From the NCBI RefSeq assembly GCF_000280925.3, contig NZ_CP012109.1, forward strand, positions 8,142,501 through 8,206,500: DNA of 64,000 bases, read 5' to 3'. Below are positions 1-64,000 of the stretch, in pieces; within the stretch, counting starts at the first letter, position 1; each line of letters begins with the position of its first letter. Below the pieces are notes generated by a model. It did no database searches. It saw only the letters and a program-made list of their open reading frames with translations, and had not been told where the DNA came from. This stretch comes from Myxococcus hansupus (GTDB lineage Bacteria > Myxococcota > Myxococcia > Myxococcales > Myxococcaceae). Both the position numbers and the translations under genes were made by a program.

Positions 1-488
1 CGAACAAGGCCCTGGTCAAGCTGGCCATCCAGGAGTTCAACCTCGAGGATGACGCGAAGGCGGGCGTGAAGGCCTTCGTCGGCTTCATCCTGGATGTGGC
101 GAACGAGAACTCGGCGGTCATCGAGGCGCAGAACGACATCCAGCGTCAGCTCAAGACGCTGGCGAGCCTCTACGCGCAGATCAGCCCGCTGCTCGTCGAG
201 GCGGCGGTCGCGCAGAACGCCGCGTCCGAGGCCGCGCTCTTCTCCACCAACGCGACGCGGACGCAGCAGGCGGCCCTGGCGCTGGGGCAGGCGTGGCTGG
301 CACTCCAGCAGGGTTTCGAGTCGCTCGCGGCGGCGCTGCAGTCGGGAACCGCGACGGAGCCGCTGGCGCCCCAACTGTCGGACTGCCAGGCGGCTTGGGA
401 AGCGCTCCTGGATGGCTGCAAGAGCTGGCAGACCATCGGGCTCTTCCCGGTGACGGTGTTGCCGCCGCAAGACGCCGCGGCGGCGTGA
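1..488 (+). CDS. hypothetical alpha-helical protein, C-terminal part
   Basis: The reading frame is open from base 3 with no start in the window, so this is the C-terminal ~161 residues of a longer gene. The visible part is Ala/Gln/Leu rich with heptad-like spacing and is probably a long helical bundle or coiled coil. It ends in a Pro-containing stretch and a poly-Ala tail. I see no catalytic motif and do not recognise the family. The 3' end is antisense to a decayed tRNA/peptide cassette (about 489-720). Confidence 0.75.
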   Translation, partial: NKALVKLAIQEFNLEDDAKAGVKAFVGFILDVANENSAVIEAQNDIQRQLKTLASLYAQISPLLVEAAVAQNAASEAALFSTNATRTQQAALALGQAWLALQQGFESLAAALQSGTATEPLAPQLSDCQAAWEALLDGCKSWQTIGLFPVTVLPPQDAAAA

Positions 489-565
489 AGACATCCCACA
501 CGGGGATGTCGGGATTGATGAACGTCGCCTCGGAAAAGCACTCCGACAGGTGAGCGCTCCAGGTT
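489..565 (-). pseudogene. relict of tRNA-like gene plus peptide-B region
   Basis: Read on the minus strand, 10 bases (CCTGTCGGAG) followed by a near-identical ~35-base run match the 3' end of the tRNA-like gene at 2448-2519 and the start of the short ORF after it. The 5' half of the tRNA body is missing, and the ATG of the short ORF is ATC here. The order (hairpin, tRNA 3' end, short ORF) matches the 2.4 kb locus, so I read this as a decayed copy. Confidence 0.45.
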
Positions 566-579
566 CACATGAAAAAGAA

Positions 580-642
580 GAGGCCGGGTCTCCGTGAGGA
601 GCCCCGGCCTCCGACCCGCCATGCCCCGTCCTTCGACGGGGC
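580..642 (-). terminator. double hairpin downstream of relict peptide gene
   Basis: On the minus strand there is a CCCCGTC-GAAG-GACGGGG stem-loop (623-642), then a longer GAGGCCGGG/CCCGGCCTC stem (580-611) followed by a T-rich tract. The same pair of hairpins occurs after the two intact peptide genes at 2.55 and 18.1 kb, which supports a terminator that travelled with the peptide cassette. Confidence 0.6.
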
Positions 643-649
643 TCTTGGC

Positions 650-720
650 TCAGAGCGCCTCGACGCCCCCGACCAGACCCTCCAGGAGGCGGGCTTCGTC
701 GGGCGCTTCAGGTTCGTCAT
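650..720 (-). pseudogene. frameshifted copy of short peptide A
   Basis: The minus strand begins ATG ACG AAC CTG and aligns base by base with the peptide gene at 2621-2743 (shared GAACCTGA, then CCCGA and CCCG blocks). The distance from this ATG to the TGA that matches the stop of the intact copy is 71 bases, not a multiple of three. The N-terminal part (MTNLKRPTKP) and the C-terminal part (LLEGLVGGVEAL) therefore sit in different frames. The AAAGGAG ribosome site of the intact copies is absent. The rest of 489-1079 shows no other gene. Confidence 0.45.
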
Positions 721-1079
721 CTTCACCGAGTGACGCACCGGCGGCCGCTGTCCCCGACGCTCCCAGGTCGCCCTGCGTGGTGACTGCTGGCGCTCACGCC
801 CGATGTCCCGATGAAGAACTGTGACGACGATGGCTACGTCGACAAGGGCGCACGCGACTCGCCAGTCTTTCCGCCGCCGCGACCCGCGACCTCGAACCCG
901 GCGCGCCGTGACGGAAACCCATAATCTCGCATTGCGAGAAAGACAGAACCATCTCGAATGAGCAGATTTCCATGGCCTATTGGTGGAGGACCGGGGGAAT
1001 GCTCCGCGGGTCGTCGCGATGTCTCGCTTGGCGTTCCCAGCGGGCAGCGCATTCCCCGCAGTCAGAGGTACGAGTCCTC

Positions 1080-1868
1080 ATGTTCAAGCAGATGGCAGTC
1101 CTCACCGTAACGTGTAGCGCATTGCTGGTCGGCTGCGGTTCCGACGCGCAGACCGAGCAAGAGGAGATCGTCTCCAATCTCATCGAGGCTGGGTTTCCGG
1201 CCAATGACATCCAGATCGCTGACGATGCCGTGCTCGTCGGAGGCGATGGCTTGGTGTCGCTCGCGGCCTCCCGTGAGATGATCCTGGTTCCCGAGGGGGG
1301 CCTCGAGCAGTACCGCTCGTTCAACATCGTCGGTCCGAGCGTGACGAAGATCTGCGTCAACCCCACCGTCTGGTTCGACGGCTACCCCCTGATGAGCCAG
1401 GGGCTCGACCTGGCCATCGCCAACTACAATGCGCTGGGGCTCCGAATCACCTTCGCGCGAGGGCCGACGACCGGCTGCACCGCGAACATCATCGCGAAGA
1501 CCAACACCCTCCCAGGTGGCCAAAGCATCGCGGCGTTCCCTTCCAATGGCCTTCCGGGTTGGATCGTCGACATCAACATCGGGGTGAACGCCTACCCTCT
1601 CAATGTCAGCGAGCAGATCATTACCCACGAACTGGGCCACGCCCTCGGCCTGCGCCACTCGGATTACTACAACACCAGCATCAGTTGCGGCCGCCCCTAC
1701 CCCGACCCCGAGCCGGACCCGGAGAACGTGGGCGCCGTTCACATCCCAGGGACGCCGACCGCCGCCACCCCGGGCGGGTCGGTCATGAACTCCTGCCCCA
1801 GCCTCGAGGATTCTGGCAATTTCACCAGCGGCGACACCGCCGCGCTGACGTACCTCTACGGCTGGTAG
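1080..1868 (+). CDS. M57-type zinc metalloprotease, lipoprotein
   Basis: A 262-residue exported protease. Residues 1-18 form a lipoprotein signal peptide ending LLVGC, so it is probably membrane-anchored after export. The zinc motif HELGHALGLRH (HExxHxxGxxH, about residues 181-191) gives two zinc histidines, the catalytic Glu and the third ligand. A following VMNS turn fits the Met-turn of metzincin-like enzymes. This pattern and the short length match the HEIGH/M57 metallopeptidases common in myxobacteria. The ATG at 1080 is chosen because the signal peptide starts there and AGAGG lies about 11 bases upstream. The substrate is unknown. A broken copy lies at 2031-2240. Confidence 0.85.
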   Translation: MFKQMAVLTVTCSALLVGCGSDAQTEQEEIVSNLIEAGFPANDIQIADDAVLVGGDGLVSLAASREMILVPEGGLEQYRSFNIVGPSVTKICVNPTVWFDGYPLMSQGLDLAIANYNALGLRITFARGPTTGCTANIIAKTNTLPGGQSIAAFPSNGLPGWIVDINIGVNAYPLNVSEQIITHELGHALGLRHSDYYNTSISCGRPYPDPEPDPENVGAVHIPGTPTAATPGGSVMNSCPSLEDSGNFTSGDTAALTYLYGW

Positions 1869-2030
1869 CCGAAAGCTTCACCGGCCACCCGTAACCACCC
1901 CACGGGATTGCCAGGACACGGGACGGTCGGAGACACCGCACTGACCGTTCCCGTGCCCGCCTTGGCCCCGCCCTCTGTCTGGACGACCCGCGCGTCAGGG
2001 TGAAGAGGCTTTCGCCGCATCCATCCGTCG

Positions 2031-2240
2031 CTCAGCCGTTGAAAGCATCCTGGCCATCACCAACGACCATGGGCGTGGCCTCCGCATCACCTTCGCGCGC
2101 GGCCCTGTCAGCGGCTGTGCCGCGAACATCACCGCGCGGACCACGACCGGCACCGGTGGCGACAAGGGAGATGCAAGCGAGGGCGCCATCCCATCCGGGG
2201 GCGCCGACCACGGGGCGGGAGTAACCGGGTCCGTGGACAA
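2031..2240 (+). pseudogene. fragment of M57-type metalloprotease
   Basis: Translated in frame from about 2052, this reads LAITNDHGRGLRITFARG and then GCAANITART. It aligns with LAIANYNALGLRITFARG and GCTANIIAKT in the intact protease at 1080-1868. Neither a signal peptide nor an HExxH motif is present. The similarity stops a few bases before the 3' end of the tRNA-Arg gene on the other strand. Only the central third of the gene survives, consistent with duplication and deletion near a tRNA. The remaining bases of 1869-2248 show nothing recognisable. Confidence 0.6.
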
Positions 2241-2248
2241 TCATGAAA

Positions 2249-2321
2249 TGGTCCTGGCAGGAATCGAACCTGCGACCTCTCGGTCCGCAACCGAGTGCTC
2301 TATCCCCTGAGCTACAAGACC
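2249..2321 (-). tRNA. tRNA-Arg (GCG)
   Basis: A complete 73-base cloverleaf: acceptor GGTCTTG with CAGGACC (one GU pair), D-arm GCTC/GAGC with a GG-containing loop, anticodon stem CTCGG/CCGAG with loop TTGCGGA, and T-arm GCAGG-TTCGATT-CCTGC. The anticodon reads GCG (Arg, CGC/CGT codons). Most bacteria read these codons with an A34 (inosine) tRNA-Arg, so G34 is unusual. The rest of the body is canonical, including T33. Confidence 0.85.
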
Positions 2322-2337
2322 GGAACTGCGACTGCGA

Positions 2338-2363
2338 GCGCGCCCCTTTCACGGGGCGCGGTT
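2338..2363 (-). terminator. hairpin after short ORF
   Basis: On the minus strand, CGCGCCCCGTGAAAGGGGCGCG forms a seven to eight pair GC stem with a six-base loop, starting just past the TGA of the 20-residue ORF and ending ahead of tRNA-Arg. There is no clear T tract, so it may instead be a processing or stability element. Confidence 0.45.
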
Positions 2364-2426
2364 TCAGAAGGAAGCGATGCCGTCGAACAGGTCGTCCGGC
2401 TCGGGCGGGATGGGGAGCGGGTTCAT
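2364..2426 (-). CDS. very short ORF (peptide B, 20 aa)
   Basis: Reads MNPLPIPPEPDDLFDGIASF. GAGG lies eight bases upstream of this ATG, a better spacing than the in-frame ATG two codons earlier. It is bounded by the tRNA-like gene (2448-2519) upstream and a GC hairpin downstream. The decayed copy at 0.5 kb shows a related INPDIPVWDVF sequence, which suggests a real peptide family rather than chance. The peptide is acidic and Pro-rich with no signal sequence, and its function is unknown. Confidence 0.35.
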   Translation of the reverse strand: MNPLPIPPEPDDLFDGIASF

Positions 2427-2447
2427 GGTCATCACCTCGGGGAAGAG

Positions 2448-2519
2448 CGCTCCGACAGGGAATCGAACCCTGTTCACTCGGTAGACGGCCGAGCTGCGAT
2501 TCCAATCGCATCCCGGAGC
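2448..2519 (-). tRNA. tRNA-like gene, anticodon position GTC, noncanonical
   Basis: It folds as a full cloverleaf of 72 bases: acceptor GCTCCGG/TCGGAGC, D-arm TGCG-ATTGGAAT-CGCA with the usual GG, anticodon stem CTCGG/CCGAG, and T-arm CAGGG-TTCGATT-CCCTG. The anticodon loop is CCGTCTA, which places GTC (Asp) at 34-36 but has C33 instead of the near-universal T33 and T37 instead of a purine. Position 8 is G. The stems are intact, so it is not simply decayed. It may be nonfunctional in translation or have another role. Confidence 0.55.
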
Positions 2520-2542
2520 AGTGGGGTTGACCCGGAAAAGGA

Positions 2543-2606
2543 AGAGGCCGGGTCTCCTCGGAGAGCCCGGCCTCTGGCCTGCCATTCCCCGTCCTTCGAC
2601 GGGGTG
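2543..2606 (-). terminator. double hairpin terminator of peptide A (copy 2)
   Basis: On the minus strand, CCCCGTC-GAAG-GACGGGG is followed by AGAGGCCGGG...CCCGGCCTCT (10-pair stem, 2543-2575) and then CTTCCTTTTCC. It lies directly after the peptide gene stop at 2621 and is nearly identical to the elements at 580-642 and 18102-18162. Confidence 0.75.
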
Positions 2607-2620
2607 TGGTGGGTCAGAGG

Positions 2621-2743
2621 TCAGTCTCCACGCTCGAAATCAAGAGCGGTGGCACGGCCAGCGCGCGCGAGCACATCGATGCCGATGACAGTATCGTTCA
2701 GGGTGTCGGGATTCATCGGGCTCGTCAGGTTCGCCGTCTTCAT
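2621..2743 (-). CDS. short conserved peptide A (40 aa), unknown family
   Basis: Forty residues starting MKTANLTSPMNPDTLNDTV, with AAAGGAG eight bases before the ATG. A paralogue at 18173-18319 has the same core (LTSPMN-x-DTLNDTV-x-GI-x-VLA) and the same upstream and downstream elements, then a different C-terminus (here Arg/Ala rich, ending FERGD). A conserved start, ribosome site and terminator around a conserved peptide argue that it is translated. There is no signal peptide and only one short hydrophobic run (VIGIDVLA). The conserved N-terminus with a variable tail is the layout of a leader/core peptide, but no modifying enzyme is nearby, so function is open. Confidence 0.6.
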   Translation of the reverse strand: MKTANLTSPMNPDTLNDTVIGIDVLARAGRATALDFERGD

Positions 2744-2800
2744 GGCCACCGCTCCTTTCAATGGGAAATGGACGCGTTGGCCGCTTGGAGCCTGACAGGC
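2744..2800 (-). promoter_or_regulatory. conserved upstream region of peptide A
   Basis: Minus-strand blocks TGTCAGGC, then GCGTC, ATTTCC and GAAAGGAGCGGTG occur in the same order and nearly the same spacing upstream of the paralogue at 18320-18372. This probably holds the promoter, 5' leader and ribosome site. It also separates peptide A from the divergent AraC gene. Confidence 0.4.
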
Positions 2801-2827
2801 CGCGTACGCATCAACGGCGGGGACACC

Positions 2828-3625
2828 ATGGCGGAGGACGAACAGCAGCAGGGTTACACCCAGTGGGCGCCGCCCGCCGCCATGGCGGACGCGGTGGACG
2901 CGTTCTGGCAGTTCTGGGTGCCCCGCCACCCTCAACAGGGCGCGCCCCTGCGCCGGCAACACCGGGTCCTGCCTGATGGCTGCACCGACCTCATCTTCGA
3001 CTTCCACCACGCCCCCGGTCCGGCATGGCTGGCCAGCTCACGGCTGGGCATCGTCGGGCCCATGAAGCGCTTCGTCCTCGTCGACCTCGAGCCCGGGGCG
3101 GTGAGCCTGGGCGTCAGGCTCCGTCCGGGCTGGGCGCAGGCCCTGCTCGGTGTCAGCCCGCGTGAGCTCTGCGGCCTCAACGTCACCGTGCAGGACTGCG
3201 CGCCCGCCCTCGCGCAGCTCCAGCGGCGGATGGAGGACTGCGCCACCCCCGCCCACGCCATGACCCTGCTCCAGGACACCATCACCCAGCGCTGGACTTC
3301 GTTCCGGGACGTCGCGAAGCCCCGCGCCGTCCACGCGCTGGCGCACCTCCAGTCCTGCGAAGGACAGGTGCGAATGACGGCGCTGGCCCACTCGCTGGGC
3401 GTGAGCGAGCGCACCCTGCACCGGGACATCCTGGACGAGGCCGGCATCGCGCCGAAGCTGCTCGCCCGCGTCCTGCGCTTCCAACGGGCGGTGTCCCTGC
3501 TGCGCGCCAACGGGGGCGCGGCCCTGTGCGACGTCGCGCTCGAATGCGGCTACGCCGACCAGGCCCATCTGTCACGAGACGTACGAGAACTCGCCGGCGT
3601 GTCCCCGAGCACACTCGTGGGATGA
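2828..3625 (+). CDS. AraC-family transcriptional regulator
   Basis: 265 residues. The N-terminal ~150 residues resemble the small sensor-like domain found in one branch of AraC regulators (HRVLPDGCTDLIF motif near residue 37). The C-terminal ~100 residues hold the double helix-turn-helix: MTALAHSLGVSERTLHRDI for the first helix pair and CDVALECGYADQAHLSRD for the second. The ATG at 2828 starts the conserved domain; an upstream in-frame start would run antisense through the peptide A gene. It is followed by a VOC gene, a common pairing in which the regulator controls its neighbour. Confidence 0.85.
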   Translation: MAEDEQQQGYTQWAPPAAMADAVDAFWQFWVPRHPQQGAPLRRQHRVLPDGCTDLIFDFHHAPGPAWLASSRLGIVGPMKRFVLVDLEPGAVSLGVRLRPGWAQALLGVSPRELCGLNVTVQDCAPALAQLQRRMEDCATPAHAMTLLQDTITQRWTSFRDVAKPRAVHALAHLQSCEGQVRMTALAHSLGVSERTLHRDILDEAGIAPKLLARVLRFQRAVSLLRANGGAALCDVALECGYADQAHLSRDVRELAGVSPSTLVG

Positions 3626-3713
3626 GCGCTGTCCGATTTCTTCAAGACAACCGCGCGCCCTCCGTGTGACGAAGCGCCCGTACAGGTCATCCACTGACCG
3701 ACAGGAGCGCCTC

Positions 3714-4103
3714 ATGAAACTCGGCTACATCATCTTCTACGTGCAGGACGTCACCGCGACCGTCGCCTTCTACGAGAAGGCCTTTGGCCTGAAGCGCCGC
3801 TTCGTGCACGAGACGGGCACCTACGCGGAGATGGAGACGGGCACCACCGCGCTCGCCTTCGTCGAGGAAGGTGCCGCGAAGGACCACGGCTTCACCGTGC
3901 GCCATCTCCGACCGAAGGAAGAAGCCTCCGCCGTGGAGGTCGCGCTCGTCACGGAGGACGTGACCGGCGCCTATGCGCATGCGGTGGAAGCCGGCGCCGA
4001 GGCCACGCAAGCGCCCAAGCAGAAGCCCTGGGGTCAGACGGTGGCCTACGTGCGAGACCTCAACGGCGTCCTCGTGGAGCTCTGTACACCGATGGGCGGA
4101 TAA
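3714..4103 (+). CDS. VOC family protein (glyoxalase/bleomycin-resistance fold)
   Basis: 129 residues, a complete single VOC unit pair starting MKLGYIIFYVQDV. Features are the typical first beta strand, FYEKAFGL helix, the ETGTYAEMETG hairpin, and the closing DLNGVLVEL strand with the metal-site Glu. ACAGGAG precedes the ATG at 3714. Such proteins are metal-dependent isomerases, dioxygenases or drug-binding proteins; the sequence does not decide which. It follows the AraC gene on the same strand with 88 bases between. Confidence 0.85.
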   Translation: MKLGYIIFYVQDVTATVAFYEKAFGLKRRFVHETGTYAEMETGTTALAFVEEGAAKDHGFTVRHLRPKEEASAVEVALVTEDVTGAYAHAVEAGAEATQAPKQKPWGQTVAYVRDLNGVLVELCTPMGG

Positions 4104-4109
4104 GCGGAG

Positions 4110-4185
4110 TCGGGACGACTGGATTCGAACCAGCGGCCTCGCGCACCCCAAGCGCGCGCTCTTGTCCAAGCTGAGCTACGTCCCG
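4110..4185 (-). tRNA. tRNA-Pro (GGG)
   Basis: A 76-base cloverleaf: acceptor CGGGACG/CGTCCCG, D-arm GCTC/GAGC with an 11-base loop, anticodon stem CGCGC/GCGCG with loop TTGGGGT (anticodon GGG), T-arm GCTGG-TTCGAAT-CCAGT with one GU pair, discriminator A. All standard features including T33 are present. Its 3' end lies six bases from the stop of the convergent VOC gene. Confidence 0.9.
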
Positions 4186-4194
4186 ATGACAACC

Positions 4195-4285
4195 ATGCCG
4201 CAGGCGAGATTCGAACCCGCAACCGGGAGGAGCGAAACCCCAGCAGGATCGCGCCCTTACCTCTCAACCTCCCGGATTGCTTCGG
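4195..4285 (-). other. tRNA-like remnant
   Basis: A clean T-arm (GCGGG-TTCGAAT-CTCGC on the minus strand, 4204-4220) sits next to an eight-pair stem CCGGGAGG/CCTCCCGG (4223-4230 with 4268-4275). A TTGAGAG loop follows one arm, as if an anticodon arm were interrupted by ~30 bases. No acceptor partner for the 3' CTGCGGC is found. It is probably a tRNA broken by insertion or deletion; a class II tRNA with odd structure is less likely. Confidence 0.3.
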
Positions 4286-4334
4286 ATTCGCCATCCCGCC
4301 GCGCTCCCTGTCGTCCCGCCCTGTTCCAGCGCGT

Positions 4335-4380
4335 TCCGCAGGTTCATGCGACACACGTGCAACATGGCGGGGCCTGACAG
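4335..4380 (+). pseudogene. possible integrase 3'-end remnant
   Basis: TGCGACACACGTGCAACA matches TGCGACACAGGTGCAACA in the last codons of the integrase at 17.83 kb with one mismatch. In that frame the translation is CDTRAT against CDTGAT. No integrase body is present upstream. It lies beside tRNA and tRNA-like genes, a usual integration site, so it may be a scar of an older element. The run is short and could be chance. Confidence 0.3.
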
Positions 4381-4400
4381 AGACGGGATTCAGCCCTCGT

Positions 4401-4437
4401 AGAGAGGGGCCGAGTTGCGATGGCTCGGCCCCTCTTG
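4401..4437. terminator. hairpin terminator
   Basis: AGAGGGGCCGAG and CTCGGCCCCTCT form a 12-pair stem with a nine-base loop, followed by TGTTCCT on the plus strand. It lies between the tRNA group and the 3' end of the minus-strand immunity-like gene, and could end transcription from either side. Confidence 0.65.
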
Positions 4438-4532
4438 TTCCTACGGATGGGGGCAACGAGTGTGGCCGTAGCGCGCGCGCCTGACGGGTATTCAGCGCCC
4501 CCCTCACCAGCTTGCGAGGCCACCACTGTTGG

Positions 4533-5000
4533 TCACGCTTCTTCGTTGGGGAGGAGCGTCAGAAGCAACTCGTCATCGGGACCGAGCGGACGCCAGCCGG
4601 TGGGCGGGGGATTGGAGAGAAGCGCATTCCCTGCCCGGTCAACCCGCTCCCTGTGGGTTACTGGGGTGTAGGCGAACCACGACCCAAGCCCCATCGCAAC
4701 CTCTCCATGGGCTGCATCGTCCCGCACGTCCGGCCAGCCGCTCGGGAATCTCTCGGACAACTCGCGCACGAGCACATCACGAACCAAGCGCGTGACCCGC
4801 TTGTGCTGTTCCGCCTCGTACAGCAAGCCGCTCAACACCTGCACCGCAGCAACGTCGTTGCCCAACTCGTCGGCCAGGACGTACAGCGGAACGGCAGGGC
4901 GCGCTTCAGCAAAGGCGGACAGTGAGTCGTACCCTCGCTCGCGGACCCGTTCGTACAAGCGCGCCTTGATGTTGCCCTGCCAAGCGGTTCCGCTGCTCAT
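4533..5000 (-). CDS. immunity-protein candidate, paralogue of next gene
   Basis: 155 residues, no signal peptide, cytoplasmic. It aligns along its whole length with the product of 5092-5562 (shared KARLYERVRERG, FVRD/LVRDV-VRE, GWRP-GPDD and the LLPNEEA end), roughly half identical by eye. It lies 91 bases downstream of that gene at the end of the toxin operon. The tandem placement fits a duplicated or orphan immunity gene that protects against a related toxin variant. The family function is not recognised from motifs. Confidence 0.65.
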   Translation of the reverse strand: MSSGTAWQGNIKARLYERVRERGYDSLSAFAEARPAVPLYVLADELGNDVAAVQVLSGLLYEAEQHKRVTRLVRDVLVRELSERFPSGWPDVRDDAAHGEVAMGLGSWFAYTPVTHRERVDRAGNALLSNPPPTGWRPLGPDDELLLTLLPNEEA

Positions 5001-5091
5001 CGCCTTCTCCTCGGCATGACGTCCAGATTGACTCGTGGCGGCGCTACAGCGTGGCGCCCCACCTCGCTAACCGGCGGGGCACCATGGCCGT

Positions 5092-5562
5092 TCAGGCTTC
5101 GTCGTCAGGAAGGAGTGTTCGGAGCAGCGCATCGTCAGGGCCGCGCGGGCGCCACCCAGGAGGAGGAGGAGACTCACGAAGCACTCCCCGAGCACGCTGG
5201 ACCGCATCTTTGTGAGAGTCCGGTGTGTAGTTGGTCCAGCGCGCCAGCACGTGGGCGATGTCGAAGCGGTTCGCGTCGTCTACGACGGCTGGCCAGCCGT
5301 CAGGTAAGCCATCGGCCAACTCTCGAACGAACACATCGCGAACAAAGCGGGTGACTCGCCCACTCTGCTCTGCCTCGGCAAGCAGTCCGCTCAGTAGCTG
5401 CACCGCTGCCACATCATGCACACCAAGTTGGTCGGCAAGTTCATGCAGCGGCACAGCCGGGTGTGCATCGGCAAAGGCGGTGAGGGAATCATGACCTTGC
5501 TCGCGGACCCGTTCATGGAGACGAGCCTTCCAGTTTCCCTCCCAGGGATGTCCAGCGGTCAT
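5092..5562 (-). CDS. putative immunity protein (SitI-like position)
   Basis: 156 residues, mostly helical and acidic, no signal peptide. The ATG at 5562 overlaps the toxin stop as ATGA, so translation is coupled to the toxin; an upstream ATG at 5574 is possible. The position straight after a lipoprotein toxin with a nuclease-like tail is where the immunity gene of sitBAI modules lies. No conserved catalytic motif is seen. The close paralogue follows at 4533-5000. Binding to the toxin C-terminus is inferred from context only. Confidence 0.65.
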   Translation of the reverse strand: MTAGHPWEGNWKARLHERVREQGHDSLTAFADAHPAVPLHELADQLGVHDVAAVQLLSGLLAEAEQSGRVTRFVRDVFVRELADGLPDGWPAVVDDANRFDIAHVLARWTNYTPDSHKDAVQRARGVLRESPPPPGWRPRGPDDALLRTLLPDDEA

Positions 5563-7085
5563 GGACCTCTCCACGCGGTGAAGTTCATCGGGACCTTATA
5601 GTCCTTCATATTCTTCGCGACGACCTTCAGGACCTCTCTTTGCGTCAACGTCCGACCCGACTCGGCCTCGGCATCTCGAAGCAGCTTCATGATCATCCGA
5701 TTCCACTCGCCGGGCCACATGCGCCCCAACTTCCAATTCCCCCCGCCGTGAATCGCCTCGTGGTGAGACTGCTCCAGCCTCACGCAGAACCGGTCAATGT
5801 CCATGTCACCCTTGAAGCCGCGCCGCTCGAACCACTCCCGGTGCTCTTTCGGTAGGACGTGATGCTTCGGTGCGCTGGACATGCCCGCACCTGCTCTACC
5901 CGTCACCCGCATACCGCGCACCTCGGGACTGTCCCCCAGCGCCTCGCGCACGCCCTCGGGCAAGTCTTGGTGCGCCTGGGCCATCATCACCTGCCCACCG
6001 TGGATGCGAACCGCCGCGCTGACTGCTGGGAGGGAGATGACGCCCGCCTGCACCAGCCTGCGCATTATCTCCACCCACTCAGCCGAGACGACGAGCCGCG
6101 AGCCCGCCATGACGCCCCCTGAACTCATGACGAGCCCCACGCCGAGCGTCGTGGAGGCGGCTGGGGGTGGCCGAGGGAGTGACATGTTCAGCGTGGAAAT
6201 CAGGGCGAGCAGCTCCATCACCTGCGCTGCCACCACGACTTTGCCGCCCACCTCCATGGCCGAGCGCGCCTCCCGACGAATCGTGTCGAACTCGTAAGTC
6301 AGCTCCCCCATCAGCACGGGCATCGCGGTCGCCGCCGTCTCTACCCGCTCCGAGTCCCCCGATGAGAGGTCCGCCAGCGTCGGAGTCACCTTGCTTTGAA
6401 CTCGATGCAGGTCCGCGAACAGCTTCTCGGAGCCGCACATCGGGCAGTCGCGGAGCAAGGCATCAGCGAGTTGCAGGAAGTCCACCCACGTGGCCAGCAG
6501 CAGGGTTCCGAACATCGCAGCCTGGAGCCGGGGCCCTGTCATCTGGAGGATGCCCAGTTCCATTCCTGAATCCCCCACCTCCGAAGCCACTCCCGCCAGC
6601 GCCGTGGCACTCCCCAGCGTTCCTCGGAGCCACGTCAGTTGCTTGGAGCCGTGGTCGATATAGCGCGTAAACACCCCGTCGAAGCCCCGGCTACCAAGAG
6701 AGGAAGGACGCGACGCAAGTCGAGCGCGCGTAGTTTCGATGCCCTCCAGAGAGCGCTTCACCTCAGCAATGGCGTCCAGGGTTGCCTGACGCACCGCTGC
6801 GGCGCTCTGCACTCCACCTCCGACAGCTACGGACGCGGTGCCAGTTGCGGCGTGTCGTGGGCTCAGACTCCGCCACAACCGTTGCTGGGCTTCGGGCCCG
6901 GAGATTGAGAACGGAGAAGCGTCCGACACGCGTGGAGGCTCATCGTTTGGCGCGTGCTCCCACGCGGGGGACAGGGCCATGCGCGGCACGTCATGCAGCG
7001 TTCCGCCAAGCCCGGAGGCATGCGCCATCGAAGCGCATCCCGTGGCCAACACCGGCACCACCCACAGCAGGGCGTTAGCGCGCAT
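5559..7085 (-). CDS. DUF2380/TIGR02269-type lipoprotein, SitA-like toxin
   Basis: 508 residues. The lipoprotein signal ends LATGC with Cys17. The middle ~350 residues are helical and Ala rich, with hydrophobic stretches around residues 180-210 and 290-330. The tail from about residue 405 carries HHVLPKEHREWF and, about 30 residues on, QSHHEAIHGGGN, a His-rich pattern like treble-clef/HNH nuclease toxins. In Myxococcus, SitA lipoproteins are toxins passed between cells by outer-membrane exchange, encoded as sitB-sitA-sitI. The operon here has that order: a barrel-like protein gene overlaps its start by 11 bases and an immunity candidate overlaps its stop by 4. The nuclease activity is inferred. 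Confidence 0.7.
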   Translation of the reverse strand: MRANALLWVVPVLATGCASMAHASGLGGTLHDVPRMALSPAWEHAPNDEPPRVSDASPFSISGPEAQQRLWRSLSPRHAATGTASVAVGGGVQSAAAVRQATLDAIAEVKRSLEGIETTRARLASRPSSLGSRGFDGVFTRYIDHGSKQLTWLRGTLGSATALAGVASEVGDSGMELGILQMTGPRLQAAMFGTLLLATWVDFLQLADALLRDCPMCGSEKLFADLHRVQSKVTPTLADLSSGDSERVETAATAMPVLMGELTYEFDTIRREARSAMEVGGKVVVAAQVMELLALISTLNMSLPRPPPAASTTLGVGLVMSSGGVMAGSRLVVSAEWVEIMRRLVQAGVISLPAVSAAVRIHGGQVMMAQAHQDLPEGVREALGDSPEVRGMRVTGRAGAGMSSAPKHHVLPKEHREWFERRGFKGDMDIDRFCVRLEQSHHEAIHGGGNWKLGRMWPGEWNRMIMKLLRDAEAESGRTLTQREVLKVVAKNMKDYKVPMNFTAWRGP

Positions 7086-8424
7086 TGTCCACCCCCAGCC
7101 CCACCGACGCGAAGGCCCCCGGACGCAGCGTTCCTTCCGCAGTGGGGAAGAGCAGCGTGCCGCCCGTCCCCATCGCGTAGAGCTTCCCGCCGAGGAACCT
7201 CCAGCGCACTTCCGCCGCCCCCAGGTAGCGCGCCCCGGGCTGCCCCATGCCCACGCCCAGGCCCTTCAGCGCCACTTCCAGGCTGCGCTCGAAGAGCTGC
7301 ACCGCCACGCGCCCGTCCACGTCGAAGCGCCCCCAGGAGAACGCCTCCGCGCCCAGCGACAGCTTCAGGTGCTTGTTGAGGCCCCCGTAGCTGACGGCGT
7401 CCCAGCCCACTTCGGCCTCTCCGAATGCGGAGTAGCCGTCCGGGAAGCCAGCATCCGCGAGTGGTACCCCCGCCGTGCCCGCAGCCTGAAAGCGCGCCAG
7501 CTCGTAATCCGCTCCGAAGAAGCCTTGCCGGAAACCGCCTTGCTGGCTCCGCGCCTCCAGCCGCAACCTCAGGCGGAGCGTCTCCGTCTGCGTGTCCAGC
7601 CCCGCGCCCGCGACAGCCCCCCATGCGCCGCCCTCGCCAGGACGCCCGCCCCAGCCCGCCACCACGTGGACCTCGTAGTCGGGCCGCAACAACACCCCCG
7701 CCGTTGCGTCCAGGTGCGCCAGCGTCACCGAGGCTGCGCGTCCTCCTGCCCGTCCCCAGTCATGCACGGCGGACACCGCGAGCGTGTAACGGCCCCGCTG
7801 CTTCGGGTGGCCAAAGAGGATGTGCTCCATGTCCAGGGCCACCTCCGCGCCCATCAGTCGCGCGCCCAGCACGTCCGAGGCGAAGGCTTCCGTGTAGAGG
7901 GGGCCAACCTCGGCGGTGAAGATGCCTCCAGCCGGGTGGTAGTCAGGATTCGTGCGGTTGGAGTAGCGGCGGACGAGATGCCCGGAGAGGAGCCGGTGTT
8001 CCTCCAGGGGGCCAAACCAGATGCCCACGGGCGCGTTGTCCGAGCCGAACTTGAGGCCACGGACGAGCTGCCCCCAGTCCGAGAGTGAGTCCCAGTCCTC
8101 TCGCCGCACAATCCCCGCGCCCTCACCACCGCCCCACATCCGAAAGCGCACGGGAGCACCCACGTTGACGCCGAACTCGGGGCCACCATCGATGATGAAA
8201 GTGGGCTCCACCTGGACGAAGCCGTCATCACTCCCAGCGCCCGCGCGAGGGAGCAGCGCGAACGTCGTCGCCTCCAGGCGCGTCAGGTAGTGCCACTTGC
8301 GCGCGGGAGGTGCAGACGGGGCGGTGGAGGCTTCTTCCTCCGGAGCAGGAGGCTCCGAGGCCCATCCCTTCATCGGTAACAGCAACAGCAGCAGCGCGGC
8401 CAGACATCTTCGCATCCTGTGCAT
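7075..8424 (-). CDS. outer-membrane beta-barrel-like protein, first gene of toxin operon
   Basis: 449 residues. Signal peptide residues 1-22 (MHRMRRC, poly-Leu, ending GWASE) with no lipobox Cys. After a short Pro/Ala/Glu linker the protein is a series of alternating polar/aromatic strands (for example FGVNVGAPVRFRMWG and HLKLSLGAEAF) ending in GLGV, consistent with an outer-membrane barrel. AGGAGG lies five bases before the ATG at 8424. It occupies the place of sitB in sitBAI operons, where SitB aids toxin delivery. Whether it is a SitB homologue needs a family comparison. Confidence 0.65.
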   Translation of the reverse strand: MHRMRRCLAALLLLLLPMKGWASEPPAPEEEASTAPSAPPARKWHYLTRLEATTFALLPRAGAGSDDGFVQVEPTFIIDGGPEFGVNVGAPVRFRMWGGGEGAGIVRREDWDSLSDWGQLVRGLKFGSDNAPVGIWFGPLEEHRLLSGHLVRRYSNRTNPDYHPAGGIFTAEVGPLYTEAFASDVLGARLMGAEVALDMEHILFGHPKQRGRYTLAVSAVHDWGRAGGRAASVTLAHLDATAGVLLRPDYEVHVVAGWGGRPGEGGAWGAVAGAGLDTQTETLRLRLRLEARSQQGGFRQGFFGADYELARFQAAGTAGVPLADAGFPDGYSAFGEAEVGWDAVSYGGLNKHLKLSLGAEAFSWGRFDVDGRVAVQLFERSLEVALKGLGVGMGQPGARYLGAAEVRWRFLGGKLYAMGTGGTLLFPTAEGTLRPGAFASVGLGVDNAR

Positions 8425-8544
8425 ACACGCCTCCTGAGCGTGCCCCGGAATGAGGCACGAGAAACACACGTCTCCCGGTCGGCTCCTCGACTTGCGCCGA
8501 GCCGGTGGTGAATCAGCAGTGGTGAGAGGGTTTGAGGGCCGCCG

Positions 8545-9840
8545 CTAAACGGTCGGCTGCTTCGTCAACGCGCGACGCGGGCCTGCGCCGGGCTCCGTTG
8601 GCACGTCGTCCGGGTGGAGAGCGCCCGCCGACGCGTGCCGTGCGCTCCCTCGGGGTGACGGCGCTTCCGTCGTAGGCTCGTAGCCACCCCGCTCCGTGGT
8701 GACAGGGGGCGTGATTCCACCCTCATCGCTGGGCACCTCGAAGTCCCAGAGCCCTTCACTGGCGTCCGCGAGTGCCCGCTGAACCTCCCCCAAGGCATCC
8801 TCGCGCGCGTAGGGCCCCAGCCGCGCCAACTGGGCACGCAGGATGACTTCCAGCTCGGCAGCCGTCCCGAAGCGTTCAGCGGGGCTTCTACGCAGCATCG
8901 TGTGGAGGATGTCCCGAAGGGGGATGGAGAGCCCGCGCGCGGCCTGCTCGACGTCGTCGGATCGGAAGGCCATGGCACACCAGATGGCGTCTTCCGCGAA
9001 CTCGGGCAGCTCCGTCACCACGGACGCGATGGAGGCAGAGAACGCCCGTTCCCGCTCCGGCTTCGACATCCGCGATTCCACCTCTTCGATGCGGACATGG
9101 CCCGGGTCGTAGAGGTGACGGCCCGTGGCGAACTCCAACAGCGTCAGCCCCAGGGAGAACACGTCGGCTCGCGCGTCCACCACCTCGCCCAGCAACATCT
9201 CCGGTGCCGAGTAGAGGACTTCACCTTGAGGGCGCGGCAGGGACGTGGCCAGCCGCCCAGAGAGGCGAGAGAGGGCCACACCGAAATCCGTCAGCCGCAC
9301 CTCACCATGGGGCCCCACGCGAATTCGAGCGGGATTCACGTCCCGGTTGACGATGCCAAGAGGAAAGCCCGCGTCGTCCGTGCGCTCGTGCGCATAGGCC
9401 AGCGCCGCAGCGACTTCCGCGCCCACGTAGAGGATGAACGCCTCGGAGAAGTAGCGCCCGCGTGCCTGGGCGACGGCCAGCAACGTGTTGAGGGACAGCC
9501 CCTCCACATGCTCCATCGCCACGCACAGGCCCTGCGGGATTTCATGGAGGCCATGGACGCGGGCGATGCGCGGGTGACGAAGGTACTGCGCCAACCGCAC
9601 CTCTTCTTCCAGTCGAGCGCGGGCGCGAAGGTACTTCTCCGTCACGTCCGTGGCCTTCGGCACCGGCAAGCACTTGAGCACCACGCAGTCACCGAGGCCC
9701 TTGGGCGTGCGGGTCCGCGCGAGGAGGATTCGCTCACCCACGCGCCCCTCCCCCAAGTCCCGGAAGAACTCGTAGGAGGTGTCGCCATTGGTGAATAGGA
9801 CAGCGCTCCCGGCAGGCCGAGAGTCAGACGGATTGGACAT
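8545..9840 (-). CDS. Ser/Thr protein kinase-like protein with altered catalytic loop
   Basis: 431 residues. It has a Hanks-type fold with VVLK (Lys56), a Glu helix, and TDFG (185-187). The catalytic loop reads NRDVNPARI (165-173) instead of HRD-x-(K/S)-P-x-N: the His is Asn and the magnesium-binding Asn is Arg. The glycine loop is GEGRVGE. After residue ~330 comes an acidic/Pro linker with no membrane segment, so it should be cytoplasmic. The changes point to weak activity or a pseudokinase, although Asp167 and the DFG Asp remain. It is not fused to a recognisable sensor domain. Confidence 0.8.
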   Translation of the reverse strand: MSNPSDSRPAGSAVLFTNGDTSYEFFRDLGEGRVGERILLARTRTPKGLGDCVVLKCLPVPKATDVTEKYLRARARLEEEVRLAQYLRHPRIARVHGLHEIPQGLCVAMEHVEGLSLNTLLAVAQARGRYFSEAFILYVGAEVAAALAYAHERTDDAGFPLGIVNRDVNPARIRVGPHGEVRLTDFGVALSRLSGRLATSLPRPQGEVLYSAPEMLLGEVVDARADVFSLGLTLLEFATGRHLYDPGHVRIEEVESRMSKPERERAFSASIASVVTELPEFAEDAIWCAMAFRSDDVEQAARGLSIPLRDILHTMLRRSPAERFGTAAELEVILRAQLARLGPYAREDALGEVQRALADASEGLWDFEVPSDEGGITPPVTTERGGYEPTTEAPSPRGSARHASAGALHPDDVPTEPGAGPRRALTKQPTV

Positions 9841-10018
9841 GGGCAGGAAGCTCCGAGTGCCCGCGCGAGAGGGATTCGCGCAAAGGCAGACTCAAGGTAC
9901 AGCCAGCCCATTCCGAGTTGAACGACGTGTCAGGTCTAAAAAGATCGAATTGCGCTTCACTCTGAGTGAACAAAGATAGGCCAAATTTGCAAAACTTCTT
10001 TACGTCCTCAGAGGGAAA

Positions 10019-11854
10019 CTAGGGCCAGCGCTCGACGAAGTAGGCAGGAAACGACCGATTGAGGTGCGCCACCCCTGGTTTGGAATCGGGCCCCTTCTCC
10101 ATGTACCCCTTGCTACCCAGGACAATGCACACCGGAACAGTCCGTCCACCCGGCAGGTGCGCCTCCGTATAGCGCCCTACGGCCACATCTCCACTTGTCC
10201 AGAGGTAGCCCGAGAGCAAAGTCCCCTCTGGGAGCCCGCGCACGTCACTAACATCCACCACCCCAGTTACAGGCCCGTCTTCATAGAAGCCCGGCTCCGA
10301 CATCATGCCGGGTTGCCGTCTGTCGAGAGTAAGAATCACTGAATCTCCCGATCTCAAACGCAGCCCGCCCTTTATCTGCCGACTGAACATGACCTCGCGT
10401 GCCTCGGAAGGGCAGTCACCGGGCTCGGGACGTACCTGCGCCCCCGGACAACCGAGGGAGAGCGCGGCGGCAGCAGTCGCACCCGCGCACGTCTTGATGA
10501 ACCCTGCCCACGGCGAGGGGGGCCAGCTCAGACGGGAGGCCAGGGCCTTCGGCTTCCTGGCGGTGGACTCTGCGGGAGGGGACATCGGAACGGGAGCGCG
10601 CTTCACGGGAGGGCTTTCTTTCTCGACAGGTACGGTAGGGGGCAAAGCTACCCCAGGGGACGACGCCAGGGGGGGAGGGGGCACGGTAGGAGGCGGGGAA
10701 GAGGAGGTAAGACCAGCGTCCCCCACCGGAAGGGCCGTAATGGGCGCGCTAGGCATCTCCGCTTTCGAGGCAGGACGCAGGGCCACGTAGCCCGCCAGCG
10801 AGGCCACAACGAGCGCCAGGAAGGCCACAGTGCCCGCCACGCGTCGCCCAGGGGCACGCTTCGGCGTGGAGGTCTGCGCTTCGTCCTGGGGCGCGTCGTT
10901 ATGCGCCACGTCCAGGGCCAGTGGAAGGCGGGGCGTGGGGACATGCAACGTCGCCGTCCACACCTCGCCTTCTTCGTGTAGCAGCGCGTCCAACTCGCGC
11001 CGCATGACTTCGGCGGAAGGGGCGCGCTTCTCGGGGTGACGCTCGATGAAGTGCATGGCCGCAGCGCTCAAGGACACGGGCACGCGCGGATTCAGTGCGT
11101 GCGGCGCGGGGGGAGGCCACTGGGCCCCCACCAGGACGCGGGGCGTTTCGCTCAAAGGCTGAGGATTGGTCAGCACGTCATAGAGGCAGACTCCCAGCGC
11201 GTATACGTCGTCAGTCGCCTTGAACTCGTAACGCGCGTCGTGCTCGTCTCCGCGCTCGCGAAGGAATCGTGTCGCCTCGGGGGAGCGGTAGCGCCGGGTA
11301 CCGGGTGGCAAGGGCGTGTCTGTCAGCTCCGGCGCGAGCGTGTAATCCCCCACGCTGAAGTCCAGGATGAAGGGCTCCCCATCCGAGGCGCGCACAAGGA
11401 TGTTTCCCAGCTTCAAGTCACGATGGAAGACGCCGCGCGAATGCAGGTGGGAAAGAGCGCCCGAGAGCTTGCCAAACACCCGGGCCACTTCATGCGCCGT
11501 GGGGTGCGTCTTCTCCACCCACTCCCCCAGCGTGTAGCCCTCCACGTAGTCCAGGATGATGTAGAGCCACCCCTGGGTTGGGTGCTGCCAGCGTCCGTGG
11601 GCGTGAACCTCCACGACGTTGGCGTGCCCGCTCACCTGGGACAAGCACACCATCTCCCGCAGTAGACGCGCGTCGGCCTGCTCCGCGTCCCCACTGCTGG
11701 CCCGGTGCATGGCCATCTTCATCGCGAAGTGGTGGCCCTCCTTCTCCACGAGGTAGACGGCGCCGAAACTCCCCGCGCCCAGCGGCTTCACGACGTGCCA
11801 TCCGTCCACCGTCTGCCCAGGTTGCAGGTGCGCCGGACTCAACCCGATCAACAT
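10019..11854 (-). CDS. membrane-anchored Ser/Thr protein kinase
   Basis: 611 residues from the ATG at 11854; a longer ORF would overlap the preceding gene. Kinase domain 1-300: GAGSFGAVY (26-34), Lys46, HRDLKLGN (144-151), DFS (165-167) in place of DFG, and a PPGTRRYRSPEA activation end. A single membrane span (VAGTVAFLALVVASLAGYVAL region) follows a ~70-residue linker, then a Pro-rich stalk and a C-terminal ~150-residue domain outside the membrane with GC and DCPSE cysteines. Its preceding DUF2381 gene lies 11 bases upstream, suggesting they work together. Confidence 0.85.
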   Translation of the reverse strand: MLIGLSPAHLQPGQTVDGWHVVKPLGAGSFGAVYLVEKEGHHFAMKMAMHRASSGDAEQADARLLREMVCLSQVSGHANVVEVHAHGRWQHPTQGWLYIILDYVEGYTLGEWVEKTHPTAHEVARVFGKLSGALSHLHSRGVFHRDLKLGNILVRASDGEPFILDFSVGDYTLAPELTDTPLPPGTRRYRSPEATRFLRERGDEHDARYEFKATDDVYALGVCLYDVLTNPQPLSETPRVLVGAQWPPPAPHALNPRVPVSLSAAAMHFIERHPEKRAPSAEVMRRELDALLHEEGEVWTATLHVPTPRLPLALDVAHNDAPQDEAQTSTPKRAPGRRVAGTVAFLALVVASLAGYVALRPASKAEMPSAPITALPVGDAGLTSSSPPPTVPPPPLASSPGVALPPTVPVEKESPPVKRAPVPMSPPAESTARKPKALASRLSWPPSPWAGFIKTCAGATAAAALSLGCPGAQVRPEPGDCPSEAREVMFSRQIKGGLRLRSGDSVILTLDRRQPGMMSEPGFYEDGPVTGVVDVSDVRGLPEGTLLSGYLWTSGDVAVGRYTEAHLPGGRTVPVCIVLGSKGYMEKGPDSKPGVAHLNRSFPAYFVERWP

Positions 11855-11865
11855 GGAAGGCGGTT

Positions 11866-12813
11866 CTAGAACGCAAAGCGCGGAATGAGAAGGCGCCGAG
11901 TGCCCCCACCGTCGCGCAGTTCTAACCGGAGAGCCGCGCCTTCTGGCCAAGTGGGCGCTCCTGTCTCCACCACCACGAGGGCGGTGCCACCCGGTTCAAT
12001 CCGGGGTTCCTTCATGCGCACCGCGAGCACGTTGATGCGTTCACCGTTCGCAGCCACGGTGAGCCGTGCCTCTACAGGCGTCCAAGGCTCCGCGCCTGTG
12101 TTGTGTACCCGAAGAGCGAGTGTTGCCCAGGAGCTTGTTCGATGCGTCCACCCTTCCCTGAACTCAAGCCCGCCTTCCCCTTTCTGGCCGATTCCTGGTT
12201 CGACTCTTCCACTCTGTAAACCACCTCTATCGAGCAGACCCGCGAAGATCATCCCAACCGGGCCGCTCGCAGCGCTGCGGGCCCGGAGCACTTCCAACTC
12301 GGCAGCATTGGCCGCACAAGCGGCGCGCACGTCGTCCAACTCGGCCTGAATCGCATCTGCCGTACGCGGCAGGCGCGACACCATCACTTGCACGTCCACC
12401 TCGGCAGGGTGCGTGACCAGCGAGAACACGACGCGGGATGGGGCCGCGCCATCCGCGAACGGGACGATCAGCTCCACGCTTCGTCCAGGCCCCAGCCCCA
12501 TCGCAGGCTTGAGGAAGATGGCCCGAGTCGTGACCTCGAACAGCGCGAACCGACTTCCACCGTCCCCGAGCACCACCGCGTCGCGGGCCACAGGGGAGTC
12601 GAACTCCAACGCGGTGAGGTAGTCCGGAGCGACGTGAAGCGCCACAGGCTTGTCTGCGGTTGCCACCGAGAGCGCCACCCGCCGCCGCTTCAGCTCCCGC
12701 GCGCGGAGGGGCTCCTGGGGCTGTGCCGCAGCCGTTAGGCCCACCAGGAACACGAGGGGCAGGACAAGCCGGGCCAGTGACGAGAACACGCGCGGGCGAC
12801 CTCCATGGGGCAT
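11866..12813 (-). CDS. DUF2381 (TIGR02268) family protein
   Basis: 315 residues. The start at MPHGG (12813) gives a signal peptide with a strongly hydrophobic core (LARLVLPLVFLVGLTAAAQ) and no lipobox, so the protein is exported. The N-terminal half is strand-rich (VALHVAPDYLTALEFDSP). It continues with a coiled stretch around residues 165-195, and a C-terminal immunoglobulin-like half (WATLALRVHNTGAEPW). This matches the myxobacterial paralogous family TIGR02268/DUF2381, which often lies beside kinase genes, as here. The function is unknown. Confidence 0.75.
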   Translation of the reverse strand: MPHGGRPRVFSSLARLVLPLVFLVGLTAAAQPQEPLRARELKRRRVALSVATADKPVALHVAPDYLTALEFDSPVARDAVVLGDGGSRFALFEVTTRAIFLKPAMGLGPGRSVELIVPFADGAAPSRVVFSLVTHPAEVDVQVMVSRLPRTADAIQAELDDVRAACAANAAELEVLRARSAASGPVGMIFAGLLDRGGLQSGRVEPGIGQKGEGGLEFREGWTHRTSSWATLALRVHNTGAEPWTPVEARLTVAANGERINVLAVRMKEPRIEPGGTALVVVETGAPTWPEGAALRLELRDGGGTRRLLIPRFAF

Positions 12814-13064
12814 GGCAGGACCGTACCAGGATGCGCGCGGCTTCCAGCCCTTCTCCGTTTGTCCTGGCACGAAGGAGGCGGCGGTTTTTCTCTAAACCTA
12901 TGCCCCGCGCCCCTCAAAACTCCCCGCCACTCGAAGCGCTCAGCCTCACGCGGCATGTGTTCAGGAAGTTCCGGAACCACGGCATCACGCTGAACAAATC
13001 ACTCCTGGGGCCCGGCGATTTTCCGTGGAGTTTTCTCAGCGTGGGGGACCGCCGAGCACGGCCC
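12814..13064. other. intergenic region, no gene seen
   Basis: This lies between the DUF2381 start and the integrative module. It is of lower GC around 12890-12990 than its surroundings and contains no ORF with a ribosome site that I can support. It should contain the DUF2381 promoter and possibly the left boundary of the element; no repeat matching the integrase-side tRNA is seen here. Confidence 0.4.
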
Positions 13065-13078
13065 TGAGTGGCCACTCA
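13065..13078. promoter_or_regulatory. 14-bp perfect palindrome, possible operator
   Basis: TGAGTGGCCACTCA reads the same on both strands. It lies 186 bases upstream of the first gene of the integrative module, which encodes a small winged-helix protein. A dimeric regulator site is likely; the regulator is inferred. Confidence 0.4.
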
Positions 13079-13118
13079 TCGGAAATCCGAGCCGGGGGGC
13101 CTGCCGCAGGTCGCCCGA

Positions 13119-13237
13119 GCCACCCACGGAATCCACACGCATTTAGCTGGGGCCACCCCCAGTCAGTCGTGGCCGAGAAATGGCCCGGAAATGGTCGCGT
13201 AGGCCACCCGCAAAAACCGCACGCATTTACCGGGGGC
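13119..13237 (+). repeat. two imperfect direct repeats upstream of the integrative module
   Basis: GCCACCCACGGAATCCACAC plus GCATTTAGCTGGGG (13119-13152) recurs as GCCACCCGCAAAAACCGCAC plus GCATTTACCGGGGG (13203-13236), 84 bases apart. They end 27 bases before the GTG of the first gene. Possible roles are iterons for the encoded primase/helicase, regulator sites, or directional sites of the recombinase. Confidence 0.5.
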
Positions 13238-13263
13238 ATGACATCGCTAGAGGAGTCCAACGC

Positions 13264-13500
13264 GTGATTGAACAGGTTGAGCAGTACCGCCCCCGCATCG
13301 TCGCAGCACTCACAGACGCGGGTCCCCAGGGGCGCACCGTGAAGGAGCTGTGCGGCGCGCTTGGAGCGGGAGAGCAGGCCATCCGGCGCAGTCTCGCGGT
13401 GCTCGTCGCGGCTGGCGTGGTGCGCGAGTTCTCCAAGTACCAGCCCGGCGTTCGCGGCGCGGTGCCTCGGGCCTACAGCCTTGTCGGGAAGGGCGAATGA
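13264..13500 (+). CDS. small winged-helix DNA-binding protein
   Basis: 78 residues. The GTG at 13264 is chosen because GAGGAG lies eight bases upstream. The sequence TVKELCGALGAGEQAIRRSLAVL is a helix-turn-helix and VVREFSKYQPG...RAYSL is the wing, so it should bind DNA. It is first of five genes, and its stop overlaps the next ATG (ATGA at 13497). It is likely the element's own regulator. Confidence 0.7.
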   Translation: MIEQVEQYRPRIVAALTDAGPQGRTVKELCGALGAGEQAIRRSLAVLVAAGVVREFSKYQPGVRGAVPRAYSLVGKGE

Positions 13501-14876
13501 GCACGCGCTGTCCCCAACCCCCCCGAGGCCATGACGCTGTGACTGACGGACGATGGTTTCCACTCCCTCTTCTTCTTTCTTCTCTTAGGAATGAGAGGTC
13601 TCCGTCACTCCGTCACCTACAGAGTGAAAAAGGCCATGACGGAGCTGTGACGGAACACCCAGCGTCCGAGCGTCCGTCACACCCCCGCGAAGTGGCTCCA
13701 CTCCCCGAGCAACACCGCGCCGTCGTCGTGCCTCCGTCGAGTTCCCCAGCGTCGTGCCCCATGACTTGGACTCTCTGCATCACTCCCTCGCGCTTCCAAC
13801 CAGACCAACTCTCTGTCCGGGAGTTCTCGTCCATTGATGGCCTCATGTCGGAGTTCTTCGAGGACGCCCTGGACCCGACGCTTCGCACGGAGAAGGACGG
13901 TCACGCCGTCATCCCCGCCAAGCCTCTCCCACCGCGTACGGATGGCTTGTACGAGGGCAAGGGCGGCGCCCCCACGCCCACGCCGTACAGGCGCAATGCT
14001 AACTTCTCGCACGTCACCATGGCCGTCGTGGACTTCGACTGCGAGGAGCAGGCCGCGCTGGACTCGTGGCTCGCGAGCCTTCGCCAGCGGGGCCTCTGGT
14101 TCCTCGCATACCCGACCCATTCCTACGGGCATCCCATCAAGCCCATCCGCTACCGCGTCGTCCTCCCGTTCAGTGAGCCCGTCGCGGTTGGCTCGCCAAG
14201 CCGGTGGGCCGACAGCCTCTGGCCGCGCCTCATGGACTACTTGGGACTCGCGGCACAGGCGACGGCCGCGCTGAAGGCGGATGCGTCCTGCAAGGACGTG
14301 GCGCGCCTCTACTACCTTCCAAGCTGGAACCCCGCGAACCCGACCCCGCGCCCTGCTCCCGAGCATCACCGCGGCCAACCGCTCGACGTGGAAGCGCTGT
14401 TTGGCCCCATGCTGCGCCAGCCGTTTGCCCGCTACGTCGAGCGCCCCGACATGCAGCAGGTCACCGGAGCGGCCTCCGTGGACCTCCAGGCCGTTCGGAA
14501 GCGACTGCGCCGCTTCAACCGGAAGGACTACTGCCAGGTCATCGCGCAGATGGACGCAGGCGAAGTGCTCATGCTCGACGGCCAGCGCCACCTTGGCATC
14601 AACCGGCTGACGGAGATGCTCGCCAGGGTTGCCGCACCGGACGAAAGCTCGAAGAGCCTGCTCGCCATCGCCCAGCGCTCACTGGATGCGCTCGGCAAGC
14701 TGGAGCCCTCCCGCGACGTCTGGGGGGAGGCGCTTCGAGGACTGGACGGCGCACGCGCCAAGCTCCAGCAGTGGGACCTTCAGCGGAAGGCCAATCGCGA
14801 AGCGGAAGAAGCCGCATGGCGTCGAACCGTCCTGCTCGTGGCGACCTCCAACCATCGAACTGGGAGCGCCTCATGA
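13497..14876 (+). CDS. primase-like replication protein of the element
   Basis: 459 residues if translation starts at the ATG overlapping the preceding stop (ATGA); an internal start at 13759 (MTWTLC) would begin just before the conserved part. The core around residues 170-260 has VDFDCEE, then YPTHSYG, then RYRVVLPFS, the spacing of archaeo-eukaryotic-type primases of plasmids and phages, with two metal-binding acids. The C-terminal ~180 residues are helical (QAVRKRLRRFNRKDY). It should make primers for element replication with the helicase that follows. Confidence 0.65.
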   Translation: MSTRCPQPPRGHDAVTDGRWFPLPLLLSSLRNERSPSLRHLQSEKGHDGAVTEHPASERPSHPREVAPLPEQHRAVVVPPSSSPASCPMTWTLCITPSRFQPDQLSVREFSSIDGLMSEFFEDALDPTLRTEKDGHAVIPAKPLPPRTDGLYEGKGGAPTPTPYRRNANFSHVTMAVVDFDCEEQAALDSWLASLRQRGLWFLAYPTHSYGHPIKPIRYRVVLPFSEPVAVGSPSRWADSLWPRLMDYLGLAAQATAALKADASCKDVARLYYLPSWNPANPTPRPAPEHHRGQPLDVEALFGPMLRQPFARYVERPDMQQVTGAASVDLQAVRKRLRRFNRKDYCQVIAQMDAGEVLMLDGQRHLGINRLTEMLARVAAPDESSKSLLAIAQRSLDALGKLEPSRDVWGEALRGLDGARAKLQQWDLQRKANREAEEAAWRRTVLLVATSNHRTGSAS

Positions 14877-16408
14877 CTCCGAACTGCCCTCCCGAAAATG
14901 AGGCCGCTTCGAACGCCGACGAAGAAGCTGCACGCGCCGTTGTTGCGAGACTTCCTCTGGTGAAGGTCGTCCCCCTGGAGCGTTACCTGTCGCGCCGACC
15001 GGGTGGCCGCTCCTTCAGCTCGGACTTCCTCACCCAGAAGGCCGCCGAGGACTACTTGATACTGCGCCAGCTTCTCCACCCACGCGACACGTGGCCGAGA
15101 GGTGCCAGCCCCTTGGCCGTAGGACCCAACGTGTCGCAGCTCTGCGTCGGAGTCATGGGGCTCGAATGCCGCCCCAACGCCCCCGAGCTGTTGCCTCGCG
15201 AGGACGACACGTACGCGGTCAACACGTGGGAGGCACCAACGCTTACCCCTGCACCGGGGGACTGGGCCGACGTGCGACGCGTCCTTCTCTGGCTCGCGGA
15301 GGATGAAGCCGGGCTCGATTGGCTCCTGAACTGGATTGCGTTCAAGGTGCAGAACCCAGGCTCCAAGCCAGGAACCGCAGTCCTTCTCCAGGGCCCCCCG
15401 GGCACCGGAAAGAACGTGCTCTATCGCATCCTGGCGCACGTACTCGGCCCCGCGAACTGCGTCCAGATTGGGGAAGCCGACCTCGCCAAGCCCTACAATC
15501 ACCACTTCGCCACGAAGCTGTTGGTCTTCGCCAACGAGCTGCTCGACAACCACAAGCGTGGTGGGTCGCTGGGCGACGGTCTCAAGGCGACCATCACCGA
15601 TGGCGAGGTGTTCCTGGAGAGCAAGGGCGTTGCCCGTACCCCAGCGGTCAACCGCGTCGCGCTCGTCGCGGCGACCAACCGCTCCAAGCCCATCGAACTG
15701 GAGGAGAGCGACCGGCGATGGACGGTCTTCCACAACAGGACGAAGCCCGCCGAGTACCAACACCCGGACCTGGGGCTGTCCCACCGCGATTTCTTGGAGT
15801 CGCTCCATGCTCCGGGCACGGATGACGCCTTCACACGAGAGTTCATGCGGCAGGTGGCCGCCTTCGCCTACGAGATGAACACCCGAGCGGTGGACATGAA
15901 GCGCGTCCGCAGACCGCACACGAACGCATCCCGCGATGAACTCCAGCAACTCAGCGAGCCCGTAACGGAGCAATTCCTCCGAGAACTCAGCGAGAGCCCC
16001 GAGCCAGACCGACAGCTCTACAATTGGGCGACACACGTCCCCTACTACGCCTCGATTTGGACCACGACCACGGGGCCCCGAGTCGGAAAGACTCAAGCGA
16101 TCACAAATGACGCCCTCTTCGTGGCCATGGTGGGTTTCTGCAAGTCCACCGGACAGAAGCACCCACCACAGAAACGGACCTTCCTTGCCGCGCTGAAGGC
16201 AGCGGGTTGGATTGAGCACCGCGACAGCAAGGCGCGGGGCTGGATTCCTCCGTGGCACGTGAGCGGGAGCAACGTCCTTTCGAGCAACGAAGCGAAGGTA
16301 GTTCCGTTCCCTGCGCCGAACTCCATCCCACCATCAACCTCGAATGCCCATCCCCACTTTACGAGGCCGCGATCCCTGCGGGACCGACTGCTGGGGAAAC
16401 CTTCATGA
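14873..16408 (+). CDS. primase-associated helicase / P4-type ATPase
   Basis: 511 residues; the ATG overlaps the primase stop (ATGA at 14873). Walker A GPPGTGKN (174-181), then a KLLVFANELLD Walker B-like strand, a sensor strand VALVAATNRSKP and the following ERR-like arginine region fit the DUF5906/virulence-associated-E helicase type found in phage P4-like elements. The C-terminal ~100 residues look like a DNA-binding domain (TFLAALKAAGWIEHR). It is probably a hexameric replicative helicase that unwinds at the element origin. Confidence 0.75.
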   Translation: MTPNCPPENEAASNADEEAARAVVARLPLVKVVPLERYLSRRPGGRSFSSDFLTQKAAEDYLILRQLLHPRDTWPRGASPLAVGPNVSQLCVGVMGLECRPNAPELLPREDDTYAVNTWEAPTLTPAPGDWADVRRVLLWLAEDEAGLDWLLNWIAFKVQNPGSKPGTAVLLQGPPGTGKNVLYRILAHVLGPANCVQIGEADLAKPYNHHFATKLLVFANELLDNHKRGGSLGDGLKATITDGEVFLESKGVARTPAVNRVALVAATNRSKPIELEESDRRWTVFHNRTKPAEYQHPDLGLSHRDFLESLHAPGTDDAFTREFMRQVAAFAYEMNTRAVDMKRVRRPHTNASRDELQQLSEPVTEQFLRELSESPEPDRQLYNWATHVPYYASIWTTTTGPRVGKTQAITNDALFVAMVGFCKSTGQKHPPQKRTFLAALKAAGWIEHRDSKARGWIPPWHVSGSNVLSSNEAKVVPFPAPNSIPPSTSNAHPHFTRPRSLRDRLLGKPS

Positions 16409-16656
16409 GCCACAGCACCTGTCGCAAGGCCCCTGTGCTCGCAGCGGTGGCCCGCACCGGGGTTCCCGACTTCCTCACCGTGGAAGAGGCCGCAGCACTC
16501 CTGCGCGTAAATCGGAAGACGCTCTATGAGTCCATCCGGCTCGGACAGATGCCCGGAGTCGTCCGCGTCGGGAAAGCGGTCCGCATCCGCCGCGCAGCAT
16601 TGGTAGAATGCCCAACAGGTAAGGGCCGTGATTCTGCGCTCGGGAGTCACCGATGA
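16405..16656 (+). CDS. excisionase-like HTH protein
   Basis: 83 residues; the ATG overlaps the helicase stop (ATGA). Residues ~22-70 are a MerR/HTH_17-type helix-turn-helix: DFLTVEEAAALLRVNRKTLYESIRLGQMP, then VRVGKAVRIRR. Proteins of this type next to a tyrosine integrase act as recombination directionality factors. It is followed by the integrase with another ATGA overlap. Confidence 0.75.
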   Translation: MSHSTCRKAPVLAAVARTGVPDFLTVEEAAALLRVNRKTLYESIRLGQMPGVVRVGKAVRIRRAALVECPTGKGRDSALGSHR

Positions 16657-17879
16657 GCGTCAGGTTGCGGAAGTGGCAGAACAGCAGGACTGGGAAGGTC
16701 GAGGAGGCTTGGCAAGTGGACTTCGTGTTCCACCACCCGGACGGACGGAAACAGCGAGTCGTGAAGTCCTCGCCCGTCCAGACGCGCCGGGGTGCCGAGC
16801 AGTACGAGCGCGAATTGCGTAACGCGCTCCTCAACGGGACTTTCGGAAAGGAGAAGCAGAAGGAGGAATGCTGCGCGCTCACGGTGGCGAAGTTCGCACC
16901 GCGCTTCCTCACCTACAGCGAGAACAACAACAAGCACTCCAGCGTCGTCAGCAAGCGGCAGATTCTTGATGACCACATCGTCCCGTTCTTCGGAGAGATG
17001 GCACTGGACGCCATCGGCCCGGCGCAAATCGAGGACTTCAAGGCGCTGATGCGGAAGAAGAAGTCTGCGGCGCACGCCCGGAAAGAGAACGCGACCCAGT
17101 CAGCCATCCGCAAGCGCAAGGCTGCGGGCCCGAAGGCGTTGAGTTTGAAGACCATCAACAACGTCCTCACGGTTCTAAGCAAGCTCCTGGGCGTGGCCGT
17201 TGAACAACACGTCATCGCCCAAGCGCCGCGCGTGAAGCTCTTTGGGAACGTGCCCAAGCCGACCTTCGACTTCCTCTCATTCGAGGAAGCCGAGCGGGTC
17301 GTCGACATGGCCGAACCGGAGTGGAAGCCCGTGCTCCTCGTAGCCATCAAGACGGGGCTTCGTCAGGGGGAGATTATCGGGCTCCAGTGGCATGACGTGG
17401 ACATGAAGCGGGGGCTCCTCCACGTGCGCCGGGCCATCTGGCGTGGCGTGACAGACATCCCCAAGGGAGGCCGCGAGAGAACGGTTGAATTGCCCGCATC
17501 CGTGGTGGACGCACTCAAGGCGCATCGGCACCTGCGCGGGGCCTACGTGTTCTGCCTGGATGACGGCAAGCCGCTGACTGCCCACAGGATGGAGCGGCCA
17601 CTCCAGCGCTCACTTCGACGAGCGGGCATCACTCGCGAGGTGGGAATCATCGGCTGGCATGACCTGCGCCACACCTACGGGAGCCACCTTGCGATGAGGG
17701 GCATCCCGCTGAAGGTCATTCAGGAGCTGATGGGCCACGCCACCATCGACATGACGGAGCGGTACGCCCATCTCAGTCCGGATACGCGGAGGAACGCCGT
17801 CCGCGTCCTGGACCTGCCTCTTGCGCCCGCATGCGACACAGGTGCAACACGGACGGAGGCCGTTGCCAACCATGCGTAA
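16653..17879 (+). CDS. tyrosine-type site-specific integrase
   Basis: 408 residues. An N-terminal arm-binding domain with RKWQNSRTGKVEEAWQVDF, a core-binding SAM-like domain (about 85-200, Lys rich), and a catalytic domain with Arg237 in TGLRQGE, HDLRH (336-340), the GHATIDMTERY segment and Tyr371. All catalytic residues of the family are present. The gene ends 16 bases before the 3' end of a tRNA-like gene on the other strand, the usual position for attachment in a tRNA T-arm. No clear second copy of the attachment core is seen to the left. Confidence 0.9.
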   Translation: MSVRLRKWQNSRTGKVEEAWQVDFVFHHPDGRKQRVVKSSPVQTRRGAEQYERELRNALLNGTFGKEKQKEECCALTVAKFAPRFLTYSENNNKHSSVVSKRQILDDHIVPFFGEMALDAIGPAQIEDFKALMRKKKSAAHARKENATQSAIRKRKAAGPKALSLKTINNVLTVLSKLLGVAVEQHVIAQAPRVKLFGNVPKPTFDFLSFEEAERVVDMAEPEWKPVLLVAIKTGLRQGEIIGLQWHDVDMKRGLLHVRRAIWRGVTDIPKGGRERTVELPASVVDALKAHRHLRGAYVFCLDDGKPLTAHRMERPLQRSLRRAGITREVGIIGWHDLRHTYGSHLAMRGIPLKVIQELMGHATIDMTERYAHLSPDTRRNAVRVLDLPLAPACDTGATRTEAVANHA

Positions 17880-17895
17880 TTAGGCTCGGAAAACT

Positions 17896-17969
17896 TGCCG
17901 CGAGCGGGATTCGAACCCGCACCCTCTGCATTCTGAGTGCAGCGCCTCTACCGATTGGGCTACCGCGGC
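17896..17969 (-). tRNA. tRNA with anticodon CAG but class I body
   Basis: A 74-base cloverleaf: acceptor GCCGCGG/TCGCGGC, D-arm GCCC...GGC with GG, anticodon stem CTGCA/TGCAG with loop CTCAGAA (anticodon CAG, Leu codon CTG), variable loop of only five bases (AGGGT), T-arm GCGGG-TTCGAAT-CCCGC, discriminator A. Bacterial tRNA-Leu normally has a long variable arm, so a short-arm CAG tRNA is odd. It is next to the integrase stop and is the probable integration target. Confidence 0.75.
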
Positions 17970-18003
17970 GTGCTGCGACGACGACAACAGGGATTGCCAA
18001 AAA

Positions 18004-18075
18004 AGCGGTCGGCGGGATTCGAACCCGCGTTCACCTGGCTGGCGACCAGGGGCCTCACCACTCGGCCACAACCGC
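18004..18075 (-). tRNA. tRNA-Gly-like (GCC) with C33
   Basis: A 72-base cloverleaf: acceptor GCGGTTG/CGACCGC with T73, D-arm GCC/GGC, anticodon stem CCTGG/CCAGG with loop TCGCCAG, T-arm GCGGG-TTCGAAT-CCCGC. GCG/CGC at the acceptor end, T73 and C35-C36 are the glycine identity elements known in bacteria, so charging with glycine is plausible. Position 33 is C rather than T. It lies 34 bases upstream of the CAG tRNA on the same strand. Confidence 0.7.
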
Positions 18076-18101
18076 GCGTGCCGCACCGGCCCTGAAAAGC
18101 A

Positions 18102-18162
18102 AGAGGCCGGGGTCCCGCTGGGGAGCCCGGCCTCTGACCTGCCACGCCACGTCGAAGGACGG
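18102..18162 (-). terminator. hairpin terminator of peptide A (copy 3)
   Basis: AGAGGCCGGG/CCCGGCCTCT stem (18102-18135) with a short CGTC-GAAG-GACG hairpin (18150-18161 region) before it on the minus strand. It follows the peptide stop at 18173 and matches the elements at 0.6 and 2.55 kb. It lies 27 bases before the glycine-type tRNA. Confidence 0.7.
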
Positions 18163-18172
18163 GCGCGAGGCG

Positions 18173-18319
18173 TCAGAAGCCGGGCTCCCTACCGCCAGCG
18201 GGTAGGCGAGGCAGCACGGGAGCGGGACCGAAGGCGACGGGCGCGAGCACACCGATGCCGAGGACAGTGTCGTTCAAGGTGTCGGAATTCATCGGGCTCG
18301 TCAGGCACATCGTCGTCAT
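18173..18319 (-). CDS. short conserved peptide A (48 aa), paralogue
   Basis: 48 residues beginning MTTMCLTSPMNSDTLNDTV, with AGGAG seven bases before the ATG. It shares the LTSPMN-x-DTLNDTV-x-GI-x-VLA core with the peptide at 2621-2743, then diverges into a Pro/Ala/Gly-rich tail ending GREPGF. Upstream blocks and the downstream double hairpin are also shared. There is no modifying enzyme or transporter next to it. Its constant neighbours are a terminator and unusual tRNA genes. Confidence 0.6.
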   Translation of the reverse strand: MTTMCLTSPMNSDTLNDTVLGIGVLAPVAFGPAPVLPRLPAGGREPGF

Positions 18320-18372
18320 GTCACCGCTCCTTTCTGCGGAAAATGACGCGAGAAAAACGCTGGGCCTGACAC
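18320..18372 (-). promoter_or_regulatory. conserved upstream region of peptide A paralogue
   Basis: The same ordered blocks as at 2744-2800: TGTCAGGC, GCGTC, ATTTTCC and GAAAGGAGCGGTG. Conservation outside the coding sequence supports a shared promoter and leader. Confidence 0.4.
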
Positions 18373-18477
18373 GGCGAACCACCTGTCTCGGGCCCCGCCC
18401 GCGAATGCGGTAATGTGGCCCTGGAGCATGAGCCGCCTCCGCCTTGGCCGAGGTCACCCAGGCGGCGCTCCCTCGCG

Positions 18478-19830
18478 ATGAAGACCGTTCCCCGCCTGCT
18501 CGCGTCCTCCGCGGCCCTCTTCCTGTCCGGCTGCGCCAGCGGCTTCGACGAATGCAACCTCCTGCCGCCTCCCGGGGGCTCCGGGCAGAACGCACCGGCG
18601 GTCGTTCTGGGAAACATCGCGGAGTTCGTGGTCCACCCCAGCCTGCGCGCGTCCTGCGAGGGCCCGTCCCTGTCCCAGGCCCCGGACAGCGTCAGCGCGG
18701 AGGTCTTCGACCCGAACAACCACTTCGTTGCCTCGGAGGCGTCGCTCGCCGACGGCGGACAGTCCGCCACCGTGCGCTTCATTCCGAAAACGACGGGGCG
18801 CCACCATGTCCGCGTGGCCTTCGCGCCTGTGGGCAGCGTCCAGCAGTTCGGCACCTATGTCGCGGCGGAATGGCGCGGCGGTGACGCGACCCTCTTCGAC
18901 CTGCCCCGCTGCACCCAGTTGGACCGCACCACGCACGGCACCTGGGTGTGTGACGGCGTGGCACTCCACGCGAAGGACGGGAACGAAACACGGCTCGTGG
19001 GACCTTCCGGACCGCCGGACGTGGCCATCGTGGGGAATGTCGTCTGGAGCGTGGGTGAGAACCGGGTGCGCCGCTTCATCGACACCGGCGCGGAGCTCGT
19101 GCTCACCGGCACGCTGCTGCTCAGCCAACGCGACACGGTGACCCTCGTCCAGAGCAGGCTCGCCACCGAAGATGAACTGTGGGTGCTCGACATGGAGCAC
19201 CTGCACCGCTTCACCTTCACGCCGGAGGGCGTCGTCACCGGAGCCACGCCCACGCCATGGGGCCATCCCCGCCGCGTCCCCTTCGGCGTGGACCTGGTGC
19301 AGGGCGTGCTCGTGCGCACGGGCCCCACGGAGGTCCAGGTCATCCAGATGGCACCGGGGCCGGACAGCCTCGCGTGCGCCTTCCAGGTCGGACCGGCTGG
19401 GGGATTCGTCGCCTCGGAGACACCCTGCCAGGCCTTGCCCGGCGTGCCAGCGGGCACCGAGGACAGCGCGCTTTGGACCCGCGTGGACAACGACGCGCCA
19501 CCGCAACCGGGGCGGACCCTCTACCGGTGGGCCGCGGAGAATGGCGCCCTGGTCGAGCGAGGCACCCTGATGGTGGACGCGCCCATCGAACTGGTGAGCG
19601 CGCCCCTTCGCCCTGGCGCCGCACTGCCCATTCTCCAATGGCGCCAGTCCCAGGTCGGCTTCATCGTGCCCGTCGTGCCCGCGACACCCGGTCCCCTGGG
19701 ACTGGAGCTTCTTCCCGCAAACGTGGACCTGCCGTATGGCGTGCGGACCGCCACTCCCCGGTTCTACTGGGAAGCGGGCACGGGCCGGAGCACCCGGGTG
19801 TACGAACGCAATGAGTCCTCGTTGAAATAA
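18478..19830 (+). CDS. lipoprotein of unknown function
   Basis: 450 residues. The signal peptide ends LFLSGC (lipoprotein, Cys at about residue 19). The rest is strand-rich with repeated short W/V-G-x-V units (VWSVGENRVRRF, ELWVLDMEHLHRFTF), suggesting an Ig-like N-terminal domain (GQSATVRFIPKTTGRHHVRV) and then a beta-propeller. The start at 18478 is set by the signal peptide; the ribosome site is weak. No catalytic motif is seen. Confidence 0.75.
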   Translation: MKTVPRLLASSAALFLSGCASGFDECNLLPPPGGSGQNAPAVVLGNIAEFVVHPSLRASCEGPSLSQAPDSVSAEVFDPNNHFVASEASLADGGQSATVRFIPKTTGRHHVRVAFAPVGSVQQFGTYVAAEWRGGDATLFDLPRCTQLDRTTHGTWVCDGVALHAKDGNETRLVGPSGPPDVAIVGNVVWSVGENRVRRFIDTGAELVLTGTLLLSQRDTVTLVQSRLATEDELWVLDMEHLHRFTFTPEGVVTGATPTPWGHPRRVPFGVDLVQGVLVRTGPTEVQVIQMAPGPDSLACAFQVGPAGGFVASETPCQALPGVPAGTEDSALWTRVDNDAPPQPGRTLYRWAAENGALVERGTLMVDAPIELVSAPLRPGAALPILQWRQSQVGFIVPVVPATPGPLGLELLPANVDLPYGVRTATPRFYWEAGTGRSTRVYERNESSLK

Positions 19831-19970
19831 GGGGACCGTTGGGGCACACACGGAAGAAAAGCGCGAAATGTCGCTTGCCTGCCCCTCGCGATGCCCGGCC
19901 CATGGGTGTAGAGAGGCCGGCGCGCCGCGGCACCACGCGCTCCACCCGACACGCCCGGAGGTGAGCCCCC

Positions 19971-21296
<1,326 letters not shown>

Positions 21297-21340
21297 AGCG
21301 CCGGGGCCCGTGAGGCCTTGGCTTCACGGGAGGCACGGCC

Positions 21341-22255
21341 ATGATTCACCTCACTGCACGGCGTACCCTCGACCTGGAGGCGCCCTTCGTTTCAGGACGC
21401 CCGTCACACGTCACTTCCGCCAGCAGCCTGGTGCGCGTGGGCAACTGGCTCTACACCGTCGCGGAGGAACCGCTGCACCTGGCGGCGTTCCCCTTGGACG
21501 GAGACGAACCGGGACACGGGGTGGTGCTCTTCGCGAACCACCAACCCGATGAGCCGGTGTCGCTCAAATCGTCGACCCCCGACCTGGAGGTCCTCTGTCA
21601 GGTGGGCCCCCTGAGCGGCGCTCCGCACGGGGCGCTCCTGCTCCTGCCTTCGGGCCGCTCCGAGGGCCGCCACCGGGGCGCGGTGATGGCCCTGGGCGCC
21701 GATGGCACGCTGGCCGGTGAAGCCCGGTCCGTGGACTGCAGCGCGCTGTACACCCAGTTGTCGCGGGAGCTCGGACCGCTCCACATCGCGGGCGCCGCGC
21801 AGGCGGGCGGGCTGCTCCGGCTGCTGCAACGTGGCAGTGGCGAGCCCGGGACGGACGCGTTGGTGGACCTGGACGCCGAGCGCGTCCTACGCGGCCTGGA
21901 GGCGGGCGCGCTGGGGCCAGACGTGGTGCGCATGACCCGCCGCTGGGAGCTGGGACAAGCGGGAGGCATGCGGCTGACCTTCACGGCCGCCTCACCGCTG
22001 CCGGATGGACGGATGGTCTTCACCGCCACCGCGGGCAATCCCGGCACGTCACCGGCAGCGGGTGGCTCGGTCGTGGGCGTGTTGGCGCCGGATGGCTCGC
22101 CCTTGTTCCTGGACGCGCCCGAAGGGCCCGTGCTGCTCACCGGAGTGGATGCCCGGGTGGAGCAGGGACGCGTGCACGTGCTGCTGATCTCCGCTTCCGA
22201 GGTGGGCGCGTCGCCGGCGAGCCTGCAGGCGGCGACGCTGGACGCGCCCGCGTAA
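21341..22255 (+). CDS. hypothetical beta-propeller-like protein
   Basis: 304 residues, no signal peptide. Repeated strand patterns (LYTVAEEPLHLAAFPLDG, RMVFTATAG, VVGVLAPDGSPLFLDAPEG) suggest a propeller of about six blades, as in small myxobacterial proteins of unknown role (possibly DUF6929). It follows mgtE by 44 bases on the same strand and may share its transcript. I do not recognise an active site. Confidence 0.65.
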   Translation: MIHLTARRTLDLEAPFVSGRPSHVTSASSLVRVGNWLYTVAEEPLHLAAFPLDGDEPGHGVVLFANHQPDEPVSLKSSTPDLEVLCQVGPLSGAPHGALLLLPSGRSEGRHRGAVMALGADGTLAGEARSVDCSALYTQLSRELGPLHIAGAAQAGGLLRLLQRGSGEPGTDALVDLDAERVLRGLEAGALGPDVVRMTRRWELGQAGGMRLTFTAASPLPDGRMVFTATAGNPGTSPAAGGSVVGVLAPDGSPLFLDAPEGPVLLTGVDARVEQGRVHVLLISASEVGASPASLQAATLDAPA

Positions 22256-22277
22256 CGCTTGGGGCGGGCCCGAGGCT

Positions 22278-23183
22278 TCAGTTGTTCTCGTGCGCGGCTT
22301 CCTCGGGCCTGCCACCCACCGCCTCCAACGACGTGCGCGCGGGGCGGACACGGTCGAAGGCCACCTCGCGCTGCCCCACGCCCGCGGCGGTGGTGTTGGC
22401 GATGCGCCGGCGGGCTCGCGCGATGTAGTCCTGCACGAGCGGCGGGTCGGGGTGCGTCTTCAGCGCCTCCACCCACGTCTCGATGGCCTTCTCGTTCTCG
22501 CCCGCGTCGGCGCGCAGCTTGCCCATCTCGAAGAGGGCGTGCGGCGCGAGCTCGGAGTCCGGGAAGCGGGTGCGCAGGTCCGCGAAGGTGCGCGAGGCCT
22601 CCTGGCGGCGGCCGTCCATCATCGCGATGGCCTGGGCCTGGAGGTACAGGGCGTCATCCACGAACGCGCTGGTGGGGAAGCGCTCCATGACCCGACGGGT
22701 CTCCAGCTCGCATTGCTGATAGTCGCCGAGCTCGAAGTAGAGCTTCGTCACCAGGTAGTGCAGCTCCGCGCCCTGCGGTGGGTTGAGCTTGAGGGCGGCG
22801 GTGAGCTGATCGATGGCGCCGCGCAAGTCGCGGTAGTGCACCCGCAGCAGCTCCGCCAGGATGATGCGGGACTCGAGCGCCTCGGGGGATTCGGGGCACT
22901 GCTGGATGAGCTCGCGGTAGACGCCCACCGCCTCCTTCACCTTGCGCTGCTCCAGCCAATAGACATCCGCGGCGCCCTTGAGCGCGCGTGCACGCAGGAC
23001 CAGCGCCTCTGGCGTCGAGTCGTGGCGCAGCGCATCGAAGGCCTTGCGGTATTCGACGAGCGCCTCATCGGGACGCTTCTCATAGGTGGCGTCACGGGCC
23101 CGCTGGAGATGGTCCACGGGCTTGTCCCGGCACCCGGTGGCGGCCAGGGACAGCACGGCGAGCGCGAGCCGCAGGGGCTTCAT
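22278..23183 (-). CDS. TPR-repeat lipoprotein
   Basis: 301 residues. The signal ends LAATGC, so it is a lipoprotein. Helical tetratricopeptide-like repeats run from about residue 30 to 250 (ARDATYEKRPDEALVEYRKA, TKLYFELGDYQQCELETRRV, LFEMGKLRADAGENEKAIET). The layout resembles BamD/YfiO and YbgF proteins that hold envelope complexes together. The ATG overlaps the stop of the upstream gene (TGATG), so they are coupled. Confidence 0.8.
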   Translation of the reverse strand: MKPLRLALAVLSLAATGCRDKPVDHLQRARDATYEKRPDEALVEYRKAFDALRHDSTPEALVLRARALKGAADVYWLEQRKVKEAVGVYRELIQQCPESPEALESRIILAELLRVHYRDLRGAIDQLTAALKLNPPQGAELHYLVTKLYFELGDYQQCELETRRVMERFPTSAFVDDALYLQAQAIAMMDGRRQEASRTFADLRTRFPDSELAPHALFEMGKLRADAGENEKAIETWVEALKTHPDPPLVQDYIARARRRIANTTAAGVGQREVAFDRVRPARTSLEAVGGRPEEAAHENN

Positions 23184-23437
23184 CAATCACACGCCTCCGG
23201 CGTCACGGAGACGCACTTCGTATCCTGGCACCGAACGCAGACCTCCACGGGGGAGACGTCCGTGACACAGACGTTGACGCGAGAAGTGCGCGGACAGTCT
23301 TCGGAGGTGACGCAGCGATAGGGCTCGCCACCATCACGCGTGATGTCACTGGCCGTCGAGCCACAGACTTCCAGGTCATTGCATCCGAAGAGGCCCACCG
23401 CGATGGCGGCGAACGCTCCGCACCAAGCGCGTCTCAC
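23183..23437 (-). CDS. small Cys-rich lipoprotein
   Basis: 84 residues from a GTG at 23437, which starts a signal peptide ending GLFGC. The mature part has eight or more Cys (VCGS, RCVTSEDCP, VCVTD, VCVRCQDTKC), likely disulfide-linked after export. The start is uncertain because the ORF is open further upstream and the ribosome site is weak. It is translationally coupled to the TPR lipoprotein. The function is unknown. Confidence 0.55.
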   Translation of the reverse strand: MRRAWCGAFAAIAVGLFGCNDLEVCGSTASDITRDGGEPYRCVTSEDCPRTSRVNVCVTDVSPVEVCVRCQDTKCVSVTPEACD

Positions 23438-23621
23438 GGGGCCGGTTGTACCCGGATTCCATCGCGTCGTCACTGGCACGACGCTCGCCTGCCTGGGTGC
23501 TTGTGAAGGCGGGGGCGCGGACGTGACCGGAATCGGGACAGGATTGTCAGGTGTGTCAGGGAGCACCCGGTGTCAGGGATGGATTGTGCGCTCGCGTCAT
23601 GGCGCGGCATCGGAGGTTTCC

Positions 23622-24068
23622 ATGTCCCATGTCATCCGCTTCTACAGCGTCACCGACACGTGCGGCTGGTGCTCGAACTTCGCGCCCTACCCCATCCGAC
23701 TCAACGGCAAGACCTGGCCCACGAGCGAGCACTACTTCCAGGCACAGAAGTTCGCGGCCCCGGCCGACCAGGAAGCGGTCCGCAACGCCCGGACTCCGAT
23801 GCTCGCCGCGCGGATGGGCAGAGACCGCAAACGTAAGCTTCGGCGTGATTGGGAGTCCGTGAAGGTTTCCGTGATGCGGCAGGCAGTCCAAGCCAAGTTC
23901 ACCCAGCACGCGCAGCTCGCGAGGCTCCTGCTCGACACGGGCGAGGCCACGCTCATCGAACATACCGAGCAGGATGATGACTGGGGTGATGGCGGAGACG
24001 GCCATGGACGGAACATGCTGGGACGCATCCTCATGGAGGTCCGTGAGGCCCTGAGCCAACGCACATGA
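23622..24068 (+). CDS. NADAR family protein (YbiA-like)
   Basis: 148 residues, standard size. The family marks are FSNF-like WCSNFAPYPI, WPTSEHYFQAQKF (the SEHYFQAQKF signature), and the end segment WGDGGDGHGRNMLGRILMEVRE. NADAR proteins are N-glycosidases or ADP-ribose-handling enzymes linked to NAD and riboflavin intermediates; E. coli YbiA acts in riboflavin side-product removal. GGAGG lies six bases before the ATG. It ends in an ATGA overlap with an SDR gene. Confidence 0.9.
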   Translation: MSHVIRFYSVTDTCGWCSNFAPYPIRLNGKTWPTSEHYFQAQKFAAPADQEAVRNARTPMLAARMGRDRKRKLRRDWESVKVSVMRQAVQAKFTQHAQLARLLLDTGEATLIEHTEQDDDWGDGGDGHGRNMLGRILMEVREALSQRT

Positions 24069-24892
24069 GCCTTCCATCTCAACCCCGAGTCGTCGTCACC
24101 GGAGCGGGCAGCGGCCTGGGCCGGGCGCTGTGCGAGGAACTCGCCCGCCGCAAGGCCCGCGTGGTCGTGTCCGATGTGGACACCACCTCCGCCGAGGAGA
24201 CCGCCCTTCGCGTCACGCAGGGGGGCGGTGAGGCGCACGTCGTGAGCTGTGACGTCACCGACGTGGCCCAGGTGGAAGCACTCGCTGACACCGCGACGCG
24301 GGTGTTCGGCGGCGTGGACCTCCTCGTCAACAACGCGGGCGTCGTCAGCGCGGGCGCCGTGGGCGCGCTTCCCCTGGCCGAGTGGAAGCGGGTGCTCGAC
24401 ATCAACCTGTGGGGCGTCATCTACGGCTGCCATGTCTTCGCCCCTCGCATGCGCCTGCAGGGCTCCGGGCACATCCTCAACATCGCCTCGTCCGCAGGGC
24501 TCGTCTATGTGCCGGACCTCGCGGCCTACAACGTCTCCAAGGCGGGCGTCGTCGCGCTCTCCGAGACGCTGCATGTGGAGCTCAAGGCCGCCGGCATCGG
24601 CGTCACCGTGGCGTGCCCCAGCTTCTTCCGGACCAACATCGCCAACATGGGCCGCTACGCCGACGAGACGCTGCGCACCCTTGCCGTCCAGATGGTGGGG
24701 TCAGCCCGCATCGGCCCGGACGTCATCGCGCGCAAGCTCTTGAGCGCCGTGGATGCCCGGAGCCTCTACAGCGTCCCCATGGCGGATGCGCGTTGGGGCT
24801 GGCGCTTGCGCCGGATGTCGCCAGGTCTCTTCCTCCGCACCGTCGCGGCGCTGGACCGCACCGCGCGCGCGTGGCTCCTGCGCAGAGGGTGA
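24065..24892 (+). CDS. short-chain dehydrogenase/reductase
   Basis: 275 residues. Classical SDR: TGAGSGLG (cofactor loop, residues 12-19), NNAG (about 89-92), catalytic Ser in SSAG, YNVSK (Tyr-x3-Lys), and a C-terminal extension of ~50 residues. An Asp at the end of the second strand (VVSDVD) predicts NAD(H) preference. The ATG overlaps the NADAR stop (ATGA), so the two are co-translated. The substrate is unknown. Confidence 0.9.
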   Translation: MSLPSQPRVVVTGAGSGLGRALCEELARRKARVVVSDVDTTSAEETALRVTQGGGEAHVVSCDVTDVAQVEALADTATRVFGGVDLLVNNAGVVSAGAVGALPLAEWKRVLDINLWGVIYGCHVFAPRMRLQGSGHILNIASSAGLVYVPDLAAYNVSKAGVVALSETLHVELKAAGIGVTVACPSFFRTNIANMGRYADETLRTLAVQMVGSARIGPDVIARKLLSAVDARSLYSVPMADARWGWRLRRMSPGLFLRTVAALDRTARAWLLRRG

Positions 24893-25005
24893 CGCCACCC
24901 CACGGCGCCGCCGTGCACAATCCCAGCGGGGTGTGGCTCGCAGAAGGGAGCAATCACAGTCCGCGCATCGCTCTCACGCCCCTGCCGCAGCAGCGCGCTC
25001 GACAG

Positions 25006-26292
25006 TTACAGCTCGAGCATCTGCCGGTACCGCCACGCGGCGCCCATGCTCATCAGCAACGCCGCAAAGGCCACCCACCCGAGCGCGAGCAAGGGCATCC
25101 TCGCGGGTGGCTCCGGCTCTCGCCTGGACCAGACCTGGGTCAACACCAGGCCCACCGCCCCACCCGCGAGCGCGCCCCCCAGATGTGCCGCGCAATCAAT
25201 CGCGCCGCCCGTGCGGGTCATGACCACGGGAAGCAGCGACGGCAGCAGCATTTGAATCGACATCATCTGGAGCTGCACGCGCTCCGGTCCGGGCGGATAC
25301 CGGCGGCTCACCGCCAACAGAGCCCCTAGCAGCGCGGTGACCACGCCGGAGGCTCCCACCGACACCACCGAGACATCGTTGATGGCCATCGACAGGGCGC
25401 CGCCCCCCAGCGCGCCCACCCACAGCAACAGCCCCAACCATGCGCGGCCCACCAGGGTCTCCAGCGTCTGCCCCACGAACCACAGGCAGAAGCCGTTGAA
25501 CAGCAGATGGAAGAGGTCTCCGTGCAGCAACGGCGCCGTCAGCAGCCGCCACCACTGCCCGCCTTCCAGCACCAACCCCGAGTTCACTCCACCCAGCGCC
25601 ACCAACGTCTGCACGCCGAGCGCGAGCGGCCCCTCCCCCTCCGCCCCCAAGCGCAGCAGGTGCTCCGCGATGAAGGCACAGGCCATCGCCACCAGGGAGA
25701 CGTACGTGAGCCAGGGCTTTCGCTCGGGAGGCTCGGCCACGTCCTCGGGCTCCGCCACGCGGCGTGGCGCCGACACCAGGCCTCGCAGATAGCCCCGTGA
25801 CACCTTCGCGCGGCGCCACGTGCTGGCCCAGACCGTCTTCGCGCGGGTGTCCACGTGCATCGCCTGCAGATGCACCTTGTTGAAGAGTCCCAGGCGGAGC
25901 GCGTGCAGCCGCTTCCGGTCCTCTTCGGAGAGCGCGGCGCCTCCGACTTCGATGACCTGCAAGCCCAGGGGAAGCTTCGTCCCACCGACTCCGCCCGTGT
26001 ACTTCAGGCAGTCCTTGCCAATTCGCTCCAAGGCCGCCACGTCGAGGCCGAAGACGCGCGAGGGCGACTGCTCACGGTCAACCACACAGACGATGACGGC
26101 GGACATCCCGTCCGAGTACGTGAGCACCGCGTCTGAAGCAGCCTCCAGGGCCGAGGCCTCGGGGAAGGTCCCCGGCTCGAAGCCCTGCTCCGCCAGGAGC
26201 TTGCGCACGAGGTACACGGCGAAGGACGCATCCTCCTGCTCGGCCGAGGATGATGCGGGCGGCGGTGGCTCGGGCTGAGGCTGCGCGGACAT
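25006..26292 (-). CDS. rhomboid family intramembrane serine protease
   Basis: 428 residues. A soluble N-terminal domain of about 190 residues precedes a rhomboid core with several membrane helices: HLLFNGFCLWF (His/Asn of the oxyanion region), GASGVVTALLG (catalytic Ser in GxSG) and AAHLGGALAG (catalytic His). It cleaves membrane proteins within the bilayer. The N-terminal domain has no motif I recognise. It is divergent from the hydrolase gene at 26455. Confidence 0.9.
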   Translation of the reverse strand: MSAQPQPEPPPPASSSAEQEDASFAVYLVRKLLAEQGFEPGTFPEASALEAASDAVLTYSDGMSAVIVCVVDREQSPSRVFGLDVAALERIGKDCLKYTGGVGGTKLPLGLQVIEVGGAALSEEDRKRLHALRLGLFNKVHLQAMHVDTRAKTVWASTWRRAKVSRGYLRGLVSAPRRVAEPEDVAEPPERKPWLTYVSLVAMACAFIAEHLLRLGAEGEGPLALGVQTLVALGGVNSGLVLEGGQWWRLLTAPLLHGDLFHLLFNGFCLWFVGQTLETLVGRAWLGLLLWVGALGGGALSMAINDVSVVSVGASGVVTALLGALLAVSRRYPPGPERVQLQMMSIQMLLPSLLPVVMTRTGGAIDCAAHLGGALAGGAVGLVLTQVWSRREPEPPARMPLLALGWVAFAALLMSMGAAWRYRQMLEL

Positions 26293-26454
26293 GGGACGGG
26301 AGCCTGCCCGATGCGCCGGAAGCCGCGCCAGTCATCCCCTCCCGGCTCCATTCATCCCCACGAAGAGCCGCTCATGGAGTCTTCGGAGCGCACCTCCAGC
26401 CGGGGCGTACCTTGCCGCTCGCGTCACTCACCCGTTCCGCCCCGGGAGCCTGTC

Positions 26455-27408
26455 ATGCTTTGCCGCCGCGTCCTCTCCTCGCTGTTCGTAATGTCCCTCG
26501 TGTCCGGCTGCGCCTCCACCTCCGGCGCGGAATCCTCCGGCGAAGGCCCCACTGCCTCCGAGTCCGCCACGGCCCGAACGCCAACACCGTTCCACGTCGC
26601 GCGCAGTGGCAAGGGACGACCGGTGGTCTTCATCCCCGGCCTCGCTTCGTCGGGCGATGTCTGGCGTGAAACGGTGGCGCACCTGGGTGGCCAGTACGAT
26701 ATCCACGTCCTCACCCTGGCCGGCTTCGCGGGACAGCCCGCTGTGTCCGCGCCCTTCTTCGAGACACAGCGCCGAGCGGTGGCGGCCTACCTGCATGAGC
26801 AGGGCCTGGAGAACCCCATCCTCGTGGGCCACAGCCTGGGCGGCGTGCTGGCGCTCGCGGTGGCCGCGGACGTCCCCGAGCGCGTCGGTGGCGTGGTGGT
26901 GGTGGACAGCCTGCCCTTCCTCCCCGCGGCGATGTACCCCGGCGCCACGGTGGAGAGCAGCCGCCCCTACGCCGACCAGATGCGCACGCAGATGCGGACC
27001 CAGCCCGTCGCCCAGCGAAACGAAGTGCTGCGGCAGACGCTGCGCCGCTACATCACCGACGAAGCGCAGCAGGACATCGCCTTCGGCTGGGGAACCCGTT
27101 CAGACACCGAGACGGTCGCTCAGGCGATGTACGAACTGATGACCACGGACCTGCGCCCGGAGCTGCCCCGCATCACCGCGCCGACCCTGGTCCTGGGCTC
27201 GTGGATCGCACTGAAGGGCCAGGTGCCGCGCGAGACGATTGAAGCCGTGTACAAGGGCCAGTACGCCGCGCTCACCAGCGCGCGCGTCGTCATGCACGAC
27301 ACGGCCCGGCACTTCCTCATGTGGGACGACCCGCAGGGCTTCTTCCGCGAGTTGGACGGCTTCCTGGGAGCGCACGCCCCCATGGCCCAGGTGGAGCCGC
27401 GCCCGTGA
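26455..27408 (+). CDS. alpha/beta hydrolase lipoprotein
   Basis: 317 residues. The lipoprotein signal ends SLVSGC, with GGGAG-like bases seven before the ATG at 26455. Hydrolase fold: FIPGLASSGDVW (oxyanion loop), GHSLGG (nucleophile Ser), and RHFLMWD near the end (catalytic His). It should be a surface or periplasmic esterase. It is followed by a two-component pair 40 bases downstream. Confidence 0.85.
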   Translation: MLCRRVLSSLFVMSLVSGCASTSGAESSGEGPTASESATARTPTPFHVARSGKGRPVVFIPGLASSGDVWRETVAHLGGQYDIHVLTLAGFAGQPAVSAPFFETQRRAVAAYLHEQGLENPILVGHSLGGVLALAVAADVPERVGGVVVVDSLPFLPAAMYPGATVESSRPYADQMRTQMRTQPVAQRNEVLRQTLRRYITDEAQQDIAFGWGTRSDTETVAQAMYELMTTDLRPELPRITAPTLVLGSWIALKGQVPRETIEAVYKGQYAALTSARVVMHDTARHFLMWDDPQGFFRELDGFLGAHAPMAQVEPRP

Positions 27409-27448
27409 GTGTGGTGGAGTCCCGCTGTCCGCCGTGGGAGTCGCCTCG

Positions 27449-28504
27449 ATGAAGTCCTCGCGTACGCGAACCTGGGTCTACGTGGCCTGTCAGCTCGGAG
27501 GATGGGGCCTCTATGCCCTCATCAACTCCGCGCTGGTCATGATGGCGCCGTCCCGAGCGATACCGGGAGGCCTGGCCGCACTGTGGGCGTTCAGCTTCTG
27601 CGGCGCCCTCATCACGCACCTGGGCCGCGCCGTGCTGCCGCTGCGAGCATGGGCCCGTCTGCCCGTCATCCAACTGGCCCCGCGCATGCTCGTCACGGCC
27701 GTGGGGCTCGGGCTGGTGCAGAACCTGACGCTCCTGGGGCTGAGCGTCTTCGTGTTGCGCCTGTACACGCTGGAGCAGGCCTCGCTCGCGATCTTCTTCG
27801 TCAGCGGCTTCGTCTGGACCATCCTGATGTCCCTGTGGCTGATGCTCTACTTCACGCTCCACGCGGTCGAGCGCGCGCGGACGGTGGAAGTGGAGCGGTG
27901 GAAGCTGGAGGCCGCGGCCCAGTCCGCGGAGCTGCGCTTCCTCAAGTCGCAACTCCAGCCGCACTTCCTCTTCAACTGCCTCAACAGCGTGCGCGCGCTC
28001 ATCTCCGAGGACCCGGCACGCGCACAGGAAGTGGTGACGCGGCTGTCCACGCTGCTGCGCTACGCGCTGTCCTCCCGGGACAAGGAGACTGTCTCCCTGG
28101 AGCAGGAGCTCCAGGTGGTGCGTGACTATCTGGAGCTGGAGGGCGTGCGGCTGGAGAGCCGCCTGCGCGTGCGCGAGGAGGTGGAACCCGCCACGCTGAG
28201 CATGTCCGTGCCCGCCATGCTGGTGCAGACGCTGGTGGAGAACGCCATCAAGCATGGCGTGGCGCAGATGCCCGAAGGCGGAGAGGTGGCCGTCTCCGCG
28301 CGCATCCGCGAAGGCGTGTTGCTGCTCGAGGTCTCCAACACCGCCGCCCCGACGCCCGCGCCCGCGGAGGGCAGCGGCGTGGGCCTGCACAACGCGAGCG
28401 AGCGCCTGCGCCTCTTGTGCGGCACGGGCGCCTCGCTGCACCTGGACCGGACCCTGCCCGCCTTGACCACCGCGCGCGTGCGCATTCCCCTGGCCCTGTC
28501 ATGA
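27449..28504 (+). CDS. LytS/YehU-type sensor histidine kinase
   Basis: 351 residues. Four membrane helices (about 10-145), then a cytoplasmic His_kinase domain (PF06580 type) with LQPHFLFNCLN containing the phosphorylated His, and a HATPase domain with ENAIKHG (N box) and SGVGLHNASERL (G box). No extra sensor domain, so the membrane part likely senses the signal. Its stop overlaps the ATG of the LytTR regulator (ATGA at 28501). Confidence 0.92.
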   Translation: MKSSRTRTWVYVACQLGGWGLYALINSALVMMAPSRAIPGGLAALWAFSFCGALITHLGRAVLPLRAWARLPVIQLAPRMLVTAVGLGLVQNLTLLGLSVFVLRLYTLEQASLAIFFVSGFVWTILMSLWLMLYFTLHAVERARTVEVERWKLEAAAQSAELRFLKSQLQPHFLFNCLNSVRALISEDPARAQEVVTRLSTLLRYALSSRDKETVSLEQELQVVRDYLELEGVRLESRLRVREEVEPATLSMSVPAMLVQTLVENAIKHGVAQMPEGGEVAVSARIREGVLLLEVSNTAAPTPAPAEGSGVGLHNASERLRLLCGTGASLHLDRTLPALTTARVRIPLALS

Positions 28505-29229
28505 GAGCCCTCATCGCCGATGACGAGCGACTGGCCCGCGCAGAGCTGCGCCGACTGCTCGCGGCCTTCCCGGACGTGGAAATCGTGGGCGAGGCCACCC
28601 ACGTGGATGAGACGTGCCGACAGGTGGAAGCGCTGGCTCCCGACCTGCTGCTGCTCGACATCCAGATGCCAGGCGGCACGGGCTTCGACGTGCTCGCGCG
28701 ACTGGAGGAGCCGCCCGACGTCGTCTTCACCACCGCATATGACGTGCACGCCGTGCGCGCCTTCGAGGTGAATGCGCTCGACTTCCTGCTCAAGCCCATT
28801 GAACCGGAGCGGCTCGCCACCGCGCTGGAGCGCGTCCGTCAGCGCGGGCGCGTGGAGTCCGCGCGGTCCACCGTGGGCGTGGCCCCCGCCGCCGGAGCAC
28901 CGCTGGAGCGAGTCTTCGTCCGGGACGGCGAACGCTGCTGGCTGGTGCAGCTCTCGCAAGTGCCCCTCATCACGTCCGAGGGCAACTACGCGCGGCTGAC
29001 GCTGGAGGGACATGAGCCCCTGCTGCTGCGCTCACTGAGCTACCTGGAGGAGCGGCTGGACCCGGCGCGCTTCTTCCGCGCCAGCCGTCAGCACCTCATC
29101 AACCTGGACTTCATCGAGGCCCTGGAGCCCGGTCCGAGCGGCACCCTGGTGGCGCGCTTGCGCGGTGGCCGAGAGGTGGAGATGTCTCGGCGTCAGTCCC
29201 AGCGCTTCCGCGAACGGCTCAGCGTCTGA
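28501..29229 (+). CDS. LytTR-family response regulator
   Basis: 242 residues. The receiver domain 1-115 has DDE, LLLDIQMPG (phospho-Asp), TTAYD and the Lys in FLLKPIEP. The LytTR DNA-binding domain (about 140-240) has ITSEGNYARL, FFRASRQHLINLDFIE and SRRQSQRFRERL. It is the partner of the kinase it overlaps, and both probably control nearby genes such as the hydrolase. Confidence 0.93.
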   Translation: MRALIADDERLARAELRRLLAAFPDVEIVGEATHVDETCRQVEALAPDLLLLDIQMPGGTGFDVLARLEEPPDVVFTTAYDVHAVRAFEVNALDFLLKPIEPERLATALERVRQRGRVESARSTVGVAPAAGAPLERVFVRDGERCWLVQLSQVPLITSEGNYARLTLEGHEPLLLRSLSYLEERLDPARFFRASRQHLINLDFIEALEPGPSGTLVARLRGGREVEMSRRQSQRFRERLSV

Positions 29230-29235
29230 GGCGCG

Positions 29236-29634
29236 TCAGTTGTTGCCGACAGGCACCTTGCCGGAGGTGAGGACCGACGTATCCACCGCGGCCACACCGC
29301 CACGACGACGGCGGATCTGACGCGCGCGGTCTTCCTGTTTCTTGTAGTGCTTCATCATCGCGACCATGTGCGGATCCGACGACTCGCAGTGAAGCTGCGT
29401 CACCTCCTGGTGACGACGGCCCAGCTCCTGCCAGCGGAGCAGCATGGCCTGATTGCCGAGCAGCCGCTCCTCGACGGAGTCGAGCACCGTGTCCATCGCC
29501 TCGCCCTCCGCCTCCAGCACCGCGAGACGCTCCTTGGCCTCCTGCGAGGACGACGCGCACCCCGTTCCCAGGAAAAGACCCACCACCGCTGCCAGCCCGA
29601 GCCACTTCCGCCGAATCCCCACGTCGCCTCCCAC
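29236..29634 (-). CDS. small lipoprotein
   Basis: 132 residues. The signal ends LFLGTGC with a lipobox Cys at about residue 26. The mature part is helical and charged (SQEAKERLAVLEAEGEAMD; KHYKKQEDRARQIRRRRGG), possibly a coiled coil. Convergent with the LytTR regulator, six bases apart. The function is not known. The 220 bases between it and the next gene show nothing. Confidence 0.7.
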   Translation of the reverse strand: MGGDVGIRRKWLGLAAVVGLFLGTGCASSSQEAKERLAVLEAEGEAMDTVLDSVEERLLGNQAMLLRWQELGRRHQEVTQLHCESSDPHMVAMMKHYKKQEDRARQIRRRRGGVAAVDTSVLTSGKVPVGNN

Positions 29635-29855
29635 AGTGTCTCGCGCCGACCGTCGGCTCCTTGAGCGAAACGCAAGCTAGGGAGGGCGCCCTGGAGCGAC
29701 AACCCGCTCCACCGCCCGAGGCAGTCGTTTTTTCAGCAGGCGACGAAAGCCGACACTGGCGACGCGGGGCGCAGGTCGGCACCGGAAGGGTGCGCTCGCA
29801 CACCCGCGTCCACTCGACAACGGAAGGCAGGTGCGCCGCTGTACGGCGGCCCCTC

Positions 29856-31100
29856 CTACTTCGGCACGGCCTTGAGCGAGGCCTTGCCGTCCTTGATGAC
29901 GACCTTGAACTCCACGGCCTTCGCGTTGTGCTGCTTGAGCAGCTCCGGCACCTGCTTGCGCAGCGTGGCCGCCACCGACTCGTAGGAGAGCTTGGACGTG
30001 TCTTCCTGGCAGCGGCGCTTCGCGGTGACGTACGCGTCGTAGACAGCACGCAGCTTGTCGTCGGCCATCCCACCACTGCCCGAAGGCGGCGGCACCGAGG
30101 CGGTCCGCGACGGAGGCGCCGTGCTGACCGTGGCCGCGCCGCCGGGCCTGGAAGGTGGCGGCGCGCTGGCTGCGGCACCCACGACGGAACGCCCCGCGGG
30201 CGGCGTGCTGGCGGAGGCGGGCCGCACGGGAGGAGGTGTGCTCTGCGACGCAGCGGAGCTCGACATCGGAGGCGTGCTGACAGGCGCCTTCGCCGCCATG
30301 CCCGGCGGCGCCGTGGGCGTGCCCCTGGCCGGCGTCCCCGCGACGGGGGCCGTCACGGTGGGAAGGCCTCGCGGGGGCGTGGCGGCCACGGGCGCCACGG
30401 ACGGAATGCCCGTGAGCGGCGCCACGGCCGGCGTGCCTCGCAGCGGCGTGCCCCCCACCGCGGGCGTCAGCGGCGCCACCGCGGGCGTCTTCTGCGGCGT
30501 GCCCCCCACCGCGGCCACCGCGGGCGTCAGCGGCGCCGCGGCCGGGGTGCCCTTGGCGGGGGTTCCCTCCGGCGCCTGGAGGTAGCTGGCGGCCACCTTC
30601 GGCTCGTTGATGGGCCGGGGGCGGATCATCTCCTCCACCTCCTCGAAGTCCATGTCGGAGATGTCCTCGGGCAGCTCGACCACGCCCTTCTGGCTGCCCT
30701 CCGTCGCGGACGTGGGCTTGCGGCCTTCCGCGCGGCGGCGCGCCTTGAAGACATCCCGGCGGTACGTGCCCGCTTCGATTTCCTGGAGCGTGCGAATCCA
30801 CAGCCGCTCGTAGGTGAGGAACTTGTTGTGAAGGCCCGCGACGCGGAACTTCGCCGAGGTGCTGCGGATGAACGCGCCCTTCAGCTTGTTCATCCGCTTC
30901 TTGAGGTCGTCGTGGGCACGCGTGGGCGCCTGCCGCTCGTTGCCCAGGAAGTACTGCTCGTAGAGGTTGCGGAGGACGGCGACCTCCGCTTCCAGGGCCT
31001 CACACTCCTGAAGGACGGCTTCGCTGGAGCCAGGGTCGGCCGGAGAGGACTTACCGGCGAAGCTCTTGGAGGCGGACTGTCGGGCGTCGGGGGGCGGCAT
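29856..31100 (-). CDS. MXAN_5187-type protein with low-complexity middle
   Basis: 414 residues. The N-terminal ~130 residues are helical (coiled-coil-like ECEALEAEVAVLRNLYEQYF). From ~165 to 345 is a Pro/Ala/Thr/Gly-rich linker of near repeats (TPAVAPLTPAVGGTP). The C-terminal ~70 residues (DDKLRAVYDAYVTAKRRCQED...VEFKVVIKDGKASLK) resemble the MXAN_5187 C-terminal domain seen in myxobacteria. No signal peptide. The function is unknown. The linker repeats may vary in number between strains. Confidence 0.7.
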   Translation of the reverse strand: MPPPDARQSASKSFAGKSSPADPGSSEAVLQECEALEAEVAVLRNLYEQYFLGNERQAPTRAHDDLKKRMNKLKGAFIRSTSAKFRVAGLHNKFLTYERLWIRTLQEIEAGTYRRDVFKARRRAEGRKPTSATEGSQKGVVELPEDISDMDFEEVEEMIRPRPINEPKVAASYLQAPEGTPAKGTPAAAPLTPAVAAVGGTPQKTPAVAPLTPAVGGTPLRGTPAVAPLTGIPSVAPVAATPPRGLPTVTAPVAGTPARGTPTAPPGMAAKAPVSTPPMSSSAASQSTPPPVRPASASTPPAGRSVVGAAASAPPPSRPGGAATVSTAPPSRTASVPPPSGSGGMADDKLRAVYDAYVTAKRRCQEDTSKLSYESVAATLRKQVPELLKQHNAKAVEFKVVIKDGKASLKAVPK

Positions 31101-31141
31101 GACTCCTCAGAGTGTCCCCAAGAGGCCCGCGCGATTCAACC

Positions 31142-32446
31142 TCACGCAGCCGAGGGTGTAGGCCCCAAGCCCGCCGCCTCGCTCTCCCGGCGACGGCCCT
31201 TCTGGGCAAGCAGCACCGCGCCAAAGGCGAACATGCACAGCGAGATGACCTGGCTGGTGGAGACATTGTACCACGCCTCCAGGGGCACCGCCGCCGCCAG
31301 GTCCGTGGTCCCCAGGGACTGCAACAGGCCGTGCAGGGTGCCCCGCTCCACGTCCCCGCGGAAGAGTTCAACCGTGCCGCGCAGCACCGCGTAGGCCATC
31401 AGCCAGAGGGCCAGGACGTGCCCGTGGAAGCGGCGGAAGCGCCGGGCGTACAGCAGCCCCACGAAGAGCAGCAGTTGACCGGCGGACTCGAAGAGCTGGG
31501 TCGGATACACCCCCAGGGTGTGGCCCATCTGCGCCGCCCAGTCGGCGATGCGCACCGCGCCCGGAGCGGCGTGGTGGAAGATTTCACCCGTGGCCTCCAC
31601 CACGAAGCGCGTGTCCTGGAGCTGGGACGAATACGCCAGGCTGGACGTGTTTCCCAAACGGCCCAGGAGGTCCTGCGCGATGCCGCTCCCCGGGAAGTGC
31701 ACGGCGGTGGCCGCGTGGGCGGGCGCCACGTCGCCCCAGCAACACCCCGCACCGAAGCAGCCCAGCCGGCCCAGGCACTGGCCCAGCGACACGGTGGGGA
31801 TGCACACGTCGGCGAGCCGCCAGAAGTCGATCTGGTGCATCCGCGCGAAGACAAAGGCCGCCACGGCGGCGCCGATCAGGCCTCCGTAGAAGACGAGCCC
31901 ACCGCCCAGCGAGAGGACCTGCGACCAGTCCTGTGCGTAGTCCCGCCAGTTCACGAGCACGAAGAGGAGCCGGCTGCCGCCGATGCCTCCGAGCAGAATC
32001 CAGACGGTCATGTCCATGACCTGCTCGCGCTTCCTCGGCCCTTCGACATCCACCCACGCGCCGTCCTTCCACTCCAACCGGCGCCATTCGTCCTGCGCCA
32101 GCCGGCCCGCGACCGTCACCGCCGCGATGAAGCCGAGCGCCAGCAACAGGCCATAGGTGTGCAGGGGAATGCCCTCGCCCTTCGCCCCCGGAAAGGCGCC
32201 CGGCGGCAGCGAGTACTGCAAGCCGAACCACGCCAACACCGCGCCCATCAGGCAGTAGCCCGCCGCGCGCAGCAGCCGGTCCTGCGCGGGAACGGGCGCG
32301 CGTACGCCCGTGGCGGCATCCAACGCCCCTTCGGCGCTGCGCCATCCATTGACGGTGACGTAGCCCACCGTGACGGCCGCGAGGACGTACAGCAGGAGCT
32401 GCGACCCAAGCGACGTGAAGGTGAGGTGGACGAGGACGGGGAGCAA
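31142..32446 (-). CDS. lgt: prolipoprotein diacylglyceryl transferase, long form
   Basis: 434 residues, longer than the ~290 of typical Lgt because of N-terminal membrane helices and a loop. The family signature occurs as GRLGCFGAGCCWGD (catalytic region), with YPTQLFES and GLIGAAVAAFVF. The enzyme adds diacylglycerol to the lipobox Cys of lipoproteins in the inner membrane, the first step of maturation. It is upstream of two lspA genes on the same strand, so the first two steps of lipoprotein maturation are encoded together, but the gap and order suggest separate or loose operon use. Confidence 0.85.
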   Translation of the reverse strand: MLPVLVHLTFTSLGSQLLLYVLAAVTVGYVTVNGWRSAEGALDAATGVRAPVPAQDRLLRAAGYCLMGAVLAWFGLQYSLPPGAFPGAKGEGIPLHTYGLLLALGFIAAVTVAGRLAQDEWRRLEWKDGAWVDVEGPRKREQVMDMTVWILLGGIGGSRLLFVLVNWRDYAQDWSQVLSLGGGLVFYGGLIGAAVAAFVFARMHQIDFWRLADVCIPTVSLGQCLGRLGCFGAGCCWGDVAPAHAATAVHFPGSGIAQDLLGRLGNTSSLAYSSQLQDTRFVVEATGEIFHHAAPGAVRIADWAAQMGHTLGVYPTQLFESAGQLLLFVGLLYARRFRRFHGHVLALWLMAYAVLRGTVELFRGDVERGTLHGLLQSLGTTDLAAAVPLEAWYNVSTSQVISLCMFAFGAVLLAQKGRRRESEAAGLGPTPSAA

Positions 32447-32560
32447 GGAGACCTCGCGGCGAGGAGGATGCGCGCGAAGGCTACCTTGCTTGCGCGGACG
32501 GCACGACGGGCATGCGCGCCCATGTGACGACTGCCCGGCCGCTCGGCCTGTTTCGAAGGA

Positions 32561-33169
32561 CTACGCCTTGGACGGCGCCTGGGCGGGCTTCTCCTTGCGG
32601 ACGAAGGCGTCCACCAGGAGCATGCCCACGCCCACGCAGATGGCGGCGTCGGCGACGTTGAACGAAGGCCAGGCGGCCTTGTCGAACCAGTGGGCCTCCA
32701 GGAAGTCGATGACGAAGGCCCGGGCGATGCGGTCGATGTAGTTGCCGAGCGCGCCGCCCAGCACCAGCGGCAGGCCCCACAGCGCCCACTTCTCCTCGGG
32801 GTCCGAGCCCGACAGCTTGCTGAAGTAGAAGGAGATGAGGAGCACCGCGCCCAGGCTCACCACGTGGAAGAGCGGGCCCCGCGTCTCCGGCGACAGGCTG
32901 CGGAACATGCCCCACGCGGCGCCCGGGTTCTCCGCGTAGCGCAGGCGGAAGAAGTTCTCCGACACCTCGATGTGCCGGCGGGGCTGGTAGTGCAGCCCGT
33001 TGAAGCCCTGCGGCGGCGGCGAGGAGTACATCGCGCCCAGGCGCTCGCCCAGGGTCTCCTTGCCATCCATCTGGGTGGTCAGCTCGCGGACGACGACGTA
33101 CTTCGTCCACTGGTCCAGGACGATGACGCTCAGGGCGACGGCGAGGAGGATGATGTATTTGCGCGGCAC
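32561..33169 (-). CDS. lspA: signal peptidase II, copy 1
   Basis: 202 residues. Four membrane helices; the catalytic Asp pair in GNYIDRIARAFVIDF and WPSFNVADAAI. A long loop after the first helix (Gly/Pro-rich, TTQMDGKETLGERL) is shared with the second copy. LspA cleaves lipoprotein signal peptides before the lipidated Cys. The tandem copy is 33203-33829. LspA is the target of the myxobacterial antibiotic myxovirescin, for which extra copies give self-resistance. Confidence 0.9.
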   Translation of the reverse strand: MPRKYIILLAVALSVIVLDQWTKYVVVRELTTQMDGKETLGERLGAMYSSPPPQGFNGLHYQPRRHIEVSENFFRLRYAENPGAAWGMFRSLSPETRGPLFHVVSLGAVLLISFYFSKLSGSDPEEKWALWGLPLVLGGALGNYIDRIARAFVIDFLEAHWFDKAAWPSFNVADAAICVGVGMLLVDAFVRKEKPAQAPSKA

Positions 33170-33202
33170 GGGCCGGGACTTACACCAGCCACCACCCCTC
33201 CG

Positions 33203-33829
33203 TCACGGATTGGGGCTTTCCGTCAGCGATGCCGGCACGGAGTCCGGACGGCGAACCTTCAACGAATCCAGCAGCATGAAGGCCACGCCCACGACAATGG
33301 CCGCGTCGGCCACGTTGAAGGTAGGCCAGCGCATCCCTGGCTGGTTGCGCCAATGCCAGTCGATGAAGTCGATGACGTAGCCGCGCAGCAGCCGGTCCAT
33401 GAAGTTGCCGAGCGCGCCGCCCGTAATCAGCGCCAGCGCCACCCGGACCATCTGCTGGTCCGGCTCCGTGCGCCGGTACATCATGAAGATGAACCCCAGC
33501 GCCACCACGCTCACCACGTGGAAGAAGATGCGGCGCGCCACGTCCGGCAGGCTCGAGAACATGCCCCACGCGGCGCCCGGGTTCTCCACGTAGCGGAAGT
33601 GCCAGTAGTCCTCGATGAAGCGATAGGGGCGGGACACCCAGAACTTCCCATCCTCGGGGGGCGGGTTGTTGTCCAGGTTCTGCTCGGTGAAGTAGCCCGT
33701 CACCCGAGCCAACCCTTCCCGTCCATCCAGGGCATTCGTCAGCCGGGAGACGGCCAGGTACTTGGTCACCTGATCCGCCACGAGGACGGTGATGGCCACG
33801 AGAATGAGGAGGCGAAGGGAGGTTTTCAT
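33203..33829 (-). CDS. lspA: signal peptidase II, copy 2
   Basis: 208 residues with the same layout: ADQVTKYLAVSRL helix, loop 35-90, ENPGAAWGMF, GNFMDRLLRGYVIDF and WPTFNVADAAIVVG with both catalytic Asp. It is about half identical to copy 1 by eye and lies 33 bases upstream of it on the same strand. The same start motif MK-x-LRLL-LVA and the shared long loop point to local duplication. Confidence 0.9.
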   Translation of the reverse strand: MKTSLRLLILVAITVLVADQVTKYLAVSRLTNALDGREGLARVTGYFTEQNLDNNPPPEDGKFWVSRPYRFIEDYWHFRYVENPGAAWGMFSSLPDVARRIFFHVVSVVALGFIFMMYRRTEPDQQMVRVALALITGGALGNFMDRLLRGYVIDFIDWHWRNQPGMRWPTFNVADAAIVVGVAFMLLDSLKVRRPDSVPASLTESPNP

Positions 33830-33949
33830 ATCGCTGCATTCCCTCTAACTCGCGCCCAGGATTCCTGACAACTCGGAGACCCCGCCCACCCCTCCCCCGG
33901 CAGCCCGCTCTGTTTCCCGGCCAGCACCGGTTTGGGGCATGGTGCGGCC

Positions 33950-34324
33950 ATGCCGCCTGTTGAGCCCGACGTGAATCCTTCAGTCTCCGACACGCCCCCA
34001 CCCACCGACGCCGCGAGCAAGCCCGCGAAGCCCTCGCTGGTGGCCCGCTTCAAGACGCTGATGCTCGAATACGGGCCGCTGGCGATCGCGGTGAACTACG
34101 TCATCTTCGGACTGGTGGTGGTCGGCTTCTACGCGGCCATCCAGTTCGGCTTCGAGCCCAGCAGCACGGGACAGAAGGCGGGGAGCTGGGCGGCGGCCTA
34201 TGCGGCATCCCAGGTGGTGAAGCCGCTCCGGTTCGCCGCGGTGTTCGTGCTCACGCCGCTCATCGCCCGGATTCCTCCGGTGGCGCGGTTCATCGAGCGC
34301 AACAAACACAAGTGGAGCTTCTGA
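33950..34324 (+). CDS. FAM210/DUF1279-like membrane protein
   Basis: 124 residues. A Pro-rich N-terminal segment is followed by FKTLMLEYGPLAIAVNYVIF (first membrane helix) and, after a polar loop, a second segment AAVFVLTPLIARIPPVARF. This two-helix pattern is like the DUF1279 domain of mitochondrial FAM210 proteins. The function in bacteria is unknown. The start at 33950 is tentative; an ATG 18 bases earlier is also in frame. A perfect GC hairpin follows its stop. Confidence 0.7.
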   Translation: MPPVEPDVNPSVSDTPPPTDAASKPAKPSLVARFKTLMLEYGPLAIAVNYVIFGLVVVGFYAAIQFGFEPSSTGQKAGSWAAAYAASQVVKPLRFAAVFVLTPLIARIPPVARFIERNKHKWSF

Positions 34325-34328
34325 GGCC

Positions 34329-34357
34329 CGCGGCGGCGGTGGTTTCCCGCCGCCGCG
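34329..34357. terminator. bidirectional hairpin between convergent genes
   Basis: CGCGGCGGCGG and CCGCCGCCGCG form a perfect 11-pair stem with a seven-base loop (TGGTTTC). It lies between the stop of the FAM210-like gene and the stop of the minus-strand lipoprotein. Confidence 0.65.
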
Positions 34358-34369
34358 CGCCCGCCCCGC

Positions 34370-35788
34370 CTAGAAGGCCGGGACGAGGAAGTCCTTCACC
34401 ACGCCCATGTGCTGCATGTTCTCGGCGGTGCTGTCGCCCGACTGCACCGGGGCAATCTCCGACAGCGGCCGGTAGGTCCGGCTGTCGAGCACCAGGCCGT
34501 TGGGGAAGGTGCTGGAGCCGATGACGACCGGCTGCTGGAACCGGCGCATGTCCTCGTCCGCGAGAATCTGGTCGTAGGGCTTGTTGCGGTTGCGGTTGGT
34601 GCCCGTGCTGCCGTTGTGGTCCACCGGGTGCGGGCCCGCCGTCGTCACCACCTGACGGAAGGTGGCGAAGCACGACTCGTTGAAGTTGTCCGTGTTCAGG
34701 TCGCCGCCGATGATGAGGTAGTCGTTCGCGGGGACCTGCGAGCGGACCTGGCTGACAATGGCCTGCGCCTCCGCGTTGCGGTTGCTGGCACTGGAGGTCA
34801 GCAGGTGCACGCTCACCACCCAGAGCTTGCGCGGACCCGGGATGTCGATGCGCGCCCAGGCGAAGTCGCGGTTGCTCACGCGGGGGTCCGGCCACTGCCC
34901 GGACTCGAGGATGGGCCAGCGGCTGATGACGCCATTGGGAATCTGCGCGCCCGTCTCGCGGGACCAGTAGAAGCCCGGCGCGATCTGATCCACCAGCGTG
35001 CTGACGGACGAGGTCGAGTTGTTCCCGTAGTTGAACTCCTGCATCAGCACGATGTCCGGATCCACGCCCTTGATGAGACGGATGCCGTGGCCGGGGTCAT
35101 AGGACTGGTAGCGGCCACTGCTCAGGTTGGACGCCATCACCCGGATGTTGGTGAAGCCCCCGTCCGTCCCAGCGTCCGTGCCCGCGTCCTCGTCCACGTC
35201 GGAGCCGGCGTCCGGCTGCGTGCCCGCGTCGGTGCCCGCATCCACGTCCGTGCCAGCGTCGGTGCCGGCATCCACGTCCGTGCCGGCGTCAGGCTCCGTG
35301 CCCGCGTCGGGCTCGGTGCCCGCATCAGGCTCCGTGCCCGCGTCGGGCTCGGTGCCCGCGTCGTCCTCGCCCGTCGTGCCACCGTCGTCATCGGACGAGC
35401 CCGCGTCCTCCGACACGCCGCTGTCCGGCTCACCCGTCTCGCCGGCGTCCTCCTCCGCCCCCGCGTCGGGAGCGGGCGCCTCGCAGGTGCCGCTCGGGAC
35501 GCAGAAGTTGCCCCCGGCGCCTTCGCAGCAGACCGCGTCCGGATGCGCGCAAGCCGCCTGCGCATCACACGCCTGGACACAGAGATGGCGGTTGTACGAC
35601 TCGACGAAGAGGCACGCCTCGCCCTGGGAGCAGTCCTCGGCGACACCCTCGGGGGAGCAGTCCGTCCAGAGCACCCCACCGTCCTCGAGCGGAACGGGAA
35701 GCCGTGGCGGCGTGCTGTCACCGCACGACACGGTGAGGAGGGTGAGCGTCACCGCCGCACTCAGTAGGAATGTGAGGGTCTTCTTCAT
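34370..35788 (-). CDS. endonuclease/exonuclease/phosphatase lipoprotein with tandem repeats
   Basis: 472 residues from the ATG at 35788. Lipoprotein signal ending LLTVSC; then a Cys-rich segment (CSQGEACLFVESYNRHLCVQ); a ~90-residue tract of EPDAGT/DVDAGT repeats; and an EEP domain from ~215 with FNYGNN, LMQEFNYG, VVSVHLLTSS, IGGDLNTD (the metal-binding GDLN-type motif) and DHNGS. It should hydrolyse phosphodiesters or phosphomonoesters outside the cytoplasm. The repeat tract is a likely site of length change. Confidence 0.85.
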   Translation of the reverse strand: MKKTLTFLLSAAVTLTLLTVSCGDSTPPRLPVPLEDGGVLWTDCSPEGVAEDCSQGEACLFVESYNRHLCVQACDAQAACAHPDAVCCEGAGGNFCVPSGTCEAPAPDAGAEEDAGETGEPDSGVSEDAGSSDDDGGTTGEDDAGTEPDAGTEPDAGTEPDAGTEPDAGTDVDAGTDAGTDVDAGTDAGTQPDAGSDVDEDAGTDAGTDGGFTNIRVMASNLSSGRYQSYDPGHGIRLIKGVDPDIVLMQEFNYGNNSTSSVSTLVDQIAPGFYWSRETGAQIPNGVISRWPILESGQWPDPRVSNRDFAWARIDIPGPRKLWVVSVHLLTSSASNRNAEAQAIVSQVRSQVPANDYLIIGGDLNTDNFNESCFATFRQVVTTAGPHPVDHNGSTGTNRNRNKPYDQILADEDMRRFQQPVVIGSSTFPNGLVLDSRTYRPLSEIAPVQSGDSTAENMQHMGVVKDFLVPAF

Positions 35789-36028
35789 GCTGTCGGACTC
35801 GGGAGTCGGAAGGGGGAACGTCGCCTGCCACACCTGGGGCCGACGGCCACCGCAGTATAGGAAATCCCAATGTGACGGTCCCGTGACTTATGGCGTGGCT
35901 GAACGTTTTTAGCGTTGCAGTCCTGTCAAATCTCCACTCCGAGTCCAGAGAGCCCGGCACGCCCGTCGCAGAAAGAGACGCCATGGCCCGTGGTGGGGTG
36001 CGACAAAGGCGAAGAAGGAGGAGACGAC

Positions 36029-36787
36029 ATGGAACCGCCGAAGCCCCCGGTGACGCTGCGCTTCCACGGCGCGCTGAACGACTTCCTGCCCCCCGCGCGC
36101 CGGGAGCAGACGTTCCCCCATCTCCTTCAGGGCACGCCCGCGGTGAAGGACCTCATCGAGTCCCTGGGACCGCCCCACCCCGAAGTGGACGTGGTGCGTG
36201 TGGATGGTGAAGCCGTGGGCTTCACCCACCGGATCCAACCCGGCGCTCACGTGGAGGTGTACCCCGTGTCGATGGACCCGGCGCCGGGCCCACGACTGGT
36301 GCCGCCGCTTCAGGACATGCCCCGCTTCGTGCTCGACGTGGGCCTGGGTCGGCTCGTGGGGTTCCTGCGGATGCTGGGCTTCGACTCTTTGTGGCGCAAC
36401 GACTACGCGGACGAAACGCTGGCGCGCGTGTCCCATGACGAGGACCGCGTCCTGCTTTCGCGCGACATCGGGGTCCTCAAGCGGGGTGAAGTCGCCCGGG
36501 GCTATTTCCCCCGCTCGACGGACCCGGCGGAGCAGTTGGTGGAGGTGGTGCGCCGCTACGGGCTGACGTCCCGCATGCGCCCCTTCTCCCGCTGCGTCGC
36601 GTGCAACGCGCCACTGACCTCCGCCGAGCCGTCCGAGGTGGCCGGCCGCATCCCGGAGCGCGTGGCGGAGCGGCACTCACGCTTCCAGCAGTGCCCGGAC
36701 TGCCAGCGTGTCTACTGGGCCGGCACGCACCACGAGCGGATGCAGGCCCTGGTGGACCGGCTGCGTGAGCTCGAGGGTTCCCCGTAG
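36029..36787 (+). CDS. Mut7-C RNase domain protein with ubiquitin-like N-terminus
   Basis: 252 residues. Residues 1-90 resemble a ThiS/ubiquitin-like fold (TLRFHGALNDFLPPARR...VDGEAVGFTHRIQPGAHVEVYPV). The Mut7-C part (95-230) has FVLDVGLGRLVGFLRMLGFD, RVLLSRDIGVL and a zinc ribbon: CVACN and CPDCQRVYW. This PIN-like domain is thought to act on RNA. The family often occurs alone in bacteria. GGAGGA lies just before the ATG. Confidence 0.85.
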   Translation: MEPPKPPVTLRFHGALNDFLPPARREQTFPHLLQGTPAVKDLIESLGPPHPEVDVVRVDGEAVGFTHRIQPGAHVEVYPVSMDPAPGPRLVPPLQDMPRFVLDVGLGRLVGFLRMLGFDSLWRNDYADETLARVSHDEDRVLLSRDIGVLKRGEVARGYFPRSTDPAEQLVEVVRRYGLTSRMRPFSRCVACNAPLTSAEPSEVAGRIPERVAERHSRFQQCPDCQRVYWAGTHHERMQALVDRLRELEGSP

Positions 36788-36953
36788 ACACCCCGTCCCC
36801 TCAGAAAATGGGAACCCGAGAAGTGGCTGAGCTGTAACGGAAACCCCGCAAGTAATTGCAACTCCGCAACTCTTGCGAGGTCCTGGCAGACCCAGCCCGG
36901 AAGTACGACCCAAACGTTGCCCCCGAGTTCCGGGCGGTTACAGTGCCGCCCGC

Positions 36954-36970
36954 CGGGCATGCCATTTGCC
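36954..36970 (+). promoter_or_regulatory. candidate sigma-54 promoter of minor-pilin operon
   Basis: CGGGCATGCCATTTGCC has GG and GC separated by 10 bases, with TTTGC like the -12 element of sigma-54 promoters. It lies 57-73 bases upstream of the first pilin gene ATG (37027). pilA of Myxococcus uses sigma-54, so this is plausible but rests on one weak match. Confidence 0.35.
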
Positions 36971-37026
36971 TAGGAAAGAACACTGGTATCGCCCTCAAGG
37001 GCGGGAGAGCCAGGGAGATCCGCGAC

Positions 37027-37743
37027 ATGGTGCAACGTCCCACAACCCGACGGCGGCAAGGAGGCTTCACGCTGCTGCTCGCCTTGGGCGTCGTCACGAT
37101 GGTCACCCTCGCGGTGCTCCTCAGCTTCGGCGTGGTGAGCCGCGAGGCCGACGTCCAGGGCGACAGCCGCCGCTACAAGGAGGCGTACTTCGCCGCGGAG
37201 GCGGGTCTGGCGGAGGGGCGCGAGGCCATGCGCATCCGGCTCCGAACCAACTCGACCTACAACGAAGCCCTCGGGGCGCTCACCATCATCAACGAGCCTG
37301 GGCTGGAAGGAGGCCTGCGCCCCTTCTTCGAGGTGCTTCCGGGCCCCGACGGTGTGGGGAGCTGGAACTCGCTGGCCATCGACGAGACAGAGCTCGCCCC
37401 CCAGGAACGCCAGAGCAACGGGGGTGAGGCTTACAACGGGTTGCCCCTCCAGGAAAACGTGCGCTACCGCGTCTTCGCGCGGGACGACGAGGAGCAGACG
37501 GCGGGCATCCCCAATGACAACAACAAGCAGATCTGGCTCATCGCCGTGGGCGAAGTCGTAGGCCCCGCAGGCAGTCGGCCCACGCGCGCCGTCATCCACG
37601 CCCTCATCACCAATGAGAATTCAGTGGCGGTGACCAGCCCGGGCACAGTGCAGACCGGCGGCGGCCCCGACAACACCTACAACAGTTCGGGAGCGGCGCC
37701 CGTCGCCCTCAACACCGTCGCGACCCTCCCCACCAATCCCTGA
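37027..37743 (+). CDS. pilX: PilX-like minor pilin of type IVa pili
   Basis: 238 residues. The N-terminus has the prepilin signal RQGG/FTLLLALGVVTMVTLAVLL with cleavage by PilD, then a helix and AYFAAEAGLAEGREAM, the EAG pattern of PilX_N proteins. It is the first gene of a six-gene operon. Minor pilins prime pilus assembly together with PilY1. The start is at the ATG with GGGAG upstream. Confidence 0.8.
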   Translation: MVQRPTTRRRQGGFTLLLALGVVTMVTLAVLLSFGVVSREADVQGDSRRYKEAYFAAEAGLAEGREAMRIRLRTNSTYNEALGALTIINEPGLEGGLRPFFEVLPGPDGVGSWNSLAIDETELAPQERQSNGGEAYNGLPLQENVRYRVFARDDEEQTAGIPNDNNKQIWLIAVGEVVGPAGSRPTRAVIHALITNENSVAVTSPGTVQTGGGPDNTYNSSGAAPVALNTVATLPTNP

Positions 37744-37755
37744 GCCAAGCCCTCC

Positions 37756-38223
37756 ATGAAACGACTCCTCCTGTTACCGCTCCTCCTTCTGCCAGGCCTG
37801 GCCGCTGGCGCTGCGGACGAAGGCAAGCTCGCTTTCGAGAAAGCCTGCGCGCGCTGTCACAGCGTGACCCCCTTGGCGGCGAGCCAGGGCAAGACCCAGG
37901 CCGCGGCAAAGCGCGCGCCCCGGAGCAAGCGGGGCCGAAACATGGACCTGGCGCCCCTGATGCAGCAACGCACGCCCGAACAACTGCGCACGTGGATCGC
38001 AGGCCCCCATCGCATCAACCCCAAGACAAACTGCGATACGCGGCTATTGCCCGACGGCGACCGGGAGCTGCTCCTCAACTATCTGGCGATCGGCATCCAC
38101 CCGCCGCCGCCCACGCGAGAGGAATTGCTGCGTCAGCAGTTCGAAAAGGACCTCGCGGCAAGCCGTGACCAGAAACAGCGCAAGGCGAATGATGCTGCCC
38201 GCCGCGCCCAGGGGAAGAAGTGA
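37756..38223 (+). CDS. tfcP: TfcP-like noncanonical cytochrome c
   Basis: 155 residues. Signal peptide 1-20, then one haem motif CARCH (31-35). The region where a Met would be the sixth haem ligand has Cys93 (NPKTNCDT). In Myxococcus, TfcP is a cytochrome c with His/Cys haem coordination that raises calcium binding by PilY1 and supports type IVa pilus formation; it is encoded between pilX and pilY1 homologues. The order here is the same. The C-terminus is Lys-rich and helical. Its stop overlaps the pilY1 start (TGATG). Confidence 0.8.
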   Translation: MKRLLLLPLLLLPGLAAGAADEGKLAFEKACARCHSVTPLAASQGKTQAAAKRAPRSKRGRNMDLAPLMQQRTPEQLRTWIAGPHRINPKTNCDTRLLPDGDRELLLNYLAIGIHPPPPTREELLRQQFEKDLAASRDQKQRKANDAARRAQGKK

Positions 38224-41200
38224 TGCGGACCCTCTCTCGGACCTTCGCCGCGCTCGCGCTGCTCACCGCGCCGCTCGCGCACGCACAGACCTCGCAGGAG
38301 AACCCTGCCCGGCTGTGTGAAGACCAGCTCGACCAGAACAAGCAGCCTGAGTTCAGCACCGACAACCTGGATATCCAGGAGTCGACCATCCTCATCACCT
38401 CGGACAGCCCCGCCCGGCTCCAACTCAACACGAACCGCACGGCGCTGAACTCCGAGTTCATCGAGTTCCCGTTCGACCAGAACGTCACCATCAACTACGT
38501 GTACGAGTCCGCCGGCGCGTCCCACTCGCTCGGCTACCTCTACATGGACGACCTGCGCGACCGCGGGTACGTCGATGCCAACGGCAACCTGCTGGACACC
38601 AACCGCAACGGCATCTTCGACCTGCACGAGGACCTGTTCAACCTCGCGCCTCGGACCGGCACGAAGGCGCGCCCGTACATCGGACAGACCCGGCGTTGCA
38701 CGCGACTCTTCACGTCGGGTGGCGAGGAGTACAGCGAGCCCGAGATCGCCATGAACCAGAACTGCGACGCCACGTTCGTGAGGAACATCGACCTCGCGGA
38801 TGCCCGTCCGGGCCTTGGCGGCACGTGGAACCGGACCGATCAGATCGGCGCCTTCGTCCCCAACTACCCCGCCGCCCCCATCCCGTGGGCCCAGAAGCCC
38901 AACAGGTTCTCGGACCGGGGACTCTTCCCCCAGATTCCCAACCTGTTGGAGCCTCCTTCCGAGGCCAACGGCCACATGGGATTGGGGCGAATGGTCTTCC
39001 TGCTCGCCGACGATGACGGCGGCCTGGACACCTTCCAGAACCTCGCGCCGGTCGAGGACCGGGGTCACTTCTCCGAGGGCATCCCGGACTACGACGTGTC
39101 CCGCTATGACCCGCGTGGCCTCGTGCGCGCCAACAACCCCGACGACGGTATCACGGCCTATGACCGCACCGTGGACATGGGCATGGTGGAGGGCGGCAAG
39201 GAGGTCATCTTCTTCATCGTCGCCTATTACAATAACAACCACGGTCCTCGAGAAGGCTACGTCTATCCCTGCCTCAAGCAGGACCCCAATGGACGGTGCG
39301 CACTGCACCTGCGCACGTCCATCAACGTCTTCTTCTCCAAGTCCGCTTGGAACCTGGACCAGAACCCCGAGGGCGGCGACGTGGTCGCCGAGCGCAACAT
39401 CGGGTGCCAGTACCTGGAAGGCTGCAACCGGGACAATCCCGCGAGCACGCCGACCCAGGCTTGCCAGATCGCGGGCACCAACGAGTACGTCTGCGGCTGG
39501 CTGGACGGACCGATTGAGGAGTGGGGCACCACGCTCTACCGCCTCGCCAATGACGACCTCTTCGGCAACCTCGTGATGCCGATGGAGAAGGTGACGATTC
39601 CGCGGCCTCCGGGCGTGCGAAACCCCATGCCCCACGTCATCGTGGGCGCGCCCACCACCGACCCCTTCCGCTGGATTCTGGGCTTCGAGGACATCCCCGG
39701 CGGCGGTGACCGCGACTTCAACGACGTCGTGTTCGTCATCAACAAGCAGAACGGCGGAAGCACGCGCTCGGCCACCGTGTCCGGAGACATCTCGCCCGAC
39801 ATCGCCAACGACTTCGTCATCACGAAGGTGCGCTTCAAGCGGCAGGACGACTTCGCCCCCCAACCGCGTACGTGCGCGAACGGCGCCCCTTGCTTCTCCG
39901 AGGACGTCCCGGGCGCATGCACGCCGGAGGATGGTCCCGAGCCCACCATCACCTATTCACTGGCGGTGGACTGCCGCGTCTGCGAGCCGAACCCCGACTC
40001 CGGCGCCATCGAGTGCGTCCCAAATCCGAACACGCCCACGTGGTTCCCGGTGAACTTCCCGGACACCACGCCCCCCACCCAGGAGGTGGAGTTGGACATC
40101 ATGGCCATGGGCTTCACGGGCTCGCAGCTCTGCTGGAAGGTGGACATCACCAGCCCCAACGAGCTGTGCCGTCCCATCATCGACGACGTCGAGGTGGGCT
40201 ACCAGGCCGTCCGTGCCGGTGGCTACTCCCGCTCCTCGCCGTCCACGGTGGGTAACGCCATCGTCTGGGGTATCAACGAAACGCCGGGCAGCTCGTGGGG
40301 ACGTGAAGGCACCTGGCCCAACACCGGCATGCCCAGCCCCGGCACCCGGGCCTACGACGGCCAGAAGGACTTCACCGTCCGCGGTCGCGTCTTCTTCCGC
40401 TCGCTGTACGACCCCGAGGACCCCAGCGTCACCACCGCCGAACAGCAGTGGGATGCGGGGCGGGTGATGGCCCTCTCCTTCGGAACCAATGGCCACACGT
40501 CCGACCCGATGACGCGCAAGCTCTTCACGATGAGCGCGGCGGGCGACCGCAGCACCATCGCGGACGAGATGTCGGACACCAGCAGCGCCAGTCCCCTCTT
40601 CCCGGACTCGCTCTGCGACCTGGAGCACAACGGACGGTTCCTCTACGACCTCAACAACGACGGCAAGTGCGGCACCCCCTCCATCACCGTGCCAGACAAG
40701 CACATCGCGGACCACACCAACGACCGCAACTTCCTGAAGGAGTGGCTGTACGGCTGGGAGGACCACTACACCCCTGGACCGTCGCTGCAGCGGCGCCCGT
40801 GGGCGCTGGGCGGCATCAACATGTCGACGGTCGCCATCAGCATCCCGCCCTACATGGACACCTGGGCCCTGAGCACCCGCGCTGGCGAACGGGACCACTA
40901 CCGGCGCAACTTCATGGAGCCGCTCGCCGAACGGCCGACCGTGGCCTACCTGGGCACGATGAACGGCTACCTGCACGCGTTCGATGCGGGAGCGTTCCGC
41001 AATTCGACGAACGACGCTTGCAGCCCGACGGCGCAGGTGCGCGGCTACTTCGCCGCGGAAGCCGGCTGTGTTTCGCCTGGCATCACGCCCCGCAACTACG
41101 GCGAGGGAACCGACCTGTTCACGTACATGCCGCGCATGTTGCTGGAGCGCTACCGCAACCTGTACGTGCGCTTCAATGGCTCCGGCAATCTGCCCCGGCC

Positions 41201-42494
41201 CACCATGGATGCGTCGCCCAGCATCGCCAACGTGGACTTCGGCATCCCGGAGAGACAGCCTTGGACTCGCGCGACGTCTGCGTCGAAGAACCAGGGCGCG
41301 AAGACCGTTCTCGTGAGTGCCTCGGGCAGGAACAGCCCGGTCGTCGTTGCGCTCGACGTCACCAACGCCAACGACCCCTGGTACCCGTTGCCCCTGTGGG
41401 AGTTCAACCTACGGGACCCCGCCACGGAACTGGCCTTCTCCAGCGCCAAAATCTCCGACCCGACCATCGACCTCCCGGACAACTCAGGGTCGACCCATGC
41501 GCCGTCGATTGGCCGCCTGACCTGGGGAACGGAGACGGAGGGCCGGTGGACGACCATCGTGGGCACCGACTTCACGCCTTCTTCGCCGAGCCGAGCCGGC
41601 GCGCTCTATCTCATCGACATGAAGACGGGTCGGCCGCTCGACTATGGCTCGTCGCCCGGAGGCGCCAGGGCCGGCATCATCACCCTGGACCAGGGCTCCG
41701 GCATCGCCGCGGAGACGGCGTTGATCGACCTCGATCGCGACGGCAATTACGACGTGATGTACGTGCCCACCACCGCGGGCAGCGTCTACCGCATCAACCT
41801 GGACCAGGTGAACACGAGTGCGCCGCTGGGCCGCAAGGTGAAGGCCTGCAAGGTCGCGAGCGCCCCCGTGACCCTGTCGAACCACCCGGACGCCGCCACG
41901 GGACAGGACCCCATCTACCAGCAGATTCACTCCAACCTGGGCGTGAGCGTCATCCGGAACAGCGGTAGCCCGGTGATCCGCTTCTACTTCGGCACGGGCG
42001 ACAACCCCGACGAGTTCTCCGACGGCCCGGCGGACAAGAGCAACTATCGCTATCACCTGCTCGCCTACGAGGACATCGACCCGATGGGGACTGGGACCTG
42101 CGCGCTGCTTGACCCGCTGTGGGTCCAGCAGTTGGACCCGGGACAGGCGGTCTGGGGTGGCGTCGCGCTGGCGGGAGACAAGGTCTTCGCGACCACCGCC
42201 GTGGGCGCGGCGGCGGACATCTGCAACCTGAGCGAGACCGAAAGCGGCCGGTACTACGAGTCCGGGCTGCTTCCGGATGGCAACAACGCGCCTTCGCTGC
42301 GCAGCGAGTCGCTCGGTGGCCATGGCGTGAATGCCCCCCTGGTGCATGACGGGCACCTCATCATCCCCACGGCGCTGGGAGAGGTGCAGATCAAGGGCAA
42401 TGGCCGGTGGAACACCGGCAACGCCAATGGCGGCATGGCCCGCTCGAAGACGCTCATCTACGCCCCCAGCACGGACGGGAGAATCCAGCAGTGA
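38223..42494 (+). CDS. pilY1: PilY1-type pilus tip/assembly protein
   Basis: 1423 residues. Signal peptide to ~residue 21. The N-terminal half is strand-rich with many Cys; the C-terminal third is the PilY1 beta-propeller (LSFGTNG, PTVAYLGTMNGYLHAFDAG, VVVALDVTNANDPW). Two EF-hand-like loops: DTNRNGIFDLHED (125-137) and DLDRDGNYD (1169-1177); the latter matches the propeller calcium loop of PilY1. PilY1 sits at the tip and with the minor pilins primes assembly. No von Willebrand domain is evident. Overlaps tfcP by one base and pilV by four (GTGA). Confidence 0.88.
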   Translation: MRTLSRTFAALALLTAPLAHAQTSQENPARLCEDQLDQNKQPEFSTDNLDIQESTILITSDSPARLQLNTNRTALNSEFIEFPFDQNVTINYVYESAGASHSLGYLYMDDLRDRGYVDANGNLLDTNRNGIFDLHEDLFNLAPRTGTKARPYIGQTRRCTRLFTSGGEEYSEPEIAMNQNCDATFVRNIDLADARPGLGGTWNRTDQIGAFVPNYPAAPIPWAQKPNRFSDRGLFPQIPNLLEPPSEANGHMGLGRMVFLLADDDGGLDTFQNLAPVEDRGHFSEGIPDYDVSRYDPRGLVRANNPDDGITAYDRTVDMGMVEGGKEVIFFIVAYYNNNHGPREGYVYPCLKQDPNGRCALHLRTSINVFFSKSAWNLDQNPEGGDVVAERNIGCQYLEGCNRDNPASTPTQACQIAGTNEYVCGWLDGPIEEWGTTLYRLANDDLFGNLVMPMEKVTIPRPPGVRNPMPHVIVGAPTTDPFRWILGFEDIPGGGDRDFNDVVFVINKQNGGSTRSATVSGDISPDIANDFVITKVRFKRQDDFAPQPRTCANGAPCFSEDVPGACTPEDGPEPTITYSLAVDCRVCEPNPDSGAIECVPNPNTPTWFPVNFPDTTPPTQEVELDIMAMGFTGSQLCWKVDITSPNELCRPIIDDVEVGYQAVRAGGYSRSSPSTVGNAIVWGINETPGSSWGREGTWPNTGMPSPGTRAYDGQKDFTVRGRVFFRSLYDPEDPSVTTAEQQWDAGRVMALSFGTNGHTSDPMTRKLFTMSAAGDRSTIADEMSDTSSASPLFPDSLCDLEHNGRFLYDLNNDGKCGTPSITVPDKHIADHTNDRNFLKEWLYGWEDHYTPGPSLQRRPWALGGINMSTVAISIPPYMDTWALSTRAGERDHYRRNFMEPLAERPTVAYLGTMNGYLHAFDAGAFRNSTNDACSPTAQVRGYFAAEAGCVSPGITPRNYGEGTDLFTYMPRMLLERYRNLYVRFNGSGNLPRPTMDASPSIANVDFGIPERQPWTRATSASKNQGAKTVLVSASGRNSPVVVALDVTNANDPWYPLPLWEFNLRDPATELAFSSAKISDPTIDLPDNSGSTHAPSIGRLTWGTETEGRWTTIVGTDFTPSSPSRAGALYLIDMKTGRPLDYGSSPGGARAGIITLDQGSGIAAETALIDLDRDGNYDVMYVPTTAGSVYRINLDQVNTSAPLGRKVKACKVASAPVTLSNHPDAATGQDPIYQQIHSNLGVSVIRNSGSPVIRFYFGTGDNPDEFSDGPADKSNYRYHLLAYEDIDPMGTGTCALLDPLWVQQLDPGQAVWGGVALAGDKVFATTAVGAAADICNLSETESGRYYESGLLPDGNNAPSLRSESLGGHGVNAPLVHDGHLIIPTALGEVQIKGNGRWNTGNANGGMARSKTLIYAPSTDGRIQQ

Positions 42495-43021
42495 CATCCC
42501 AGCAGAAGCGTCAGTCCCGGGGTGTCACGCTCCTCGAGGTCGTGGTCGCCATGGCCGTCCTGATGTTGGGCATCGCGACGGCGATGCTGGTCGTCACCCA
42601 GACCAGCTATGCCAACCGCCGCAGCCTCACCGCCACGCAGGCGCAGCTCATCGCCGAGCAGGCACTGGAGAACATCACCCAGATGGGATGTTCACTGGAT
42701 CCGCCCTGCATCAACCTGGTCGGCCTGGACGGGACCTTCACCGTCTTCCAGACGACCGCGGGGGAGACCCGGAACGTGGCGCCCGCGGACCCGGATGTCG
42801 TTGCACGCGAATTCGAGGTCGTCGTGGATGTGGACGTACCGTCCCAGCCCGCCACCATCGAGCCGGGGTCCATCGTTCCGGCGAACCTCACGCGGAACCT
42901 CGTTGTCGGCGAGCCCGACACAGCGGGCAACATCGCCCATGTGCGGGTCACGGTCAGTTGGCGTGAGCAGGAGCGAAGCGACCGGCAGGTGGTGATGCTC
43001 CAGACGAGGATGGCGCCGTGA
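42491..43021 (+). CDS. pilV: PilV-like minor pilin
   Basis: 176 residues from the GTG overlapping the pilY1 stop. Prepilin motif SRG/VTLLEVVVAMAVLMLG with Glu5 and Thr2-type start, followed by the pilin helix (ANRRSLTATQAQLIAEQALENI). The body is strand-rich (EFEVVVDVDVP). Part of the tip complex with PilX, PilW and FimU. Confidence 0.8.
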   Translation: MTSQQKRQSRGVTLLEVVVAMAVLMLGIATAMLVVTQTSYANRRSLTATQAQLIAEQALENITQMGCSLDPPCINLVGLDGTFTVFQTTAGETRNVAPADPDVVAREFEVVVDVDVPSQPATIEPGSIVPANLTRNLVVGEPDTAGNIAHVRVTVSWREQERSDRQVVMLQTRMAP

Positions 43022-44250
43022 GAACGCGTTTCATTCAAGCGGCCTCCAGGGCCTCCCGCGGCTTCACGCTCATCGAAGTGATGATTGCGAGCGCCATTGG
43101 CATCATCGTGCTCGCGGTGGGTCTGATGGCGGCCACCCAGATGCAGCGGCGTGCCCTCTTCGAGGAGCAGACGATGACGGCCCAGACGACGGGCCGGGCC
43201 ATCAAGGAGCTGCTTGCCGCGGACCTCATGCGCACGGGCGCGGGGATGGGCAACGCGCCCATCAACTTCCACGACATGCGCAGGCATTCGGCGATTCAGG
43301 TGTGGACCGAGCCAGACCTGTCCACGGCGGTGGTGACACGCCCCTTTCTCGCGGACCCCAACTTCGCCCTGCCTCCGGCTGACTACGCGGCCTTCACGTC
43401 CGACGTCCTTCAGCTTCACTGGGGCGATACGCGCGGGATGGTGACACTCCAGAGTCAAAACTGCAGTTTCCCAAACGTGCGCGAATCGTCGCAGGTGTAC
43501 TGCACGGCGCTCAATCCCTCCACGCTCCTGCAGCCCACCACCACCCCGACCGTCCCTGCCTTCGCGGTGAACCCCAACCGCCAGTTGGCCTGTCATCTGC
43601 GTGTCACTGGAGTCGACTCGGGGACACGACGCGTCACGGTTGAACCGGGAATGGGGGCGGACAACACAACCTTCGGTCCCTGTTCCGACGCGCCCTCCGG
43701 CAACTTCTGGAACGATGACCCCACTGGCGGAAGCTCCTGGTTCATCATGCGGGCCCAGAGCGCGTCCTACCGGGTGAACTGGGCGGGCGGAACGCCCGCG
43801 CTGGAGTACCTGGCCCCGGGTGCGGCGGACTGGGTGGTGGTCAGCCGCGATGTCGAGCGCCTCAAGGTGCGGCTCGCGGTCACGTCGGTCGCCCCGCCCC
43901 TTGGCGTCCTCCGATGGTTCCCTGATGTCGCGAACGGCCGGCCCAACCCCATCGATGAATGCACGATTGATACGTGTCCCATCGAATTGCACCCCGAACA
44001 CGAGCTGGCACCACCGGGAACTCCCGAGGAACTGCGCGACCGGCTGTGGCAGCGGGTCCGAGAGGTCGAGGTCACCTTGACCGTCCGCACGGCCAAGCAG
44101 GACCGTGACGCCTTCAACCCGGCCCTGCCCATGGCCCTCGACGCGGAAGGTTTTCCCATCGATGGCTACAAGCGGCGCACGTTCACCTTTCGGGTCACAC
44201 TCCGAAACTTCGCGGCGGGTGGACTCCTGCCTCGCCTGACGGAAACCTAA
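43018..44250 (+). CDS. pilW: PilW-like minor pilin
   Basis: 410 residues. Prepilin motif SRG/FTLIEVMIASAIGIIVLAVGLM with Glu5, then a long globular region with Cys (CSFPNV, CTALN, CHLRVTGVD, CTIDTCP). Size fits PilW. The GTG at 43018 overlaps the pilV stop (GTGA). It ends two bases before the fimU start. Confidence 0.82.
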   Translation: MRTRFIQAASRASRGFTLIEVMIASAIGIIVLAVGLMAATQMQRRALFEEQTMTAQTTGRAIKELLAADLMRTGAGMGNAPINFHDMRRHSAIQVWTEPDLSTAVVTRPFLADPNFALPPADYAAFTSDVLQLHWGDTRGMVTLQSQNCSFPNVRESSQVYCTALNPSTLLQPTTTPTVPAFAVNPNRQLACHLRVTGVDSGTRRVTVEPGMGADNTTFGPCSDAPSGNFWNDDPTGGSSWFIMRAQSASYRVNWAGGTPALEYLAPGAADWVVVSRDVERLKVRLAVTSVAPPLGVLRWFPDVANGRPNPIDECTIDTCPIELHPEHELAPPGTPEELRDRLWQRVREVEVTLTVRTAKQDRDAFNPALPMALDAEGFPIDGYKRRTFTFRVTLRNFAAGGLLPRLTET

Positions 44251-44252
44251 AC

Positions 44253-44897
44253 ATGCGGCACGTACGAGGCATCACGCTTCTGGAAGTCATGGTGACCGTG
44301 GCCATCATCGGTTTCATGGCCTCGATGGCCGTGCTGTCGATGCAGGGCTCCGTCGACCGCCAGCGGGAGAACGAGGCCACCCGCGAGCTGTGGGCCTCCG
44401 CGCTCCGCGCCCGGCAGCGCGCCATCTCCACCAATCAGCCCGTCCGCATCGTCGTGGAGAACATCGACCAGCAGGACGGCACCACGCGCACGATTGCGCG
44501 TTGGGAGCAGCTCACCTGCGGCAACACCTGGGACAACGCGAGCTGTCCCACGATGGGGTGTGAGAACGCCACATGCCGCACCCGGCCGGACTGCTGCAGC
44601 GAGCTGGGCCAGGACATCAACGTTCCCCGCACCATGAACGCCACGGCGATTCACGGGCTCTGCTTCATGCCCGGCAATGGACGCCCCGTGCTCCCGAATG
44701 ACTTGAGCTGCATGCGGGACTCGCTCGATGACGCGGTCGCCCTGGACGCCGTCGCTCCGGGCAACATCCGCTTCAACTTCACCGGAGACAGGGTCCGCAG
44801 CCTCATCATGGTGGAGCCCCGTACGGGACTCTCCAGTGTGCTGGACTGCGACTCCCAGGCGGCCATCGACCGCCCCGTGGCGGAGTGCACGAACTGA
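44253..44897 (+). CDS. fimU: FimU/GspH-like minor pilin
   Basis: 214 residues. Prepilin motif VRG/ITLLEVMVTVAIIGFMASMAVL, then the helix (ENEATRELWASALRARQRAI) and a Cys-rich body (CGNTW, CPTMGCENATCRTRPDCC). GspH/FimT-type fold by pattern. Last gene of the operon, ending at a strong terminator. Confidence 0.8.
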   Translation: MRHVRGITLLEVMVTVAIIGFMASMAVLSMQGSVDRQRENEATRELWASALRARQRAISTNQPVRIVVENIDQQDGTTRTIARWEQLTCGNTWDNASCPTMGCENATCRTRPDCCSELGQDINVPRTMNATAIHGLCFMPGNGRPVLPNDLSCMRDSLDDAVALDAVAPGNIRFNFTGDRVRSLIMVEPRTGLSSVLDCDSQAAIDRPVAECTN

Positions 44898-44908
44898 GTT
44901 CGCGTCAC

Positions 44909-44937
44909 CCCCTCCCCGGACATGTGCCGGGGAGGGA
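44909..44937. terminator. terminator between pilin operon and ileS
   Basis: CCCTCCCCGG and CCGGGGAGGG form a 10-pair stem with a seven-base loop, 12 bases after the fimU stop and 18 before the ileS stop. It probably serves both strands. Confidence 0.75.
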
Positions 44938-44954
44938 GCCGCTCCTGCGGCTCG

Positions 44955-47855
44955 CTACGCCGCCAGCGCCTCGCGGCACTTGAGGCAGACCTCACCGCCC
45001 TGCCCCACCGCTTCCGAGTACGTCCAGCAGCGCGGGCACTTCGCACCCTGCGCTGGAAGCACCTCGGCCGTCACGCGGACGCCTTCGCCAAACACCTGCG
45101 CCACCTCCAACACCTGCGCCGCCTCACCCTTCACGTCCGCCAGTTCCACCTGGCTGGTGATGAAGAGGCCCGGCAGCTCGGCCAGGTTCGCCTGGAGGAA
45201 GTCACGCGCCGCGCCCTCCGCCGTCAGCACCACCCGCGCCTCCAGCGATGCGCCGATGCGCTTGTCCCGCCGCGCCGCCTCCAGCACACCCTGCACCGCG
45301 CTTCGCACCGCGAAGAGCTTCGCGTAGCGCTCGGCCAGCGCCGGGTCCAGCTTCGTGGACACCGCCGGGAAGCCGCCCAGGAAGACGCTCTCCGCGGACT
45401 TGCCCGGCAGCGTCTGCCACGCCTCCTCCGCCGTGAAGCTCATCACCGGCGCCAAGAGCCGCAGCAGCACCGAGGCCACCTCGTACAGCACCGTCTGCGC
45501 GCCGCGCCGGGGCTGCCCGTCCGCGCGCCACGTGTAGAGCCGGTCCTTGAGGATGTCGAAGTACACGGCCGACAAGTCACCGGCGACGAAGTCCACCACC
45601 GTCGCGTAGACGAGGTGGAACTCGTAGTCCTCGTACGCCTTGCGCACCCGCGCCACCACCTCCGCCAGCCGGCCCAGTGCCCAGCGGTCCAGCGGGAGCA
45701 GCTCCGCCTCCGGCACCGTGTGCTTCGCCGGGTCGAAGTCGTAGAGGTTGCTCAGCGCGTAGCGGATGGTGTTGCGCACCTTCCGGTAGCCTTCCGACAG
45801 GCCCTTGAGAATCTGGTCCGACAGGCGCACGTCGTTGCGGTAGTCGCTGGCCGCCACCCACAGGCGCAGCACCTCCGCGCCGTACTGCTGGATGACCTTG
45901 TCCGGCGCCACCACGTTGCCGCGGCTCTTGGACATCTTCTCGCCCTGGCCGTCCACCACGAAGCCGTGCGTGAGGCACGCCTTGTACGGCGACACATCGC
46001 GCGTGCCCACCGACACCAGCATGGACGAATGGAACCAGCCGCGGTGCTGGTCACTGCCCTCCAGGAAGAGGTCCGCCGGGATGCGCTGCCGCTTCTCCAG
46101 CACCGCGGAGAACATGCACGCCGAGTCGAACCACACGTCGAGGATGTCCGTCTCGCGGCGGAACTCGCCCTTGCCGCAGCGCGGGCACTGGAAGTCCGCG
46201 CCCAGGAAGTCCTTCACCGGCGTGCGGTACCACACGCCCACGCCTTCCTTCTCCACCGCGGAGGCCACCTTCTCCATCAGCTCGGGTGACACCACCGCCT
46301 CCTCGCAGCCCTCGCAGTAGGCGATGCAGATGGGCACGCCCCACGTCCGCTGACGGCTGATGGTCCAGTCCGGCCGCATCTCCAGCATGCCGCGGATGCG
46401 GCTGTGCCCCCACGAGGGCACCCACTGCACCTTGTCCACCTGCTCCAGCACCACCTGCCGGAACGTCTGCGTCCCGTGGAACGGCGCGTCCATGGGGATG
46501 AACCACTGGTACGTCGCACTCAGGATGACGGGATTGCGGCAGCGCCAGCAGTGCGGATACGTGTGCGCCACCGTGTCCGTGGCGCCGTTGAGCAGCGCGC
46601 CCTTCTCCACCAGCAACTGGATGACCAGGGGGTTCGCCTCGAACACGCGCCGGCCTTCCAGCACCGGCCCCACCGTCTCGTCGTAGCGGCCATCCGGACG
46701 CACGGGGTTGTAGATGTCCAACCCGTACTTGAGGCCGACCTCGTAGTCCTCCTGACCGTGGCCCGGCGCCGTGTGCACCAGGCCCGTACCGGCATCCAGC
46801 GTCACGTGCTCGCCCAGGATGACGCGGCCACGGCGCTCGTAGAACGGGTGCTGGTAGGTGAGGTGCTCCAGCTCCTCGCCGCGCGCGTACGCGAGGATGC
46901 GCGACGGGTCCACCAGCGCCGCCGCGGACACCTCGCCGCCGGGCAGCTCCACGTGCTTCACCGCCAGCTCGTCCGCCTTCACCTCCGCCAGCACCTTGGG
47001 CAGCAGCTCCCGGGCGACACAGATGACGCGCTCGCCGAGCTGGTAGAAGACGTACTCGAACTCCGGGTTCACGGCGACGGCCAGGTTGGACGGCAGCGTC
47101 CACGGCGTGGTCGTCCAGATGACGAAGGCCACGTCCTTGCCCTTCAACGAGGGCAGGCGCTCGGCCAGCTCCGGGCCGGCCTGGAAGGCCACGTACACGG
47201 AGGGCGAGGTGTGGTTCTCGTACTCCACCTCCGCCTCCGCCAGCGCCGTCTGGTCATAGAGGCACCAGTACACCGGCTTCTTGCGGCGGTAGAGCATCCC
47301 GCGCCGGGCGAAGGTGGCCAGCTCGCGGATCTCCTGCGCCTCGTAGGTGAAGTCGAGCGTCTTGTACGGATGCTCCCAGGAGCCGAACACCCCCAGGCGC
47401 TGGAACTCGGCCTTCTGGATGTCGACGAACTCCAGCGCGTAGGCGCGGCAGGCCTCCAGGAAGGCGTCGCGGGCCAGCGTGCGCTTGTCGATCTTCTTGT
47501 CCTTGAGCCGCTTCTCCACCGCCTGCTCGATGGGGAGCCCGTGCGTGTCCCAGCCGGGGATGAAGTCACACCGGCGGCCGGACATGTTCCGGTACTTCAC
47601 CACGATGTCCTTGAGGACCTTGTTGAGCGCGTGGCCCGCGTGCAGGTGGCCGTTCGCGTAGGGCGGGCCGTCGGGCAGGACGAAGGGCTCCGCGCCCGCG
47701 TTCTGCTCCAGAATCTTCCCCCAAATCCCTCGCTCCGCCCACCAGCCGAGCATCCGAGGCTCGAGCTGCGCCAGGTTCCCCTTCATGGGGAACTCCGTGC
47801 GAGGCAGGTTGACGGAGTCCTTGAAGTCCTTCTCCTTCGGGGGCGTGTCGCTCAT
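44955..47855 (-). CDS. ileS: isoleucyl-tRNA synthetase
   Basis: 966 residues, normal for the bacterial type. Class I motifs: PYANGHLHAGHAL (HIGH-type, ~residue 62) and KMSKS (~638). An editing (CP1) domain lies between. Residues 560-575 hold CPRCGKGEFRRETDILDVWFDS; the C-terminal zinc finger has CPRCWTYSE and CLKCREALAA. It charges tRNA-Ile. Convergent with the pilin operon. Confidence 0.97.
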   Translation of the reverse strand: MSDTPPKEKDFKDSVNLPRTEFPMKGNLAQLEPRMLGWWAERGIWGKILEQNAGAEPFVLPDGPPYANGHLHAGHALNKVLKDIVVKYRNMSGRRCDFIPGWDTHGLPIEQAVEKRLKDKKIDKRTLARDAFLEACRAYALEFVDIQKAEFQRLGVFGSWEHPYKTLDFTYEAQEIRELATFARRGMLYRRKKPVYWCLYDQTALAEAEVEYENHTSPSVYVAFQAGPELAERLPSLKGKDVAFVIWTTTPWTLPSNLAVAVNPEFEYVFYQLGERVICVARELLPKVLAEVKADELAVKHVELPGGEVSAAALVDPSRILAYARGEELEHLTYQHPFYERRGRVILGEHVTLDAGTGLVHTAPGHGQEDYEVGLKYGLDIYNPVRPDGRYDETVGPVLEGRRVFEANPLVIQLLVEKGALLNGATDTVAHTYPHCWRCRNPVILSATYQWFIPMDAPFHGTQTFRQVVLEQVDKVQWVPSWGHSRIRGMLEMRPDWTISRQRTWGVPICIAYCEGCEEAVVSPELMEKVASAVEKEGVGVWYRTPVKDFLGADFQCPRCGKGEFRRETDILDVWFDSACMFSAVLEKRQRIPADLFLEGSDQHRGWFHSSMLVSVGTRDVSPYKACLTHGFVVDGQGEKMSKSRGNVVAPDKVIQQYGAEVLRLWVAASDYRNDVRLSDQILKGLSEGYRKVRNTIRYALSNLYDFDPAKHTVPEAELLPLDRWALGRLAEVVARVRKAYEDYEFHLVYATVVDFVAGDLSAVYFDILKDRLYTWRADGQPRRGAQTVLYEVASVLLRLLAPVMSFTAEEAWQTLPGKSAESVFLGGFPAVSTKLDPALAERYAKLFAVRSAVQGVLEAARRDKRIGASLEARVVLTAEGAARDFLQANLAELPGLFITSQVELADVKGEAAQVLEVAQVFGEGVRVTAEVLPAQGAKCPRCWTYSEAVGQGGEVCLKCREALAA

Positions 47856-47889
47856 ATTGAGAGCGCCGTAACACGCCCCGTTTGGGGCT

Positions 47890-48579
47890 TCAATCCGCGG
47901 TGGGACTCACGGGCTGCTGGGCGACCGTCCTTCGCACCACCACCACGGACAGCTTGCCTTCCTGGGGGGCGACGAAGGTCAGCTTGATTTCGTCGTTCGG
48001 CGAGCGGAACAGCCGGGGCTCTTCTTCACGGAAGCCCGCCTTGCCCAGCTCCTCCCGGTAGAAGGCCTCCACCTCCGGCTGCTTGGCGGAGACGGAATAG
48101 GTGACGGTGCGCGAGGACTCCGCCTCCGCGTTCAACACGTCGGAGGCGCCCGGAAACACGGGGGCGACAGAGGACTGCGATTGCAGCCGCCCCTGCCCCA
48201 GGTTCGCTTCGCCCATGTACACCGTGGTGGTGCCGTCCGGGTTCGCCTGGAGGATGGCCGTGTAGGAAATGAAGAGCTTGGTGTCGAGCGCGGTAATCAT
48301 CGTCTCGCGCAGCAACTGGGGCTGCAGGTCCTGCTTGGGGACGTGCAGCTCCCACGCCCGAAACCGGGACACCAGATGCTGCCCGATGACCTCCGGCTTC
48401 TCCTTGCTCAGCACGGCGGACATCCGCACGGGGACGCCTTCGGAGATGATGGTGCCCGGCACGTCCACCACCGCCACCACCTTCGGCACATCCCAGGTGA
48501 AGGGCATGCGCTGGGCCTGGGCCTCCATGCCCACCAGCACCAGCCCTCCCACCAGGAGTCCCCGCAGTCCGTGCATCAT
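47890..48579 (-). CDS. exported protein of unknown function
   Basis: 229 residues from ATG at 48579 with GGAG six bases upstream. Signal peptide (LRGLLVGGLVLVGMEAQAQ). The mature part is strand-rich (VVAVVDVPGTIISEG; AILQANPDGTTTVYMGEANL; IKLTFVAPQEGKLSVVVVRRT) and resembles small periplasmic proteins in myxobacterial Tad-like clusters. Last gene of the minus-strand pseudopilin group, after a GC hairpin. Confidence 0.65.
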   Translation of the reverse strand: MMHGLRGLLVGGLVLVGMEAQAQRMPFTWDVPKVVAVVDVPGTIISEGVPVRMSAVLSKEKPEVIGQHLVSRFRAWELHVPKQDLQPQLLRETMITALDTKLFISYTAILQANPDGTTTVYMGEANLGQGRLQSQSSVAPVFPGASDVLNAEAESSRTVTYSVSAKQPEVEAFYREELGKAGFREEEPRLFRSPNDEIKLTFVAPQEGKLSVVVVRRTVAQQPVSPTAD

Positions 48580-48595
48580 TCCTGACTCCGTGAAG

Positions 48596-48616
48596 CGGCC
48601 GCGCGAGACGCGGCCG
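48596..48616 (-). terminator. GC hairpin between operon genes
   Basis: CGGCCGCG-CGAGA-CGCGGCCG, eight pairs, seven bases after the stop of the Cys-rich gene. No T tract follows, so it may only attenuate transcription into the next gene. Confidence 0.45.
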
Positions 48617-48622
48617 TCGTGG

Positions 48623-48943
48623 CTACTCCGGCGCGACCTCGATGACCTTGCCCTCGTCGTCTCCGCTGTCCATCGGAATCTCGACGGGCGCCACGGGCTG
48701 AGCGCCCTTGGGGCAGCGCTTGGTACACGCCGCGACCTTCTCCTTGAACGTCTTGGCACAGCGCGACGCGCAGGTCTGGTTCCGTCCCGCGTTCGGGCAC
48801 TTGCTCATGCACGCCGACAGCTCCGAGCCGCCCTCGGTGCTGCAGTCCGCGTCACATTGGGTACGGCCCGCCGCGAGCGTGGTGGGCGCGGAGAGCACCA
48901 CCGAAACGAGGGCCAACCGAATCCATCCCTTGATGCACGTCAT
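48623..48943 (-). CDS. small Cys-rich exported protein
   Basis: 106 residues. Signal peptide (CIKGWIRLALVSVVLSAPTTLAAG), then a disulfide-rich stretch with C-x3-C spacing (CDADC, CMSKC, CASRCAKT, CTKRC). Acidic C-terminus. Its ATG lies one base after the stop of the preceding pseudopilin gene, so translation is coupled. No known domain recognised. Confidence 0.65.
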   Translation of the reverse strand: MTCIKGWIRLALVSVVLSAPTTLAAGRTQCDADCSTEGGSELSACMSKCPNAGRNQTCASRCAKTFKEKVAACTKRCPKGAQPVAPVEIPMDSGDDEGKVIEVAPE

Positions 48944-48944
48944 G

Positions 48945-49955
48945 TCAGTTGCAGTCCTTCCCAAGGAAGCAGCCTTCGCGAGCCTGGTAGCCAAGGCCGT
49001 ACGGCAGCGTGGTGAGTCCGCCCAGGAGCGAGCCCGGCGAGGTGCTCCAGATGCCCATGCCAATCGGGTCTCGCAGCGGAGGAAGCTGGGTGAACAAGGA
49101 GTCCTCACCCGCCGCGCTGAGCCACATGGTCCGCTCCTTCATCCCGAGCCCCACCATGGCCAGGGCCGTGGGCGGCAGCGGGTTCATGTAGAGCGCCTGC
49201 TCGGCCAGCATGCTGGCCGCGCCCGGAATGGCCATCACGGTGGGCGTGTACGTCGTGAAGACGGTGGCGTGGAGCGGGACGTTGGTGCACGGAATCAACT
49301 GGTCCTGCATCAGGATGTTGCAGGTCGTGGACTCCACTTCACCGGCCAGCCCCCAGTCGTCGATGAGCATGGAGAAGCTTCCAGCGCACCGGCCCGCCAC
49401 GGGGCGGCCCACCGCGCAGACCTGGAAGTTGGCCAGGTGCGACTCCATGTTGCGCTCCTGGTAGAGCCCGGACTCCCCCTGGTCGAGGAAGGAGCTGGGG
49501 AACCGCCACGCACTCAAGGTCGCCTGGGCGCGGCACTGCGTGCCGCCGTTGTCGCGGTACACGACGCGGGTGACCGCGGCGCCACCCCAATCCACGCCGG
49601 CGCCCATGTCGCAGCTCACGTTCATGCCGCTGCCCGTGGTGAGCGCCTGCGTAATCCCGGCACCGGTGGTGGCGGACAGGCCATTGAAGTCCGCGTAGCG
49701 CCCCTGCGCGTCACCCGCCGCGTTGCGCATGGAGTTGCCCGCCGGGTCGTAGTTCAGCGGCAGCAGGTGCATCTCCCCGTGGGTCCCATCCCAGAGCGCA
49801 GAGATGGCGGCCTCTTGCACCTTCAGCGACAGGAAGCCCACCTCGGCGAAGTGGATGCCGAAGGCGACGATGGTGACGAAGAGCGTGGCGCCAATGGCCG
49901 TCTCCACCATGGCCTGTCCACGCGCGTGCCGGGCGCGAAGGGTCTTCTTCATCAT
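48945..49955 (-). CDS. TadE-like pseudopilin
   Basis: 336 residues. RHARGQAMVETAIGATLFVTIVAFG is the TadE-type N-terminal segment: GQAxVE followed by a single hydrophobic helix. The mature part is large for TadE, with Cys pairs (CDMGAG, CAVGRP, CNILMQ). The ATG overlaps the upstream gene stop (ATGA). A pseudopilin or minor subunit of a Tad-type secretion or pilus system. Confidence 0.75.
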   Translation of the reverse strand: MMKKTLRARHARGQAMVETAIGATLFVTIVAFGIHFAEVGFLSLKVQEAAISALWDGTHGEMHLLPLNYDPAGNSMRNAAGDAQGRYADFNGLSATTGAGITQALTTGSGMNVSCDMGAGVDWGGAAVTRVVYRDNGGTQCRAQATLSAWRFPSSFLDQGESGLYQERNMESHLANFQVCAVGRPVAGRCAGSFSMLIDDWGLAGEVESTTCNILMQDQLIPCTNVPLHATVFTTYTPTVMAIPGAASMLAEQALYMNPLPPTALAMVGLGMKERTMWLSAAGEDSLFTQLPPLRDPIGMGIWSTSPGSLLGGLTTLPYGLGYQAREGCFLGKDCN

Positions 49956-51595
49956 TGGATTCCCCTGTAGCCCACGTCGCGGAGGGCGCGCAGCGTCTGG
50001 GCCGCGGCGGGCGCGCTGATGCCCAGCGTCGCCTCGGCGTCATCGAGTCCCGTCTCATCCGTGTCCGCGGCCACCAGCGTGGCGCGCCAGTACGGGTTGA
50101 GGAGGTTGGGCGGCTCGGACCAGTGGTTGAAGCCCATGCTCCGGCCACGGTGGTAGTAGGCGATGCCCGTGGACATGGCCGTCTGCACGTCGTTGGGCGT
50201 GCCGTCCGCCATCTGGAAGCTGCGGTTGTCGTAGACCGACCCGGGGCCGGATTGGGCGAAGCGATACCGGAACGAATAGTCCCAGGGGTCGAGCCGCCGG
50301 CTGCGCAGGTTGCGCTGCACGACGGCGAAGTTCTTCGGCTGGCCGAAGTTGTTGTCGCCGCCATCCAGGAGCTGGGTGAGGTTGTAGTCCAGGAACAGCG
50401 GCCAGATGCCCGGGCAGCTCGTCACGGGGTTGAGGCAGGGCGCCAGCATGTGACGCATGTAGGGATTGGGGTCGCTGCCACCCGTCCAGCGGTGCTCCGG
50501 CGTGGGCATGAAACCACCCGACGACACGAGGCTGGCCTCCGTGCTCTCCGTGCCGCCCACCATCGTGGGACACGGTGAGCCGCCGCCATTTCCGGCGTGG
50601 TCATAGAGGTAGAGGATGCTGCCCTCGTCCTCGGCGGTGATGGCCGGGGCGTAGGGCGGCAACATGGGCATGTCCTTGCCCGGCTTGCCGAAGTGCGTCG
50701 TGCCCGAGGTCGCCACCTCCACCAGCACCATGTCCGGCGCCTCGATGAGCTCCCACAGGTTGATCATGTGGGCCATGTAGTGCAGGTCGAAGCGCCCGGA
50801 GACGAACGAGAAGCCCCGGCTTCCCATGGCCGCCTGCACCGCGTGCTGCACCGTCGCCGGGATGTCGCAGACCGCGCCACCTCCCGTGCAGGCCATGCCG
50901 CCCGAGAGTTCGTCCCGGTTCACCCCGCCCACGGGCGGGACCTGCCACGCGGCATCCGTGGCATTGGCGCCAGGCTGCACGTTGCGGACAATCTGGTTGG
51001 CGAAGCGCTGGTTGTCCAACGCGCTGCGCAGGTCCTGGAAGTTCGCCTGCTGCGCGAGGTAGAGCGCGTTCTGCGCGAGCTGATGTCCCCGCATCTGAAG
51101 GGCGAACCGGGGCTCATACCGCTCGAACACCTGGTTGACCCGCCGGTCCTCGCGGCTCAGCTTGTTCTGCAGCTTGCCCAGGTCGCTCAGGCCCTTGTTG
51201 CCGCAGCGGCAGCGGCGCGCGCACGACGAGCTCTTCCAGGCGCAGGGGCACCCCGTCCAGACGTTGAGCTCGTAGACCCACTCCCAACTGTTGTAGCCGT
51301 CGCTCGCGGCGTTGAGCTGCGCGCGGTAGAGGCTGGCCCAGCTCACGAGGCTGGCGGCGCCGGCCTGCGCCACCGCGTGCGCGATCTGCACGCGGTTGAT
51401 GACGGCGATGTTGTTGAACGTGCGCGCGGTGGCCACCGCGTTCGAGAACGCCGCCGCGTCCGCCACCGTCTGGGCCTCGATGCGCTCGCGAACCTTCATG
51501 GAGAAGGACAGCGTCAGCGTCACCATCAGCACCAGGAGCAACATGCCCAGTGCGAACAGCACCATCGTCTGGCCACGGGGGTTCTTGGGCATCAT
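49952..51595 (-). CDS. TadG-like pilus assembly protein
   Basis: 547 residues. RGQTMVLFALGMLLLVLMVTLTLSF is the Tad_N-type membrane anchor, then KVRERIEAQTVADAAAFSNAVA, the conserved helix of TadG/Tad-like proteins. A Cys-rich segment CPCAWKSSSCARRCRCG and a large periplasmic part follow. It overlaps both neighbours by four bases. Role in assembly of Tad-like fibres, presumably. Confidence 0.78.
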   Translation of the reverse strand: MMPKNPRGQTMVLFALGMLLLVLMVTLTLSFSMKVRERIEAQTVADAAAFSNAVATARTFNNIAVINRVQIAHAVAQAGAASLVSWASLYRAQLNAASDGYNSWEWVYELNVWTGCPCAWKSSSCARRCRCGNKGLSDLGKLQNKLSREDRRVNQVFERYEPRFALQMRGHQLAQNALYLAQQANFQDLRSALDNQRFANQIVRNVQPGANATDAAWQVPPVGGVNRDELSGGMACTGGGAVCDIPATVQHAVQAAMGSRGFSFVSGRFDLHYMAHMINLWELIEAPDMVLVEVATSGTTHFGKPGKDMPMLPPYAPAITAEDEGSILYLYDHAGNGGGSPCPTMVGGTESTEASLVSSGGFMPTPEHRWTGGSDPNPYMRHMLAPCLNPVTSCPGIWPLFLDYNLTQLLDGGDNNFGQPKNFAVVQRNLRSRRLDPWDYSFRYRFAQSGPGSVYDNRSFQMADGTPNDVQTAMSTGIAYYHRGRSMGFNHWSEPPNLLNPYWRATLVAADTDETGLDDAEATLGISAPAAAQTLRALRDVGYRGIQ

Positions 51596-52374
51596 CGGGG
51601 ACAGTCCATGGTGGCGAAGTGGCGCGCCTTCACGGGCGTCAGCATCCGCATGGTGAAGCTGGTTTCAATGGGGAACACGTACTCGCGGCGCCCCACGCGG
51701 GTCGACAGCTCGGTCCGGACATCCGCCGCCAGCTCGTAGGGGTTGCTGAACTCGCCGGGGCCCCAGTTCGCCTGACGCTCGGCCATCATCAGCGGGTTGG
51801 CCGCCGTGTAGTCCTGGATGCCCATCTGCGCGAGGAACATCCGCGACATCACCCAGTTCGCGAACGGGATGCGCATGGGGTACCAGTAGATGAGCCGCAC
51901 CTCGAGGCGCCGCAGGTGGCCGGGCTCGTCGAACTCGCGGTCCTGCGGGCTGTCCACGCCGCCGCCCGCCAGGCTGCGGTTGATCCACACGATGCTGCCG
52001 GTGTGAACACCATCCAGCCCCGCCTGATAACGGTTCTCCCGGCGCTGCGCGAAGGCGCGCGCCAGCCGCTCCGGCGCGCCGGCCCCGCCGCCATGCTCTC
52101 CGCCAATCCGCGGCGTGGACACGCCAATGAAGGAGTGGAACGAAGGCAGCAGCGAGAGAATGGCCGCGTGGGTCATCCGCTCGCATTCGCCGTGGGCGAC
52201 GCTGCCAGCGCGCGTCGCGCGGAAGGCCGCGTACTGAGCCAGCACGCGGGCCTGGAGCATCAAGAAAAGCTGCAGCGTGCCCAACACCAGGAACACGACG
52301 AGCGGAAGCGACAAAGCCGCTTCCACCATCGCCTGGCCGGACTGTCTCCCGCCGCTCGGGCGCAGTGAATTCAT
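51592..52374 (-). CDS. TadE-like pseudopilin, first gene of operon
   Basis: 260 residues from ATG at 52374. SGQAMVEAALSLPLVVFLVLGTLQLFLM is the TadE anchor. The mature part has amphipathic helix RVLAQYAAFRATRAGSV and strand-rich end. First of a minus-strand operon of two TadE-like, one TadG-like, one Cys-rich and one exported gene. A sigma-54 activator gene is upstream. Confidence 0.78.
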   Translation of the reverse strand: MNSLRPSGGRQSGQAMVEAALSLPLVVFLVLGTLQLFLMLQARVLAQYAAFRATRAGSVAHGECERMTHAAILSLLPSFHSFIGVSTPRIGGEHGGGAGAPERLARAFAQRRENRYQAGLDGVHTGSIVWINRSLAGGGVDSPQDREFDEPGHLRRLEVRLIYWYPMRIPFANWVMSRMFLAQMGIQDYTAANPLMMAERQANWGPGEFSNPYELAADVRTELSTRVGRREYVFPIETSFTMRMLTPVKARHFATMDCPR

Positions 52375-52380
52375 GGCGAG

Positions 52381-52417
52381 CGTATGTTCCGGGGATTCAA
52401 TCCTGATCGGACATACG
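52381..52417 (-). promoter_or_regulatory. inverted repeat just upstream of the TadE-like start
   Basis: CGTATGTTCC and GGACATACG are inverted copies (one unpaired T) separated by 18 bases. The repeat ends seven bases before the ATG of the operon's first gene. It may be an operator, or an mRNA hairpin that covers the ribosome site. Confidence 0.4.
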
Positions 52418-52530
52418 TCAACTTGACGGGGCGTTCGGCTCATCCCCCGCAGGAGAACACGGCTCTGCGACAACCGCGTTTTTCTGGCGTGAAACAACCG
52501 AGTTACAACGGCCGTCCGCTCGCCTGGGGG

Positions 52531-53961
52531 TTATCGTGACTTCATCCCCTTTGTGTCGAGCTGGTACTTTTTTACCAGCCTTTCAATCGACTTTCGGTGA
52601 AGCCCGCTTTCCCGGGCGGCGCGAGACAAGTTCCCTTCGCAGCGCGTCAAAACACTGGTGACGTACTCGCGCTCGAAGTTCTCCAGCAACTGCTCCTTGG
52701 CGTCCTTGAAGGAGAGGTGCTCGTTGAACGGCAGCGGGCCTTCGCGGACCTGGCCGCGCACGCGGGGCGGCAGGTGCACGGGCTGAATCTCCTCGCCCTC
52801 ACTGAACGTGAGGACGTGTGACAGCACGTTCATCAGCTCGCGCACGTTGCCGGGCCACGAGTACGACATCAGCAGGCCCAGGGACTCCGCGGAGAAGCGC
52901 TTCTTGCCGTGCTTGCCGACGACCTCCGGGTCCGCGAGCGCGCGCTTGAGGATGAGCGGGATGTCGTCGCGGCGCTGGCGCAGCGGCGGAAGCTGGATGG
53001 TGATGACGGACAGGCGGAAGTAGAGGTCCTCGCGGAAGCCGCCGCCTTGAATCTCCTTCATCAGGTCGCGGTTGGTGGCGGCGATGACGCGGCAGTCCAC
53101 CTCGATGACGTCGTTGCCACCCACGCGCCGCACTTCGTGGTTCTCCAGCACGCGCAGCAGCTTGGGTTGCAGGTCGAGCCGCAACTCGCCCAGCTCGTCC
53201 AGGAAGATGGTGCCGCCGTGCGCGCGCTCGAAGGCGCCGGGCCGTCCGCTCACCGCGCCGGTGAAGGCGCCCTTCTCATGTCCGAACAGCTCGCTCTCGA
53301 TGAGGTTGGGCGGGATGGCGCCGCAGTCCAGCACCTCCATGGGGCCCTTGGTGCGGCCGGACAGCTCATGGATGGCGCGCGCCACCAGCTCCTTCCCCGT
53401 GCCCGTCTCGCCCTGGATGATGACGGACACGTCCATGGGGGCGATCTTCTTGATGAGGCCGAATATCTGCCGCATCTTCACGCTCTGCCCCACCATCTCG
53501 CACAGCTCGCCTTCGCGGTCGGGCTCGATGGTGACCTCCTCGTCGAGCGGCGCGAACGTCAGCAGCGACGAGCCCGCGCGAATCTGCGAGCCCGGTGACA
53601 GGTAGGCCCGCTCGATGCGGCGACCATCCAGGAAGGTGCCGTTGGTGGAGCCCAGGTCCACCAGCAGGTAGCCGCGCTCGGTGAACTGGATTTCGAAGTG
53701 GTGACGGCTGGCGGTGCGGTCCTCCACCAGGACCAGGTCGTTGCCGGGATGCGCGCCGCAGCGCAGGCGTTCTTTCTCGCTCACGACGGAGCGGCCGGTG
53801 TCCGGTCCGGAGGACACGGACAAGCGGCATTTGTGGAGCTTCACCGTGGTGCGCGAGTCCACCACGAGCGTCTCGCTCAACAACGAAGCGGGGTTCGGGT
53901 CTTCTCCGACGTCGCCGGGACTGGTGTGGATGTCGTCAGGGTGCAGGGGGGTGGCACTCAT
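52531..53961 (-). CDS. FHA-domain sigma-54-dependent transcriptional activator
   Basis: 476 residues from ATG at 53961. FHA domain (about 60-135, with RCGAHPGNDLVL, SRHHFEI, STNGTFLDG). AAA+ sigma-54 domain with GETGTGKE (Walker A), ESELFGHEKGAFTGA (GAFTGA loop), GGTIFLDE (Walker B) and REDLYFRLSV. C-terminal HTH (GNLSRAARESGLHRKSIERLV). FHA binds phosphothreonine, so a Hanks kinase input is expected. It sits 156 bases upstream of the Tad-like operon on the same strand and may activate it. Confidence 0.93.
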   Translation of the reverse strand: MSATPLHPDDIHTSPGDVGEDPNPASLLSETLVVDSRTTVKLHKCRLSVSSGPDTGRSVVSEKERLRCGAHPGNDLVLVEDRTASRHHFEIQFTERGYLLVDLGSTNGTFLDGRRIERAYLSPGSQIRAGSSLLTFAPLDEEVTIEPDREGELCEMVGQSVKMRQIFGLIKKIAPMDVSVIIQGETGTGKELVARAIHELSGRTKGPMEVLDCGAIPPNLIESELFGHEKGAFTGAVSGRPGAFERAHGGTIFLDELGELRLDLQPKLLRVLENHEVRRVGGNDVIEVDCRVIAATNRDLMKEIQGGGFREDLYFRLSVITIQLPPLRQRRDDIPLILKRALADPEVVGKHGKKRFSAESLGLLMSYSWPGNVRELMNVLSHVLTFSEGEEIQPVHLPPRVRGQVREGPLPFNEHLSFKDAKEQLLENFEREYVTSVLTRCEGNLSRAARESGLHRKSIERLVKKYQLDTKGMKSR

Positions 53962-54039
53962 CTGCTCACGAGGATAGCAAAGGCCTCCCATGAGGCCCGC
54001 CCCCCGCGGGCGTCCGTGATAGGCTCCCGCGCCCCGTCC

Positions 54040-55020
54040 ATGCCCTCGCGAAAAGTGAAGCCGAAGAAGGCCCCGGTCCTGCCTGGGTCCCAGGCACCCG
54101 AGCGGCCCACACGCCGCGCGCGTGCGAAGCGGACGGTCGTCATCCTGTCCCGCAAGCGCTCCCTCTATTCCACGCGGCGGCTGGTGTCGGCCATTCGTGA
54201 ACGGGGACATCGTCCCCTGGTGCTGGACACGCTGCGTTGTTGCCTGCTGCTCGCGCAGGGCGCGCCGCGCATGACCTACCGCGGCGTGGAGGTGCGCGGC
54301 GTGGACGTAGTGGTGCCGCGCATCGGCGCGTCCATCACCGCCTACGGCCTGGCGGTGGTGAACCACTTCGAGATGATGGGCGTGCCGGTGCTCAACCCGC
54401 CCACGTCCATCGCGCGCAGCCGCGACAAGCTCCGCGCGCTCCAGTACCTGTCACGCTCCGGGTTGGACATTCCTCGCACCGTGATGGCGCACGACCGCAG
54501 CAACGTGCGCCGGCTGGTGGAGGAGGTCAACGGGCTGCCCGTCATCATCAAGCTCATCAAGGGCACCCAGGGTGTGGGCGTGATGATTGCCCACACGCTG
54601 CCCGAGGTGCAGACCATCCTCGACACCTTCTGGGACCTGGGTCAGGAAATCGTGCTCCAGGAGTTCGTCGCGGAGAGCGAGGGGCGGGACGTGCGGGCCC
54701 TCGTCGTGGGCGACCGCGTGGTGGGCGCCATGCGGCGCAAGGCCAAGACGGGCGAGTTCCGCTCCAACATCCACCGCGGCGGTGAAGGGCAGGCAATCGA
54801 GCTCGCGCCGGCGTACGTGGAAGCAGCCGTGCGGGCCGCGCGCATCGTGGGCCTGGAGGTCGCGGGCGTGGACATGCTGGAGGGCCGCGCGGGCCCCCGG
54901 CTGATGGAAATCAACTCCAGCCCTGGCTTCGAGGGACTGGAGCGCGCGACGCGCGGCGACATCGCGGGCGAAATCATCGACCACGCGCTGGCTTACGCCG
55001 CGGCGAAGCGAACCGGGTGA
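54040..55020 (+). CDS. RimK-family ATP-grasp ligase
   Basis: 326 residues. A basic N-terminal extension (PSRKVKPKKAP), then a RimK-like fold: VVILSRKRSLYSTRRL, VVPRIGASITAYGLAVVNHFE, SRDKLRALQYLSRSGLDIPRT, IIKLIKGTQGVGVMIA (ATP lysine), LQEFVAESEGRDVRALVVGDRV and LMEINSSPGFEGLE (metal site). Relatives add glutamate to ribosomal protein S6 or join amino acids to small molecules. Divergent from the sigma-54 activator. Confidence 0.88.
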   Translation: MPSRKVKPKKAPVLPGSQAPERPTRRARAKRTVVILSRKRSLYSTRRLVSAIRERGHRPLVLDTLRCCLLLAQGAPRMTYRGVEVRGVDVVVPRIGASITAYGLAVVNHFEMMGVPVLNPPTSIARSRDKLRALQYLSRSGLDIPRTVMAHDRSNVRRLVEEVNGLPVIIKLIKGTQGVGVMIAHTLPEVQTILDTFWDLGQEIVLQEFVAESEGRDVRALVVGDRVVGAMRRKAKTGEFRSNIHRGGEGQAIELAPAYVEAAVRAARIVGLEVAGVDMLEGRAGPRLMEINSSPGFEGLERATRGDIAGEIIDHALAYAAAKRTG

Positions 55021-55184
55021 GCACGACCCCAGCCGTGTGAGGTTGCTCGCCTGCTTTCGAGCAAACGCACAGCCGGGGCAAGCCACCTTGCATGCTCCTC
55101 AGGAACTCAGGAATGCCTCCGCGGACCATCTGTCTTGGGGAGTTGGCAGCGACGTGGGTGGCCCTCTAATCTGGCGGCCCTCAA

Positions 55185-55856
55185 ATGAAAACGCTGCACA
55201 AGCCGCTGCAGATCACCGTCTACCAGGACGTGCTGTGTTCCTGGTGCTACCTCGCCGACCTGCGCTTGGATGTCCTGCGCCAGGAGCTGGGCGACGCCGT
55301 TCGCTGGAGCGTCAGGCCCTATCCCCTGCGCGTTCACGACGTCCTGCCCACCGCGCGAGAACAACGCGCGTTGGTGGAGGAAGTCGAACGCGCACGGCGC
55401 GAGCCCGACGCCGCCGCGCGCATGTTGTCGACGGACCTGTGGCTCGGTGGAGATCCACCGCGCACCAGCGTGCCGGCGTTGGCGGCGCTCGAAGCAGCGC
55501 GGCTCCAGGGTCCGCAGGCGCGCGCGTTCCTCGCCCGCGCCATGCAGCGCGCCGCGCTGGAGCAGGGCGTCAACGTGTCCCGCCCGGACGTCGTGTTCGA
55601 GCTGGCCTCGCGCGTGGGCCTGGCGATGAACGAGTTCTCCGCCGCCTTCCGCTCCGAGGAGACGCGGCGCCTCATCCTCGACGAGCACCGGGACGCCACC
55701 CACCGCGGCGTGCGCGGCGTGCCCACGCTCGTCATCGGCGGCCGGTGGATGCTGTGCGGCCTGCGCGAGCTGTCCGAGTACCGCGAGCACGTCCTCGCGT
55801 GCCTGGGCAAGGTGTCCGTGCCCCGCTCGGGCTCGCCCGAGCGCGTCGTCCACTGA
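55185..55856 (+). CDS. DsbA-family (FrnE-like) oxidoreductase
   Basis: 223 residues with no signal peptide. Thioredoxin-like fold with CSWCYLAD (CxxC) near residue 18 and a cis-Pro region GVRGVPTLVIGGRWML. The helical insert between is typical of DsbA/FrnE. It is cytoplasmic and could be a thiol oxidoreductase or isomerase. The partner is not clear. Confidence 0.85.
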   Translation: MKTLHKPLQITVYQDVLCSWCYLADLRLDVLRQELGDAVRWSVRPYPLRVHDVLPTAREQRALVEEVERARREPDAAARMLSTDLWLGGDPPRTSVPALAALEAARLQGPQARAFLARAMQRAALEQGVNVSRPDVVFELASRVGLAMNEFSAAFRSEETRRLILDEHRDATHRGVRGVPTLVIGGRWMLCGLRELSEYREHVLACLGKVSVPRSGSPERVVH

Positions 55857-55917
55857 AGCGCCGCACGTCCCAGGGCCCCGCGAATCCCACGCGGGCGCCC
55901 TTCCGTGGACCCGTGGT

Positions 55918-56907
55918 TCAGCGCGTTTCCGCGCTGTTGCTGAGCGCCAGGTAGAGCCCCGCCAGCATCAACTGGAACAGACCCAGGGCGGGCACCACGG
56001 GCAGACAGCAGAGCAGGAAGCCCACGCACATGAACAGGCCTCCCAGCAGCAGGACTCCCACGATGGGCAGCCGCTCGCCCTTCGCATAGGCGAAGCAGCG
56101 ACGCAGCGTCTCCACCACCCGGGGCGAGTCCGTCCGCGCCAGCTCGGGCTGGAGCAGCACCAGCGGCGTGAGCAGCCACGCCCCCGGGAAGCAATAGAGC
56201 GCGAGGGCCGTGACGCCCATCACCGTGAAGGTCGGCAGCAGCCCTGCGATGGCGCCACCGAGTTCGGCCTCGGGCAGGTCAAGAATCGCCACCAGTTCCG
56301 ACCAGGACACCGAGCCCGTCGCCAGGCCCGCGCCCACCGACCCCGCGACGATGAGCACCAGCAACGGAGTCACGAGCAGGATGGACAGCACCAGCGTGCC
56401 CAGGTAGGCCGGCACCTTGCCGAACTGGCTGAACATCCGCGCCAGGTCCGCGCGCTGTCCGTTGAGCACGTCCATGCTCATCCGGAGGAAGCCCAGCGTC
56501 ACCGCGCCCTGGATGACATAGGAGCCCAGCGTCCCGATGAGGAAGGCGACGACGAGGACAGCGACGTTGTCCACCAGGCCGCCGATGAGGGACAGGATTT
56601 GTGAGAACACCTGCCCGACGAAGGACGCGGCCATGAAGATGAGCACGCCCACGCTGAGCATCACCCACTCGCGCTTGAAGGCCTCCCAGGAGAGCTCCAG
56701 CAGACCGCCGACGCTCCAGTTCTCCCGGTTGAGCGGGAAGCTCCGGCCCATGCCTTCTCGTTCAAGGCAGGCCGGACACCAGGCTTGCGAGCCGCCCTGG
56801 CTGCACGTGCGGCACATGAAGTTGCCGCAGCGGGTACAGGTGCCCACCGCTTGAAACGCCGGGTGAAGCGGACAGCTCGCGCCCGCCTCGAACTCAGTCT
56901 CCGCCAT
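55918..56907 (-). CDS. zinc-binding membrane protein
   Basis: 329 residues. An N-terminal B-box-like zinc motif (CPLHPAFQAVGTCTRCGNFMC, CSQGG, CPACLE) lies ahead of six or seven membrane helices. The family is common in Myxococcus and Deltaproteobacteria as 'B-box type zinc finger / DUF' membrane proteins of unknown role. The start at MAETEF is tentative. Confidence 0.75.
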   Translation of the reverse strand: MAETEFEAGASCPLHPAFQAVGTCTRCGNFMCRTCSQGGSQAWCPACLEREGMGRSFPLNRENWSVGGLLELSWEAFKREWVMLSVGVLIFMAASFVGQVFSQILSLIGGLVDNVAVLVVAFLIGTLGSYVIQGAVTLGFLRMSMDVLNGQRADLARMFSQFGKVPAYLGTLVLSILLVTPLLVLIVAGSVGAGLATGSVSWSELVAILDLPEAELGGAIAGLLPTFTVMGVTALALYCFPGAWLLTPLVLLQPELARTDSPRVVETLRRCFAYAKGERLPIVGVLLLGGLFMCVGFLLCCLPVVPALGLFQLMLAGLYLALSNSAETR

Positions 56908-57135
56908 GTTGCGTCTCCCCTCGTGCGGCCTCCGTCCGGAACGGTTGGCACGCACATTTCCCCCTACACCACCCGGGCGGTGTCCACCAGAGGACGAAGG
57001 ACGCTATCGTGAGGGCGCGCGTGCCTGGAGTCGGACTGCATCCGGGTGTGAATTTTCCGCGCGCCCGTCCGTCTCCCTCGCGTGGCTGCAAGGTGGACGT
57101 CTCGCCCGTCCACTCCCGCCCAGGAGAGTCATCAC

Positions 57136-58251
57136 ATGCGCCGCCTGCTCGCCCTTGCCGTTCCGATTGCCCTGATGATGGGCACTGGCTGTGTCGCCCA
57201 CGTCCACGGCCCGGCGCGTCACGCGCCCGTCGAGGTCATCGAGTACAGCTACTCGAGCGACCACCCCATCCCCGATGACTTCGGCGGCGGCTGGTGCCCG
57301 TACTCGCACCTGCACGTCCACGACTATCAGCCGGCCACGACGTACTACGCGTACTCGGACAACGCGTACTACTACAGTGGCCCTTCCGTGGTCTGGTACT
57401 GGAACGACCACCCCCACGCGCACGGCGGCCTCTGCAACCTGCACGGGCGCCACTCCCACGACTACTACCCGACGGTGGGCAACCTCTACCGTTACGAGCG
57501 CAACCGCGGCTACGTGTGGAGCCGCACGCACAGCGCGTCCGCGGGCTACGGCTACGTCCGCCCGTCGGGAGCACGCCCCAACCGGCCTGGCGTCGCGCCG
57601 GTCCGCCCTGGCAATACCTACAGCGGCGGCCGTCCGCCTCCGGGTGGGGCCGGGTGGGGCACGCGGCCTCCCCGTGGCACCAACTCGAGCGGCTACAACG
57701 CGCCGAGCCGCCCGAACAACAACGGCAACAGCGGGTGGGGAAGCCGTCCCGCCACCAACAACCGCCCCAGCAACAACGTGGCGCCGAGCCGGCCGCCCAG
57801 TGGCTCGTCCTCCAACGGCAACTCGGGGAGCGGGTGGAACAACCCTCCCGCTGGGCGCTCCTCCACGAGCAACCCTCCCGCCGGACGCTCCACGCCCAGC
57901 GCGTCGTCTCGGGATGACGACAACGACAGCTCCAGCGGCAACAGCGGCAGTCGCTGGGGGAGCGGCTCTGGCTCCAGCAGCTCTGGCTCCAGCAGCTCCG
58001 GCTCCAGCAGCTCGCCCCCGCGCGGCAGCAGCTCCAGCTCCACCAGCTCGCCCTCTCGCAGCAGCAGCTCTGGGTCCACCAGCTCCGGGTCGAGCCGCCC
58101 CAGCAGCTCCGGGTCCAGCGGTGGTTGGAACCGCGGCGGTGGCAGCTCCGGCAGCGGAGGGAAGTCGTCGGGCTCCAGCTCGGCTCCGTCCGGACGCTCT
58201 TCCGGCGGTAGCAGCGGTAGCAGTGGCAGCGGCGGCAGCCGCTGGCGCTGA
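57136..58251 (+). CDS. Ser/Gly-rich lipoprotein
   Basis: 371 residues. Signal ends MMGTGC (lipoprotein). Residues ~20-135 are rich in His, Tyr and Trp (SHLHVHDYQPATTYYAYS; HDYYPTVGNLYRYERN). The rest is a low-complexity Arg/Pro/Asn then Ser/Gly tract (GSSSSGSSSSPP and similar). No catalytic motif. Possibly a surface protein. Followed by an intergenic tandem repeat. Confidence 0.75.
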   Translation: MRRLLALAVPIALMMGTGCVAHVHGPARHAPVEVIEYSYSSDHPIPDDFGGGWCPYSHLHVHDYQPATTYYAYSDNAYYYSGPSVVWYWNDHPHAHGGLCNLHGRHSHDYYPTVGNLYRYERNRGYVWSRTHSASAGYGYVRPSGARPNRPGVAPVRPGNTYSGGRPPPGGAGWGTRPPRGTNSSGYNAPSRPNNNGNSGWGSRPATNNRPSNNVAPSRPPSGSSSNGNSGSGWNNPPAGRSSTSNPPAGRSTPSASSRDDDNDSSSGNSGSRWGSGSGSSSSGSSSSGSSSSPPRGSSSSSTSSPSRSSSSGSTSSGSSRPSSSGSSGGWNRGGGSSGSGGKSSGSSSAPSGRSSGGSSGSSGSGGSRWR

Positions 58252-58335
58252 GCACGGCGACGCGTATCCACGGTGCGGAATGGCGGGCGTGGCGATGACC
58301 GCGCCCTGCGCCTGAACGACACCGTGGAACCACCG

Positions 58336-58690
58336 CGGCAACGGTTCCTCGGCACCGTGACAACAGGCGAGGGTTGCCACGTACACGCATCCGGGGCGGT
58401 TAACGCCGTTCCCCTCGGCACCGTGACAACAGGCGAGGGTTGCCACGTACACGCATCCGGAGCGGTATCGCCGTTCCCCTCGACGAGCGGCGACAGGCGA
58501 GGGTTGCCGCGAACACGCATCCGGGGCGGTTAACGCCGTTCCCCTCGGCACCGTGACAACAGGCGAGGGTTGCCACGAACACGCATCCGGAGCGGTAGCA
58601 CCGTTCCCCTCGACGCAGCGGCGACAGGCGAGGGTTGCCGCGAACACGCACCCGAGGGGGCGAGCGCCCCGACACAGACGCCGCGTCCCT
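58336..58690. repeat. five-copy ~65-bp tandem repeat
   Basis: The block CAGGCGAGGGTTGCC recurs at 58364, 58430, 58494, 58560 and 58625 (spacings 66, 64, 66, 65). Each copy continues with ACACGCATCCGG or ACACGCACCCGA and ends with GTTCCCCTCG in most. Copies 1, 2, 4 share a GGCACCGTGACAA junction and 3, 5 share a CGGCGA junction, so it is an alternating higher-order array. It is not a CRISPR (no unique spacers). The remainder of 58252-58813 holds no supported gene. Confidence 0.85.
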
Positions 58691-58813
58691 CCCCGGGGCG
58701 CGGCGTTGGTGTTTTTCGGACAGCGCACTTCCCTCGGCGCACGCCGGCCGCCGTGCCGAGGCGTCGACTTGGGGACGGACCGGACGCGGCGTGGATTGCC
58801 GCCCCGCAGGGCC

Positions 58814-59692
58814 ATGACGACCTTGCCCGCGATGAAGCGTCCTCTCCTGATGGTCTCCTGTGTCCTGTTGGGACTCTCACCGGGCTGCGGCCCCGGCGAC
58901 ACCACACCTGACCCGGGCCTCCAGACCGATGACGCCGAAACGGTGGACCTGGACAACCTCCGCATCGGCGTCACCGGCAAGGCCGCGCTGTTGCCCGAAG
59001 CGCAGCAATGGCTCGACGCCCGCGGCCTGGCGGCGCCTTCGCTGAACGCCGCGCCCGTCACCCTCGCGGAGCCCTTGCGGCTGGCGGTGAACGACCCGAA
59101 CGCCACCTTCGGCACCTCACCGGTCTCCGAGGATGGCTCCTTCACCGTGAGCGACGTGCCCGTGCGCGAGATGCACCTGAGCCTCACCGCCGGGCTCGAG
59201 GCCGCCGGGCTCGTGCGCTCGCACACCCTCATCTACGACTCCGCCTTCACGGGCGCGCGGCCCCGCACGGACCTCGTCGACGTCCGGGTGTGGGGCGTAC
59301 CGGAAGCCTTCCACGACGCGCTCAGCACCGCCGTGGGAGAAAGCGCCATCCGCGGACACACGGGCAACCTGGCCGCCACGCTGCGCGACGCGGGCTTCGT
59401 GCTGGGCCGCGTCGTGGATGCGGCCGGCCAGCCGGTGTCCGGCGCGAGGCTGACCCCTGACCGCGAGGACCTGGCCGGGCGCATCTACTACCCCTCCGCC
59501 GACCTCGCCGCCTCGGGCCAGGAAGGCACCGGGCCGCAGGGCCTGTTCGTCTACGTCCATTCGGGCGTGGACGCGGACACCTTCCTTCTGTCCGTCACGG
59601 GGATGGAGGCCTATGTGCCACGCAACGTCGGCGTGGCACCTGGGTGGGGGATGGTGCTCACCGTCCATCCTGGCCTCTACCCGCCTCCCTAG
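58814..59692 (+). CDS. lipoprotein of unknown function
   Basis: 292 residues from the ATG at 58814 (GCAGGG just upstream); an in-frame ATG at 58832 begins the signal core. Signal ends GLSPGC. The mature part has an Ig-like or carboxypeptidase-regulatory-like pattern (FTVSDVPVREMHLSLTAG, FVLGRVVDAAGQPVSGARL). No catalytic residues evident. Confidence 0.7.
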   Translation: MTTLPAMKRPLLMVSCVLLGLSPGCGPGDTTPDPGLQTDDAETVDLDNLRIGVTGKAALLPEAQQWLDARGLAAPSLNAAPVTLAEPLRLAVNDPNATFGTSPVSEDGSFTVSDVPVREMHLSLTAGLEAAGLVRSHTLIYDSAFTGARPRTDLVDVRVWGVPEAFHDALSTAVGESAIRGHTGNLAATLRDAGFVLGRVVDAAGQPVSGARLTPDREDLAGRIYYPSADLAASGQEGTGPQGLFVYVHSGVDADTFLLSVTGMEAYVPRNVGVAPGWGMVLTVHPGLYPPP

Positions 59693-59944
59693 CCCGCCCA
59701 CGCGGCGCCGGGCCACCCACCCACGTCACGGCTGCTCGGGAGCGGCTGCTCCGGACAGGGGCCGCCCCCATGTTCCGTGGGAGTGGCGGCACGCCCAACC
59801 GTCGTCCCCCATCGCCGCGCCGCCCTCGCGTCCAATGCCACGAAGTCGGGGCACGACGCATTTCTAGAGGGAGCGTCTCGAACGGGGGACCTCGGGCGGA
59901 TGTGTCGCGGGAGGAGCCCGGTGCGTTCCTGGGGGGACGCCACG

Positions 59945-62023
<2,079 letters not shown>

Positions 62024-63078
62024 GCCGCGTCTGGCCGGTGCCGTCCGCTCGCATGAGGTACACGTCCGCGTTGCCCTCGCGCTCGGACACGTAGGCCAGG
62101 TACTTCCCGTCCGGGCTCCACGCGGGCATGTCGTCCCGGTGCTTGCCGTCCGTCAGGGCCACTGGCGCGCCGCCCGCGAGCGGCACCACCCAGATGCGGG
62201 CGAGCCCCTCCGGAGTACGGGTGACGTAGGCCAGCCGCTTTCCATCCGGACTCCAGGCCGCCTCGCGCTCCTCGCCGGCGTAGTGCTCACCCGACACGGG
62301 GCGCATCTCCGAGCCGTCCCGCCGCAGGAAGAACAGCCGGTCCTTGCGCTCGCGGTCACTGACGAGGACGAGCCACACCCCATCCGGGCTCCACTTCGGC
62401 TGGCGGTCCTCCATGTGGAAGTGGGTGAGCCGCTCCTCGCCGCTGCCGTCCGCCTTCGCCACGTAGATTTCGGGGTCGCCCTCGCGGCTGCAGACGTAGG
62501 CCACCTCCTTGCCGTCCGGGGAGATCTGCGGCTCGAAGCAGCCTTGCGGCACCTGCGTGAGGCGCACCTCGGGCACACCCTCTCGAGGCACCAGCTTCAC
62601 CACGTCGCTGAAGCCCTCGGCGTCGGACTCGGCCACCAGCCAGGTGCCGTCTGGCGCCCAGCTCACGTTTCGCGCGCGTGCCCGCGGCGCGTGCAGCGGC
62701 ACCGCCGGCCCCTTGCCATCCAGGGGCATCACGCGAATCTGCGAACGGTGCAGCCCTTCCACCTCCGTCGCGGTGATGACGACCAGGGACTTGCCGTCGG
62801 GCGACAGGGGACCGGGAAACTCGTCCTCCTCGGCATCCGTCAGTCGCGTCTCGACCCCTTCCGGACTCACCTTCCAGACATCCTTCTGCCCCGCCCGCTC
62901 CGACAAGAAGATGACCGCGCCCGGAATGGCGCGAGCCTCCTCCTTCGACAGCGTCCCGGCGTCGGACGCCCCGCCACACCGGCCGGAGCACCCGACACCG
63001 AGCACGGCGAGCGCGGTCAACCACCGCGCCCGCCACGGCCAGGAACGTTGCAGCCGTTCAAGGCCCTGCATCCTCACC

Positions 63079-64000
63079 TCACTGCACCCGGATGGCGTCC
63101 GCGATGACCACTTCACCGCTGCTCGTCCAACGGCTCAACTGCACCGTGTTCCAGCCCCGGGCGAAGTTGTACGTCCCCAGCGTGACCCACTTGCCGCCGT
63201 CAATCTGCTGGTTCCGGCTCACCGTGGTGGCCCCACCCGTGTGGTTGATGATGAAGGGCGCCGACGTGCTGCGGTTGGTGCCCGCCGGCCACCAGGCCTG
63301 GATGGTCCGCGACCCCGCCGCGGCCAGGTTGAAGCGGAACACGGCCGGCTCGGAAACCGGCGCCACGTTCGCGAAGTAGTAGTCGCCGCCGTAGTTGCCG
63401 GCGAAGGTGCCACGCGTCCAACTGGTCGCGGGCGCCGAGAAGGTGGCGAGGCTGGCGTTGTTGTTGGCGTTGTTGCTGTCCACGATGATGGCCGACGTGC
63501 CACCACCGCCGCCGTCACCACACTCGCTCCGAATCTGGTTGATGTACGAGGTCCACGGCCAGTGGGCGCCCGGGTCCGAGCGGTTCGCCTGAAGCTGGCC
63601 ATGCGCCACGATGTGGTACCGGTCACGCGGGATGTTGTGCCCCCGGGTGATGTCACACGACAGCTTGGCGGAGGACGTAATCATCCGCGTGTCGAAATTC
63701 GTCGTGCTGGCATAGCCGCCGTGCTCGATGCCCACGGAGAAGTCGTTGGTCGACCGGCCACCGAGCCCCGGCTTCGTATTGTTGTTCAGGCTCGGCTGGT
63801 AGGCCGCGGCGATGTGCCAGGCGCGGCTCGACTCGCGCACGAGCTGGGTCACCGCGCTGCCCGTCTCGTTGACCACGTAGTGCGCGCTCACGCCCGAAGC
63901 GGAGTTGGACAGCCAGCTCACGCACCCGGAGTACCCACCCTCGCAGGTGTGGATGATGATCATCTGCGGCAGCATGCCCGACGGACGCGCATTGAAGTTG
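63079..64000 (-). CDS. N-acetylmuramoyl-L-alanine amidase with golvesin-like domain, 3' part
   Basis: The gene runs beyond the right edge; no start is in the window. Visible part: Amidase_2 domain (MIIIHTCEGG with zinc His, AHYVVNETG, HGGYAS, HIVAHGQLQ, DPGAHWPW with the late catalytic/zinc His and Asp) followed, after a Gly-rich linker, by a beta-sandwich domain typical of golvesin C-termini (VDSNNANNNASL, YYFANVAPV, WWPAGTNRSTSAPFII, NTVQLSRWT). It should cut peptidoglycan between MurNAc and L-Ala; the second domain probably binds the cell wall or carbohydrate. Confidence 0.88.
   Translation of the reverse strand, partial: NFNARPSGMLPQMIIIHTCEGGYSGCVSWLSNSASGVSAHYVVNETGSAVTQLVRESSRAWHIAAAYQPSLNNNTKPGLGGRSTNDFSVGIEHGGYASTTNFDTRMITSSAKLSCDITRGHNIPRDRYHIVAHGQLQANRSDPGAHWPWTSYINQIRSECGDGGGGGTSAIIVDSNNANNNASLATFSAPATSWTRGTFAGNYGGDYYFANVAPVSEPAVFRFNLAAAGSRTIQAWWPAGTNRSTSAPFIINHTGGATTVSRNQQIDGGKWVTLGTYNFARGWNTVQLSRWTSSGEVVIADAIRVQ

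Follow-up and report, generated by a model that had tools for sequence, protein, structure and literature searches.

Why should a gene for a short peptide recur beside tRNA genes of unusual sequence on a myxobacterial chromosome? The wider matter, why bacteria keep redundant, divergent tRNA arrays and what induces them, is an open question; among the literature that we found, the control of such an array is described in one cyanobacterium only, where a repressor exerts it. The window considered here, the whole stretch of 64,000 nucleotides, holds two of the four leader-array units of its source genome (Myxococcus, 9.49 Mb), the other two being placed at 6.84-6.86 Mb. All follow one plan: an ECF-like promoter (TGTCAGG-N15/16-CGTC), a strong ribosome site, a leader ORF of 40-56 codons, a hairpin/terminator and divergent tRNA genes.

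The unit nearer the start of the window (unit 2) is the one in which the sequence-only reading had recognized a peptide gene, a terminator, a tRNA-like gene, a second peptide gene and a tRNA, and each of these parts is indeed present on the minus strand. The promoter motif, with an N16 spacing, occupies 2771-2797 (8145271-8145297 in the genome) and the leader ORF 2621-2743. The 40-residue leader, MKTANLTSPMNPDTLNDTVIGIDVLARAGRATALDFERGD, is a shortened form of a leader of about 50 codons and contains both Asp and Arg, matching its Asp/Arg array. A spacer hairpin (CCCCGTC-GAAG-GACGGGG, 2587-2604) precedes the intrinsic terminator (2536-2575), which is formed by AGAGGCCGGG...CCCGGCCTCT with a T-rich run and has a 5' arm with an alternative pairing upstream. 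The divergent tRNA-Asp(GTC)-like gene at 2447-2519 has C33 and an altered, unusual D arm. The second peptide, MNPLPIPPEPDDLFDGIASF, had been read as an ORF with its own ribosome site; the 20-codon ORF is present (2426-2364), but by similarity it is most likely the remnant of a third leader type (..EDELLEGIASF.., ..EDELLEGIASFR..). On its 3' side are a hairpin (CGCGCCCC-GTGAAA-GGGGCGCG, 2339-2360) and the final tRNA of the unit, a divergent tRNA-Arg(GCG) at 2249-2321. Just downstream of the latter, at 2049-2160, is a 112 nt fragment that is 77% identical to a HEIGH metallopeptidase gene (M57) located at 972-1868 on the plus strand. Repeat comparison within the window also bears out the decayed copy that had been reported at 0.5-0.72 kb, which comprises the leader, the terminator and the 3' part of the tRNA-Asp-like gene (493-720, minus strand).

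The recurrence noted at 17.9-18.3 kb proves to be another copy of the cassette, in better condition, whose tRNAs are for Gly and Leu (unit 1); it too is on the minus strand. Here, the promoter (18345-18371; genome 8160845-8160871) is followed by a leader ORF at 18173-18319, MTTMCLTSPMNSDTLNDTVLGIGVLAPVAFGPAPVLPRLPAGGREPGF, rich in Gly, Leu and Pro and so matching a Gly/Leu(/Pro) array. In the terminator (18092-18145) the 5' arm GTCAGAGGCCGGG can pair with the leader tail CCCGGCTTCTGAC over 13 bp. A divergent tRNA-Gly(GCC) with C33 (18004-18075) and a divergent tRNA-Leu(CAG) of 74 nt that lacks the long variable arm (17896-17969) come next, and the latter serves as the attachment site of a 13.7 kb integrative element (4186-17895) with 34 nt direct repeats at 4191-4224 and 17891-17924 and a tyrosine recombinase gene at 16653-17879 on the plus strand. 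On the far side of the element is a divergent tRNA-Pro(GGG) (4109-4185, minus strand). This is the third tRNA of the unit 1 array, split off by the element; Gly, Leu and Pro are contiguous in the loci L065 and L068 of relatives. The cargo of the element includes an integrase, a DUF5906 protein, two Ser/Thr kinases resembling PD-T4-6 in PADLOC and DUF2381/DUF2380 genes.

Whether homologues of the peptide adjoin tRNA genes in other genomes was a test set beforehand. A search of 96 genomes of the bacterial family by the peptide alone retrieved 29 loci in relatives, and in every one of them the leader is followed by tRNA genes of like orientation; where a wider stretch was taken (20 loci), some 95-115 nt usually separate the leader stop from the start of the first tRNA. 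The test thus came out for a real association, and the arrangement is not due to chance. A search with the conserved terminator added further units, and 84 leader-array units were assembled. When a covariance model of the attenuator was run on 195 Myxococcota genomes, strong matches were confined to the Myxococcaceae (27 of 27 Myxococcus, six of six genomes of genus g3, two of two of genus g5, 16 of 16 Corallococcus and several other genera), and the same architecture is seen in Myxococcus, Corallococcus, Hyalangium and related genera. The terminator pattern also matches in many Streptomyces and other genomes; no tRNAs lie downstream of these matches, which are therefore chance terminators.

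The arrays constitute a second tRNA set. The housekeeping set of the source genome is complete and the arrays duplicate it, and across the family the array tRNAs together cover essentially all amino acids. Region 2 of the source genome (6.843-6.856 Mb) carries Tyr, Pro, Lys, Pro, Gln and Asn genes plus Phe, Trp, Ala and Leu, then an HNH gene and a Ser-like gene. The HNH endonuclease gene (L088:12662-13210, plus strand; 6855162-6855710) is directly 3' of the second array with Ser-type tRNA genes next to it. An ORF of this kind (HNH_5/HNH; PF14279, PF01844) after the array is kept in Myxococcus, Corallococcus and Hyalangium. Array size varies from 25 tRNAs in one Hyalangium array (L201), through 18-20 in region 2 of several Myxococcus, to sub-arrays of one to nine elsewhere, so that the Hyalangium array and several Myxococcus genomes reach the roughly 20 or more clustered, redundant tRNA genes by which tRNA array units are recognized. 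The arrays are chromosomal, and their flanking genes are conserved in Myxococcus (AraC, VOC, MgtE, DUF6929) but belong to another context in genus g3 (FecCD/TonB); among these neighbours we found no conserved gene partner beyond syntenic housekeeping genes. Comparison of the array DNA with plasmids and phages gave short matches only, at the level of tRNA and HNH genes.

The array tRNAs diverge from the housekeeping tRNAs. C33 occurs in 68 of 394 array tRNAs (Asp, Gly-GCC, Leu-GAG and Val-CAC) versus none of 53 housekeeping tRNAs, and every array tRNA-Leu lacks the long variable arm, being 74-77 nt in length rather than 82-86. These two features may weaken decoding or charging. Each isotype has a conserved base 73, and 380 of the 394 have a normal T loop (mostly TTC), from which we infer that the array tRNAs are likely still to be charged. 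An isolated, odd tRNA-Ile(GAT) with a mismatched acceptor stem is also present in the source genome (L100:287-358; 8101787-8101858), with a TGTCAGG..CGTC motif about 200 nt upstream but no recognizable leader ORF.

The link between leader and array lies in amino-acid composition: a leader holds at least one residue of each amino acid that the tRNAs of its own array carry. This holds for 586 of 588 array amino acids, compared with about 83% when leaders are swapped. In the discovery set the match is 499 of 501, against 416.5 with swapped leaders and 414 ± 7 (maximum 434) with random peptides; the permutation z-score over 26 leader clusters is 5.7, and the true pairing is the best or tied-best permutation in 25 of 25 genomes. 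Independent loci, not used in finding the rule, gave 108 of 109 against 93 ± 3.6. That set consisted of 32 units from loci found with the RNA model, two of which (VIACV..., MALRC...) were later recognized as C-termini of the HNH gene and left out of the later counts. Complete leaders were present in 112 of 114 units (59.7 expected from segments of real proteins) and in 17 of the 19 units with arrays of at least eight amino-acid types (0.45 expected on the same basis). Several leaders contain all 20 amino acids, as do two in 20000 random 50-mers. Tyr provides the clearest case: every leader of a Tyr array contains it, as against 8% of other leaders. Since the units had been found via sequence and structure and not by composition, the test is not circular. 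Matching at the level of anticodons is not the rule: the codon for the Gly-CCC tRNA is found in one of 15 leaders and that for Arg-CCT in one of 12. Tyr codons in the leaders of Tyr arrays are mostly TAT (38, with five TAC), despite the prevalence of G or C in third positions of leaders.

Many cases of joint change in a leader and its array serve as natural experiments. In two genomes (G057 and G067) a Glu-Arg-Val array has been joined onto the array before it, whose leader contains R and E (ALRGERAG, ALREERAG); in the unfused G073 and G079 the upstream leader lacks R. In Corallococcus, FASYRL occurs in leaders of Tyr plus Trp arrays and FASFRL, with Y replaced by F, only where tRNA-Tyr is absent; similarly, PDSMDLA accompanies Met-only arrays and PDSLDLA accompanies Pro/Leu arrays. 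Three genomes (G016, G022 and G025) retain the leader Y though tRNA-Tyr has been lost, which reflects either a recent loss or the absence of a strict need.

How might composition be read out? In predicted folds the last 12 nt of the leader and the spacer form a long hairpin with the 5' arm of the terminator. Before the 3' arm exists, at least seven pairs between tail and 5' arm are predicted in 70 of 74 units; if the tail is covered, as it would be with a ribosome on the stop codon, the terminator is predicted to form in 73 of 74. Shuffled GC-rich tails pair with the 5' arm in about 50 of 74 units on average (maximum 55), so this pairing alone is moderate evidence. Own tails pair better than swapped tails (p = 0.005), and in only 34 of 82 ORFs is the tail the segment that pairs best. 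Global alignment of the attenuators recovered the terminator only, and covariation was therefore judged by comparing segments: coupled changes are seen at some positions of the tail, 5' arm and 3' arm, with modest covariation in the antiterminator. The units thus have a terminator and a mutually exclusive antiterminator that uses the ORF tail, with covariation that is modest and a shuffle control that is lenient, and a predicted short ORF with regulatory codons as judged by composition. The match to the array is unchanged when the last six codons are omitted (586 of 588 both ways) and no needed residue is exclusive to them, which is what a switch based on stalling requires, since a ribosome halted close to the stop would cover the tail. 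The architecture, the leader/array match and the complementarity are all computational results.

The promoter pair GTCAG-N13..20-CGTC is found upstream of 106 of 114 leaders, versus 0.16% of shuffles, with a spacing of mostly 16-17. The TGTCAGG..CGTC motif is also upstream of a NADAR/YbiA gene (PF08719) at 23571-24068 on the plus strand of the window, which matches the NCBIfam anti-phage NADAR model DS32_2 below its cut-off and possibly belongs to the same regulon. An ECF sigma factor gene and an adjoining gene for a zinc-finger protein, a possible anti-sigma factor, lie 12 kb from array region 2 (L376:4208-6016; 6829208-6831016). The ECF gene (L376:4208-4876) is divergent from a metallophosphatase gene bearing the same promoter motif, which is kept beside the ECF gene in 18 of 30 relatives. 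As the gene is family-wide we treat its product as no more than a candidate regulator of the arrays.

We consider it probable that the units are transcription attenuators under ribosome control, each placed before a backup tRNA array. The leaders contain the amino acids of the arrays, and an array is therefore probably on when ribosomes are short of those tRNAs; in this sense, the sequence itself suggests the inducer, a shortage of particular aminoacyl-tRNAs, and offers a switch that can be tested. The direction of the switch, the charging and use of the tRNAs and the natural trigger are what we infer. Transcription from the ECF-type promoter would yield a leader RNA with an ORF that has at least one codon for each amino acid served by the array. 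During free translation a ribosome at the stop would cover the last 12 nt, the terminator hairpin would form and the tRNAs would not be made. Were an aminoacyl-tRNA scarce, because the tRNA is destroyed or uncharged or the ribosome is inhibited, the ribosome would stall upstream, the ORF tail would pair with the 5' arm of the terminator and transcription would read on into the divergent replacement tRNAs. Their build-up would let the ribosome complete the leader and so close the loop. A published transcriptome, though designed for another question, fits this attenuator model. In M. xanthus treated with chloramphenicol, tRNA-Tyr, tRNA-Gly, tRNA-Arg and tRNA-Leu from loci unspecified there rose by log2 fold changes of 5.28, 5.27, 4.60 and 2.94, respectively, and the HNH gene MXAN_1486, putatively that of an array, by 8.09; the authors ascribe the rise in tRNAs to fast growth (PMC6617876). 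In M. xanthus-like genomes region 1 holds Gly, Leu, Asp and Arg, and region 2 starts with Tyr and is followed by the HNH gene.

Other explanations have to be set against this attenuator model. The ORF is conserved, has a strong ribosome site and always adjoins tRNAs, so that it might encode a functional peptide (a RiPP or PEARL scaffold, a toxin or a signal) that uses dedicated charged tRNAs, as the sequence-only reading had entertained. PEARL is a peptide aminoacyl-tRNA ligase system, and the units resemble it only in the coexistence of a small peptide with tRNA. The leaders have a pN/pS ratio of about 0.94 over their whole length, and of 1.09 in codons 1-25, which indicates that nucleotides and composition are kept and that the peptide sequence itself is not conserved; the conservation at the C-terminus is accounted for by RNA pairing and the composition follows the array. 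A Pfam scan of conserved neighbours revealed no LanB-like or other ligase, protease or transporter, and the tRNAs cover essentially all amino acids. We have abandoned the peptide-ligase version and regard a functional peptide of any sort as very improbable. It is also rather unlikely, in our view, that the leader acts by an opposite or different logic, such as Rho-coupled translation or control of tRNA processing. The antiterminator is less well supported than the composition, as that idea would have it, but 70 of 74 units combine three-way complementarity with an intrinsic terminator and the needed residues are never confined to the last six codons.

The decayed copy, the reduced Corallococcus arrays, the integrative element in tRNA-Leu and an HNH gene like that of mobile arrays might instead suggest the decaying, now functionless remains of mobile tRNA array units, with a leader match inherited from one ancestral census leader. 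Debris of integrations had indeed been proposed; it describes the 0.5 kb copy and the Corallococcus type of reduction but not the family as a whole, in which leaders alter their composition along with fusions and losses in the arrays, 26 leader clusters retain open frames and terminators and all 27 Myxococcus genomes have the attenuator. We judge general decay to be improbable. A more serious possibility, albeit one that we hold only tentatively, is that the array tRNAs are not for translation but are decoys or resistant replacements that counter tRNA-cleaving toxins or phage or defence nucleases, the leader being a damage sensor only. This is compatible with the attenuator model and would suit C33 and the altered anticodon domains of several isoacceptors. 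Phage tRNAs are reported to evade tRNA-targeting defence (PMC11555353), and mycobacterial tRNA array units are seen as putative antidefence (PMC12803027). However, the neighbour scan showed no toxin or defence gene conserved beside the arrays, the set is not confined to known toxin targets but spans essentially all amino acids, and the drug behind the hint of induction, chloramphenicol, does not cleave tRNA.

Leader-peptide attenuators of amino-acid biosynthesis are familiar from the trp and his operons. Attenuation of amino-acid operons has been modelled (PMC1183508) and bmrCD has an antibiotic-induced attenuator (PMC4191407). With these, the units share a short ORF with regulatory codons, an overlapping tail and a choice between terminator and antiterminator; they differ in that what is regulated is tRNA genes, and the ORF samples two to 19 amino acids instead of repeating one. 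The tRNA array units of Mycobacterium, plasmids and phages have 20 or more tRNA genes in a cluster that serves 19-20 amino acids, often with an HNH gene (PMC5966550, PMC12803027). The myxobacterial arrays are like them in having tRNAs that are redundant with and divergent from the housekeeping set and, often, an HNH endonuclease gene; the earlier suggestion of a mobile tRNA array thus came close for the tRNA half, HNH-bearing units being known, and the cassette that repeats peptides with nonstandard tRNAs is real. They are unlike them in being chromosomal across a bacterial family and in being divided into sub-arrays, each with a leader ORF and a terminator; in the single mycobacterial plasmid array that we checked (L363) no leader ORF was found before the array. 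The trn operon of Anabaena PCC 7120, with 26 tRNAs, is silent, repressed by TrcR and induced by translation antibiotics (PMC10272220). It is likewise a second, inducible tRNA set turned on by translational stress, but control there is by a DNA-binding repressor, and that paper mentions no leader peptide or attenuator. In the literature searched, we found no paper that joins tRNA arrays with leader-peptide attenuation or reports such myxobacterial arrays. As a kind, tRNA arrays are already known; the matched leaders appear to be new.

Taken genome-wide, the units may form a self-monitoring reserve for translation, an idea that we consider evenly balanced: a near-complete second tRNA set would be split into regulons, each freed by its own census peptide upon a shortage of the amino acids that it supplies, such that damage to any tRNA class would be sensed and repaired by replacement. 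If the attenuator model is right, leader-peptide attenuation, a mode of control so far linked with individual amino acids or drugs, is able to monitor almost the entire genetic code, and the second tRNA set would help myxobacteria to survive when translation is attacked.
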